64,000 bases of DNA from Quercus robur. Its lineage: Eukaryota > Streptophyta > Magnoliopsida > Fagales > Fagaceae. How positions within the stretch are numbered: the stretch's first letter is position 1; every line of letters begins with the position of its first letter. Of the stretch, positions 1 through 64,000 are shown piece by piece. The translations under genes and the position numbers were made by a program. Location: contig NC_065536.1 of the NCBI RefSeq assembly GCF_932294415.1, positions 57,723,854 to 57,787,853 of the forward strand. Reading direction: 5' to 3'. The notes under the pieces are model-generated. The model did not search any database and was not told the origin of the DNA. It saw only the letters and a program-made list of their open reading frames with translations.

Positions 1-492
1 ATAAATAGATAACTTGGTTTTCTAGTTTCAAATTAATTCTAGAATAGTAGAGTCCTAGATAGATACACTTTGAGAATATATATAAATATATTTATATATA
101 TATATGATCTTAGCATCTCGGATCTATAAGCCTCCATCGAATTGTTCCTGCCTTCTTGGAGATAATATGACTTTAGCATTTAAAATTATTTTTTTAGACC
201 AGCAATTCGGTTGAATGACTTCTTTGTGGGTCCAATTCATGTATTATAATTTACTTTATTATTTTAAACATGGTCTAAGCCAATGAAACATAAGGGAAAT
301 TTAAGGAAGTGTGGTTTGGAAGGTATGAGTAAACTTTTTTTAGGCCTTTTGCATGAGCCCAAATCATGTGTGTTGCAAAGTGGACTAGAGACATTCGCAT
401 CACCAAAAGCTCATGGAAAAGGTTTGCCAGTCTACTACTCAGAATTTTCACCCCATTGGAGACTTCTATCTCCTACTAAATGTGGTTAAACC
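1..492. other. Intergenic, nothing recognised
   Basis: AT-rich sequence with a short TA-rich stretch near position 80-105. A 68-codon open frame at 283-489 shows no family signature and looks like chance. No gene or transposon end was seen. Confidence 0.5.
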
Positions 493-656
493 ACTGTTTT
501 AAAAACCGAACCAAATTGACCAGTTCAATTGATTGAACCAAGAATTGGGCATAAAACTAGTCTGGTCAAAACTGGGAAAAAACAGTCAAGAATTGAGAAA
601 ATTTGGCAACCAGTCCCTTTTTCGGTTCTTTGACTGGTACGGTTTTTAAAATCATG
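490..656. mobile_element. MITE-like element with TTTTAAAAACCG ends
   Basis: The two ends are inverted: TTTTAAAAACCG near 497 and CGGTTTTTAAAA near 640. The inside is rich in aaccgg/ttcggt words typical of a common plant short inverted-repeat element. No clear target-site duplication was found, so the superfamily is left open. Confidence 0.5.
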
Positions 657-948
657 GGTTAAACATTCTGACCAATCCATGTTAGCCTCTAGAGCCTTGC
701 TGACCTCCCTAGCCGCCCTAACTACTAGTTGCCACTTCAAGTAGCTTCCCAATGCTTTAATTCAGCTGGGGAAGAGCAGCCAATGAACATTGGTCAAAGT
801 CTTTCCCTAATCATGCTAAACACAGCTCCTCCCTTTTACCCAAATAAAGCAATTTTGGCCATAACCATTAGTTTGACATCATGGAGGACCATGGCCTCAG
901 CCATTAAGCTGAGACCGGTCCTTAAGAGCATCCCAAGCTTGACATAAA
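657..948. other. Intergenic, nothing recognised
   Basis: Slightly GC-richer than its surroundings, with several broken minus-strand open frames such as 525-752. No domain was recognised. It could be a decayed gene or retroelement fragment, but I cannot support either. Confidence 0.35.
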
Positions 949-1246
949 AGGTCTGTTTGGATTGAACTTATTATTGCTGAAACTGAAAACTGAAAACTGA
1001 AAACTGAAAACTGAAAACACTGTAGCAAAATAATTTTTAAATGTGTAAAAAGTACCGTAGGACCCATTTTTAATATTTTTAAATGCGTAAATAGTACTGC
1101 TACAGTACATGAACAGTAACAAAACAGTATATGAACAGTGAAAATGGTCTCCTTAAACGCGTGAAAGTGAAAAAAAAAAGAAAAAAAAAAAAGAAAGGGG
1201 AAAAATGTGGACGCGGATTCAGCAAACGCTGAATCCAAACCCACCC
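949..1246. mobile_element. MITE with GTCTGTTTGGAT-type ends, copy 1
   Basis: It starts gtctgtttggatt and ends aatccaaacccacc, an imperfect terminal inverted repeat. Inside are the family words ctgtagcaaaataattttt, aaatgtgtaaa and gtaccgtaggaccc. Near 977-1016 the unit ctgaaaa is repeated several times in tandem. The same words occur at 9956-10272 and 61256-61548, so this is a dispersed family in the window. It encodes nothing. Confidence 0.75.
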
Positions 1247-2732
1247 AAAGCCTCCCCATCAGATTAAACAAAGCCAATCACGTTTTGCCTCTAAAACCAC
1301 AACTTTAGAAGAAAAGTCCATACAACCATGAAAGAGCAACACAATTGTGATGCCCAAAGGTGAAAATAATGGTGCCAAAGAGTTTTCTCTCTCTCCCTCA
1401 CCACCTCTCTCAAATTCCTCTTCCTGCTATATGTACAAAACAATTTTAGATTTAATGAATTACGCATATTTTTTCTCTCTTTGTTGTTTTGTACTTTGAT
1501 TCCACTTTTGTGGTGCACCATTAGCCTCTACTCACTAATTATTAAAATTTTGAACTTGACTATCTCAAAATAATCATGTTAAATGAACCCAAGGGGAGTT
1601 TTGGGCTTGTTCTAGCATTTCAGCCCTTGTCACAAAAACATCCCGGACAATAGTTAGATGTTAATGAAATATATTTGGAAGGTTTTTTTTTAAAATAAAT
1701 AAATACTATAGCATTTGTAATTTATTATGGTACTACTCACACATATTCAACATATTTTAAAACATGCCTTTTAGGTTACTTTTACAATCATTTTAGAGAG
1801 AAATTAACTTTTACTTGTAATAAAGATGCAAGCAAATAATCAAAATAGTTTTTTCCAATGAAAAAGCAATAATTTCAATTCAAGGGACAAAATTAAAAGA
1901 CAAAATTATAAAATAATAATAAAAAACCTTAAAAAAATATCAATCGATATTAATAATAAATAAATAAACAATTGTTATGACATTTTTGATATGCTAATTT
2001 TAAAATGTTGTAAATTTGTTGACATTTTGTTATGTCTCTAAAATTACTTTATTATTAATATTATTATTTGTATAATATTAATATGGGATCCATTAATTGA
2101 GTTGCTGTGGCTGGTTAGAAAGGAAAAAATTTTGGGGAATGCTGTGATGTGGCAAAATCGAGTGTGACAGTGGCTGAACTAAAGTGAGAGTTTGGTGTTT
2201 TTTTTCTTTAGTGCTAGACTGCTTAATTAAAGTAGGATAGGTTTACGGCTTTTTTTCTTATGCCTGTGGAATGGTTTGGTTACTGTGGGGAATGCTTCTT
2301 TGTTTTCTTTCTCATGTCAAGAGGGGCAAGAACTTAAAAAGTTAAATTTTTTGTTCATTTAAAAGATTAGTTACAAGGAGCCAGGGGGCATGTGCCCCCT
2401 CTTGCCCCACTTGGCTCCGCCTTTAGTAACAATTTCATTACATGATCTATTTAATAATCAATTTAGCAACAAATAAAACATGCCCTTAAATTCAAGAAAT
2501 CTAAAAATTGAATTTTTCAATCATTTAACATAACTGAGACAAGGTAAGTTTGTTTAAATAATTATCCCAATGTTCGAAATCGACCAATAGGTACGATTAT
2601 CTTGGTCATAGCAATGCATAATTATTGATTAGTATAATACTCTACAAAATTATACCTAGCGTAGTTGGGAACCAACATATATGTATCATATCATTCATAT
2701 CTTAGCATAATACTCCAAAAAGTTATACTTAT
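1247..2732. other. Intergenic, AT-rich, no gene seen
   Basis: About 1.5 kb of AT-rich DNA with short A/T runs and no convincing open frame or transposon end. A gagccagggggcatgtgccccctcttgcccc stretch is broken by a short inverted repeat (gggggcatgtgcccc, near 2385-2400), a small hairpin of unknown meaning. Confidence 0.5.
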
Positions 2733-2911
2733 GATCTGTTTAGGATCCATTTATTTTATTGAAACTGAAAACTTTTTTATGAAAGTACTGTATATAAAGG
2801 TAAAAATTAATTAAAATAGTACAATAAGACTCATGAAAAGTAAAAAATACAGTGAAGCCCATGAATAGTTAAACAAGTGGGCAAATAATAAATTATCCAA
2901 ACAGACACCTA
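2733..2911. mobile_element. MITE, GTCTGTTTGGAT-related family, copy 2 (first of three in a row)
   Basis: It begins gatctgtttaggatcc and ends attatccaaacagacacc, giving an inverted terminal pair. Internal words (gaaactgaaaac, gaaagtactgtatataaa, cagtgaagcccatgaatag) are shared with the next two elements. Confidence 0.65.
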
Positions 2912-3116
2912 GAGTCTATTTGGATACCGCTTATTTTGTTAAAACTAAAAACTTATTAATGAAAGTATTGTAAATAAAGATAAAAGTTAGCTGAAATAAT
3001 ACAGCGGAACTAACGAATAGTACCAAAAAGTGCAGTGAAATCCATGAATAGTAGCAAAAATAAACTAAATTGTAAAATAATTTTAATTTTTCATTAGTAT
3101 CCAAACACACACTTAG
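2912..3116. mobile_element. MITE, same family, copy 3 (second of three in a row)
   Basis: It begins gagtctatttggatacc and ends agtatccaaacacacactta. It is in the same orientation as the element before it and is directly abutting it. Internal words match copy 2, for example aatagtaccaaaaagtgcag. Confidence 0.7.
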
Positions 3117-3318
3117 TGTCTGTTTGGCTAGTTTATTTTTTGCCAACTTATTTTACTATTCAGCTTATTTTTCTTATTATTTATGGATCCCACTACACTT
3201 TTTGGTACTATTCCTGAATCTCACTGTACTATTTTAACTAACATTTACCTTTATATATAGTACTTTCAACAAAAAGTTTTCAATTTCAGCAAAATAGACG
3301 AATCCTAACAGTCCCTTA
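3117..3318. mobile_element. MITE, same family, copy 4 in opposite orientation
   Basis: It begins gtgtctgtttggctag and ends cgaatcctaacagtccctta. Internal sequence is the reverse complement of copies 2 and 3 (ctttatatatagtactttc against gaaagtactgtatataaag). The three elements lie head to tail without a spacer, which suggests repeated insertion into element ends. Confidence 0.7.
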
Positions 3319-3861
3319 GTATAGCTGGGAACCAACCTATACGTATCATATGTTTTCAGATTCAAGACAATAATCTTCCAAATGGTCTGAGCTTTCTAAT
3401 CTAATTGGTTCACACTAAGTCAAAGAGGCAGGCTTCTATTAAGTTTGATACATATCTAGCATAATGTACAAATTTAATTCTTAAAAAGATACTCATTAAG
3501 GCATGATTAGTGAGAACTGTTAGTAATCTTTTAATCGTATCATTTTCCTATCCTTTCCTCAATATGTTCAAGCCTAATCTCAATAGGAAAAGTCATTTCA
3601 GCCAACAAAGAAAAAAGATGTGCTTCACCATTCTTTTTCATGTAATTTCAATCATTCTGGGAAAAGAAATCTCTCAATATGTTTACATTTTGGGTTAAAC
3701 GCTAGCTAATGTTGAATACTGAAGTTACTTGTAGTTCAGGTTGATTTCCCACCTGATGCCAAGGGAAAAATCTTATGACAAGAGTTTCCTTTTATCATAT
3801 TCCTCAAACTAGCATCATTCAATGTACACAGACTGAAGAGAGGAAAGCAGCATAAAACGCT
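3319..3861. other. Intergenic and PRP31 3' UTR/downstream region
   Basis: Sequence downstream of the PRP31 stop codon (the gene is on the minus strand). Roughly the 100-200 bases next to the stop are likely 3' UTR. No other gene was seen. Confidence 0.45.
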
Positions 3862-6800
3862 TCAGGTCCGCTTGATCTTTGAAAATGTTCCTGTCTCAGA
3901 GAAGTATGTGCTTTGAATTCCACTGCCAAGCTGGTGGGCATGAGCCTGCGGGTTACTGAGCTCTATGCCCTGTAGAGGAAAATGGCAATTAACATATGAT
4001 TGACATGAATATGCGACAAAAAGATTAAACAAATTAAAATAGCAAAAAGGTTATGAGTAAATCCAATCAGTTTAGGATAGCAGAGAAGTTGAGCATTTGG
4101 TAAGGACTCTATAAAACATCTAGGACTTAGTTCAAAAATAAAGCTGCACACTTAAAATAGATTCATTGCACATCCGCTACATTGGCTGGTTAAAAGACCA
4201 ACTATTTATGTAGGTTTCATGCACCATAGTACCATGAACTAATTAGAAGAAAACAATACTATCCTATCCAAAACAACTTTTCCTCAGCCATTTTAGTAAC
4301 TTCCATTTTTGCAACATCTTGCTGACCAGAAGCTTATCACTGACCATACAATAAATATCCTTATCTGATTCAGCCTCTAATAGAGATTAACTCTAGGAAC
4401 TTGTAATGGTTTAAATCAGTCTAAATGAGGCTCATCTCCATTTGTATTTGAACCGGACAGAAACCAGTTCATGATCAATTGTTCAGATACATGGTGCATA
4501 AGGCACCATCATTCCATATTCGCTGAGATTGTAAAACGGAAAGTTACAGAATTTGAAAAGAAACAAGGAGAACAATAACAAACCAAGAGAGAAGGAGAAT
4601 GGCATTCATGTAGCTGTCATCAACCTGTCCTCAGCAGCTCAGGCTTTAATTTAAGGGCAAAGAACAAGGATCGCATGAAATCACTTTTGAAGAGATGAAG
4701 GAAATGGCAATGGCCAGATCAAGGAGAGGTAGACAATGTTGAGAGGGTGAAAGCATGGATCTTCCCACACCATCAGGTCAGCAATATATAGCCCAGGGCA
4801 AAGAAGAGGGTAAAGAAGACCCAATTGGTTAGGCAGAGGAGAGTCAAAGCGTCCCAGTATGTGTTTAAATGAGTGACGCGTTTGACACCTCAGATTTTTT
4901 GAAATAAGATCTTGACCATGAACTGACCACCTATTCATTTGAAATACAATTGGAGTGAACAGAAACCCTATCCTTAATTCAATTGCTAACTTATTATACC
5001 ATGTGAAACTGAAATTTCATAGATGACTAAGAAAATAAGCATGCCAACAAACGCTATCATGAGGTATGGTCAATTTTGGCATAAATTCTTATAGCAGACC
5101 TTCAGGCTTCCTACAAAATTTTCTTAAATTTTAGTTAACCATATCTGCTTCACTTTAGAAGCCTATATACAGAGAGTTCATGGAGAGAGTACAAAGTTCT
5201 ACAAACCTGCACAGGTGTAAATGCTAAACTTGAAGTCAATCCTGAGGAGGCACCACTGCTTCCATAATTCTTTTCCTTAAACCTGTAGTGAATGAAGTAA
5301 AGAGACAAGGTTGGTGATATGATTTAGCTGATAGGAAGCCCGTCTGAAATAGAAATGGTAATCCAATCTAAACTACTGCAACTTGTAAAAGAAACCAGTA
5401 ATAAGCTATTAAGACTAGCAGCAAGCCCAGAAATACAAATATACAGGAATAGAAAGCAGCAGTAGAAATAGACCTCTTAGCAGCTTTGGCAGCAAGTTTG
5501 CTCTGACCAACTGATACCCGCAGCTTGCCACTCCCAGCCTGACCAAGCATTCCATAACCCTCCCCCAGTCCATCACCTATCATCAAGAAGCATAAACAGT
5601 AAGGAGAATAGAATAGATAACATTAACCATTGACATACAATTGCATTGAAGGGCTATAAGTTTTTATTTTTTTGATAAATAACGAAACTTTTATTAAATA
5701 AAACGCAAATCCAAGTACACCCCTAGGGAGCAGTACAACCAACATTGAAGGACCATAAGTTACAATATGAAAATGGTATTCTGATGGATACACCAAGAAA
5801 GATGCTAACAAATAGAGATATTCACCTTCATTATCAAAAATGCAATCCAAAGATTTTAAATTCAATAAATAAAAGGGACTGACTTCAACAACAGAATTCG
5901 AAAATGAACACTTTGACAATAGGCATTTGTTGGACTTGCATATGTCAATATATTTCTATGATTCATTAAAGCATTCGTACCAATTATGAACCAAAAATTT
6001 TTGGAACAATTGACAAATTTAACATTTGAGCAGCTGAAGACAACTTTACCTAAAGAACTCTCTTCGGGAACACCAAATTGCATCCTGTTAGCCAGCTTCC
6101 TCATGTCTGTAATCGCATATCTGAAATATTAAATATCAGCAAAAGTATGACATAGTATCAAATTAATAAATGATCAAAAGAAGAATTTAAACTTTGAAAG
6201 AAATTGAAAAACTTAACCACCTTTCCTTCATCTTCCTTAGCCGACGACCACCTCTCTTCTTTTTAGGCTCAGAATCAGGCACTGGCAGTGGTTTAGGTTG
6301 CTTCGCAGGTGGAGGCTCTTGCCACTTCTCAATTTTCTTACAGATCTCTTCCCGTAACCCTCTTCCAGTTTTCCCTGATGGATCTCCTCTGGTGGAATCT
6401 ACTCTTGCTGCAAGTGTTGACTTTGAAGCCAAGATCCGACAAGCACGCATCCTCAAAGAAGGAGGTGTAGTTTGGAATATCTCTGTTTGCTCAATATAAC
6501 CCACACGAAATTGCGATGTTGCAGTTGAAAACCCAGCAAGGTTCTTTTTCTTTGCACCAAGAAGCTGAACATTACAAGCAGGCATCTTAGCTAATGATAC
6601 AAGACCACCTGCTGTCCCCATTAGTTTCGCTGCAACAGCACTACCAACAATAGCAGAAAGATTTGGGGCAATATAACCCATTCTACTTTCTACAAAGTCA
6701 AGGACCTTTTTCTTTGCTGCATCAAGAGCAAGAGCTCGATCACATGCATCAATGGTCTTACTAAGAATTTCCTCGGGAAGTGGCTTGCCACTTGTAGTTG

Positions 6801-8680
6801 ATGCTGTAACTGACACTACCATAATGATAGCTGAGGGTAAAAGACCTTCCAGATCAACAAGGGTCAAATCCATTTCATTTGCAATCTTCTTAACAACACG
6901 AGCATAATCAATTGGGTGATGCACAAGTGATTCAAGCTCTGGAAATTTCAACCGGTACTTGTCACGTATAAAATTGTGGATAATAACAATTTCATTCTCA
7001 ATGTCAACCGACAAAGCATTACAGTCCACAATCAGCTGGTACTCAGGATCATCTTCCAAAACCATTCCATGATTTGTCATATCAGAACCATTCTGGAGTG
7101 CATCCTCCACTTTCTGCCAGTCAGAAACCATGTTACCACTATATCAACAATAACATGCATATCCAGTGAAAAAAAAGAAAAAAGAAAAAAAAAGGCTTAG
7201 ACAATGGTCAAATTATACACATAATCCCTGCAAAAAAAGACATAGCAAGACTTAAAAGGATTAAAGAAAACAATACCAAAAAAATAAAATAAAAAGGGAA
7301 GATTGCTGAATCTACAGTACAAGAGAGAGCTGAAAGGCTGAAACTAACATGTTCCACTATAGAACTGTAAAATATTACAAGCACCACCACCAAGCCTTAG
7401 TCCCAAAATTTTAGGGTCAACTATAGACCCTCAACAAAGCAGTCTAGTTTCTGCCATTCTGTTTTATCTGAAGTCAATACTCCATGTTATTTCCTTAATT
7501 GACAAGTCATTTTATACTACTATAAATTTTACCTCTGGTCTTCCTCTATGTTTTTTTCCATTCCCTCAACTTGATTAAATTCACTCTTTCTCACCAATGC
7601 ATTAACCGCTCTTCTCTGAACATGACCAAACCATCCAAAACGACTCTCCCTTATTTTTTCATCAATAAGGACCACTCTTATCTTTAAGAGGATTTCCTAA
7701 TTTCGAATCCTTCCTTATATTTCCATTTATCCATTCTTAATTCAGCTACACTAATTTTATGAATATGTTGCTTCTTCATAGCCCAACATTCAATATGATA
7801 GAGCATAATTGGTCTCATAGAAACCTTATAAAACTTTCCCTTTAACTTAATTGGTACACAACGACCACACAATACTCGTGATGCGCTTCTCCACTTTGTC
7901 CATCCTGCTCTTATCCTATGATTTGCATCCTTTTCAATCTTTCTCCATCTTCATGAATTATTGATCCAAGATACCGAATTCTCTCAGTTTTTAGTATCTC
8001 TTGACAAGCAAGTCTTACATCCCATCATCTTTATTTCTACTTTTACTAAAAGTATATTCCATTTACTCTTATTTACTCCTACTTAACTAAAAACCTTGAA
8101 ATTCTTAAACATCTCGCCAAATTTCTAACAATTTCTAACTTGACATAAACTCCACGTCTACTCTCATCCACTAAAACTATATCATCTACAACTAGAACAT
8201 TTAATAATTTAAAAAAATAAAAATGAAAATAAAAAAACATATGAATATAACTTAATAAAGCTCTATGCACAACATAAACATAAAAGTTTCAGTTTTCTCT
8301 TTATTGCATGCCATGTGCTATGGTGAAAATAAAAGCACACGTAAGATATGGAATAACCTGCATAATATCAACATATCTCTGTGTTTTCTGCAATTTTGAA
8401 ACACTATCCAGGTCATCATAGTTAAGAGTTTCTATGTCCGCCATGTCCCCATCAACATCTTCTTCCATATTTCCAGCACCAACTTCATCTTCCTCCTGAA
8501 AGAAGATAAGAACATAATCATATATATGATATCAAAGCTAAAACAATATTAACTGAGAGATTTCACAGAAACCAACAACAGAATACTCACAATAAGATCA
8601 GCTTCATTGTCAGATAGTTCATCAAGGTCTGCAAGGAAAGAATCAGCAAGAGTTGCCTGCAATCAACCAAAACTCAGTAA

Positions 8681-8711
<31 letters not shown>

Positions 8712-9493
8712 ATGACCACATTTATATTGTTTTTGGGAATAAAATTAAAATTTCCCAAAAGCAAGCAACAATTAATCAAAAGCTCAAGTAGTTCATTGCA
8801 GGTTTATCCGTTTATGTACCAACAAGCCATGATCAGAACTCAGAGAACAAGATCATTACTATCCCAAAAGATGACTATCAAGTGCAGTAGAAACCTTAGC
8901 TTGTTTTATTCATTCCAGTCATAACCTTTTTTTGTGCAAAACTCCTCACACAACACAAATTAAAGTTATGAACAATGAAACAACCATTAAAAGTGCAGTA
9001 TTATGAGAAATGTTGTCTACAACACTTTCACAACAAATCCTCGATGGCAGGTTGTTACTAATAGGCAAAAAAGTAATTTTAGTGGTGGAGTCAGATTAAA
9101 AACCCATAAAAACCTGCCACTTAGGATTTGTTGTGAAAATGTTGTGGTCGGAGTACTTCGGACTCCCTAAAACAAAACTCCAATAGACTAAATTGCCCAG
9201 ATGGTTCTCTCATATAATACAAACCCCAATATTGGCCAAGAAAATTATTCCCATATCTGAACCTATCTCATTCATATTCATATACCTATAACCCAACTCT
9301 TCAATTTTGCCATGAAATAACATTTTTCAAAAAGCAACTGCTACATTTTCTCTAATTTAAGCATAGCCCCAAAAAGAAACCAACTTGAACAATGATTCGA
9401 AAACCCAAAAGGAATCTATACATATGGTAAATCAAATCAAATCATTAAAATCACACAACCCAAAAGAGAGAGAGAGAGAAAATCACTAACCAT
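3862..9493 (-). CDS. PRP31: U4/U6 small nuclear ribonucleoprotein Prp31 homologue (8 coding exons)
   Basis: Prp31 bridges U4/U6 and U5 in the spliceosomal tri-snRNP by binding the U4 5' stem-loop with its NOP domain; it acts in the nucleus. Coding exons, in transcription order: 9491-9493, 8591-8656, 8358-8495, 6221-7113, 6050-6120, 5474-5576, 5207-5282, 3862-3969. Together they give 1458 nt, 485 aa and stop, all with GT-AG borders. The first coding exon holds only the ATG. An acidic N-terminus precedes the coiled-coil/NOP region (about residues 70-340), with the hallmark [13 protein letters not shown] and [11 protein letters not shown] near residues 225-255. A basic [11 protein letters not shown] stretch lies near 352-362 and TFSKIKRT ends the protein. 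From memory of the Arabidopsis protein, length and order match the family. The gene looks intact. Intron 3 (7114-8357) carries a LINE fragment. Confidence 0.96.
7385..8230 (-). mobile_element. RTE/non-LTR LINE reverse-transcriptase fragment in PRP31 intron 3
   Basis: On the minus strand, scattered frames resemble the C-terminal half of a plant non-LTR reverse transcriptase. First comes [13 protein letters not shown] near 8150-8200 (the catalytic DD-type motif and what follows). Next is [16 protein letters not shown] near 7760-7810, then [14 protein letters not shown] near 7610-7660. These are in the order of the family. The frame is broken repeatedly, so it is dead. It has the same orientation as PRP31. 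The truncated PRP31 duplicate at 11.1-11.9 kb lacks it. Confidence 0.75.
8681..8708. repeat. (TA)n microsatellite in PRP31 intron 2
   Basis: About 13 TA units, just upstream (in transcription sense) of coding exon 2 of PRP31. Confidence 0.85.
9005..9160. mobile_element. Foldback MITE in PRP31 intron 1
   Basis: Two arms of about 43 bp form an inverted repeat: 9011-9053 (contains ttcacaacaaatcc and gatggcaggtt) and 9109-9151 (contains aacctgccac and ggatttgttgtgaa). About 55 bp lies between them. Noncoding. Confidence 0.75.
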
Positions 9494-9800
9494 TCTTTAA
9501 AGAGTTAAGAGAAGAAGCTGAGGTTGAATTTGATCTTATTCCCTGAATTCAACAGAAAAGGAATGGAGAGGAAAAGGGTTAGGGTTTAATAATCGAAATC
9601 CCTAAATTGAGAGGAAATCCTAATTTGAGAACGATAGAATAGGAAAAGAGAAATAGTACCTTTGCGGAAAATTGAGACTGTAGATTCTGGATACGCCTCA
9701 GTAGAACACTAATCGAAGAGAAGATGATAAGAGACTTGTGGAGAGCGGTATAATTACAAGTAGTGTGAGTTTGGAATAGCTCACTAAACCGACTTTTCGA
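9494..9800 (-). promoter_or_regulatory. PRP31 5' UTR with a UTR intron
   Basis: In transcription sense the leader runs to CCGCAAAG at 9660, followed by a GTACTA donor. The intron is 9543-9659 and ends in TTGAATTCAG. The leader then resumes at 9542 and leads to the ATG at 9491-9493. The start of transcription is not visible; T-rich and TA-rich sequence begins beyond about 9810. Confidence 0.6.
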
Positions 9801-9955
9801 CAAGAGGAGGTTTTTTTTTTTTTTTTTTTCGTATATATATATATATATTGATAAATTTCATATATATTTTTGAATAAAAATTAAGGATAAAGCCTTTTTT
9901 TTTTTAATAGAAAAAGTTAGAATATGATAAAATTATATTTTAGTAGTTTGTTTAT

Positions 9956-10272
9956 GGGTCTGTTTAGATACCGCTTATTACTGAAAAAAATACTGTAGTA
10001 AAATAATTTTTAAATGTGTGAATAATGCCGTAAGACCCAATTTTAAAAAAAAATTGCTAAAATCCGTACTTACGGGCCCCGTAAACAATGCACAGGAGCC
10101 ATACAAAAAAACGCAGACGCGCACGTCTACTGTTTGCTATTGCAAAACAATATTTTAAATTTTAAATAAACATTTGTAAAAATATCATAAGGAATTACTG
10201 TTGCGAAACAAAGTTTTGGATTTTAAAAATATATTTTTAAACTCTCAAAACATCTAATCAAACAGACACTTA
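9956..10272. mobile_element. MITE, GTCTGTTTGGAT-related family, copy 5
   Basis: It begins ggtctgtttagatacc and ends aatcaaacagacac. It shares tactgtagtaaaataattttt and aaatgtgtgaataatgccgt with copies at 949 and 61256. It lies just upstream of the PRP31 promoter region. Confidence 0.7.
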
Positions 10273-10299
10273 ACTCAAGTGTGTTTTGTCCTCTTTGCA

Positions 10300-10470
10300 C
10301 GTAGTTTTTTTTTTTTTTTTCTTTTTTAATACAAGATAAAATTTCTACTTTAACCTAATCTAAATATATATGTATTTGAAACTCTCTCTTGGAGACTTGA
10401 ACCCCAACCCTTACCCTCCTAATGAGTTGAATTAATTGATACAAAGACTCACATTTATTGTTCAAATCCC
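10300..10470 (-). mobile_element. tRNA-derived SINE (family shared with 33632-33800)
   Basis: Read on the minus strand it has an A-box-like region (tcaactcattaggaggg), a B-box-like ggggttcaagtctcc, then gttaaagtagaaattttatc and tgtattaaaaaa, ending in an A-rich tail. The same order of words occurs at 33632-33800 on the plus strand. Confidence 0.65.
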
Positions 10471-10814
10471 CTACTTCTTTGTTATAACTTATAATAATCA
10501 AATTATAAAATATATATATATATATATATATATTAATTAGTGATTTAATTTTAAAAATCACTTTCTCAAGATTTAGTTAGTTTTCACTTTATGTTCTCGT
10601 GATTTTTAAGGAGTTTTAACTTTGTAATTGGGATTAACTCCATTATACAACTATGACCAAAATTGTCATATTGAAGGCATTTTCAACTTGGCCAAAGGAA
10701 CAAAATGTTTCGACACTAGTTAATATTGATATATGATTTTGGGGTTACCAATATATAAGTTGAAGCGTAATATTTATTATTGTTACATTTCTGTTGAGTC
10801 ACATTAGCGTCGTA
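10471..10814. other. Intergenic, nothing recognised
   Basis: AT-rich, includes a (TA)n tract at about 10509-10532. No gene or transposon end seen. Confidence 0.5.
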
Positions 10815-11112
10815 TTTTAGTCCACTTCAGTTTGTTTGGTCTATATCGGTCTATTTCTATCCACTTCGATCTATTCAATCCAGTTCGGTCCATTTGGTCC
10901 ATTTCAGTCCGTTCGGTCCATTCAACCTGATTCAGTCTACTTCAGTCCATTCAGTCCATTTCGGTCTACTTCAGTCCATTCTGTCCCATTAGGTCCACTT
11001 CAGACCATTCAGTCCATACAGTCTACTTTGGTCCATTTCCATGCACTTCGGTCCATTTTATCTAGTTTGATCTATTTTGTCCAGTTTAGTCCATTTCGGT
11101 CCAGTTAGGACC
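10815..11112. repeat. Degenerate 9-10-bp minisatellite, (TTCRGTCCA)n
   Basis: About 30 imperfect units such as ttcggtcca, tttggtcca and ttcagtccg. Because many units are 9 bp, a 90-codon frame stays open (10836-11108); this is repeat translation and not a gene. The array stops abruptly at the broken edge of the PRP31 duplicate. Confidence 0.85.
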
Positions 11113-11856
11113 ACTTCATCAATTCTCTTATTAAGAGTTGCTTCCCGTAGTGACTTGCCACTTATACTTGATGCTGTAACTGACACTAGCATGATGAAAT
11201 CTGAGAATAAAAGACCTTCCAGCTCAACCAGGGTCAAATCCATTTCATTCCCAATCTTCATAACAACATGAACATAAATCAATTGGGTGAGTGAGGCACA
11301 AGTGATTCAAGCTCTAGAAATTTCAACCAGTACTTGTCACGAATAAAATTGTGGATAATAACAATTTCATTCACAATGTCAAACTGACAAAGCACACCAG
11401 TCCACATCAGCTGGTCATCTTTCAAAACCATTCCAAGATTTGAGTTATCAGAACCTTTCTGAAGTGCATCTTCCACTTTCTGCCATTCAGAAACCATGGT
11501 AACCTTTGCATCAACATGCGTATCCAATAAATTAAACAAACAAAGCACAGCGCAGGCAATGGTCAAATTATACACCTAAAAAAAGACAGCTCACGGCTCT
11601 ATAAAGAAAAAAAAAATGAATATAACTTAAAAGCTCTATGCACAACATAAAATATAGAAGCTTCAGTTTTTCCTTGTTATGTTATGGTGAAAACAAAAGC
11701 ACACTTCACACACAAGTTGTGGATACCTGCATAATATCAATATATATCTCTGGTTTTTTTTTTTTTTTTGCAGTTTTGAAACATGATCGAGGTCATCATA
11801 GTAAGAGTTTCAATGCCCATGAGCCCATCATTTCCCATCAACATTTTCCTGATGAG
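11113..11856 (-). pseudogene. Truncated genomic duplicate of PRP31 (exon 4 part, intron 3, exon 3 part)
   Basis: It aligns by eye with PRP31 from the middle of exon 4 (near 6770) through the 5' part of that exon, intron 3 sequence, and exon 3 (to about 8450). The exon 4 part keeps frames such as [17 protein letters not shown] (near 11340-11380) and VEDALQKGSD. Because intron sequence is kept, this is a DNA-level duplication and not a retrocopy. Both ends are missing and the reading frame is disrupted, for example around ATGTCAAACTGACAAAGC where the parent reads continuously. It lacks the LINE present in the parent's intron 3. It cannot encode a working Prp31. Confidence 0.9.
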
Positions 11857-12889
11857 AGAGCTATTACTATGAGTATAAGGTTGTTTTGACCTTTGGGTAT
11901 GCCTTTTTGAAGAAATTTCCTCTTTATAAGTTATTGACTAATTTACTCTTATGATCCTAGCAATGTTTGTGACTAATTAGGCCAAAAGAAATGACGTAGA
12001 TTTGTTGGTACTTAGCAATTAGAAATGAAATTATTTAGTGGACCAAAATAATAAAGAAAGAGTTTCAATTATGAATTAGGCCAAACATCTCTTTCTTATG
12101 TTTGACACTTTTTCGTAATCAAGCATTTTTTTTATTCCTTAATGTAGTAATCCATTTCCCTAAAACATTATTAGAATTCGGTTGATAGGGGTATACTACA
12201 AATGATGTAGAGAAGTAATATTAATTTAGAGGACATGAAAAAAGCTGAAAGGTTTTATAAAACTTGTTTGGGTTGAAGGGATTATAAAAAAGAGTAAGAT
12301 TTAAATACAGTACTTACATACTGTTCCTTAGGTTCTCTCCTTAGGATTATGCCATGTGAATTTTTTCTCATAGGATGAAAGTGTTTTTTTTAGTTAAATA
12401 ACCACATGGTAAAATCTTAAGAGGAGAATTTAAGAAACAGCACCTAAAGCACTGTATCTAAGTTTTGTCAAAAAAAAAAAAAAAAAAAAACTCTCTAAAT
12501 TTGATTAGATTTAGACTAATTGTCATATAATTAAATGATCTAAAGACTAGAGTCAATCGCCAATCATTGTTCATAGGTTTGATTAGTGCAGGTCGGTTGG
12601 GTTTAATTATTACTATAGAATTTAGAGATTTTTTCAATGGGAACACCAAACTGACGTTACAGTAAATACCCAAAAAAAGAAAAAAAGAAAAAAAAAAAAA
12701 AACTCATAAGTCATAAACACATGGATTGCTCGGGTCTGACTTTATAAATTCAGCTGTCCAGAAAGGCACAATACAAATTGGGCCAGCTTAAACCCAATTG
12801 CAGGATTGTGGCTTTTCACACTATCAATCTTTATTTTTCTTAGTAGAAAAAAAGAAAAAACAAAATGATTGTTGTTCACACTAACCCAC
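11857..12889. other. Intergenic, nothing recognised
   Basis: AT-rich with poly(A) runs at about 12470-12490 and 12665-12702. No gene was seen. Confidence 0.5.
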
Positions 12890-12978
12890 ACAACACCGGA
12901 CACGCACACATTTTGCACTAAAATCGTGATTTTAAAGACAAAATTTCAGTGTAAAATGTGTGTACGTGTAAGGTTGTG
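12890..12978. mobile_element. Short foldback element
   Basis: Arms 12890-12919 (acaacaccggacacgcacac) and 12948-12978 (gtgtgtacgtgtaaggttgtg) are inverted, separated by about 28 bp. It is a small MITE-like hairpin. No target duplication was identified. Confidence 0.55.
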
Positions 12979-14375
12979 AAGGATAAGACGTGTCATGTAT
13001 GTAATAAACACTACCGCAAAAAAAGAAACTAACTTTTTCTTTTCTTAAATTTTCACACTATGAAACTACTTATGTTACTTGAATGCCTCCAACATAGATT
13101 CTAAAGTCAATCATCACAAAAACTGTTCCTTTTCAATTCAAGTATCATCCCAATTCATAGAATGTTGGAAGGATATATTCCTCTTTTTCTTTTTTGTGTT
13201 TTGGACCCCAAAAATGAAAAATGAGTAATGAACTTGAATTTTGGAGAAAATGACATGGGCTATGGGAGTGAGACCATTTCCCTTTCTCTCAACCCCAAAC
13301 GCACGTCTTGCTTCAGAAAATGGTATCAGCATTATGCATGGCTTGCGCGCAGACCAGCCGCCAATAACTGAAGGCACTAATCTTTCTACATAAAGCTCTT
13401 TACCCAGTTTACAAGTCAAAGTTTTCGTCTAAATTTTCAAACGAAAGCAACTGCCCACAACTCCACAAGTGATTATTACCAAACAAAGTGTTTACACGCA
13501 CCATTATTGTCACCCCCCTTACTGCTACGAAAAGGTGAATCCTGCCAAATAGGTGGGAATCCATTGCTAGGATCAGTGGGTCACCTCAATAGACTAGTCT
13601 TTAATTAATGAAAAAGAAAAGTCATAAAAAAAATTACTTGAATAAGAAGAAATTCTTCAACAAAATGAAAAATCTAATGAAAAAAAGACCCTTTTTCTTT
13701 GCGATAATACGGTTTAGACTCATAAATTTTTTCATAACGGTTAAGATGGTAAGTTGTGAACTTTATTAGCACGTGAAAATTAATAATAACTTATTTTTAA
13801 AAGAAAAAAGAAAAAAGAGAAGTTGGGAAAAAGGCATTAGTATCATACTATCATGTTATTCGAAAACAAAACTGGACAGCTTTTAATTTATGGGTTGGTC
13901 AACAGGTCAAATAACTTGCAAGCAATGTTGTTTTCTTAGAACAAAATAAAGAAAAAGAAGAATTCCATGGTTCATGTACAATCAAATCAGCCATATGTTC
14001 TTTCTCAAAAAAAAAAAAAATCAGTCATATGTTAAAATCATACGCGGAGTTAGGCCCGTTGCATGAAAGAATCCCAAACATAGGAAAGCTACGAAGGTGA
14101 CATGTGGGCCTTTGTTCAAACTTCAAAAGTAGCAATTTAAAATTAAAAAAATTAAAAGACGTGGCACTTAGTCAAAATTGTTAGAAATAAAGTCTGGTTG
14201 GGCAATGAAAGATTTGCTTGAAATATGTAAAGTTTGGAATACTAGAGTTTGGAATATCCATAGGAGATGTGTGTGTGTGTGTTGGGGTGGGGGGTACGTG
14301 GATTGATTTACTTTAATTGCGTAGATATAAGAGATATCAACTTAAGATTGTAGATGATTACTTGAATATAAGAGT

Positions 14376-14410
<35 letters not shown>
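12979..14410. other. Intergenic, nothing recognised
   Basis: About 1.4 kb without a convincing gene. Includes a short (GT)n run at 14269-14281 and a (TA)n tract at about 14382-14407. The 93-codon minus frame at 13138-13419 has no recognisable domain. Confidence 0.5.
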
Positions 14411-14797
14411 TTGAGTTCAAGTTATACCTGATGTAACTCTAAGCAAACCTGATAATTTTTAATTAGATATGAATTTAGATAAATCTACCGTTAGATTACA
14501 TTATCTTTGTATATTCTCCATCCCTACAAAATTAAAAGATGATCAAAGAACAATAGCCATGTTATCAATCAATTATTTAAATTCAAGTTTTTGTTGCTTT
14601 AAATAATGCATAAAAAATGAGTTTAGGGATCGAATGGTAAATTACATCTGATTAGCATGAAAATTGGTATGCATGTTAAGAACATATAGAATATTTAATT
14701 TAACGGTTGGATTTTCAAAATATAAATTCAATAACAAGTTATTGGGTGGTGCAACATTTCTTAAAATTACACCTGGGTGTCATCAAGTTATTTTTAT
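14411..14797. mobile_element. Non-autonomous TIR element, copy 1
   Basis: The left end (caagttatacctgatgtaac) and the right end (ttacacctgggtgtcatc) are roughly inverted. Internal blocks (gataaatctaccgttagatt, tgcataaaaaatgagttt) recur in reverse complement in the element at 15386-15750. Mutator-like ancestry is possible but unproven. Confidence 0.55.
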
Positions 14798-15385
14798 CTT
14801 ATTTCTTAACAAAAACATGGTAATTTTGAAATTATGTATTAAAGGGAAAATGTTTCTCTCCCATTCAAACTTCTACTATATTTGAATGTGAATTTTAAAA
14901 ACCTTAAAAACATGATTTTTTGCATTTAATTTTCATATTTTTTGGCCAAAGATGAGATGCATAGCCATTCATCTGGTTAGAATGGAAACACGTTTTCCAT
15001 GCCTCAGCCACCTGGAACGGCCTCATCAATTAAACCATGGCCAGGGTAGAGCCCACCACCAAGGTCGGTGGTTACACACCAAATTCAAGCCGTGCATCCG
15101 CCGGAAGACCAGGCATTGTCATGACTCATGATTATAACAATGGAGAAAGTTATCACCTCCTCTTCTCATCTTCTTGCACGTGTCTCCTGTATTGGACACT
15201 CAAGGTCAAGGAGGACCACCTCAAGAACTTATCTATCATATGAACCGAGAAAAAAGAGAAAAGTTGGAGGTTTTTAAGATTTAATTGAGGTTTTGTGATG
15301 ATATAATGAATTTAATAATTAATCAAAATTCAAATAAATAGATTAAATGTATAAAAATTAGTAAAATGATTAAATTAAAAATTGA
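14798..15385. other. Intergenic, nothing recognised
   Basis: Contains a 68-codon open frame at 15037-15243 in a GC-richer patch (MARVEPTTKVGGY at its start). I do not recognise it; it has no neighbours that suggest a function and may be chance. Confidence 0.4.
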
Positions 15386-15750
15386 TAGAGTTTAGCTACA
15401 ACTTTTAAAAAATGAATATTGCTACATATTTTGAAAATCTAATCATTGGATTGTATGTTTTTTACACTCTTAATATACATGTCAATTTTTGTGTCAATCG
15501 AATAATATTTACTATATGATCCATAAACTTATTTTTTATGCATAATTTTATACTATAAAAACTTGCAATTTAAACAATTGATTGATGATATAGCCATTGA
15601 TCATTGATTTTCTAGAAATTTTGCAAGTATAGAAGATATAAGAAGAAAATGTAATCTAATGGTGAATTTATCAAAATTTACATTCAATAAAAATATATTG
15701 AGTGAAATTGTAGTTTTAATATACAACTAAGTTTGTAGCCAAACTTTGTC
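15386..15750. mobile_element. Non-autonomous TIR element, copy 2, inverted relative to copy 1
   Basis: Ends are inverted: agagtttagctacaact at the left and gtagccaaactttgtct at the right. The inside shares atgtaatctaatggtgaatt and aacttattttttatgcata in reverse complement with 14411-14797. Confidence 0.6.
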
Positions 15751-17655
15751 TATAAAAAATCTAAAAATAATGAAACACATTTAAAAATGTGCTTTTAAAG
15801 TAATCAAAACATCAAACAATAAGAAAAAGATTAATAGAAAATAATAAGCATGATACATAAACCAAGAACATGTTATATTTAATAACTAACTAGCCTCACT
15901 AATCCTTTAAAACCAAGTAATTCAATCCCAATAACCAAAACAACTGGAAATGGATACATTTGGAGTTACTTGAGCCCCCAACGACAAGGCGACTACTCAA
16001 AGTGGCGTGGGCTGACCTACTTCATTTGAAGTATCAATTTTACCCTTAGCTTAAACATATTTCCTTTTGATTAGCAATATAAGGGTCATAATTGTCAATT
16101 TATATGATCACTCCTCTCCCCTTTCATATACCTAACCTACATACTTCGTGTTTAAACATCCAAATAAAGAGAAGATATATTTATTCCCCTTCCTCATACT
16201 TAGGGCATGTTCAATACATTATAACGATGATTACTTAAGAATATGAATAAGTTTTACAAGGAGTATAAGAAATTGTTATGAATTGCTATTTAATTTTTTG
16301 AACTGGCTCTCCTAGAAATAATATGGCTTTGCTAATGAATGGTAAGAAAGTGACTTCCCATTGTAGCTATCAAGCAATGGGTAGTCAATCCACGAAATCT
16401 TTCCTCTCATCTGTCAATCTGTGTTCGTCACTTGTCAGCTCCATCATGCATGTTGACATAGTTTTTTTTTTTCTTTTTTTCTTTCTTTCTAAACTCTTCA
16501 AATTTTAATTTATTTGCTCGTGAATATCTTTTCATTGTCATAATTATTGTGAATCAATTGGATTGAAGTATGGTAAGATCATGAAGGCAAAGTGTGAATT
16601 TGATAGTGCTTGAATTCAATGGTGACATTGAGAAATAGAGGTTATAAATTGGTAGAAACCAACAAAATCATGAGTAAATTTTGCTTCTTAATTTTCTCTC
16701 TAATTTTAGAGAATTAGATTTGGTGGGCCTAGGTGGAAAGCACCCAGACCTCCCCCATTTTTCTCTTGTGAACCAAATAGTGAAAAATCCATATTTTTTA
16801 TTCACCCACTTTTCACACCAATTAAACACACTCTAAAATATAATGGCACTTAAAATTAGTGTTTTCTTGTCATCATGACTCTTGTAGCCGTGAGGTGGTC
16901 TATGGTTCCAATGCAATTCCCCTAAAGTTGTAAGATTTTTTTTTTTTTAATTATTATTTTAGAAAAAACTATTTGTTATGTCCTACGAACAAGCAGTTTT
17001 AAATCCATTTTTCAAAAATATTATGTATTAATATTAAAACGTTGCTTGTTTTGATAAGTAAGTGGTTAAAACCTTACATGTTAGAATATCATTCTCTCTC
17101 TTTTGTGTGTATGTTTGTTACTCAAAAAAATAAATAAATTTAAATCTATTTTAAAAATAATTTTTTGAAGGGAAAAAAAAATTATGCTATCTCAAACAAA
17201 CACCAAGGATCCAATACTCAAAAAAGCAGCAAAATAAAATAAAATTATCAAACTGTAGAAAGTGAAGTGTCACTTGACCAAAATTATAGTTTTGTTGTAA
17301 ACCTTACACCCATGTAATATTACCCATATGCCATTTACGAAAAAGACAATAAATTCAATAAGAAAATTCTAATAAAGTGTCATAAAGGCCTATTAATTGA
17401 TTCAATTCTGAAATTTGATTTTTTTTTTTTTTTTTTTTTTTTTTTGAGAATCTGAAATTTGAATTGAATGTGAGCAGAATTGGAAAGAAAGAGGTAAATT
17501 GTGGCAATACTTTAATTGGATGATTGAGTTTGCCCTTACAGAACAGAGAGAAAATACTTGAATTTCCTTCTTCTTCCTCTTTTTGGAATCTAGTGACTTC
17601 ATATTTCATTACACATAGTTTGCAACTGATTATATCATTTCTTTTTAGAATTTTC
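15751..17655. other. Intergenic, nothing recognised
   Basis: Nearly 2 kb of AT-rich DNA with poly(T) runs at 16460-16475, 16936-16950 and 17418-17445. No gene or complete transposon was seen. Confidence 0.5.
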
Positions 17656-17742
17656 TAATTATTTTGTGTAGGAATAGCTTGAGTTCGAACCCCAATGAAA
17701 AAGTCTCCTCAACTTTTTGTACCCAAAAAAAAAAAAAAAAAA
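17656..17742 (+). mobile_element. 5'-truncated SINE remnant with poly(A)
   Basis: A B-box-like gagttcgaacccc is followed after about 45 bp by an A run (17725-17742). Only the 3' half of a tRNA-derived element remains. Short, so uncertain. Confidence 0.4.
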
Positions 17743-18246
17743 TGTAGTACCAATTTGCGTGTAAATAAACATTTGTGTTTCACTCTCATCTTCCACTATG
17801 CCTGTCTTATCTCTTCAATTTACAAATAAACACGAATGGATGCAATGTACAAGTGATTTTTTTTTTTTTTTTTTTTTTGGGTGAAATTTTAAAAGAAATA
17901 GATACAACACAACAAGCATAACACAAGGGCTTCATAGAACATAGTCCTAATCTATCTAACTGAATGAGTCCTGTACACGTGAAATTAGGTTTTTGTTTTT
18001 GAAAATTTGATTGAAATGGATGCAACACAACAACGTAGAAGGTCGGACATACATATCCTAATAAAACTCTCTCTGTCACAATTAACGTCAAATTTAGGTT
18101 TTTCCCACAGGCATACATCTACAAATGATATAATTGAATCATTTGGGAAACTGGTTTAGTAGTAGAAATTTAGAAATTCTTTATAACTTATTACACCTTT
18201 AAGTTCGAGAATTATGAATTCAAATAATAGGAATTCGAATAAGAGT
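17743..18246. other. Intergenic, nothing recognised
   Basis: A 103-codon minus frame (17807-18118) runs through a poly(T)/poly(K) stretch and has no recognisable domain. Considered noncoding. Confidence 0.45.
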
Positions 18247-19111
18247 AAGGCTGCATTCGTTTTGCCTGAAAATGATTTCAAGAAATCATTTTACACTAGC
18301 TTGTGTGTTTGGTAGCTATAGAAAATTGGGTCAAATGGAAATTGAATTCCCCGTTGACTATAAAATAAGCCTCATCACCCGTAAAACCATTTCAGCCTTT
18401 ATTTTACTTTCAAATGATTTCCAGACTTGGAAAATAGAAGAGAGAGAGGAAGAGCAAGAAGAGATCGTGCTACCTAAAGCACCACAACCCCCCCCCCCCC
18501 CCCAGTTCACACCACCGCCCCCAACCCTAGATCGCACCGGTCTCGTCACTCCCCAGCACCGACAAGACAGCACCGCCGAGATCGCGCCGCCTGAAGCATC
18601 TCCAAGATCGCACCCCAGCACTTGTAAGATCGCGCCGCTTGCAGCACCACCTAGATCGCGCTGCTTGAAGCACTATCGAGATCACACCCCAGCACCGGCA
18701 AGATCGCACCCATGACCCACCCATGCCCGATCTCTCTCTTTCTCGATTTACCTCTCCCTTTCCCTCAATTGTCGATCACTCTCTTTTCCTCCCTTTCTTC
18801 GTTTGACCGAGTTTTTGAGTTTAACGAATGTTTTGTTTTGATTTTTGTTTGGTTTTGTTTTGATTTTTGTTTGTTTTAAGTTTATATATTGAAATTTTCT
18901 ATTATGAAATTTGTTTGGAAACTGAGAAAATGTGAAAATTTTGTAGGAAAATAGAATTTTCGAAATGTTACCAAATACTAGAAATCGTTTTTCGGATTAT
19001 TTTCCATTACAGAACCAAACACCCGGATTTCATTTTTCTTACAGGAATTCATTTACCCTTGTATTCATTTTACACTCGAAATTCGATTTACATCGAACCA
19101 AACGTAGCCCA
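18247..19111. mobile_element. Non-autonomous element with GGGCTRCGTTTGGT-type ends and GC-rich core
   Basis: The left end reads ggctgcattcgttttgcctg. The right end, reverse-complemented, reads gggctacgtttggttcgatg, so the ends form an imperfect inverted pair. Both subterminal regions contain aaatgatttc/gaaatcattt-like words. The core has a run of C (18489-18504) and then GC-rich near-repeats of agatcgcaccccagcac type (about 18525-18715), followed by CT-rich and GTTTTG-rich parts. The 147-codon frame over the core is proline-rich repeat translation. No transposase is present. Confidence 0.55.
18525..18715. repeat. GC-rich irregular tandem repeat inside the 18.2-kb element
   Basis: Repeated words agatcgc, gccgcctgaagca/gccgcttgcagca and ccccagcacc recur about every 30-40 bp. 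Base composition differs sharply from the flanks. Confidence 0.6.
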
Positions 19112-19174
19112 AGTCTCATTAGTTTCTATCGTTCTACTTTCCCAAAAAAAAAAAAAAAAAGTCTCATTAGTTTC
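19112..19174 (+). mobile_element. Minimal retroposed fragment: 33-bp insert with poly(A) and 15-bp target duplication
   Basis: The 15-mer agtctcattagtttc occurs at 19112-19126 and again at 19160-19174. Between them is a short segment (tatcgttctactttccc) followed by about 16 A. This is the layout of a severely 5'-truncated LINE-mediated insertion. Confidence 0.65.
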
Positions 19175-20779
19175 CGAAACAGTGCCTGTAAGGCAATATA
19201 GATATTTAAACAGTGTGGGGACAATAACCATGTGCAAGCCCTTTCTTTTTTTTCTTTAACAAATAAAACAGATGTTGAAATTGTGATATAAGAGTAACCC
19301 ATCAGCTCATGTAAAATTTTGCCAAATATAAAAAGTAATCTATTTTACATATTTTAAATAAAAAAAAACACTCACATCAATAGATGTAAATTATACATAA
19401 ATGTACAAGTATTACAGTATATGCACAGTTACTATAACTCATGTATTTAATATTTTAATTTTTTTAATAGTGTTGGGTTTGTGAGAGAGTGGTAGCGAGT
19501 GAGGAAATAATAAAAAATTAAAAAAAATTATTAAATAAATGTGTAGAATAAATAAACTAATGTACTTATTTTATAAAAATAAAAATGTAAAATAAAAAAA
19601 TAATTTTGTTTGGGTACAAAATGGACAGAAAGTTTACATGATGCTCTAAGTTTCCATTTTTGTCACCCAATCAAACCATTGACATTGAATGATGGGCACG
19701 GGTCTAAAAAAAGAAAACAGTAGAAAGTAACCGAAAGCTGAAGTGGCAAATTGTGTAAAATTAATCAAAAAACAAGGCTTAATCTATCTTGCACAAACAT
19801 CCACCAAACATAGATATTCTGAAACCTCAGAAAAGATGCCTACTGAGTCTACTGACAAAAACAAAACGACCAGACCACCGCAAACCCTAATTGAGAGCCC
19901 TATCATATACATTGTACTTGAAAAACTAAAAATAAATTAAAATAAATCACAAATATTTAAAAATAACCCTTTTTTAGTAATAAAAAAAATCTTCTCCCCC
20001 ATATATTAATAAAAAAAAAAAACCCTGTTTTAGTTCCCAAAAAAAAAACCCTTTTTGTGATTAGAGAAATATTCTTTCACATATATTAATAATAATAAAA
20101 AATTCTTTTTTTAGTTAAACAAAAGGAAAAGGTTAATTAATGCAGACAATTATTAGTGAATTATTTTAGGAAGAAATGAATTTTATAGGAAAAGAAGAAA
20201 ATAATTAATGTTTGAGTAGTTTTAAGACCCCACACTATTTCATAATTTTTTACTATAATTTTGACGTGATAGATTGTAAATAGTTGTTTATCATTTAAAC
20301 AGTTGTGGAAAAGAGTTATGATACTAGATTTTCTCTTAATGTTTTGACAGTTTTTTTTTCCATAAAAATTGATACAAATGTTTTAAAAAAATAGTTTGTT
20401 AACAATTACTACCCTTAAAAAGATATGATTAATAAATGTTTTTAAAGTATTTATTAATAAATATTTTAAGAAAGTTCTAATACTATTTTTATAGTAAATA
20501 TAAAAAACAGTCAAAAAAGCAGTTATTTATTTTTTTTATAAAAAATTTCTAAATGCATCGGTTAGCATTTAAATATTAAAAAAAAAACCTTTTTGGGTAA
20601 TAAAAAAAATTACTGTATTTTTTTAATTATTTTTAATTTTAATTTTTCCTCATAGGGAAAAGAAAAGAGAAGCCACACAAAGAGGCACAAACACACACAA
20701 ACACAGTAACACAGTTGCACACAAAAACAAACGCGTCCTTCTTAAGCGGATTCATTCATTTTTTTTAATTGGTTCCCTC
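19175..20779. other. AT-rich upstream region of spermidine synthase
   Basis: 1.6 kb of very AT-rich sequence with many short A and T runs. No gene was seen; the 65-codon frame at 19743 has no recognisable features. The distal promoter of the next gene presumably lies here. Confidence 0.5.
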
Positions 20780-25635
<4,856 letters not shown>

Positions 25636-26394
25636 GGAAATTTTTTAGAATACAGAGCAGATATGGCTGTTGTAGAGTGCCTTTGATCATCTTCACCAAA
25701 ATGGTCCATCTAGAAGTAACAATGGAATAAGTTGAGGTTTAAATTGATGTTCTGAGCATTGGATAGAGAGTTGTAGCATGTTTATTGATGGAAAGAGATT
25801 GTTTCTGTTCCATATGATCAGTTTTTATTATGGAAATATGGTAATCTTTCTGAGATCTTGCAGTTTTTTTAAATATATATTTTTATGAGTGAGTTTGATC
25901 ATTCCCAAGAAAAAGGGGGAGGGATATTTGAATCATTCACCTCTGATTTACCTTCCCTTCACGAGGTGTGGCCCTCATCACAAACAGGGCTGCTCCATTA
26001 AATTTGTCACTTTTTTTATGCTTGGTGTTTTTTGATTGTGACAATGGGGCCTTACAAGGATTACTGCAATCTATAAACTATAAAGAGCTCTTGAACTGAA
26101 CCATGGTATTATAATAAGTCAACAAAATAAAATTGAACAGATGTGAGGTTCATTATGCTCCAGCATTCTGGTCCTAACTGGTCTAAACAAACAAGAATGT
26201 CCATCAGATTGCAGCAACTAACCTGAAGGAACTTAGAAAGGCACAATTGCCATTTACTAATGTAGTCCTTAGTAGATTTTATTCAAAAACTTGGACATAT
26301 AAGTATAACCTCTCAATCAAGTTATTGGATTCCAATTGTTTTGAAAAATTCAAATGTAATTGTGACCTTTTGCTTCTCATGCCACTCTTACAGT
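25636..26394 (+). other. SPDS 3' UTR and intergenic
   Basis: The first 200-300 bases are likely 3' UTR; no perfect AATAAA was picked out with confidence. The rest is intergenic with no gene seen. Confidence 0.5.
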
Positions 26395-27310
26395 GAAGGT
26401 ATCATTTAATGACACTCATCCGTCGATAGCCTCAAATTCTCTTCCTACCTCATTTTCTAAGATCTGCTTCTTGCAATCACGGAAATATATCACCCAGACC
26501 GCCCACTTAATCAAGTTCCCCTGGCAGAACAAGCAAACCTGTACAACAATTCAACTTCTTCTGTGATTGCATACAATGAAGAGGCATGGGAATTGGGAAC
26601 CTTAGATAAAGTACCCCAACAAAGAAAACAAGTATTAAAAGAACTCCACAGCTTTCAGTACCCGAGCTTAAATATGCAGGGAGCATTAATGCTTCTGTCC
26701 TGTATATCTCCACTATGGAGATCACGATACTCTGTTCCCAACAGCTCTGCATTCCAAGTACACTGTTAACCATAGTGATGCAAGTAACATACAAATTGAC
26801 AAGAGGACAACATGGAGGGATGTGACAAGAGTGCCTTCAAACCCTGCACTGTTTGTGCTAGTAGCATAGCATCTCGCTGGGAGCCATTGGTTTCTCTTCT
26901 GTATATAATTTTGATTCTAAATCAATGGTCACAATCACAGTGAACAGCTTTAGGAGATGGAACACCAGATAATAGAGGTCTAGTTGAGTCAAATTATGAA
27001 AAGAATAGATAGTCATTCTTCTGGTTTCATGGAGCAGTGTTTCCCAATTGTAGTTGAGACTACTAGAGGATTGTTTGAGGATCTGTGAGGTTTCAACCAG
27101 AGTTTTCTGAAAACAAATATAGAAGTGAACAAAGAAGAACAGAGGTGAGAGGTGACAAACGTGAAGATGATGAACTTGGATTTTTTTTTTTTTTTTTTTT
27201 TTTTTAAATGTGAATTTCAAAGCTTCTTGGAGTTTAATAAAGAATTAAAGATTCTGCTTTGTCAAAATATGCTTGGTCTCCTGCTTCATGATTTCCACTT
27301 TCAGTAAAGT
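26395..27310 (-). pseudogene. Pseudogene of the multi-pass membrane protein family
   Basis: The DNA matches the intact copies at 27.8, 47.6 and 53.6 kb along most of their length. The C-terminal part (VFF-G and the segment corresponding to FYDCKKR) lies near 26450-26560, and the central part near 26650-26990. The N-terminal part near 27050-27290 reads hybrid frames such as LVETSQILKQSSSSLNYNW. The frame changes several times and in-frame stops are present, and a poly(T) run (27181-27205) interrupts the N-terminal portion. It lies tail-to-head just downstream of the intact copy, so the two form a tandem pair. Confidence 0.85.
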
Positions 27311-27820
27311 TAAATGGGGGGATTCTTTTTAAAAGGAATCAACATGATTGATGGTTATAGTGCAGCAAGAACACTTTAAACACAATTGGCATTGGAACCA
27401 CCGGTTTGGTTGACCGTGACTTCAAAAACTTGTAACTCATTGTATTGGATTGACAATCTCAGAAAACCGTGGCTTTCACTCATGCACTTAAAACACCAGG
27501 GGAAATTTACAAAAGTGAAGTTTTATTTGTTGTACAGTGTACACAAAGTACCTTTTATTCAAAGCTTTAATCAATTCTCTTATATTCCCAACAAAGGGAG
27601 TTGCATATACCATAATAGTAACATGTCTCATACCACAAAGGCAAGATAAACAACAGCAGAGTATTTTTTCCATTGACATTAACTGGATCTACATAAAATT
27701 TTCTGAGGAACGGGAGTGATATTAGAAATACATAAATTAGGAACGCAAAAGCTTATCATAATACATTCACAGTTGCAAAATTGACTCCCTACATTGTAAA
27801 TGAAAAAAACCATTTCCCAG
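27311..27820 (-). other. 3' flank of membrane-protein copy 1, shared with copy 2
   Basis: Sequence from about 27345 to 27720 resembles 46985-47455 (for example tatagtgcagcaagaacact and tggatctacataaa), so the downstream region was duplicated together with the gene. It probably includes the 3' UTR. Confidence 0.6.
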
Positions 27821-28795
27821 TTATGCAGCAAGTTCAACATCTCGTTCTACTTCCTCACCGAATTTCTTCTCTAAAGTTCGCTTCTTGCAATCATAGAAAT
27901 ATACCATGCAGACTACCCATTTCAGCACATTCCCCAAGCAGAACAAGCTAATTTGTGCAACAATTCCTATTCCTCCTTCATAGCATCCAAATAAGAGGCA
28001 TGGCAACCTTAAACCCAGTCCCCAAACAAAGAAAACAAACATTAAAAGCACTCCACGCCCCTTACTACCTTTACAAAAATAAGCAGAAAGAGCCAATGCT
28101 TCACCCCCATATATCCCCTCCCACACTGAAATAACAATACTCATATTCCACATAGCACTCCATTCTAAGTATTTTTCTAGTAGTACTAGAAAAACAGTCC
28201 CATAAAACCCTGCAAAGAACACTTCAATAATAGAATTTTCCAAAATAAAATAATATGTGACTAACCATATCAATCCAAGTGAAGTACAAGTTGATATGTA
28301 GAGAACATATATGGATGTGATAAAAGTGCCTCTCAATCTTGCTCCACAAATGGGTTTATGTATCATCTCCTTGAGAGTCATTGGTCTCTCTTGTGCATGT
28401 ATCTTTGATGACAAATCAACAGTCACAATCACAGTGCAAAGCTCAAGGAGATGAAGTGGCACCAGATAAAGGAAACCAAGTTGAAGCAATTCATAAAATA
28501 CATGTTTGGTCATCTTGTTGTATATGAAGTTAGGTACAGGCCAACCTGAGTAACCAGGACTTTGCTTTAGCATATCATAGGTTTCAACCAGAGTCCCTTG
28601 AAGGAAACTTTCATAGTAAACCATGAAGCCAAAAAGAGGGAGTGAAGTCAGCAAGATGATGATGATGAAGTTGAAGTTCTTGAAAGTGATTATTAGAGCT
28701 TCTTTGAGAATATCAAAGACCCCCAGCTTCTGGTTTCGGATATCATGATTCTTCTCAATCAGATTCTCGTTCAGCATAATATGATCGCTGTTCAT
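27821..28795 (-). CDS. Uncharacterised multi-pass membrane protein, copy 1
   Basis: Intronless gene for 324 aa, starting at the ATG at 28793-28795. An in-frame ATG 36 bases upstream (28831) would give 336 aa, but copy 2 begins at the position matching 28795. About six hydrophobic segments are visible: one near residue 40-60, one near 105-130, two between 155 and 210, and two between 245 and 305. A WNMSIVISVWEGIYGGEA signature lies between the fourth and fifth, and a charged DCKKRTLEKKFGEEVERD tail follows. It resembles plant-only multi-pass proteins that have a W-x-SVVSVLE-type signature and no assigned biochemical role; that link is from memory. Location in a membrane is inferred; function is unknown. 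Confidence 0.82.
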   Translation of the reverse strand: MNSDHIMLNENLIEKNHDIRNQKLGVFDILKEALIITFKNFNFIIIILLTSLPLFGFMVYYESFLQGTLVETYDMLKQSPGYSGWPVPNFIYNKMTKHVFYELLQLGFLYLVPLHLLELCTVIVTVDLSSKIHAQERPMTLKEMIHKPICGARLRGTFITSIYVLYISTCTSLGLIWLVTYYFILENSIIEVFFAGFYGTVFLVLLEKYLEWSAMWNMSIVISVWEGIYGGEALALSAYFCKGSKGRGVLLMFVFFVWGLGLRLPCLLFGCYEGGIGIVAQISLFCLGNVLKWVVCMVYFYDCKKRTLEKKFGEEVERDVELAA

Positions 28796-28990
28796 CTCAA
28801 AAGCTTTCTTTTGCAAGCTCAATGTTAACACAGTCGATGGATGAAGATGATGAGAGTGGACTTGACTTTCATTTGCTAACAGAACACAAGATAAGATAGA
28901 AAAATGGTGTCATGGACCCAAAAGTCTTTGGCCCACTTAATTAATTAAATAATTATTTTGGAGTATTTTGACTATTTCAACTTAGTAGTT
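28796..28990 (-). promoter_or_regulatory. 5' flank conserved among membrane-protein copies
   Basis: The words cttgactttcatttgctaa, aaaaatggtgtcat and gacccaaaagtct recur upstream of the copies at 48.6 and 54.8 kb, so at least 100-150 bp of leader/promoter is shared. No TATA box was assigned. Confidence 0.5.
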
Positions 28991-29174
28991 GCGATTTTTC
29001 GCCACTGAGAAGACATTAAATCAGACAGAAAGACTAACCCGTTGGATGGTTTCCATGACCAATTCAAAGCGGATCATTTTATGGACTGTTTAGTTAAGCT
29101 AATAGGTTCTTTGCGCCATAATTTATTAATATGAACCATTTATTCCATCCCATCTAAAAGGCATTTCATTCACG

Positions 29175-29425
29175 CTTTTTTGATAAACTAATATGCCTCC
29201 AATATTGCCATACACTAATCCTTCAGTCCCAAATATATACACTGCAAGTTGTGCAGCATAAGCTGCACTCTATAATACAACAAAAGACACATGATGCCCA
29301 AAGCACCTCACAATAGCATTGTAGTTTGTTGCTAATCATATTGATGCTAGTAGTATACAAGTTGACAAGAAGTCAAATGCCAATTATTTAATACGAGTGC
29401 CTTAAAACCTTGTGCTGGCAAATTC
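29175..29425 (-). pseudogene. Degraded remnant of the membrane protein family
   Basis: The stretch tagtttgttgctaatcatat...gtatacaagttgacaagaag...gagtgccttaaaaccttgtgct parallels the third hydrophobic region of the intact copies (tagtttgtggctaaccatat and following in copy 2, near 48005-48095). Only the middle of the gene is left and no frame is open. It is a fifth family member in the window. Confidence 0.6.
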
Positions 29426-29519
29426 TAGAATTATAATTACACAAGTATAGAAGTACAATCATAATATTACAGCTAGTACAATGTGTGTAACTGGGCGTGG
29501 ACCTAAGAATAACAAAAGT

Positions 29520-31110
29520 ACCCTGGTGGATGAGACTTAGTAAAAGATCAAAGTACCCTGAAGAAGATGATGACAGGAAAAATGGTATTCAATCTAGTTA
29601 TGTTTAGTCTGCTCATGAAACACATCATTATTTGCAATTTGAAATTTTGAATTAGGCTGAGATTATCAAAATAGATAGGTATGGGAGAGGAGAGAGTCCA
29701 TATCTTGAAACAATCATTGCAACCAAAGAAGCTCAGAAGTGGTTTCAATCAAGGCTCAATACTTAACCTCTATGCTAGAATGAGCAACTACAATTTGTCT
29801 ATTGTTGCATCATGAAATGAGGGAATCACCAAGTAAGAAGCAGAGACCTGTGGTGAAGTGGCGATCAGTAGTGTCTTTGGTTCAATTGACATCAGTGTAG
29901 GCCTGAAGCAGTAGGGATAATCATGAGAGAAGTGGAGCCCATGGTATAAGGTGCCTTTGATATAGCAAAGAATGAGAAAAAATGCTGCAAAGTAAGTGAT
30001 TCACAAAGTTGCCATGAACTGAATTTCTCAATTAAAAACATATGAAATACCTTCTGTCTTATCAACATCACTGTAAACCCGAAGCAAAAGGGATGATTGT
30101 AAAAAGAAGTGGAAGCCATGATAGAAGGTGCCTTTAAAATAACGAAATATGCGAAGAAATGTTGCAAAGTAAGTGGATCACCAAGTTGCCATGAACTGAC
30201 TCACTTGATGAACAACATATGATCAGAGCAGGTGATAATTAAGTAGACAAGGCTCCTAACTAACTGTCTAAAGAGGTTGGCATCAAGGACTCACTATCCT
30301 CGAGAGTGAGATGAGCACTAGAATACATTGGCCTGTTAGACATAGTAACTAGCCAAAGAAAAATAAGATACCCAATAAAATAACTAAGCATACCAAGTGC
30401 ATTCATCTTGCAGTGTTGAATAGGAAATTGCTTGAGATCATGGAGGCCATCTGAGACATCCCCAATGATGATCATTTTGTCAACATATAGGAGGAGAGGA
30501 ATAGTATAAAGGGCAAAATTATAGGAACTGGCATTATTCCCAAGGTGAGAAACTATGGAGCTAAACTTAGTAGGGAAAAGTTAACAGATTTTTTTTTACA
30601 GCTTTTTATATTTCCCATGAGAGCGGTATAAACACTTACGTAAAATGATCTATTAACAAATGTCTTAAGGACACTGGTTAACTAAACCCAACTTAGAAAA
30701 CCAAGCTTGAAATGCCTGTTTAAGTCCATATAATGCTCAATGAATATAACAAAACTTATGAGGCAGATGAGAGAGGATAGGAGGATGCTATATTTAGTCC
30801 TCTTCACTCAGACCACCATTGAGAAAGACATTTTTGACATTCATTTGACAAAGTGTACAATACCGATAAGCAATAGGAGCAAAGATCTCCTTATAATTAA
30901 TCTTATATTTTTGTTTGAATCCTTTGGTCACAAGATGTGCCCTGTATCTCTTAACAAAAGCATCTCAGTGAGACTTGATCTTACAATCCCATTTTACACC
31001 CAACAGTAAAATCCCCTGGAGATAGATCAACCGAATCCCATGTATTTATCTTGGAAAGTGCATGAGTCCATCCAATTACTCTTACGTTGCTGGCTACCAT
31101 AAAAGGTTAG
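29520..31110 (-). mobile_element. Decayed Ty1/Copia-type pol remnant (RT and RNase H regions)
   Basis: Read on the minus strand, it runs in Copia order. Reverse-transcriptase-like sequence lies at about 30250-31000 and includes a YVDKMIIIGD-type active-site region followed by LGMLSYFIG. A connection region at 29900-30240 contains two tandem copies of a ~170-bp segment. RNase H-like sequence lies at about 29530-29890. The element is a broken fossil with many breaks; no flanking LTRs in matching orientation were identified. It appears old. Confidence 0.75.
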
Positions 31111-31499
31111 AGGAAGTCTCACAGAAGGTGCAAGGTTCATGCAAGGCAAACAAAATATGATAATAGTGATAATCATGAAGATGAGATTGTAGAGCTCTTA
31201 TCCTAGTGGAGAGACGAAAATTAAAAGGTGGTGTGAGGTCAATATCATCAGCTGGGCTACTATCCTTAGAAGAGACAAATAGTTAGGTCTCAACCAGAAT
31301 AGGATCATATGTATATATGGGCTAGAGTGCGAGACTCGGCTAAAGCATGTGAGGGTGTGGTGGTTGGAGTGGTCTCAGGCAAAAGTAGATTAGGGTGAAA
31401 TTGATAGGAGCTGTGGAATGATATGAGCTGTGCTTGCTGAAGTGATAAGCAATGGAAGTTAGTTGCATTAGCAGTTAGCCTTGGCTGCTGAGTTGGCAT

Positions 31500-31738
31500 T
31501 TGTTAGTTAGGATTAGTTAGCACTTAGCAGTTGATATTGTTGTAATAGATTTGGGAGGGAATTGTACTATAAGAAGCTATAGCTAATTGTAAAGAATCAT
31601 CTCAGAAATGTTAAGCACATTGCTCTCTTTCTCTTCATTCTCTTAGCTCTACTCTCTATTCTTACTTCTCTCTTCCAAGGAGGCCTAGTTCCCTCTTAGA
31701 ACTACTTCAATAACATAAGAATCATTTGATTCTTATCA
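31500..31738 (+). mobile_element. LTR-like segment, possible solo LTR
   Basis: Begins tgttagttaggattag and ends ttcttatca. It contains a TATA-like actataagaag and a downstream CT-rich leader, as in plant Copia LTRs. It faces opposite to the Copia pol remnant next to it, so it belongs to another insertion. No target duplication was found. Fossil, low certainty. Confidence 0.4.
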
Positions 31739-32084
31739 GAAACCATGAAAAGAAGGGATATGAGAGAGAGAGAGAGAAGAAGGGATGCGGAAATTGAAAA
31801 GGCTATAAACATTTTGTATTCCTAAAAAACAACATGAGATATATGACAAGATATCCTAAGGTGCTTGGAAATAGGATCAAAACAACTGTAGCCTTTATGT
31901 TTAATAACAAGCCCAAGAAAGCAGTAGAGTTTAGAGCATAGTTGAAGTTTGGTTTGTCCACGAGGTTGCTCAAGGACAAAACACACACTAGTATTACTAT
32001 TTTCATGATCTAATAACTATTACTGTTTATTTTAAATATATATATATATATATACTATTTCACACACATTTGGTGGTGCCCTTG
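31739..32084. other. Intergenic, nothing recognised
   Basis: Contains a GA-rich run at 31762-31780 and a (TA)n tract at about 32036-32054. No gene seen. Confidence 0.5.
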
Positions 32085-32509
32085 TTATAATTATTAATTA
32101 CAAGTTGCCTTGCCTGTGTAGAGCCCTTTGAGAATTTTCAAAAAATGAATCTTAAGTTCTTAACCGAAGTTGTATCTTTTTTCCTATTATTTTCCTTTCT
32201 TGTTCTTCTTTGGTGATTTTACCTCTCCTCTATTTTTTCCTTCTAGATTATAGGATCAGATCAAAATCATCTAAAACTCAAACTTGCTGTTTCGTGGCCA
32301 GTCCTGAACAGGGAGTAGGACACTCTGCCGTAAGGCTTCTACAATGGGAATTATCTCATTTGTCCTCGAGGACAATTACGGCAAAGAAAGCCTGTAATCG
32401 TTGTTCAAATCAATAGAAGTGGACATGGTGATTTTCATTCTAAATGGACGGGCCTCTCATAAGTATTTTGGATTGAGTAATGTTACAGTCGAAAGCATTT
32501 TTACAAATC

Positions 32510-32985
32510 ACATAGCTCATTGCCCATGGCCCGACTTAGTAGCTCAACGGCCCATCAAACTAATAGGTGGCTTGGCTTGTTGCTGTTGAGGCCTATGGGT
32601 AGCCCATTAGTCCAATGGGTCAGGTTGTGGACTAGTTTTTATGCCCATGGGCACTTGGGTAAAAAAATTTAAATAAGTTTTAAATTCTTTAATTACTTCC
32701 TTAAAAAATAGATGAATTATTTTCTTATAAAAGTTGATTTGTTTCTTATAAAAAATAAAAAAAATAATATGCTAACATAAGTTCATGGGTAGCCTATTAA
32801 ATCCTACCTGCTAAAGACAAAATGGGCATTGCCTATGGTCAGAGTTGTTGGTTGGTTTTCTCTTTTAGCCTAACTTGACCTAGCTCATTAATTGGTCTAC
32901 AACCCACTATGCCCAACCCATTATACCCACGGGCCAAGTAAAAATGGGTCGGGCCAACCCAACTCAATCCATTAATGACCCTTAG
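32510..32985. mobile_element. Insertion specific to copy A, MITE-like
   Basis: Copy B reads straight through here (acaaattcttgatggggcaaatg, near 37335), while copy A has about 480 extra bases. The extra part is full of gcccat/atgggc words at both ends, with inverted resemblance between agcccattagtccaatgggt and the region aacccattatacccacgggcc. Likely a hAT-like non-autonomous element, but ends and target duplication are not resolved. Confidence 0.5.
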
Positions 32986-33470
32986 ATGGGGCAAATGTTC
33001 ATTGATTCTCATATTTGCCCACTATCGACATCATTTTTTTACTTACTAATAACCATTCATCGCATTAGCATAAACAAACGTGGGACTCTCAAAAATGGAA
33101 GAAGGGATAGGCATGGGCATAGTATAGGATAGAGTCGAGGTATCTTATGGGGCAGGGTTAGGATTTGTTGTGCAACATTTGTTTATGAAACATCAGTCCC
33201 AATCCCACCTATGATGCCAATTGTTGATGTAAGAATTTCGCATAGCCAATCTAAATTCAGAAGTCCAAACACCTACAAAAAAGAGAGAAAATATCGAAGA
33301 AGTTTCAAGGGTGAGCCTTTATGGTGAGTTACAATGAGTGAGGTTTTGAATTACTTTTGAAAACTTGAGTTTTAATTTTTTATTTTTTAACATTTAGGGT
33401 TTAATTTGTTACTTTTGAAACAATAAGTCATTACACCAAAAACTATAAGATTTCATTTGAAATTTTTCTC

Positions 33471-33473
<3 letters not shown>

Positions 33474-33535
<62 letters not shown>
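33474..33535. repeat. (GA)n microsatellite, about 30 units
   Basis: A nearly pure GA run. The matching place in copy B (about 37835-37857) has only agagaaaaagagaaatgaa, so the repeat expanded in copy A, or contracted in copy B, after the duplication. Confidence 0.95.
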
Positions 33536-33537
<2 letters not shown>

Positions 33538-33631
33538 TGTGCTAGCAAATTTGTACTTATAGAACTTTTTTTCTTCTTTCTTTTGAAAAGAAAATTACAT
33601 TTATGCACTATTAAAAAGTGATTTGATTTAC

Positions 33632-33805
33632 CATCGCGTACCCTTAATACGATGATCACTACACAAGTATAAGTGTTTGTGGAGTGTGAGGGTAAGGGCC
33701 GGAGTTCAAATACTTAGAAAGGAGCTTCACGCACATATACACTTATGTTAAGTTAAAGTAGAATTTCTATCTCGTATAATTTTTTTTTTTTTTTTTTTTT
33801 AATTT
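33632..33805 (+). mobile_element. tRNA-derived SINE, specific to copy A
   Basis: Starts near accatcgcgtacccttaat and has a B-box-like ccggagttcaaatac. The 3' part gttaagttaaagtagaattt and tctatctcgtat is shared with the SINE at 10300-10470, and a T-run tail follows. Copy B lacks it (attaaaatgagattttacttgg near 37938). The 3' tail here is T-rich, whereas the 10.3-kb copy has an A-rich tail. Confidence 0.65.
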
Positions 33806-33902
33806 TGACTTGGTGATCTCATATTTATGAGGTTAAAAATTTTTAAAATACAAAAAAAAAAAAAAAAAAAACCCTTAAATTTAAGAAAACAAAGAGAAAA
33901 GA

Positions 33903-33904
33903 TT

Positions 33905-33948
<44 letters not shown>
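33903..33948. repeat. Poly(A) tract, about 38 bases
   Basis: A long A homopolymer that follows another A run at 33847-33872. Copy B has one shorter run (37998-38017). Length in an assembly may be inaccurate. Confidence 0.8.
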
Positions 33949-33949
<1 letters not shown>

Positions 33950-34227
33950 AGACCTTTATTTGTAACACCTCTCTAAAATGTTTATTTATCATAAATATGG
34001 CAAAATAAATGTATAAACATTTTTCATAATACTTGATTTCATAAATATTTCATGATATTTTAAATACTTGATTTCTCACAAATACATTTAATTTGACCTC
34101 TTTTTTAATGAGTCAAAATTGCAAAGATTTAAAATAGCAAATATACATATTGTTATAAGACAAAAAAGGATCTAACACATGGTTAGATTGTGTTGATGTG
34201 ATGTGATTGCTTGTTTTTGTGATATTG

Positions 34228-35085
34228 CAGGTTAAGAAGTTTAAGCATTTGTATTTTAAGCAAATGGAAGTCATTGAGGCATTAAGAGCAATATTCCCAA
34301 ATGTTAAGAATTCTCTATTTTAAGGACTTTTAAGGAAGAAAAATTCAGAGTTGAAACAAGTGAAACAACTAATTATTACTTTCCAAAAGCAGGTTGATTC
34401 TCTTGTAGGTTAATTACATTGCCTTGTAGAGAATCTCGCTAGGGTAGGACAATAATACCCTTATAATTTTTTTTTTTTTTTTTTTGAAGACTACACCCAT
34501 ATAAATATTAATTTGGTGTTTGACATTAATTTGATGTCTCTATCAAATATTGGATTGTAGAAACTAGAGTAATAAAATAAAATTAGAGTTTCTTTTAGTA
34601 TATACATTTTTAATAAGATTTGGCATGCCTCTGTTAAATTTAAAAAGGTAAACCTTCAAAGCAAAATATTAACCTATTTCTCAAACACGTGAAAACCAGT
34701 ATGGCAGTGACAGTTCATGTATATTCTCAATTAAAGCTAAGTATATGTCAAAACAATCATGAAATTTAGTAAATCATATATATAGGAACTCTAAATTTCC
34801 ATTGATTACTCTAGTTTATACAACTCAATAGTTTATTAGAGACATCAAATTAATGTCGAACACCAAACAATTAGTTTGTGAATGAATGAATATCTATGAG
34901 AGTGTTAACATCCTACCTTAGTAAGATTTCATGCAAGACATTGTAGTTAACCTGCGAGAGAAGTAACCTTGTTTCAACTATGAGTCCTGCTTCTTTAAAA
35001 GTACTTGAAATTTCACTCTTCAATGCCTTGATATCTCCTTGTTGCTTCAAACAAAAATTCTCAAGCTTGAAATTCTACAAAAGCA
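34228..35085. repeat. Long imperfect inverted repeat inside copy A
   Basis: The left arm 34228-34575 and the right arm 34785-35085 are reverse-complementary in several blocks. Examples are ttggtgtttgacattaattt with its partner near 34845-34865, gaaactagagtaat with attactctagttt, and gttgaaacaag with cttgtttcaac. The spacer is about 210 bp. Copy B keeps a partly deleted version (about 38360-38880). Read from the right, the right arm holds an open stretch beginning KQQGDIKALKSEISSTF, so it may come from a coding sequence. Confidence 0.7.
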
Positions 35086-35962
35086 ACTAATCATGTCACT
35101 TGTACACTATCAAACCCATATTGTTAGGAACTTTTTGTCATATAACAATATGAATAAATATGTATTTGTACATTTGTTTTTGTTATATTAATACATTAAT
35201 ATTGGCTAATTGTTAAAATGTAAACATATTGATTTTTTAAATACATAATGTGGTTGCAAAAGTAAAATAAAGGTTTGTGATTTTGATAACTAAAAATGTT
35301 GGGTTAAATATAATGTCTCTAATAAAAGATTCATTCTCAAACTAATTGTTTAATATTACTAAATTATCCAAAATATTCGCTATTAATTATTTAATACATA
35401 TTCTTTCTTGTATTCTTAAATTTTAAACAATTGATTCATCCATACTAGATTCACACCACTTCTTGAGGATGAGCTGATGAGGTCAATTTTAGCGTGATAT
35501 ATTTCATCTTCTTGTAAAACACACAAATTAATCTTATATTGTAAAGAACATATTTGCATTATGATTCTACATGTATAGTTAGATTGTTGGAATGATTTTT
35601 TGGAGAATTTTCTAATGTGTGTCCTTGGAAAAGGTACCATGACATTTGTAAATTTGGTAACCATGACAAGTGTCTTATTGGGAAATGCCATGTGGAAGAT
35701 ATTTCATAGATGTCCATCACTTAAGAAGATTTGAGACACTTGTCAAGGATATAGTTAGTGGAAACCACTCGGCATTACATGAAAGATAGGGTAGTTAATT
35801 GTGAGAAATAACTACCCACCTCCTTGCTTCATGGGATCGCTATAGGCTGAAAATAACTACCATCCATTGCTATAATAGATGACAGTTGTATGAAGAAAAG
35901 GAGACCAAGCACATCAAAAAGAACAAAGAGAACATCTTCATGAGATCATGCCTTCTTAGATA

Positions 35963-37014
35963 AGTGTGTGCTTGAAGGCTCATCTATTTTTTTGGGTAAA
36001 GGTTTAATAATTTGCAACAATTATAATTTGGAATTAGTACATTTTTGGGCAAAATTTTTTTTTTTTTTTTGGTGTTTCTTTTACACATTTTGATGCTTAA
36101 CCAAACTGCATAGTTTGTGTTCTAAATTTAATATGTGTTCTATTGTAATAGTAATCAAAGAAAAGTAATGAGTAAGCTTTAACCCACAAACGCATATTAA
36201 AAAAAAGACAATCATAAGAAAATAAAGAAATGAAGAAGACACAAAGTCCAAATAATTAAAAGGTTGTTGATTTCTTTATAAAAACAAAATAGAAAAAAGC
36301 AATGTACATTGACATACTTGTTGAACTGAAACAATTAGAACTGCACTTTTGTTTTAGATTTTGAATTTAGAAAAGATGATGATGATAGTGTAGAGAAAAA
36401 GAACATAAAATTGAGAGGAATTGAGGAAGAAATAAATTGAAGAAGTTGAGTAACTAATGTGACAGTTATCCTATTTTGTAGGCAGTGTTTTACATGGGAG
36501 TTAGAGATTATATTTAGCATGTTATCCTTAAGTTTTATCTCTAATTTTTAGTATATTTTTCTTCTTCAAAATCCAAACAAAGAGATTTGAGGGGAAAAAA
36601 AAAAAAATCAAACGTGAGATGAGATCAAGGAGCAAGGGAAACTGGGTATTCAAAAAAAAAATGTTAAGTCTTTTTTTTTTATGCAAAAAAAGGAGTTAAG
36701 TCTTGAAAAAAGAAAAAAAAGAAAAGAAGAGTGAAAACGTGGAGTAATGCTTAGTTTGAAAATCAACTGGAGTTAAATATGAGAGTTAAACATTGCCTAT
36801 TTTGTAGGCAAGCTGTGAGATAGGTTTAGGGAGCTTGGGTTTGCACGGTAAGCTTTTAACTACCCTTCTAACTACATTTAGGGTTGGAATGGCTTGGGTT
36901 TGCATGGTGGGCTTTTGAAGGCCCATGACTACTAAGGCCCACTATTGAGGCCTTTTTCTCTATTAAGATGTTACCCACGCCTCAAGGCTTGTCTAATTCA
37001 GCTAGTCCATTGGC
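35963..37014. other. Spacer between the two duplication copies, nothing recognised
   Basis: About 1 kb, AT-rich with A runs. Contains a local echo: ctattttgtaggca occurs at about 36472 and 36798. No gene seen. Confidence 0.5.
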
Positions 37015-38924
37015 CTTAATTGTAATTAGTAATCACAAGTTGTCCTTTGAGAATTTTCAAAAAAAAAAAAGAATCTTAATCAAAGTTGCACCTTTTTCCC
37101 ATTATTTTCCATTTTTGTTCTCCTTTGGTGATTTTACCTCTCCTCTATTTTCCTTGACATAAGCCTTCTACAATGGGAACGATCTCATTTGTCCTTAAGG
37201 ATAGTCACTGTAAAAAGAGCTTATAATCATTGTTCAAATCCGTAGATGTGGACATGGTTATTTTCATTCTAAATGGATGAGACTTTCATAAGTATTTTGT
37301 GTTGAGTAATGTTAAAGCCACAAACATTTGTACAAATTCTTGATGGGGCAAATGTTTATTAATTTTTATCTAGGCTCACTATTAACAGCACTTTTTTACT
37401 TACCAATAACCACTCACCACATTAGCAAAAAGAGACATAAGTCTCTAAGGAATGGAAAGAGAGATAGGCATGGGCATAGTAGAGGATAGAGTCAAGGTAT
37501 CTTATGGGGTGTGTTTGGATTTTATGTGCAACATTTGTTTACGAAACATCGTTCCCACTTCTGATGCCAATTGTTGATGCAAGATTTTTGGATAGCCAAT
37601 CTGAACTTTGAATTCCAAACACCTACAAAAAAGAGAGAAAAGATTGAAGAAGTTGCCAAGCGGAGCCTCTCTAGGGGGAGTTACAATGAATGAGATTTTG
37701 AATTACTTTTGAAAACTTGAGGTTTAATTTTTTATTTTTTTTAAATTGGGGTTTGATTTATTACTTTTGAAATAAGAAAGTTTAATTCATTACACCTTAA
37801 ACTATATGATTTCATTTGAAATTTAAAAATGAAAAATAATGAGAGAAAAAGAGAAATGAATGTGTGCTAGCAAATTTGCACTTATAGCACTTTTTTTTTC
37901 TTCTTTCTTTTGAAAAATAAAATTACATTTATGTTCTATTAAAATGAGATTTTACTTGGTGATCTCATATTTAATGAGGCTTAAATTATTTAAAATACAA
38001 AAAAAAAAAAAAAAAAACTTAAATTTAAGAAAACAAAAAGAAAAGATTTATAAAAAGACAGTTAGACTTTTTATTTGTAACACCCCTCTAAAATGTTTAT
38101 TTATCATAAGTATAGAAAAAATAAATCTATAAACATATTTTCATAATACTTGATTTCATAAATATTTCCAACTATTTAAAATAGTCGATTTCTCACTACT
38201 CACAAGTATATTTAATTTGACCTTTTTTGAATGAATCAAAATTGCATTTAAAATAACACACACACACACACATTTTTATACATTTTGTTATAAGGCAAAA
38301 GGGATCTAACACATGGTTAGATTGTGTAGATGTGATATGATTGTTTGTTTTGTAATATTTACAGGTTGAGAAGTTGAAAGATTTGTATTTAAAGCAAATG
38401 GAAGATTTTAAGGCATACAAGACTGCGATACTATTCTCAAATGTTAAAAATTCTATGTTTTAAGGACTTTTAAGGAAGAAAAATTCAATGAAACAAGTGG
38501 AACACCTATTACTCTAAAAATTTGAGGATAATACCCTTATAAACAAGTGAAACAATTATTACTCTTAATTTCCATTGATTACTCTAGTTTATACAACTCA
38601 ATAGTTAATCAGAGACATATTAATTTCAAGCACCAAAAAATTGAATGACTAGTTATGAAAGTGTTATCGTCCTACTTTAGCAAGATTTTTTGCAATACGT
38701 TAAAAACTATACATAGCAGTGAAACAACTGATGGTATTCTTTTTTTTTTTTCTTTTTTTTAATTTTAAGTCCTGCTTCTTTGAAAGTCCTTGAAATATTT
38801 CTCTTCAATGCATTAATATCCTCTTGTTGCTTTAAACAAAAATCCTTCAACTTCTCGAGTTAGAAATCCCACAAAAGCAAATAATCGTATCACTTATGCA
38901 CAATCACACTACAAAATTATCAAC

Positions 38925-39145
38925 ATATACTAGATCTAGAAAGAGTTGGTATAGACCTGTTTGGGATATCCCAACGCTTTTAATGCCTGCGGTTTCAACC
39001 ATTGGCGAAGAGGTGAGACGATAGACCCAGCTGAGCTACACCGGCGATTTTAAAACCACTAGTTCAAGATCTAGCAATTTTGTAACCCTATATCGGTGGT
39101 TTGTAGAAGTTGTCAAAATATTCCAAGGAACCTATACCAGCTTTA
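38925..39145 (-). mobile_element. tRNA-like repeat specific to copy B
   Basis: On the minus strand it reads ccggtgtagctcagctgggt, a tRNA-type A box, then ggttgaaacc, a B-box-like word, about 40 bp on. Copy A lacks this stretch. It cannot fold into a complete tRNA by eye, so a tRNA-derived SINE is more likely than a gene. Confidence 0.45.
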
Positions 39146-39473
39146 TAGCATTTAACATATGTATAACAATATGTTTATACATTTATTTCTTTTTTATATT
39201 AAAACATTATTGTTGGCTAATTGTTAAAATTAAACATATTGATTTTTATATATACATAAAGCATTTGCAAGAGTAAAATAAAGTTTTGTAATTTTTATAA
39301 CTAAAAAAGTTGGACTAAATATACTTAATTTAATGTTTCTGATAAAATATTCATTCTTAAATTAATTGTTTAATATTATTAAATTATCCAAAATATTAGC
39401 CATTAATTATTTAATGTATATTCTTTCTTGTATTCTTTAATTTTAAACAATCGATTCAACCATACTAGATTCA

Positions 39474-39646
39474 GTACATATGTGAGTTCCAATTAGTTCA
39501 ACTGGTAAAAATTTTTATAGTTGAATAAGAGATCTAGGGTTCAATCCCAGTCTACACTAAAAACCGATTGGTGTCTTAGTCTGATGATAAAGAACAAAAA
39601 TCACAGAAGTGAACGTCATAGGTTGAAACTCTTAAAAAAAAAAAAA
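39474..39646 (+). mobile_element. tRNA-derived SINE with target-site duplication
   Basis: A-box-like ttagttcaactggtaaaa and B-box-like gggttcaatcccag are about 40 bp apart, and a poly(A) run ends the element at 39633-39646. The target duplication agattca lies at 39467-39473 and 39647-39653. Copy A has the unoccupied site (ctagattcacacc, near 35447). Confidence 0.85.
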
Positions 39647-39840
39647 AGATTCACTACACTTCTTGAGGATGAGTCGATGAGGTCAATTTTAGCATGATAT
39701 GTTTCATCTTCTTGTATAATACACAAATTAACCTTACATTGTAGAGAACATAGTTGCATTACGATTTTACATGTATAGTTAGATTGTTGGATTGATTTTT
39801 TTGGAGAATTTTCTACTGTATGTCCTTGGAAACTGTACCG

Positions 39841-41173
39841 TGCAAAATTTTCTACCAAGTGACACACTCTTTGAAAAGAATTGAAATACTCTTACCACAT
39901 CAGAGATAAAAACAATTTAAAAATTGAGACTCTTTATTTATTTTTTCTTTTTTTCTTTTTGAGAACTACTCTTTATTTCCTTTGGCTCAATGCTTCAAGA
40001 TTACTATTTTTTCATTTGGTTTAATGTTTCAAGACTTTTACTCTCTCACACACGCACACAAAACTCTTTGCATTTTATTGTAGTGTTTATATTATTATTT
40101 TATTGTGTTAAAAGCTAAAATAAAACCACTGATGTTGGACGTTTTGTAATGTGAGAAGGTAAAATAGATATAGTAGCTTTTTGTGGTGCCAAATAGCTAA
40201 AAAAATGGCTCAACCAATGTGGATGCTCTTATATTCACATGCCCACAACCTTTCATGTCATTTCATCACAAATACACCCAAACCAAAAATGACGTCATTT
40301 ACCTTCAACTTTTCAACGACACCTACATAACTCCAATATTGTCATACCATTTGATCCTAACACACCTACATAACTCCAATATTGTCGTACCATTTGATCC
40401 TAACCCATATGAGAAGGTAATGACCAAGGAAGGGGCTTGCATTTTTTATTAATCAATGATGGTAGTTTATGGTTTTGATGTTCAAATCGAACGTTGTGGA
40501 TTTTGTGAAAGTTGTGATTTGCTTTGAGTCTTTGGGTTTTTGGGATTTTGGTTTGGGAAAGTCATATCTGTATTTTGTTTTAGAACTCAAGAGAAAGAAA
40601 AAGAAACCTTCTCATTGATTATTTATGAAATTAGCTTTTTTTTTAGAACTCATAATTTGTAAGTTTCTTTGTAGGTTATTTTACTGCTATTTTGTGCAAT
40701 ATGAGCCATAATAATAAAAATAAAAATTGATGATAATTTCAAAGTGTTTTCCATTTTTTTAAGAATATGGAAGCCTAACTAAAGGCAATTAAATTTTGAT
40801 AAATGGATGTATTTTTAGCCAATTTTTATTATTGGGGTCTCTATATTTGGTTGTGAGAATAAAGTAGTTAAGGAAGTTTTTGAGAGGTTGCTTAAATTTA
40901 TGTAATTATAGGATATAAAATTATTTATGCTTTAAATTTTTATTTATAGACGACTACAGAATTATTTAATTAATTTAAAAAATAAAGTCCACTTTTAACA
41001 ATAAATATTATAATATGTTAAACTCATATAGTGTTATGCAATTGTTTATAAATAAATAAATATATATATATATATATATATCCGCGTAAATATTATATGT
41101 ACATCTTAATATATATAAAATAATTTCAAATAAAATCGTAAAATATCCGCGTATCACGCAACACTTCATCTAG
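39841..41173 (+). mobile_element. Insertion in copy B with a Helitron-like 3' end
   Basis: Copy A has no equivalent. The right end has a short hairpin gcgt-atc-acgc (41149-41159), then 10 bases, then CTAG (41170-41173) followed by T, as at Helitron 3' ends. The 5' end is not resolved: the first TC after the break (39851) does not follow an A. Inside are a 43-bp tandem pair (40321-40406) and a TA tract. No RepHel protein is visible. Confidence 0.55.
40321..40406 (+). repeat. Two tandem copies of a 43-bp unit
   Basis: Acctacataactccaatatt plus gtc[a/g]taccatttgatcctaac is repeated twice with almost no difference. It lies inside a 77-codon open frame (40219-40452) that I consider noncoding. Confidence 0.8.
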
Positions 41174-42599
41174 TAATTTTAATGACAACATGTATAAATT
41201 TGGTAACCATGACAAGAATATCTTAGTGGGAAATACCATGTGGAAGACATTTTTCCATCACTTAAGAAGCTTTGAGACACTTGTCAAAGACCATTTGGCA
41301 TTACATGAAAGATAGGGTAGTTAATTGAGGGAAATAACTTCCCACTTCCTTGCTTTATGGGGGTCGTTATCAGCTGAAAATAACTACCATTCATCTATAT
41401 ATTACTAAAAGCTGAATCGTAGCATTTAATGTTGCTACGCTCACATTGAGCCACAGCTACGTCATTCCCATCCTATTTTCTAAATTTTTAATTCAATTTT
41501 AAAATAGTTTTCCCAATTTTAAAATACTAATAAAACTAAAATTATTTTCAACCTATCTCTACCTTAAAGTCCACTTCTTATACATATAAATCCACTATAA
41601 AGCCCAAGCCCACACCCAAAGCCTTTTCAACTAACTCCCTTTATCAAACATGATTGCTTTCACGGTTACAACTTATGTTATTCCCTTCTGTTACATGGAT
41701 TAAAATTCCTATCTCCCACGTTTTGTTTCATCGTTTCAGGTTTAGTTCCTTCCCCTTCCCCATCTTTTGATTCTCACAATTTCAGCTTCTATTCTACTGT
41801 TTCACTCATGGTTTCATCTTCTTGTTCTACAGTTTCAACTTCTGTTTTGGCTTCTAACAGTAGCCTCTCTGTCTTCCTTCCTCTCCTCACATCTATATAA
41901 ATACTGATGTAAGCTGGGTGGTTCAATTGAGGTCTTCCTACATCCCAATTTCTTTTGTACTCTATTCTTTTGCTTGATGGTTTTTTTTTTTTTTTTCCTT
42001 TCTATGTTTGTTTCTGCCTATTTCTTGCTATGGTGTGGATGGTTGTTAGGGTGTTGAATTTGTTATTGCTAGGTTATTTAATTGGATCACTGCTTTTTTG
42101 GGTATGTTTAATCAGAGTTCTTTTGGGGATTTTCTAGGTTGGGAAAACCCAGAGATAGTGTGACAATCATGTAGCTAAGCAAAGTTGACTAAAGCTCAAG
42201 GTGTGACAATTTGTGATAATCACATTGCCTTTGTTTTGTTCACAAATTTAAATCTGTCACCTTTTAGTTAATAAGACAAAAGCTCATCAAATGGCTGTCC
42301 TATGTATGTGTCAAATGGGGGAAGCAAACACAAAAAACAATACACCCCAAAACATAAAACATTAGATCTTTTTTAGTGTATGTGTATTTGCACATGAGTG
42401 TTTGTATTCATTCATCCAAAAAAAAAAAAGTTTTGGTGTTCAAAATGAAAAGGTCTAGGATTTAATTTTGTGAATTCTTATCCGGGTTCATGTGGCTACC
42501 TCTTAGAAACTTGATTTTAGGGTACAATTTCTCTTCTGGATATAAATTTGAAATTCATAAGGAATTTTAAATTCTAATTCATTTTGGTTTCCATTTTGA

Positions 42600-43080
42600 A
42601 TTTATAGGTTCTAATTTGAACCAAGATGGAACCACAATAGACTTTGAGTTTGTGTATTTGAACTTTTAGGGGAAATTGATCTTTGGGTTTAAATTTTTTA
42701 TGATTCATTTTGTGGTGGGTTTGTGCATTGAGATTAGAGTTTGGTATTGGTTTCTTTTGAATTGTGGGTTTGGGTTTGATTTAGAGGTGGATTTGTGAAT
42801 ATGAGGTCATATGTTAGATATTTTTACTGATTTAGTAGACTATTGGTGGTGGGATTGGTATTGAACTTGGACTTGGTCTTAACGTTTTGTATTTAACTTT
42901 TGAAGACAATTTCAGGTTTTGCAAATAGGATAGGTTTATATAGTAGAAAGGAGATGAATTGAATCACAATGGTCTTTGAGATTATGTATTTGAAAGTTTA
43001 AGGGATTTTGAGAAGAAGGTTTGCTTTTTTAATGATTTATTTCATGGTGGGTTTGTGCATTGAGATTAGAGTTTGGGATA
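42600..43080 (+). repeat. Tandem duplication with ~331-bp offset in the Helitron
   Basis: The word gtttgtgcattgagattaga plus gtttgg appears near 42720 and 43051. Before each are parallel words (tggtctttgagatt / tagactttgagttt, tgtatttgaa). The two copies have diverged moderately. Confidence 0.65.
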
Positions 43081-43159
43081 TTCACTGCAAATTTGAAATT
43101 TATCATTGAGAATGAATTTTGGGTTCAATGAATTTGGGTCTAATTTTAAAGTGGTCTTG

Positions 43160-43920
43160 GTCTTAGGTTCTATCCAAATAGAAAAGATTTATACCAGACA
43201 ACAGCAATGGCTGCCACTGCTGCATAAGATTGGTTTACAAAACTAAGGGGACCATTGGAAGTTGTCACGGGTTTTAGTGCATAAGATTGTATATTCATGT
43301 TGCTAAACTCATCCGAATAGAGATAGAGATTGTAGTAATGCATGTCAATGACTACATGATTGAAGTTTCCAGCAAATGAGAGTTGCTCCTTTGGATCAGC
43401 ATTCCCCAACTAGTTTGAAAGGATCACATAAGCACTTGGTGTGTACTTTCTCACAACATCATACCCGGATTTATAATAGTTTTTTAGGTTGTTTGGAGTG
43501 ACTCCTGGTGCATGAGGTTCGTTCATTAACTCAATTGCTGCAAGACTTGGATTGTTGACTTACCTACGCAAAAACAAGGTCTAATTTAGGATGTAGGGAA
43601 CATTCAAAATTCATCAGTTGCTCTTATTGGAGTGGTCTATATTGCATATGTGGTATGTCACTCTTAGATAGCATTCTCAAACCATTTTATCGAAAAAAAA
43701 AAAAAACATTAGCAGTTAATCAAAGATATGGTACTTTATAGTAAGAATAAAAGTTAAGTTTATTGAACCTTTTTGCTAGGAAGTCTATGACTACCACGAT
43801 ATCCTTTATATTGGAATCTCCCCATTCCTGAAATCCATCTCTTGTCCCACTGTGATCGTTTACATTCTATGATCCTTGAACCACATGCAGGTCAGCAATT
43901 ACTTTCATCCCACATTTCAT
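43160..43920 (-). pseudogene. Glycoside hydrolase family 5 gene fragment (glucan 1,3-beta-glucosidase A-like) captured by the Helitron
   Basis: On the minus strand, the first block (about 43915-43795) reads GMKVIADLHVVQGS, then NDHSGTRDGFQEWGD and IKDIVVVIDFLA. After a ~230-bp intron-like gap with an acceptor near 43566, the second block (43565-43165) reads NPSLAAIELMNEPHAPGV, YKSGYDVVRKYTPSAYVILSN and VVIDMHYYNLY, then VTTSNGPLSFV. NEP holds the family's acid/base glutamate. Two in-frame stops are visible: after VQGS in the first block and after VILSN in the second. Start and end of the gene are missing. Retention of the intron shows capture from genomic DNA. Confidence 0.85.
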
Positions 43921-44079
43921 AAAATTTTCAAAGAAAACATCAATTTAAAGTAATTTGTTACGACCTTTGTTCTTAATAATTTGTGCATCGTGTATCTTAA
44001 AAGAGCTTACTTGGGATCATAAGTAAAATTGTCTTTTTAATATATATGGCAAGAAGTTAGAATATGGGAAGACTTTTGG

Positions 44080-44420
44080 GTCATGGTCATAATTTCAAAC
44101 ACATTGCTAAGATAGCTTAGTGGTTCAACAGCAATTGGTGGTTAGTTTGCTAATTGATGTAATGAGAGGACAGTGGGACTTGGCAAAGTTACAAGACCTA
44201 TTTGATGTAGCTTCAATCTGTGCCATTGTTAAAATTCCTCTCAATAAGAATTACACCAGATAAGATTATGTGGATAACAAATGCTCAAGGGAGGTTTATT
44301 GTGAGGTTAGCATATTTTTTGCAACAGGGGGTGATGTCAAGAACAGAGATCAGTCTGGAAGAAGCAATGAAATTTGAAAATACTATGGAGAACAACTCAA
44401 AAAATTTTACCTACTAAATG
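44080..44420 (+). mobile_element. LINE fragment (end of RNase H / zf-RVT region) inside the Helitron
   Basis: In the plus direction, two frames resemble the region before the zinc-binding domain of plant L1 elements: GQWDLAKLQDLFDVASICAI, then PDKIMWITNAQGRFIVRLAY. A frame change separates them, so it is dead. It may have been captured with the Helitron or inserted into it later. Confidence 0.6.
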
Positions 44421-45466
44421 CAGGTTACAAGAGTTGGCATCATTACTACTTATTACAAGCTAATCATGATCTAACATTTTAGGTGGTTTTTCAGGATCAT
44501 CAAGATCTATTATTGCTTAAGTTTTATAAATTTTTTCTGCTATTAGATAATGCAATTGGTCTGAATGATTGATAGGATGCTTTTAAACCTATATATAATG
44601 GTTGCATTATAATGATTTTTAGTTATTTGAGTTTTGAAATTATCTACAAGTTAATTTGTAATTATCGAAATGTTTAATGTTGGCGATGCTCTTTTATTTG
44701 TCAGAAAGGAATTGATATTGATATAATGCAGAAGAACATCAATACATGCTGTGCCAAAATTGTATCGCTCTGTGACCTATTGTTGGATCAACCTACCGTG
44801 CAATCACTTGAAAAAATTCAATAATTCAAGGCTTCATTAAATTCATTGACATTGTACTTGGTTTATCTTTGAAACAATTGAGGCAAAATTCAAGTGCTAT
44901 ATTTGTTTCTTTGGTTGATCTTTGAAATAATTATGGCCAAATTCAAGTGTACTTTTTGGTTCTTTGCAGATATAAGAGGGGAGGAGTCTGGCTTTTTGGT
45001 TCTTTGGATCTGAAGGAAAGAGGAAACATTTTGAAAATTAGGCTACTTATTGGCCTTAATAAATAGATAAATCGTCAAATATTTAGAAACAAATTAAAAG
45101 TTGCATGTAACTTTGCAATATGAACTAAACATTTCACTTGCATATCTCTTTTTCAACCACAAAGTGTACCAACAATGAGAAGTTCTATTTTGAAAGGAAA
45201 CTTAACTGGGAAATAAATGTGCTTGCTAGAGGAGCAATGATCTATAATTTTGTTGCTTTCGCAAGACCGGAATGGAGTATATGAATATTAGGAATTAATT
45301 TTATAAATAAATAAATAAGTTCTTGATCATTTTTCTCAATTTTCTTGTGCATCGCACAGGTTAGCGACTAGTTTCTATAATAGAAGACAATTTTATGAAG
45401 AAAAGGAGACCAAACATATCAAAAAGAACAAGAGAACTTCTTCATGAGATCGTGCCTTCTTAGATA

Positions 45467-46710
45467 CAGAATAATATGCTTCTAGTAAAATTGGTACGAG
45501 AGAAATCTTCTTGTAGTCATTTTAGTGATCTTCAACATTTGTATTCAAATGATCTTCAATTAGATTCAAGTAAGCTTTCATTAAGTTGTGCTCTTTGATT
45601 TAGTTCAAGTAATTCCTTAGTTGTTAGTCACAATTCCTTTGTTTTAAATCCAATTTACTTTATTATTGGTATTGCTTTCATGTGTATTGCAATCCCTCCA
45701 TCTTTAAAAAAATCCTCTTTATTAAGGCAATTACCGAACCCACTCAAAGTTGGGTGCTAGAGAAAATAAATTCATCATGGTATTTATTTTTGTAAAAGTG
45801 TAATTGAGACCACAGTAGTAGTTGAGACAAAATGGAGAGATTCTTAAGAGTTGCACTTGATGCAAACCGTATTGAAGAGAACATGACCATATTGGATCAA
45901 CTTGAAGAAGAAGAGGCCAAGTGGAAACAAATTAATGAAAAATTGATCATATCGAACCTACTTGAATGTTTAACTTTGTGGGATTATCTTGACCCAAATG
46001 TAGATTTTGAAATAAAAACAAGAACCTTAACAATTTCAAAATAATATGCATGGAATGAGGCTGAGGAAAGAATTTCATGAGATAAGCCAATGTCTTCAAG
46101 AAATTTCACCAAATGGTCAAACTCAAGAATTAAAACTCAGGGGGCAAGAACTGTCCCATACTTTTAATCTTGAAAAATGTAATTTTGAATGGCAAAAAAT
46201 TGTCAACGACTCAATGGGCATAAATAACCCATTAGACTCGATATTCTTAACTCAAAAATAAAGAATATGAGAAATTATGGTTGAAAAATCAAGTTTCCAT
46301 TAGTACCACTATCTACGAAAATGAGGATCCATGTTGGTAATTTGGATCCTATGATCTTAAATTTTTTTCAAAGTTGTTGGTCCTGTTCAAAGATTATAAT
46401 GACTCCATGGTTAAAACATTTATTAACCATTTAAATGGCTAAATCATCCATTTGTAAAATTCTGTTATATATATATGGAGTTGGCTTCAACATCGAGACC
46501 AATATAACCTCAAAGTGGTCACAATATTGTTAATCCATTGGATAAATTTGAAAGAAAACCAAGAGTATGAGTCCAGTGAATTGAAAGGCCAGCGAAGTTT
46601 ATTGATTGTAATACATCGATGCTATTAACAAAGTCAATATCATGGCTATTGTTTTGATCCTAGTGTCTTGCATGGCTTAAATGTAAGTTTAACCTGCATA
46701 TGCAAGTTTG
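45467..46710. other. Intergenic, two unrecognised short open frames
   Basis: Frames at 45832-46044 (70 aa, starts MERFLRVALDANR, charged) and 46046-46261 (71 aa, starts MHGMRLRKEF) are adjacent and in different phases. Their composition is more protein-like than most short frames here, and they might be one broken gene or a retroelement part. I do not recognise a family. Confidence 0.4.
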
Positions 46711-46985
46711 GCCAATTCAAATCTATAAGCCTATACAATTTTTGTTATAGGGTGATAGCCATAGTTTAGTGTCGATACTTAGACCTATTTTGGTTAAGAT
46801 GATAGTAGATCCATCCCAGGTTGCCTTTATCCCAAATAGGAACATGAACATTGCTGAGAACATGCTGCTAGCCCAAGAAGTTGTACATTCCTTTACTCAC
46901 TCAAAGAAGAAGGAGGTTTAAATGGGGTTGAAACTAGACTTCCAAAAGGCCTACAATTGAATGGAGTTCTATATTAAGGAATCTG
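46711..46985 (+). mobile_element. L1-type LINE reverse-transcriptase fragment
   Basis: Broken plus-strand frames resemble the conserved N-terminal part of plant L1 RT: SLYNFCYRVIA, RPILVKMIVDPSQVAFIPN, NIAENMLLAQEVVHSF and GLKLDFQKAY. The fragment ends where the duplicated 3' flank of membrane-protein copy 2 begins. Confidence 0.75.
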
Positions 46986-47567
46986 CATGATAGTTATAGT
47001 GCAGCAAGAACACTTCAAAGTTCAAACACAATGGGCATTGGGGCCTATGTTTTGGTTGAATGGTAGACTTTTACTTTCAAAATCTTGTTACTCATCACCT
47101 ACTGCATTGACAATCTCAGAAAACAGTGGCTTTCACTCATGCGCTTAAAACACAAACTGGAAAATTTTACAAAATTAAAGTTTTAATTGTTGCATATACA
47201 TAATTCATGAAATTATCAATTACACCCGAAGAAGAGGGGGGAACCCCAATTATTGAATACACTCAAAACAAACGCACTTTATTCAAGTTCCCCAATAAAG
47301 AGATGCTTTTACATAATGCTAAAGAGTCTATACCAGAAAGGCAAGAAAAAAACCAGCAAAGACTGGTTTTTTCAATTGTTATTAACTGGATCTACATAAA
47401 GCTCTGCCAAAGAACGAGAATGGTATTAGAAATACGTAAATTAAGAACATAAAAGCCTATTATGACCCATTCGTACTTTCAATACTTGGAAATTGACTCC
47501 CTAAAACTATTAAAGTTTCTAGATTCTAGTTGTGCTTCAAATATTGATTGTAACAACCAATTCCCAA
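46986..47567 (-). other. 3' flank of membrane-protein copy 2, shared with copy 1
   Basis: Parallels 27345-27820 (tatagtgcagcaagaacact, ccaacaaagggag-like and tggatctacataaa words). Probably 3' UTR and downstream DNA. Confidence 0.6.
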
Positions 47568-48554
47568 TTATGCATCAATGGCATCAATATCTCTTCCTAC
47601 TTCCTCATCAACTTTCTTCTCTAAAATCCGCTTCTTGCAATCATAGAAATAGACCGTGCAGACCACCCATTTCAGCGTATTCCCCAAGCAGAACAAGCAA
47701 ATTTGTGCAACAATTCCTCTCCCTCCTTCATAGCATCCAAAATAGAGGCATGGCAACCTTAAGCTCAGTCCCCAAACAAAGAAAACAAGCATCAAATGCA
47801 ACCCACGCCGCCCAATACCTTTGCTAAAATAAGCAGAAAGCGCAAATGCTTCAACCCCATATAACCCCTCCAACGTTGAAATGACAATACTCATATTCCA
47901 CATAGCACTCCATTCCAAGAATTTTGTTAGTAGTACTACAAAAGCTGCCCCATAAGACACAGCAAATAACACATCAACAACAGAATTTGCAAATATAACA
48001 TAGTAGTTTGTGGCTAACCATATCAATCCGAGTAGAGTGCAAGTTGATAAGAAGAGAACGTAAAATGATGTGACAAAAGTGCCTCTCAGTCTTGCTCCAT
48101 AAATGGGCTTATGTATCATCTCCTTGAGAGTCATTGGTGTCTCTTCTGCATATATCCTTGATGCCAAATCAACAGTCACAATCACGGTGCAAAGCTCAAA
48201 GAGATGAAGGGGCACCAGATAAAGGAAGCTAAGTTGAACCAATTCATGAAAAAAATCTTTGGTCACTGTTTTTACCAAAAATTCAGGTAACGGCCAATTA
48301 TAGGTGGAGTAACTAGGTGGATGCTTTAGGATATGTGAGGCTTCAACAAAAGTCCTTTGAAGGAAAGTTTCATAGTAAACCATGAAACCAAAAAAAGGGA
48401 GTGAAGCCAGAAAGATAAAGATGATGAAGTTGAAATTCTTGAAAGAGACTATTAGAGCTTCTCTAAGGATATCAAAGACCTCCAGCTTCTGTTTTTGCAA
48501 ATCATGACTTTTCTCAAGCAATTTCTGGTTCATCATAATATGATTATTTTCCAT
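47568..48554 (-). CDS. Uncharacterised multi-pass membrane protein, copy 2
   Basis: Intronless, 328 aa, start ATG at 48552-48554 (MENNHIMMNQ). Hydrophobic segments lie at about 40-61, 104-130, 160-190, 194-213, 252-280 and 284-305, which suggests around six membrane passes. The WSAMWNMSIVISTLEGLYG signature is at 215-233, LRLPCLYFGCYEGGRG at 265-280, and a basic CKKR followed by an acidic tail is at 306-321. It differs from copies 1 and 3 at scattered positions but keeps the frame throughout, which argues for selection or recent origin. Function is unknown; a membrane role is inferred from hydrophobicity only. Confidence 0.85.
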   Translation of the reverse strand: MENNHIMMNQKLLEKSHDLQKQKLEVFDILREALIVSFKNFNFIIFIFLASLPFFGFMVYYETFLQRTFVEASHILKHPPSYSTYNWPLPEFLVKTVTKDFFHELVQLSFLYLVPLHLFELCTVIVTVDLASRIYAEETPMTLKEMIHKPIYGARLRGTFVTSFYVLFLSTCTLLGLIWLATNYYVIFANSVVDVLFAVSYGAAFVVLLTKFLEWSAMWNMSIVISTLEGLYGVEAFALSAYFSKGIGRRGLHLMLVFFVWGLSLRLPCLYFGCYEGGRGIVAQICLFCLGNTLKWVVCTVYFYDCKKRILEKKVDEEVGRDIDAIDA

Positions 48555-49780
48555 CTCCCAGCCTTACATTTCTGATCTCAATGACACCTTTGGTAGATGA
48601 AGAAGATGAGAGTGGTCTTGACTTTCATTCGCTAATGGATCATGAGGTCTTTGTCCACTAAATAACTTAATTCTTATCATGGAGGACTTGGACTTTTCAA
48701 CCTACTAATCACATTCTCTTCATGAGAGAGCTAGCAGTGCCTCAGGTAAAGCTAAATAAAAGCCATATGGGCATACACACTTAATGCTACTATTTTACAA
48801 CATTTTTACATCTGGACCAATTGTTACTGGTTTTCATCTGGACCCACTACTAACATCACTTTAACACTTACCAATAACCACTCACCACATCAACCATTTG
48901 TAAATAATTTGTAGCTCTAGCATTTTTCATAATGAAAATAGAGGTGGGATGAAGATGACTTCCTGCATGGTCTTGGTATCTGCAGACCATGTTCCATGTA
49001 AAGCTAGGACTTGACTCCTTGACCAAGGGCTGCTAGCTAGGATATAATGAGCATTTGCACACCACCCAGGCCCCTTGTTCATACACTTGTGTAGACCCCA
49101 ACTAGTTCTTTCAATTTTTTAAAATTCATGACTCCTCAAATGGACAGCTTCCACCCACCCACATATATGTGAGAATTTCACAAGGATTCTGCAGTTTCAA
49201 TGTTTCATGAAGTTTTCATATGGTTTCTGATCCTCTCATCCAATAGTAACCCACAATAGATAGTGACCAAAACACCCTAGCTGACTTCATCACAATGAGG
49301 ATCACCAACAAGGACAAAATGGGTAGCTGACAAAAAAGCTCAATTAATCAAAGTTAAGGAATCTCTGCCTTAAACTCCCAGAAGGGAAGCAAGTGCCTTA
49401 TCTGGGAGTTTCCTCTTAGTTTCTTTCTCATCAACATGGCCTTACCTTGCTAACATTTTTCACAATTTTTAACATATTCTATTGTGATTGGAATACCATC
49501 ATTTTTACATAGAACCAGAGTGGTTTATTGCATTTTAGGACCAGCAACAAAGATTAAAATGAGACATTTTATATTTTTAAATATTATTTAAATAATTTTT
49601 AATTAAAATATATTATTCTTGCATTTTTATATGCAAAATTATATATTAAATTTTTGTATTCAAATTCCTCTAACATTTCTATAGATAATATGGCTAATCA
49701 ACTTTAATCTTGAAAACTTCTTTATGTTGAAGCAACTATAATAAGTATTCTCTACAAGCCATACGTGCACTTGGAGAAGA
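48555..49780. other. Intergenic and promoter side of membrane-protein copy 2
   Basis: The first ~130 bases (cttgactttcattcgctaat and following) are conserved with the 5' flanks of copies 1 and 3. A stretch near 48790-48910 (tacaacatttttac, taccaataaccactcacca) resembles foldback repeats elsewhere. No gene seen. Confidence 0.5.
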
Positions 49781-50780
49781 ATCTAACTTTTTTTTTTTTT
49801 TTAACAACTAGTGTATATTATATAAAAATAAAATTAAAAAAAAAAAAAAAAAAAAAAGAGACAAAAACATAAACCACCAGCCACATCAGAATCTGGTGAA
49901 TCGTAAAAATGGTTGTGGACTAGATATCTCACTCCCCATCAGATAAAACATAAAATAAAGGTAGAAACTAGCAATCTAGTTAAAAGCAAAGTAGCAAACA
50001 CAGATTTGAAAGATTTTTTCAAGGCAAACCTCAAACTTGAAGAGAATGGTTGGAATGGAGAGTCTGTCGCACAGCAAAATTTTAGCAAATATAAATAAAG
50101 AATTTTGTTCTGTTTTGTTTTTTGTGTGTGTATGAGAGAGAGAGAGAGAGAGAGAGATTGAGATTAATCTTCTTCTTCTTCTTTTTTTCATTTATGTTAA
50201 TATTTTGGCAGTGATTTAGTAATCCTACATTGGGCCTTCTTTCCCGATTTTTATTCTTTGGTGTTTTTTTTTCTTCTCTTGCTTATTGGCTATATTTTGG
50301 GGTTTAATTAATACATTTTTCCAATCTATTTTCTATAATTAAAGAACCCACATAATTTGATAAATTTGAGGACCTTACGTAGTTGCCTAACTCGCCTAAA
50401 GCAAGAGCGGACCTGCATAAATTTATCATTGATACCAATTTTATTTATTACTAGTTGCAAACTCACAAGACGTATGATAATTTTTTTTTTTTTTTTTTTT
50501 TTGTATATAATATGGTATAACATATAATTTTTTTCTAAAATTTGTTAATGATAATTTGTTTTTCCTGCAAACTAATCAATTTTTAAAAGTATTTTTCATA
50601 TCTCTATCTCTATAAATAGATCATTCTATTATTATGGGTGTGTTTAATTGGATTTTTTTATTTATGGTGGTTCATATACTTCTAACTTATGTTACAGTAT
50701 GTTATGTTTTTCTTCTTTTTTCTGTACAACTAAACTTTTAATTTCAAATATTTTATTCAAATTTCTCATTTTCTTAAAAA
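49781..50780. other. Intergenic, simple repeats only
   Basis: Contains T and A runs at 49789-49855, a (GA)n tract at 50131-50157 with a (CTT)n run after it, and a T run at 50480-50502. No gene was recognised. Confidence 0.5.
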
Positions 50781-51493
50781 GATTACATTATAATCAATAC
50801 GCACGGTGTGAGATTTGCTGTCAAAAATTAGAGTCCGTTGGCCATATTTTGTGGGAGTGTCCTTTGGCAAGAAATGTATGGGCGATTTGCCGAGGTAAAA
50901 TTCAGAAATGTCCTAATGATGCTAGGGAATTCTTTGCTCTGTTTCGGATGCTTGTTGATCAGCTACCACAGCTGGAGTTGGATAGATGGGCGACAATATC
51001 ATGGGCACTATGGAATGCTAGAAATAAATATATTATTTTGAACATGTTCAGCAACATCCTAGAGTAATCCTAGATGGAGCACTCAGTTTCCTGGCAGAGT
51101 ATCGGAGGTTGCTGGCTACAATGACTAATTCTTAGTCTCTGTTTTGTTGAAACTTGAAAGTTCTGAAGTGTGATTTTGTTTTGTTTTTTGAAAAGATTTG
51201 TATTGTGGTGTTGTTTTGAAAGATCTGTATTGTGATGTTGTGGTTTAAAAACTCAGTATTGTGGTGAGTGGGACTTGGGCTTCGTTTGGGTATTTTGTCT
51301 TAGTTTTTCTCCCTCAATGCTCCAGCGTGGTCTTCTCCATATTGTAAAGCCTGTGGCTCTGTGCTCTATCTAGGTAGGTTGTCTTTTTGTGTATGGGCTT
51401 TCTTTCCCTAGTGCTGGTGTTTAGCCTAGGTAGTGTACCTCTTATACGTTTAAATAAATAAAATATCTATCTCTTACCTTTTAAAAAAAAAAA
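50781..51493 (+). mobile_element. 5'-truncated L1-type LINE, 3' end with poly(A)
   Basis: The frame up to 51064 encodes a zf-RVT zinc-binding domain: CEICCQKLESVGHILWECPLA (Cys-x2-Cys ... His-x4-Cys), then ATISWALWNARN, the hallmark C-terminal W-x2-WxxRN motif of plant LINE pol. After the stop come about 400 bp of 3' UTR and an A run at 51482-51493. The 5' portion of pol is missing. No target duplication was found. Confidence 0.8.
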
Positions 51494-51612
51494 TCAAACC
51501 AAAACTATAAAGAGAGAGAACTTGTGGTGGGAATTTCCAAAAACACAACACCAATCAACCAAAGTAGAGTAATAAAAATAATAAAAAAAATTATCAACCT
51601 AAAGTAGATTTT

Positions 51613-51926
51613 CAAGAAAGAATAAAAAAAAAAAATTTTTTTTTTTTTTGAGAAGGGAAAAGGGTGGCTCACGTGTGTTATCACAGCCGACCACGCCCCA
51701 CAGGTACATCGCCTATGGGTACCACCAGCTCATAATGGTGCCCCCCACTCGGACTCTACCGAGAAAGTGCACGAATTAAACCTAAGTCCAAACCCCACAC
51801 CCATGGGGTATAAGGACTCGAACCCGCACCAAGTACAGCCATCAAGAAGTAGACAACCACTACGCCACACTAGCTGGTGGTTTTTTTTTTTTTTTTTTTT
51901 TTTTGAAAAGCAAGAAAGAATAAAAA
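51613..51926 (-). mobile_element. tRNA-derived SINE, intact pol III promoter, with target duplication
   Basis: Read on the minus strand, it has an A box (gtggcgtagtggttgtc) at about 51857-51873 and a perfect B box (ggttcgagtcc) at about 51808-51818. It continues to a ~230-bp body and ends in an A run (51636-51649 on the plus strand is T). The direct repeat caagaaagaataaaaa flanks it at 51613-51628 and 51910-51925. The layout looks complete and fairly young. Confidence 0.85.
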
Positions 51927-53624
51927 ATTGATAGACAAAGAATAGCTAATTTATAGAAAAGCATATGAGGAGAAGAAGAGTTAAAATAAACAGTATAGTT
52001 GTAAGCTCTAAATTATTCAAACCATATATGTAATAGAATAATATTATACTACTATAATGTTATCATTAAAAAAATAATAATAATAACAACTTAAAAATGT
52101 ATTCAAATCATATCAACCCAAAGTAGAGTTCCAGAGAATTGAAAAATTCATCATCCTAAATAGAGATGCAAGAAAGAACAAAAAAAAAATCCACCCAAAA
52201 AGAAAAAGAGAGAGTACTTACTTTTTGTGTGGAGAAAATATGGATTGAATAAGTTAGAGATTAGAAAGATTATGGTAAAGAATATAGGAAGAAGAATAGT
52301 AAAAATAAAAGGACGAGAAAAAGTAATGGTAAGTTAGAGACTAGTGGAGAGATAAAAAGGTAAAAATGAATGAGAAATGTTAGAGAAAGTATAACAATAA
52401 AGTGAGAAATTAATAATGAGAAGATGAGTAAAAAAAAATGAGAGAGGAAGGGTTGGCAGAATGAGATAATATCAAAATTAATTGCTACATTTTAATTTTA
52501 ATATATTATATAGATTACTTGCTATTCTTCTTTACTAATACACATATTAGAGTAGATAGTGGCTGGTTGTCCTAACTGATTCTTTTTTCTTTTCTTTTTT
52601 TATAAATAAAAAAGGGAGGCTTGCACTTGTGATCACTATCCCCCAGCCCTGTCCAATTCTAGAAGGCATTCATTTACGACTTTTGATCAACTATGTCATT
52701 TACACAGTTTGATCAACTAAACTCCTGTAGTATCACTATTCATTATTGCTTCAATTCCTTATTTATCCTTCTTAGTGTATGCTTTGTTCTAAATAAAAAT
52801 TCTCTAAACTATTTAGAGTTTACTACTCTATGAATCACAATTTGTCACACATAAAATTTTCTTTGCTAATAAATTTTTAATGTTTCATTCAAGATGGATA
52901 AGTGCATATTGTTACATTATGGAGGATGAGTTTTATTCTCTTTATGAAGTTTGATGTGCATTTACATGTTTGCATAATATGGACATTAGAAGGAATTTTA
53001 TCTATTTGAACATAGAAATGGTGTCGCTCCTTAACAAAAGTTGCAGTTTTCTCTTGTAAATGATCATAAACCTAGGGAGGAGTACTAAGCCACAATAGTG
53101 ACAAGAAGTTGTGAATTTCAATTTTTAGTGTTTAAAATGTACTCAAATGTGTGTTTTCTTGCATTGAGGTAAAAAAGTTTTGGTTTAAGCTTTTATCACT
53201 TTAATTTCTTGGAGTATGAAGATTAGTATATTAGCTTTAAGTTAAAAGACATATTTACTTTTTATGCACTTCAGAGTATCAACTATTTTGAATTTGAATA
53301 TTACAACCTATTGGAGGATTGTAAGTTGTAATTTGTAAGAGATTCTATTTAAACAATTGAAAAATGCAAAGTATTTTAAAAAATCGAGTTTAAGAATCTC
53401 ACTCAAGCGATGGGCACGAGACCTAGAAATACATCAATGAAGAACATAAAAGCTTAAAACAAAAAATAGAAAAGTTTATCATATAACATTCATAGTAACA
53501 TGACTTGGAAATTGACTCCCTACACTTATTGAAGTTTCTAGCCATGATTCAAATATTCAAACCAAGTTCAGGGAAGAGATTAGCCTCTCTTCCTACTTAG
53601 TGAATGCCACAAACCAATTCCTAA
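51927..53624. other. Intergenic, no gene seen
   Basis: AT-rich, with many short gagaa/agtaa repeats at 52200-52450. The last ~200 bp (from about 53410) resembles the 3' flanks of the other membrane-protein copies, for example attgactccctacact. Confidence 0.5.
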
Positions 53625-54650
53625 TTATGCACCAACAGCTTCGATATCTCTTCCAACTTCCTCATCAGCTTTCTTCTCTAAAATCCGCTTCTTGCAATCA
53701 TAGAAATAGACCATGCAGACTACCCATTTCAGCACATTCCCCAAGCAGAACAAGCTGATTTGTGCAACAATTCCTCTCCCTCCTTCATAGCATCCAAAAT
53801 AGAGGCATGGCAACCTTAAACCCAGTCCCCAAACAAAGAAAACGAGCATCAAAAGCAGCCCACACCCCTCGCTACCTTTATTAAAATAAGCAGAAAGAGC
53901 AAATGCTTCACCCCCATATATCCCCTCCAACACTGAAATGACAATGCTCATATTCCACATAGCACTCCATTCTAAGTATTTTGTTAGCAGTGCTACAAAA
54001 GCTATTCCATAAAACACTGCAAAGAACACATCAATGGCAGAATCTTTGATAATAAAATGGTAGTCTGCGAATAACCACATCAATCCAAGTTGAAAACTAT
54101 TTGTGATTAACCATATTAACCCGAGTAGAATACAAGTTGATACGAAGAGAATGTAAATTGAAGTGATAAAAGTGCCTCTCACTCTTGCTCCATAGTAAAG
54201 CTTATTTATCATATCCTTCATTTCCTTGAGAGTCAATGGTCTCTCTTCTACATATATCTTTGACGCCAAATCAATAATCACAATCACACTGCAGAACTCA
54301 ACGAGATGTAGAGGCACCAGATAGAGGAAACCAAGGTGAAACAATTTTTCAAAAAGATCTTTGGTAATTTGAAGACTCGTTTCTTCAGTTGAAAAATCAG
54401 GAATCGACCTCTTATAGTAGAAGTAACCAGGAGGCTCATTAACGATATTTGAGGTTTCAACCAGTGTCCTCTGAAGGAAAATTTCATAGTAAACCATGAA
54501 GCATAAAAGAGGCAGGGAAATCAGAAAGACAAAAATGATGAAATTGAAATTCTTGAAAGAGATTTCAAGAGCTGCTCTAAGGACATCAAAGGCCTCCAGC
54601 TTCTGGTTCCGCTTATCATGAATGTTCTCGCCCAGCTTCTGCTCTGGCAT
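53625..54650 (-). CDS. Uncharacterised multi-pass membrane protein, copy 3
   Basis: Intronless, 341 aa from the ATG at 54648-54650 (MPEQKLGENI). In copies 1 and 2 translation starts seven codons earlier (M-x-x-x-HIM). Here that codon is ATC (gatcaatagcaatcac on the sense strand), so the start has moved downstream, leaving a slightly shorter N-terminus. A ~14-residue insert between hydrophobic segments three and four is an internal near-repeat (LGLIWLITN then LGLMWLFAD). The rest matches the family: WNMSIVISVLEGIYGGEA, LRLPCLYFGCYEGGRG, YDCKKRILEKK. The frame is otherwise open throughout. Function unknown. Confidence 0.84.
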   Translation of the reverse strand: MPEQKLGENIHDKRNQKLEAFDVLRAALEISFKNFNFIIFVFLISLPLLCFMVYYEIFLQRTLVETSNIVNEPPGYFYYKRSIPDFSTEETSLQITKDLFEKLFHLGFLYLVPLHLVEFCSVIVIIDLASKIYVEERPLTLKEMKDMINKLYYGARVRGTFITSIYILFVSTCILLGLIWLITNSFQLGLMWLFADYHFIIKDSAIDVFFAVFYGIAFVALLTKYLEWSAMWNMSIVISVLEGIYGGEAFALSAYFNKGSEGCGLLLMLVFFVWGLGLRLPCLYFGCYEGGRGIVAQISLFCLGNVLKWVVCMVYFYDCKKRILEKKADEEVGRDIEAVGA

Positions 54651-54777
54651 AATGTGATTGCTATTGATCTTCGAGTCTTTCTTTTTGGAGCTTAGTGTTC
54701 AGTGTTTTGGATCTCAATGTTTAGTGTCAACAAAGTAGATAGATAAAGATGATGGTGGTGGACTTGACTTCCTTGCT

Positions 54778-55163
54778 CATCTGTTAGTCCATATTGAGAG
54801 TGAAAAATGGTGCCATTGACCGAATGGTCTTTCATTTGGCTTCCCCACTAATTCAATTATCAGAGGACTTGGAACTGGTCAAGGTCTCTATTGAGATAAA
54901 TATATAGAACACAGAGAAAGAGGAAGGATGTTTCCTTGGTTCAGTGGTTGCCATTGACCCAATGGTCTTTCATCTGTTAGTCCATATTGAGAGTGAAAAA
55001 TGGTGCCATTGACCCAATGGTCTTTCATTTGGCTTCCCCACTAATTCAATTATCAGAGGACTTGGAACTGGTCAAGGTCTCTATTGAGATAAATATATAG
55101 AACACAGAGAAAGAGGAAGGATGTTTCCTTGGTTCAGTGGTTGCCATGTCTTATTCAAACTTG
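54778..55163. repeat. Near-identical 193-bp tandem duplication upstream of copy 3
   Basis: Catctgttagtccatattga begins at 54778 and again at 54971. The two units run in parallel to about 55147 with only a base or two different (gaccgaatgg against gacccaatgg). It lies in the 5' flank of the membrane-protein gene, so it duplicates promoter-proximal DNA. Confidence 0.92.
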
Positions 55164-56392
55164 AAAGCAGATTGTCTTGGACAGCACGCAGGTCATACAT
55201 AGCTTTGTTAATATGCCATTTGCATTTCATTTTAGCCTTTTGATCAGCAATTTGTCCTTTTGGAAGGACGTACTGCTTCACTTGCATGTCATTTTACACC
55301 ATTACACCTATGATAACTTGGTAATCTAATCTTTCTCCATGTCCGATAAACCACATGCCTTTGAATACTTCCTATCAAATACATGTCACTTCCAAGTCGA
55401 ATGTAAGCGTTGAGACTACAACCACATGCCTTTTTCAGGTTACTCCGATTAAAATTAAGTGGGTTCAAAATAAAAATTTTCATAATATCATTTTCAAGTT
55501 ACAACATACGTATTAGCTCTCAATTATGACTGCTGGATTCAACGCAGTACTACTCTTTTTCATTGCATTACTAATCCCTTACTGAAAAACAAAAACAAAA
55601 AAAACAAAAAAACACTGAAAACAATACAGCAGCATAACAAAAGTACAAGTTGATGTACGGAAAAAGAGTACAGAGCCTTGATGTTTCCAACCAAGACCTC
55701 CAAAATTCAAATCCCCCCACCCGATTGTAATTATCTAATTATCAATAATAATTAATAAATAATGATATAGGGAAGAAGTACACGTAGATATTAAGAGAAG
55801 AGGGGGGGATCTATAGAACAGACAGCATGCATTGACTTCACAATAATTGGGGAGTGGTAAAATTAAGCCAGTGTAGAAATTACCAGGTGGAAGGTCAAGG
55901 ACATCATATTTGAAACCAAATCACTAATACTTAAAGAATCACAGCATGTATCAAAATAAAAAATAAAAATAAAAAAGAATCACAGCAAACATAAGAGGTA
56001 CCTAAAGCAAAATAGTCAGGCCAAAAATCAAGCTTAGGAGTAAACACTACCAGCAGACTACAGGAACAGGAAGAGGGAAAAAAGTCACTGATTGCTAATG
56101 ACCACACCAGATGCAGGCTTACAAGCATCAGGGAATATATGAAGATTACTGAAATAAGGAAGTGTTGTATGCACAAACTACCTAACGATGTAGCAGAAAA
56201 AAACTGGGGGTTCTGAAGAGCCTCTAGGTGCAATGAAATCAGCCTTTCATGTTAATTCTCAGCATAGGCTTCCAAGCACCAGGCATTATGTCCATAAATG
56301 ATCACCGTAAACATACTCAAAAGAAAGAACCCAATGAACAACTTCATCTTCTTCAACCAGCCTTTAGAGAGAGTTGAAGGTGTTAGCTAGAG
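55164..56392. other. Intergenic or RSZ downstream region, nothing recognised
   Basis: No gene seen. The part nearest 56.2-57.2 kb could belong to a long 3' UTR of the RSZ gene, but no polyadenylation site was assigned. Confidence 0.45.
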
Positions 56393-56830
56393 GAGAAGCT
56401 TTGTTGCAGACTAAATCATCAAAAAGGGGTGCAGGCAACCAAGTTTCTCATAAATTTTCAACACATGGTACAAGCTGAACAAGATGCAGATGAGTAGATA
56501 ATGTCGTGCACAGAAGCAGAGATGGGGAGCAATTAACAGCTTTGTTGCAGACCAGATCATCAAAAAGGTTTGTTGGCAACCAAGTTTCAGCATAACAACA
56601 CAAAGTACAAGCTACAAGATGCAGATGAGTAGATAGTGTCGTGCAGAGAAGCGGAGATGGGGAGCAATTAACAGCTTCATCTTCATGAACAAAAAGGTTA
56701 ACTAAATTAGAAGCTTTGTTGCAGATGACTACACTAAAAAAGGTACCGCATGCAACCAAGATGCAGGAGCAACGACGACTAGATGACTGGTGCAGAGAAG
56801 CAGAGATGGGAACCATGTGCACTAAGATGC
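56393..56830. repeat. Three degenerate tandem copies of a ~110-170-bp unit
   Basis: Each unit starts agctttgttgcagac or agctttgttgcagatg (about 56396, 56539, 56712). Each contains aaaaagg, gcaaccaag, aagatgcag, gatgagtagata/gactagatgac and agagaagcagagatggg. Antisense frames over it (56448-56867) are repeat translation. Confidence 0.8.
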
Positions 56831-57236
56831 AGTATGCGGCGAAACGATGCCATTTAGCCGAAATCACACCTCAAAACAAAACATGTAAACTTTTTAGGAA
56901 TCTCTAATCCAAACAGATCTAAGCTACCAAAGTTAGTTAAAATAAAAATATAATAGCCAATAAGGTGACAATTTAAAGTAGGAAAGAGACCTCCAAGTTT
57001 CAGTAAGCTGAAGAGAGAAAGCCAGCGCAAAACGGTGTCCAAGGCACCCCTTTTGGCGGCTAAAACACTTTGTAGATGCTATCCATACCCAAGTTTCTAT
57101 CATTAACCATTGTCACGACATGAACATAACTAACATGATTCTTGTTTGTTCAACCATTTCTACAAGAACTACAGTAAAGCAAAGATGGCACCGTAACATC
57201 ATTCAGCGTGCATTTCAGATCACATACCATCCATCC
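56831..57236 (-). other. Likely 3' UTR/downstream region of the RSZ gene
   Basis: Directly downstream of the stop codon at 57237-57239. No further coding exon was needed to complete the frame. Alternative 3' exons could exist but are not visible. Confidence 0.4.
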
Positions 57237-60200
57237 TTAGTCTCTGCAGAGAAAAACAGAAAGAAAAAAATCAATCATAAGAGCTTGGATGAAAACAATA
57301 AACAAATGTAGAATGATGTTCTGTTCAACAATGATAAAGGACATGTCACGGTTTCTTTGAAAAGTTGTCCCTTCAAAGTGTTGAACTCCCCAGGTAGTTA
57401 AACTAGCAACATCATTAACTAGTACAAACAAGACATACCCATTAGCATAAGGTGAATCTTGGCGAGCACGGCGATATGCAGGGGACCTGCTGTAGCTGCG
57501 ACGTCTAGGAGGCGAAATGCTGCGGCGTCGTGGAGATCTTCTGCCACGGGGACTATAACTCCTGCAATGAGATACAAATACAAACCATCAACATTTGAAA
57601 TCCAAACTCATTATATCTAATTAACTACAATTCCATTGATTAATCAAATAGATAAAAATTCAAACTTCCAAAATATCATGTCATACATTAAAGAATGATA
57701 ACAATGAAGGAAAAGGCACTAACTGAAATTTTACATAAGCTGAGAGAAATCAAGCCACAATGTACTTTTCAAGATAATAAAGAATGATTTTGATAAATAA
57801 TACAAAATCTTGAAAATGAAGAAGATATGCATTGATAATTTTTCACATGCTTCAATTTGTAATATATAGTGGGTAAGAAATTCCCAGACAAACCCCAGTA
57901 AATGTTACCAAATTAACAATTGTGGAAGAAGACATAAACACGCACACCCAGAGGACTCAAACACCACATAAGTTAGATTAACAATTGGAATTGAGAAAGG
58001 TGACTTGCGGGCTAGGTGAACAAAGAAAATACAAACAAATCCACTATGTTATATTCTCACATTAATCCTTTAAAAAACATCATAAGATGCTTCACCTGTT
58101 ACATACTATTAACGGTTCAGTATCACATGCATACTCTATAACAAATTCATCTTCCAGCACCAAAGTTAGTACCAGTTGCATGGCACATACATATGAGCCA
58201 TTTGTTTTTCTTCATGACCAAAACATCATACGATATTGGAATTGCTGATATGGAATGGCAGTCAGATCTTTGGATTTATTAAAATTGATAAAATCTTCAA
58301 AACATTCAATGCAAGGTATAAAAATCTAAGCAACACCACACCCTTCAACCCACCTGCGCCCATACCCATAGTCTGGACTCCTCCGACGTCGAATAGGGCT
58401 AGGGCTTCGACGTCGTCCACTTCCCAAGCCTCGTGAGCCAATGCGCAAGCGACATTCTCGAGCAAAATGACCAGGTTCTCCACACTCATAACACTTTAAG
58501 TCCTCCCCTCCACCACGCCCACGTCCACCACCGCCGCCACCTCCACCGCCACGGCCTCCGCCACCCTTAGAATTATGAGAAAGCTCCACACGCCAACCAT
58601 TTTTCCCTGTAAAAGAAGAGTCTTGATTTTTATTTTATTATTTTTAAGTCTTGAGGATTGAAGAGTGGGAGGGAAGAAAGCTCTAACTTTCAAATCCTTG
58701 ACTGCCATTGAAGAAAGTTTTAGTAAGACACTAGGATGGAAACTTTATACAGAAAATTACCTGGAGCTTATCAGACATAGCCATGACATTTGCATGGGCC
58801 AAAGAACAAGCTAGCTAGAAAAGTATCCATAACAACATTGGTTTAAAACAGAAAAACTCAGACATGCTACGTATGATTTTAATAAAATCCATGCACCTCA
58901 AATAGCTTATGACCTCAAGATAAGGTAGATGCATGTCAATGACACTGAAGGGACAAAATATCAAAATTGATACCCAGATGCAAGAAAACCAGGCCTTTCG
59001 GTTATATAATAGCATATTGCAGTCAACCAGGCCCCAAAGTTCTATCTTCTAAAAGAACAGCAAAGATAATTAAAAAACTCGTGCTTTTCATTGATGATTT
59101 CTTGCACACATTGGTTAACAAATCACCATCTGTATATAGAAAAGAAATTTGATGGCATGGACATCTAATGTTTTGCTTTTCTTTGGGTAAATTTTAGCCC
59201 CAAGAGGAGGAAGGGGAGATTAAAACTAGTGACCTCCGCTTCAAGAGGCATGCTCCCCAGCCAATTGTGCCACCCCTTGGTTTTAGAGATCCAAATGTTT
59301 CACTGTAATTTCTATATACAGTACTCTAAAGGACTTATTAGCTCAATTCACCTTAGTGTAATTTCCAGTTATTCATATTGACACTTCATAATAATATGTC
59401 ATCCTTCCAGATCTATCTCTCTCTCTCACATCACGCACAGAGATAAATATCAGTATACTATTAAAAAATTGAAACTTTCTAAGAAATACAGAAAAAATGT
59501 TCTTCACATGAATGCATCATTAAAAATACAAGTAACAAGAACAAAACAATGCATTCAAATATGGTAATCAGAAACAATGAGAGAGAGAAAGTAAAGTTAA
59601 GCATTTTAAAAAACAATAATGATAGAATCACTGAAGTGATATAGAACAACAAATTAAAGATTCACTATACTGACCATCCAATGCATGTACGGCATCTAGA
59701 GCATCCCTGCGATCATCAAACTCAACAAATGCATATCCTGGTGGTCTTCGAGCAACCCAAACACTGCATAATTTCATTAAGAGCTTCAACATCAGGCAGA
59801 TATAAAGTTTGTTTCTCAAACAGAAAAATGTGACAACAAACAAGCAGACATATGCCGCCACCCCCCCACACCCCACAAAAAGGAGAAGGAAACAACAGCT
59901 TACAATCTATTCAATCAGCATTGCAAACATATAAATATCACAGAAAATAGTTACAATTTATCCTCATCGTGCCGCAACTTAGAATTGCCTTCTTCATTCT
60001 TTGCTAAGATTTATATGCCATAGCATATTAATATAAATGCAACTTAGAATTGACAAGAGTTCTCTAATTAAAGCAAAATGACTACCAAGTTGTCATTTAA
60101 TTTGATCATGTCAACTCCAAAACATATTAGCACGATAACACCATATATTTCGTCATTGATAGAAAGGCCAAAAGACAATCACTCAATTAAGCCTCAGAAG

Positions 60201-60611
60201 CACTACAAATTATCACAAAACTGGCACACATCATCAACTAAAAATTTCATTAAAATTGAACCAATTCTTCAGTGAAAAAGAAACGATTTGGGGCTCAGCA
60301 AATTGAAACTAAAAGGCCCCCATTTCATAGAAAACCAAAACCGGGGCCTTCAACTTCCATCGATAACCCAATTCCAAGTGCCAAACACAGCAACTAGAAA
60401 TGGTAAAAGCTAATAAAAAGCAACATAGCATACAGTTTTTCAATAATGAAAATCTGTTTTCACAAAAAAAAAAAAAAAAAAAAACCACAAACAATTTAAT
60501 AATGAAAGTGAACATTACTTACCTCCGAAGAACACCATACATTCGGAATTCATCTTCGAGATCCCTCTCGGACACTCGTTGATCCAAATTCCCAACATAA
60601 ACCCGAGACAT
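57237..60611 (-). CDS. RSZ21: SR splicing factor of the RSZ type (RRM, CCHC knuckle, RS tail)
   Basis: SR proteins bind exonic enhancers and U1/U2 factors and shape splice-site choice in the nucleus. Coding exons in transcription order: 60523-60611, 59675-59763, 58354-58606, 57439-57561, 57237-57243. They give 561 nt, 186 aa and stop, with GT-AG borders. RRM at about 1-72 with RNP2 VYVGNL (4-9) and RNP1 GYAFVEFD (39-46). Glycine/arginine-rich linker at 74-93. Single CCHC knuckle C98-x2-C-x4-H-x4-C111 ([14 protein letters not shown]). RS/RSP-rich tail ending SPYANGD. A single knuckle separates it from RS2Z proteins. Length and ending resemble Arabidopsis RSZ21 (from memory); RSZ22 is the close alternative. 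The last exon codes only seven bases, so an isoform retaining intron 4 would change only the tail. Confidence 0.93.
59165..59290 (-). mobile_element. tRNA-derived SINE in RSZ intron 2
   Basis: On the minus strand it has the A-box-like ggtggcacaattggctgggg and, about 40 bp on, a weakened B box (ggtcactagttttaatctcc), then the CT-rich word cccttcctcctcttggggc. No clear target duplication. Confidence 0.6.
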
Positions 60612-61080
60612 TGTAGCCACCCAGTGAAACCTAAAGAAGCAACCCAAACAAATAAAACTTTCTACCTCAAAATTTATACCAAGAAAAAGCAATTAGAGAC
60701 AAAATACTTATTTTCCCGCATACTAAAACCCCAACCAAAAAAAAAAAAAAAAAAACTGAAACTTGAAGCAAAGATCCTCAAAAGATGAAAGCTTTTTTTT
60801 CCAGGAAAGCACTATTTTCAGGCGAAATAAACAAAAACCAAAAGGTCCGATAAATGATTACAGACAGTGTTAAAGATGAGAGACAACTAGAGTTTTGTTT
60901 TGTAGACACGGATCGTGCAAAAGGCGAGTAGATGAGAGTAGAGACATAGCAATGGGTTACCTTGTGGAAGAAGTTAGGGTTCTGTGAGAGAGATCGTAAT
61001 CGATCAGAACCAAAACGAAAACGAAAACGAAATCGAAACCCTAGTGAAATGGGCAGAGCTGTAAAACCCTATGGAGGACC
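60612..61080 (-). promoter_or_regulatory. RSZ 5' UTR with a UTR intron
   Basis: A leader exon ends CTTCCACAAG at 60961, followed by a GTAACC donor. The intron is 60631-60960, with acceptor CTTCTTTAG, and the leader resumes at 60630 up to the ATG at 60611. The outer leader is rich in cgaaa repeats (61008-61040). No TATA box was assigned. Confidence 0.6.
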
Positions 61081-61255
61081 AAAAGCTTCTGAGACCGTAG
61101 TTTAGTTTGAGTGTGCAAAAGTCTTTTAAGTCTACGGAACCATCCTCGGACCTCAGCTGTTTTTGTGTGTGTCTCTTTGTCTTTTTCTTTGTTCTTTATA
61201 GCTTTATTTGGGCCTGTCATTGAGCCCGGCCCATTTACCATATGTTCAAACTAGG

Positions 61256-61548
61256 GGTCCGTTTGGATTAAACTTATTGCTGCTGAAACTGAAAACTTAA
61301 AACTAAAAATACTGTAGCAAAATAATTTTTAAATGTGTAAATAGTACCGTGAGACCCATTTTTAATATTTTTTAATACGAGAACAGTGTATGCACAGTGC
61401 GTAAACAATGCATACACTGTTCATAACAGTAAATATTGTCTCCCAAAGTCAACAAATGCGGGCAAAAAAAAAAAAAAAAAAAAAAAAGGAAAACTCAAAA
61501 CTTGGAAACGTGGACGCAGGATTCAGTTGAATCCAAACACACACTAGA
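61256..61548. mobile_element. MITE, GTCTGTTTGGAT-related family, copy 6
   Basis: Begins gggtccgtttggattaaact and ends ttgaatccaaacacacac. Shares tactgtagcaaaataatttt, aaatgtgtaaatagtaccgt and acgtggacgcaggattca with copy 1 at 949-1246. It lies upstream of the RSZ gene, much as copy 5 lies upstream of PRP31. Confidence 0.78.
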
Positions 61549-62163
61549 TTTTGAACTAGAAGTTCAATCTTTTTTTTTTTTTTTCTTTTTTAGAATCTAT
61601 TGGAAGTTCAATCTTGTTAAATAACAAGACACTACTTGTTTAGAGCACTAATATTGGGCCTGAAAAACCTCTTAGTTGCTATTTTAGCAATCAAAAACAT
61701 TAAAATAGAGCTTCATTCGAGTATGAATTTGTAAAACTTTTTAGTATCCATGATTAGTAAGGTTGTGTATATACTACTGTCCATAGGTTGTAAACCAAAA
61801 TATTGATATTTTATTCTCTCTCATACTTTAAAAGAGGGAAACATGATTTTTTATATTATTTGATGGTATAGTTTATATTATGTTAATGAGTGTAAAGTGG
61901 TGGGTTGTGCTAGTAGTGTTGGGCTGCTTCCTGCTGCACTAGGCCCAAGTTTTCTGGATAAGAGAGTTGGAACCGGTCCAGCTGCAACTCAATTTGGTCC
62001 GGTTTGTGCGCAAACTATGCCTGGTTTGCCAAGAACGTGCTTGCGGCAGGCAAAACTGTTTCAGACAAGTTGTGGCAGACAAACATAATAATAATAAAAA
62101 TAAAATATCTGGCTACTTAGTAGGAAATGACCAAATGATCCTCAAACACAATCACAGTAATAA
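61549..62163. other. Intergenic, nothing recognised
   Basis: Includes a T run at about 61569-61590 and two short overlapping open frames near 61897-62167 that share no known domain. Confidence 0.45.
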
Positions 62164-62745
62164 TTAGGGGTGTTCACCAAACCGCACCAAAACCGTCTGC
62201 AAAATGACATAACCGCATCGCACCGCACCGCACCGCAAGTAATAGTGCACTGCACCGCACCACACCGCACCCTCTCTATATATTAATTATTTAATTATTT
62301 TTAATATTAAATATATTATTAATAGTTTAATAACCCTAGTTTTCAAAAAAAAAAAATTTTGATAACCCTAGCAAGTGCTGATTAGGAAAGCCAACCCAAA
62401 ATAAAGAAAAACTAGCTCAATAGTGTAAAACTTGGACCAAAACAAAGGAAAAAAATAAGTTTTGGGTTAGGTAGAAAAAGCCCAAAATTTGAAAAATATA
62501 CCAACTTCAAATCATTCAAACCGCATCTTATACATCGCACCGCATATATGACCACAAAAATGAGGTGTGGTGCGGTTATGATTTTGGCTAAACTTTAAAT
62601 TGCACCGCACCGCACCGCACCACACCGCACCGCACATGTGACCGCAAAAATAAGGTGCAGTGCAGTTATGGTTTTAGATAAACCGCACCGCAAAGTGCAG
62701 TGCTAAAAATGGCCCAAAATTGCACCGCACCGCGAACACCCCTAA
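62164..62745. mobile_element. hAT-like MITE with TTAGGGGTGTTC ends and CACCG arrays
   Basis: The 12-bp termini TTAGGGGTGTTC (62164-62175) and GAACACCCCTAA (62734-62745) are perfect inverted repeats. Subterminal arrays of ccgca/caccg units occur at both ends and twice inside (62590-62640 and 62215-62270), some in reverse (ggtgcggttatg). 582 bp, no coding capacity. A target duplication is unclear because the flanks are attaat-like on both sides. Confidence 0.8.
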
Positions 62746-64000
62746 TTACAGAAAGAAAAGAACAGAACAAAAGGAAGCAAATAGTAATATGTAATGGTTA
62801 ATCAGAAGATGAAGAAATCAACTTAAATCCGGTCCACATGAGCAAAACCAGAGAGGAAATAACGTTCCTTCTTAACCCAATTAATCTCTCAGGAAAAGTC
62901 CTACCGTGGAGATTAACTACCCTAAAGAAAACGGACCTGAATGGTTGATGCACAGAACCCCTTTTAATTTTAACAAATAGTAAGATTTCGTGAGGGAGAG
63001 AGGGAATCAATCTACCGGTGCATGCCTGCCGTTCTAATTCTTACTTTATTTTCTTTCTGGTTGTTTTCTTTCTTTCCCTCCTACTCGTTTCTTTTCTATT
63101 TTCTAGTCTCTCTTTTCGAATTCCTATTTCTTAGTTATGGTTCCCATTGTTGCTCTGTCTTTGTTCACAGCAAGATTCTCTTTTTATAGTGCCTGCCGTA
63201 ACCGGATTTTACTGTTTTAACCTTTAACCTCCTTTTGTCTGGTCTAGGTGTACTGATCGACCACCACTAGTCCGTCTGTGTGTCATCCCCCCGTCACCAG
63301 ACAAAGAAGGGTATTTTGTTTGTTTGTCTGTCGTGGCACCCTTTCCTGCTACGGTCTGGGTTTTTTCTCTCTCCCTATCCCTCATGGCATGCACCTAGTG
63401 GTTCCAACTTAGCTTGCTTCGTTTGGGTAATAAGTCATCCCAGCAGGACACTTCCCTAAAAAGACCTAAGCCGGAACCTCAAAAATAGATTTTTCCCCTC
63501 TCCCCATCACCAAACCATGCCCTCTGAATTTCTGACCCACAACCTCACCATGCCCTGTATTGGCAGAGTACAGGCTGGTGGTGCTTGGGCCTTGCGCGTG
63601 CCTTCCTTCCATATGTGTCCAAAATCTACCTGCTGCTCATTCGTCTGCCATGATCTGGAGGCTTGCCCGCATAGCCTGCTGTCCGTTTTCTTTGACCTTT
63701 TATGTGAGCTATTTTTCGATTTCCCGCTCCTCTTAGGAGTTGGGCCTTATTTGATAATAGGCCTTATATTTTTTTGGCCCACTTCTTAATTGCCCTCATT
63801 TCCTGCCATATTACTCTGTTATTCCTGCTGTAATGACTCAATCCTACTAGGCCTCTTTAGAGCAGCCGTTTACTCTTTCCCCCAGTAGCTTGGTATGGCC
63901 ATTGGTTTTCCTTCTCATGGGCTCATGTGTCCCTTTTGTCTTTCTCTTGGGCATCCTTGGCCCACTCGCTTTCTTTGGGCTTCCTTGGCCCTTTTACTAA
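62746..64000. other. GC-richer region running off the window, possible LTR retroelement part
   Basis: Base composition rises and CT-rich, non-repetitive sequence continues to the window end, with a 90-codon frame (63517-63789) of no known family. The texture (ggcccacttcttaattgcc, ttgggcttccttggccc) is reminiscent of untranslated or LTR parts of large plant retroelements. No termini are seen, so this is only a suspicion. Confidence 0.25.

Follow-up and report, generated by a model that had tools for sequence, protein, structure and literature searches.

A canonical gene-fragment-carrying plant Helitron with base-exact borders and an empty paralogous site

Canonical Helitrons are characterized, in part of PMC4683698, by a TC start, a CTRR end, a hairpin located ~10–12 bp before that end and insertion between A and T. 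Similar ends, with a TCT start, a CTAGT end and an A flanking the 5′ side, are given in an excerpt of PMC2575219, and part of PMC13317346 deals with plant Helitrons that have captured gene fragments. For Helraiser, a portion of PMC4778049 describes RepHel as the acting protein and the 3′ hairpin as a termination signal that precedes the CTAG end. An element of this type was found at positions 41394–45371 (+ strand; 3,978 bp; C3:57765247–57769224) of a 64,000-nucleotide stretch of DNA, here referred to as the window (C3:57723854–57787853 of a 785.7-Mb assembly with 42 contigs, which was the genome searched). The element is almost certainly a canonical plant Helitron, non-autonomous and part of a high-copy family, that was inserted after a local duplication and carries a decayed antisense GH5 cargo. 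This reading draws on its TC and CTAG ends, the site between A and T, the hairpin, the exact join of its flanks at an empty site and the family copies with the same ends.

The structural marks that the initial annotation had reported for 41394–45371 (TC, 3′ hairpin, CTAG, an insertion site between A and T, and no target duplication) were all present. The first letters of the element are TCTATATATTACTAAAAGC and the last are TGTGCATCGCACAGGTTAGCGACTAG. The TC at 41394–41395 corresponds to the canonical 5′ end and is adjoined by an A (41393), and the CTAG of the 3′ end (45368–45371, + strand) is followed by a T (45372). A GC-rich 3′ hairpin, TGTGC-ATC-GCACA (45346–45358, + strand), stops 13 nt short of the element end. 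By folding energy the last 50 nt gave a z of only −1.36, which is not significant (18 of 200 shuffles were equally good); the hairpin was recognized as a motif that is unique in the window and by the similar hairpin ends of family copies. The 27-nt 3′ motif, with up to 3 mismatches, occurred once in the window and in none of 100 shuffles. The 19-nt 5′ motif also occurred once in the window, with matches in 8 of 100 shuffles. The empty-site alignment showed no target duplication at the borders, and none of the inverted repeats listed for the window paired the two ends of the element.

Besides the 3′ hairpin, a 5′ subterminal palindrome was detected at 41416–41441 (+ strand), with the family form AGCGTAGCA-8 nt-TGCTACGCT. 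When folded as DNA, the first 50 nt had a z of −2.52, and the palindrome was conserved in 24 copies with 87% of cells paired. As a functional structure it was rejected: the 24 copies contained 0 compensatory changes, and in 500 of 500 shuffles both the cells paired and the pairs changed on both sides equalled or exceeded the real values, so that a selected structure is unsupported. No match was obtained when the window was scanned for Rfam families and tRNAs, nor in a scan of viral contigs with the 5′ end of the element or in a comparison of its 5′ end letters with the literature searched.

The ends of the element were found in many other places in the genome. When up to 3 mismatches were allowed, a 31-nt 5′ pattern, representing the family form from which the window copy differs by one base, was found at 918 positions of the 785.7-Mb assembly (444 forward and 474 reverse), compared to 0 genome-wide occurrences of the reversed control. 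The 5′ kilobase of the element had at least 65 genome matches (best 40 of 1,137 candidates scored), and the 3′ kilobase had at least 48 (best 40 of 68 candidates scored). Among 28 fetched copies with the family 5′ end (L009–L036), 22 had TC[A/T]A at the expected start base, preceded by A in 19 copies, by T in two and by G in one. The other six (L017, L024, L029, L034, L035, and L036) had altered or truncated starts; the altered start of L036 was still TC. The 3′ ends were searched for, without a chance control, as hairpins resembling that of the window or of L015 with up to 7 substitutions and with only CTAG, CTAA, or CTGG accepted; such an end was recognizable in 20 of the 28 copies (18 with CTAG, L021 with CTGG, and L036 with CTAA). 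A T followed directly in all 20, the search having set no requirement for T, and one of these ends (L011) belongs to a nested element. In the remaining eight copies (L009, L010, L012, L014, L016, L031, L034, and L035) no 3′ end was recognized in the 8–9 kb read for each.

The family 3′ region corresponds to 45049–45371 (+ strand), within which 25 genomic places matched among the matches listed. C5:60763036–60763350 matched this region to the last base (83% DNA identity), and three further 3′ copies with unrelated flanks stopped at the same base (CTAG followed by T in L038 and L040, CTAA followed by T in L039). For five of the 25 places, all on C3, the list of 5′ positions contained one on the same strand 4.1–6.0 kb upstream, and no such pair was found with the two on opposite strands; the list comprised 131 entries, with a few ends included twice, whereas the 5′ pattern occurs at least 918 times. 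The family 5′ and 3′ ends thus belong together. The shared 5′ region comprises element positions 1–929 (41394–42322, + strand) and is 88–91% identical to L009–L011, the closest sister found being only 90.5% identical over 929 bp. L012, L013, and L015 matched element positions 1–784 and 855–929, L014 matched 1–784 and L016 1–758. Independent copies with the same ends and different flanks are thus present, and they point to a high-copy family whose members have up to ~0.9 kb in common at the 5′ end and ~0.3 kb at the 3′ end. The ends initially proposed for the element were in this way found again in other genomic copies, in the 918 occurrences of the 5′ pattern as well as in the fetched loci.

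The initial annotation had also described a captured GH5 gene fragment with its intron retained, and this was confirmed by a match to PF00150 and by alignment to a gene piece on contig 6 (L037; C6:3349571–3350728, 1,158 bases read) that has the same intron. The fragment is located at 43237–43979 (− strand) and consists of part of an intron, exon A, an intron and exon B. Exon A (43769–43918, − strand), which ends in AAAAAG before GT and contains one in-frame TAG, was identified by its alignment to L037, and its upstream limit was set by inspecting that alignment; given to Pfam alone, exon A showed no GH5 match, the first residues of the query probably being intron. It is followed by the retained GT…AG intron (43768–43564; 43564–43768, − strand), which was likewise delimited by the alignment to L037. 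Exon B (43237–43563, − strand) matched PF00150 (Cellulase; E 2.6e-8) and, as the best PDB match, 8z2w, Glucan 1,3-beta-glucosidase A (E 1.6e-6); it contains an in-frame TAA and an in-frame TAG as well as a 30-base gap compared to L037. With three in-frame stops in both exons together, the GH5 copy is decayed, and it lies antisense to the element. We take the fragment to be GH5_11-like. Gene fragments in plant Helitrons are known to keep introns, and the intron retained here shows that the copy was made from DNA and speaks against an mRNA intermediate. A LINE-like piece at ~44180–44330 was also considered; it gave no Pfam match and is not claimed.

A search of the genome with the GH5 piece at 43170–44010 gave 31 matches (30 of 30 candidates scored). 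The longest match outside the window was C6:3349771–3350528, which showed 87% identity over 773 aligned columns to window positions 43237–43979. Since L037 has stop-free exons, splice signals and an exon B that matched PF00150 (E 1.3e-9), the contig 6 gene is either the one from which the piece was captured or closely related to it. With respect to the full-length GH5 parent that had been looked for, a stop-free gene piece was thus recovered within the 1,158 bases read.

The sister copies carry other cargo. The window copy parts from them at element position 929, exactly where L009–L013 enter a WD40 gene fragment, as read from sequences and frames; the WD40 piece of L010, the one given to Pfam, matched PF00400 (E 5.3e-9). 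L012 and L013 also hold antisense fragments of an aluminium-activated malate transporter (ALMT) gene (PF11744, best E 7.6e-24). A further piece in L010, recognized by eye, is presumably peptide-transporter-like and had no Pfam match.

The interior of the window copy contains a piece (44451–44719, + strand) that is common over its whole length to ten other genomic places among the matches listed, with 91–93% identity. In eight of the ten, part of the GH5 intron region was detected no more than 2 kb away: for seven this was a 102-base intron piece at a distance of up to 1 kb, for C38:36187567 a longer piece up to 2 kb away. The nearest GH5 intron piece was ~9 kb from C37:22144818, and none was found for C4:17130903. 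L041, the one of the ten places that was read, is collinear with portions of the interior of the window copy and lacks the GH5 exons. Repeats that share the interior and hold GH5 intron pieces, together with L041 without the exons, indicate that the interior has a history of its own. GH5 may have been captured by this lineage, with a loss of the exons from related copies, or the interior may derive from an exchange with a different repeat. The alternative to capture in this lineage, in which another repeat with the same interior brought in GH5 through exchange or through its own insertion, is considered somewhat improbable. The ten places and the collinear L041 are in line with such an entry, as is the absence of the GH5 piece from all 28 loci with the same 5′ end (L009–L036); against it, at most 459 of the 841 bases in the GH5 piece were matched at any one place other than the window and the contig 6 gene. 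A further proposal, that the family may swap gene-fragment modules between elements at limited internal joints or preferred breaks, seems unlikely. Other copies part from the shared 5′ region at about 715, 758, or 784, and it is this variation of the parting points that weakens the proposal.

Within the element, only one open frame of at least 90 aa was found from stop to stop (41601–41900, 99 aa), and none of the 126 genome matches to Helitron_like_N (PF14214) was located there. The window element thus has no recognizable transposase and does not encode the RepHel protein of an autonomous Helitron. Without a transposase frame of its own, it would have to obtain RepHel in trans. The 126 PF14214 matches (150 scored candidates) lay in open frames of up to 1,491 aa, and seven of these rows were in frames above 1,000 aa when second pieces of the same frame were excluded. 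After removal of further pieces of the same loci, the 126 rows corresponded to 88 places; these were compared with 131 listed 5′ positions out of at least 918, and none was situated downstream of such a position at a distance of 15 kb or less. With 4–6 substitutions allowed, the 5′ end gave no more than weak and incomplete matches in three stretches (5, 4, and 4 kb) that precede RepHel domains, and the 3′ end was not found in one downstream stretch of 4 kb (L045). In these comparisons, no RepHel gene of the genome was linked to the ends of the window element.

The element is located in one copy of a segment that is duplicated within the window as a direct repeat (32125–35962 compared to 37044–45466), with aligned blocks that are 70.5–90.6% identical. 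No long conserved open frame was found in the duplicated segment. A second insertion was observed in the window at 39852–41175. The other copy contains an empty paralogous site (35642–35962, + strand), where the insertion point falls between the A at 35866 and the T at 35867. When the flanks of the element were joined (41300–41393 plus 45372–45470) and aligned with 35770–35970, the alignment was gap-free at the junction, with one substitution 3 bases off the junction on each side and single-base gaps farther away. Out of 750 border pairs tested (starts 41380–41409, ends 45360–45384), 41394/45371 gave the best empty-site score (171.0, the next being 169.5). The duplicate at ~35860, which had been proposed to represent the unoccupied sequence and to fix the borders exactly, was therefore shown to join without an extra or missing base.

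A single empty site cannot give the direction of change, and the element might have predated the duplication and have been lost precisely from the copy at ~35860. Further paralogues were informative in this respect. The empty-site sequence (35642–35962) had seven genome matches (7 of 7 candidates scored), namely itself, the two halves flanking the Helitron and four others. Two of these four span the insertion point, C2:21649658–21649974 (68% identity, query 1–319) and C3:23912210–23912372 (71%, query 75–237), the BLAST match of the latter extending only 12 bases past that point; the remaining two cover query 263–319 only. The element is absent from the alignment in both spanning paralogues, with one further base missing next to the insertion point in that on C2. 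Four paralogous places were thus compared, one occupied and three without the element (35642–35962, C2:21649658, and C3:23912210), so that gain is the simple reading. Three precise losses would be far less likely than one gain, and Helitrons are not known to excise precisely, which also counts against loss. An insertion before the duplication followed by loss is therefore regarded as highly improbable. The two more distant unoccupied paralogues favour gain rather than loss, which together with the empty site supports the initial proposal that the insertion is younger than the duplication. Other types of element (MITE, Pack-MULE, retroposon), as well as an indel that arose by chance between the diverged duplicates, can practically be dismissed as explanations of the segment: Pack-MULEs capture gene fragments too, as stated in part of PMC13317346, but a target duplication is absent, none of the inverted repeats listed for the window pairs the element ends, the same 5′ pattern marks the start of hundreds of places and other copies stop at the same base.

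For the preferred reading, a Helitron gained after the local duplication, the following course of events may be proposed. A RepHel protein supplied in trans would have copied the element as a single strand, which was then presumably inserted at AT; this rolling-circle mechanism is suggested by analogy with Helraiser. The element lies in the downstream duplicate, where it would have entered between A and T once the local duplication had taken place. Its cargo includes two exons and introns copied at the DNA level from a GH5 (glucan 1,3-beta-glucosidase-like) gene, and read-through or template switch may have been the way of capture.

The element is an ordinary, canonical gene-fragment-carrying plant Helitron and leaves the knowledge of Helitrons unchanged. 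It had initially been described as an uncommon case; because its 5′ end is present in hundreds of copies and several copies carry gene fragments, the case is better regarded as clean rather than rare. It is of textbook quality, with base-exact borders, a supported direction of change, sisters with other cargo and, elsewhere in the genome, a gene related to the captured one, and it may be of use as a curated example when Helitrons of the host are annotated and when the turnover of captured gene fragments is studied.

Compared to the bat element Helraiser/Helibat1, as described in a portion of PMC4778049, the window element has the same TC…CTAG ends, a palindrome shortly before the 3′ end and the same insertion between A and T. 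The palindrome of Helraiser, which acts as a terminator, is located 11 nt before the end and has a length of 19 bp, compared to 13 in the window element, and Helraiser encodes RepHel, whereas the window element does not. The gene-fragment Helitrons of maize, rice and Arabidopsis are similar to the window element in the 5′ TC(T), the 3′ hairpin near CTAG(T) and the insertion between A and T, according to excerpts of PMC4683698 and PMC2575219, and the presence of captured gene fragments is likewise shared with the plant Helitrons described in part of PMC13317346. The only differences from plant Helitrons are the cargo (GH5 here, WD40 and ALMT in the sisters) and the family-specific end sequences.

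In the copy of the direct duplication that carries the main Helitron (copy 2), another large insertion was found at 39843-41187 of the window, which is missing from copy 1. This insertion was shown to contain a Helitron-like 3′ end, with a hairpin (GCGT-ATC-ACGC) and a CTAG at 41170-41173 followed by T, and a TC near 39851 may, judging from the sequence, represent its start. Taking this TC and the CTAG ending at 41173 as borders leaves a surplus of approximately 20 bp relative to the empty site, and the Helitron reading of this insertion is thus a lead only.

A further Helitron with similar ends (L011:3379-6729) was found nested within L011, one of the genomic copies sharing the 5′ end of the main Helitron (sister copies), and its own A|T empty site was seen in both L009 and L010. 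Four other sister copies (L017, L018, L019, and L025; 6.6-7.3 kb) had another open frame in common near the 3′ end (SGKRNLFQANIEGDK...), which we take to be F-box-like. An antisense frame, apparently of the same piece, was present in L026, L028, L029, and L033.

Elsewhere in the window, three related open frames (27821-28909, 47568-48563, and 53625-54698, minus; 362, 331, and 357 aa) were predicted probably to encode membrane proteins; the 362-aa frame, the one scanned, gave no match in Pfam. At 6187-7143 on the minus strand, an open frame encoding 318 aa resembled PRP31 and had Nop and Prp31_C domains; it is possibly a retrocopy, and its neighborhood was partly present in a second copy (11117-11579). 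At 54777-55147, a 178-bp stretch occurred in two copies with a start-to-start distance of 193 bp, and these showed 99.4% identity and are therefore recent or converted.

Copy 2 also contained a short insertion (39467-39658) for which the empty site was visible in copy 1. Flanked by AGATTCAGTACA and AGATTCACTACA, it contained a B-box-like GGTTCAATCCC and an A-rich tail, and presumably resembles a tRNA-derived SINE.
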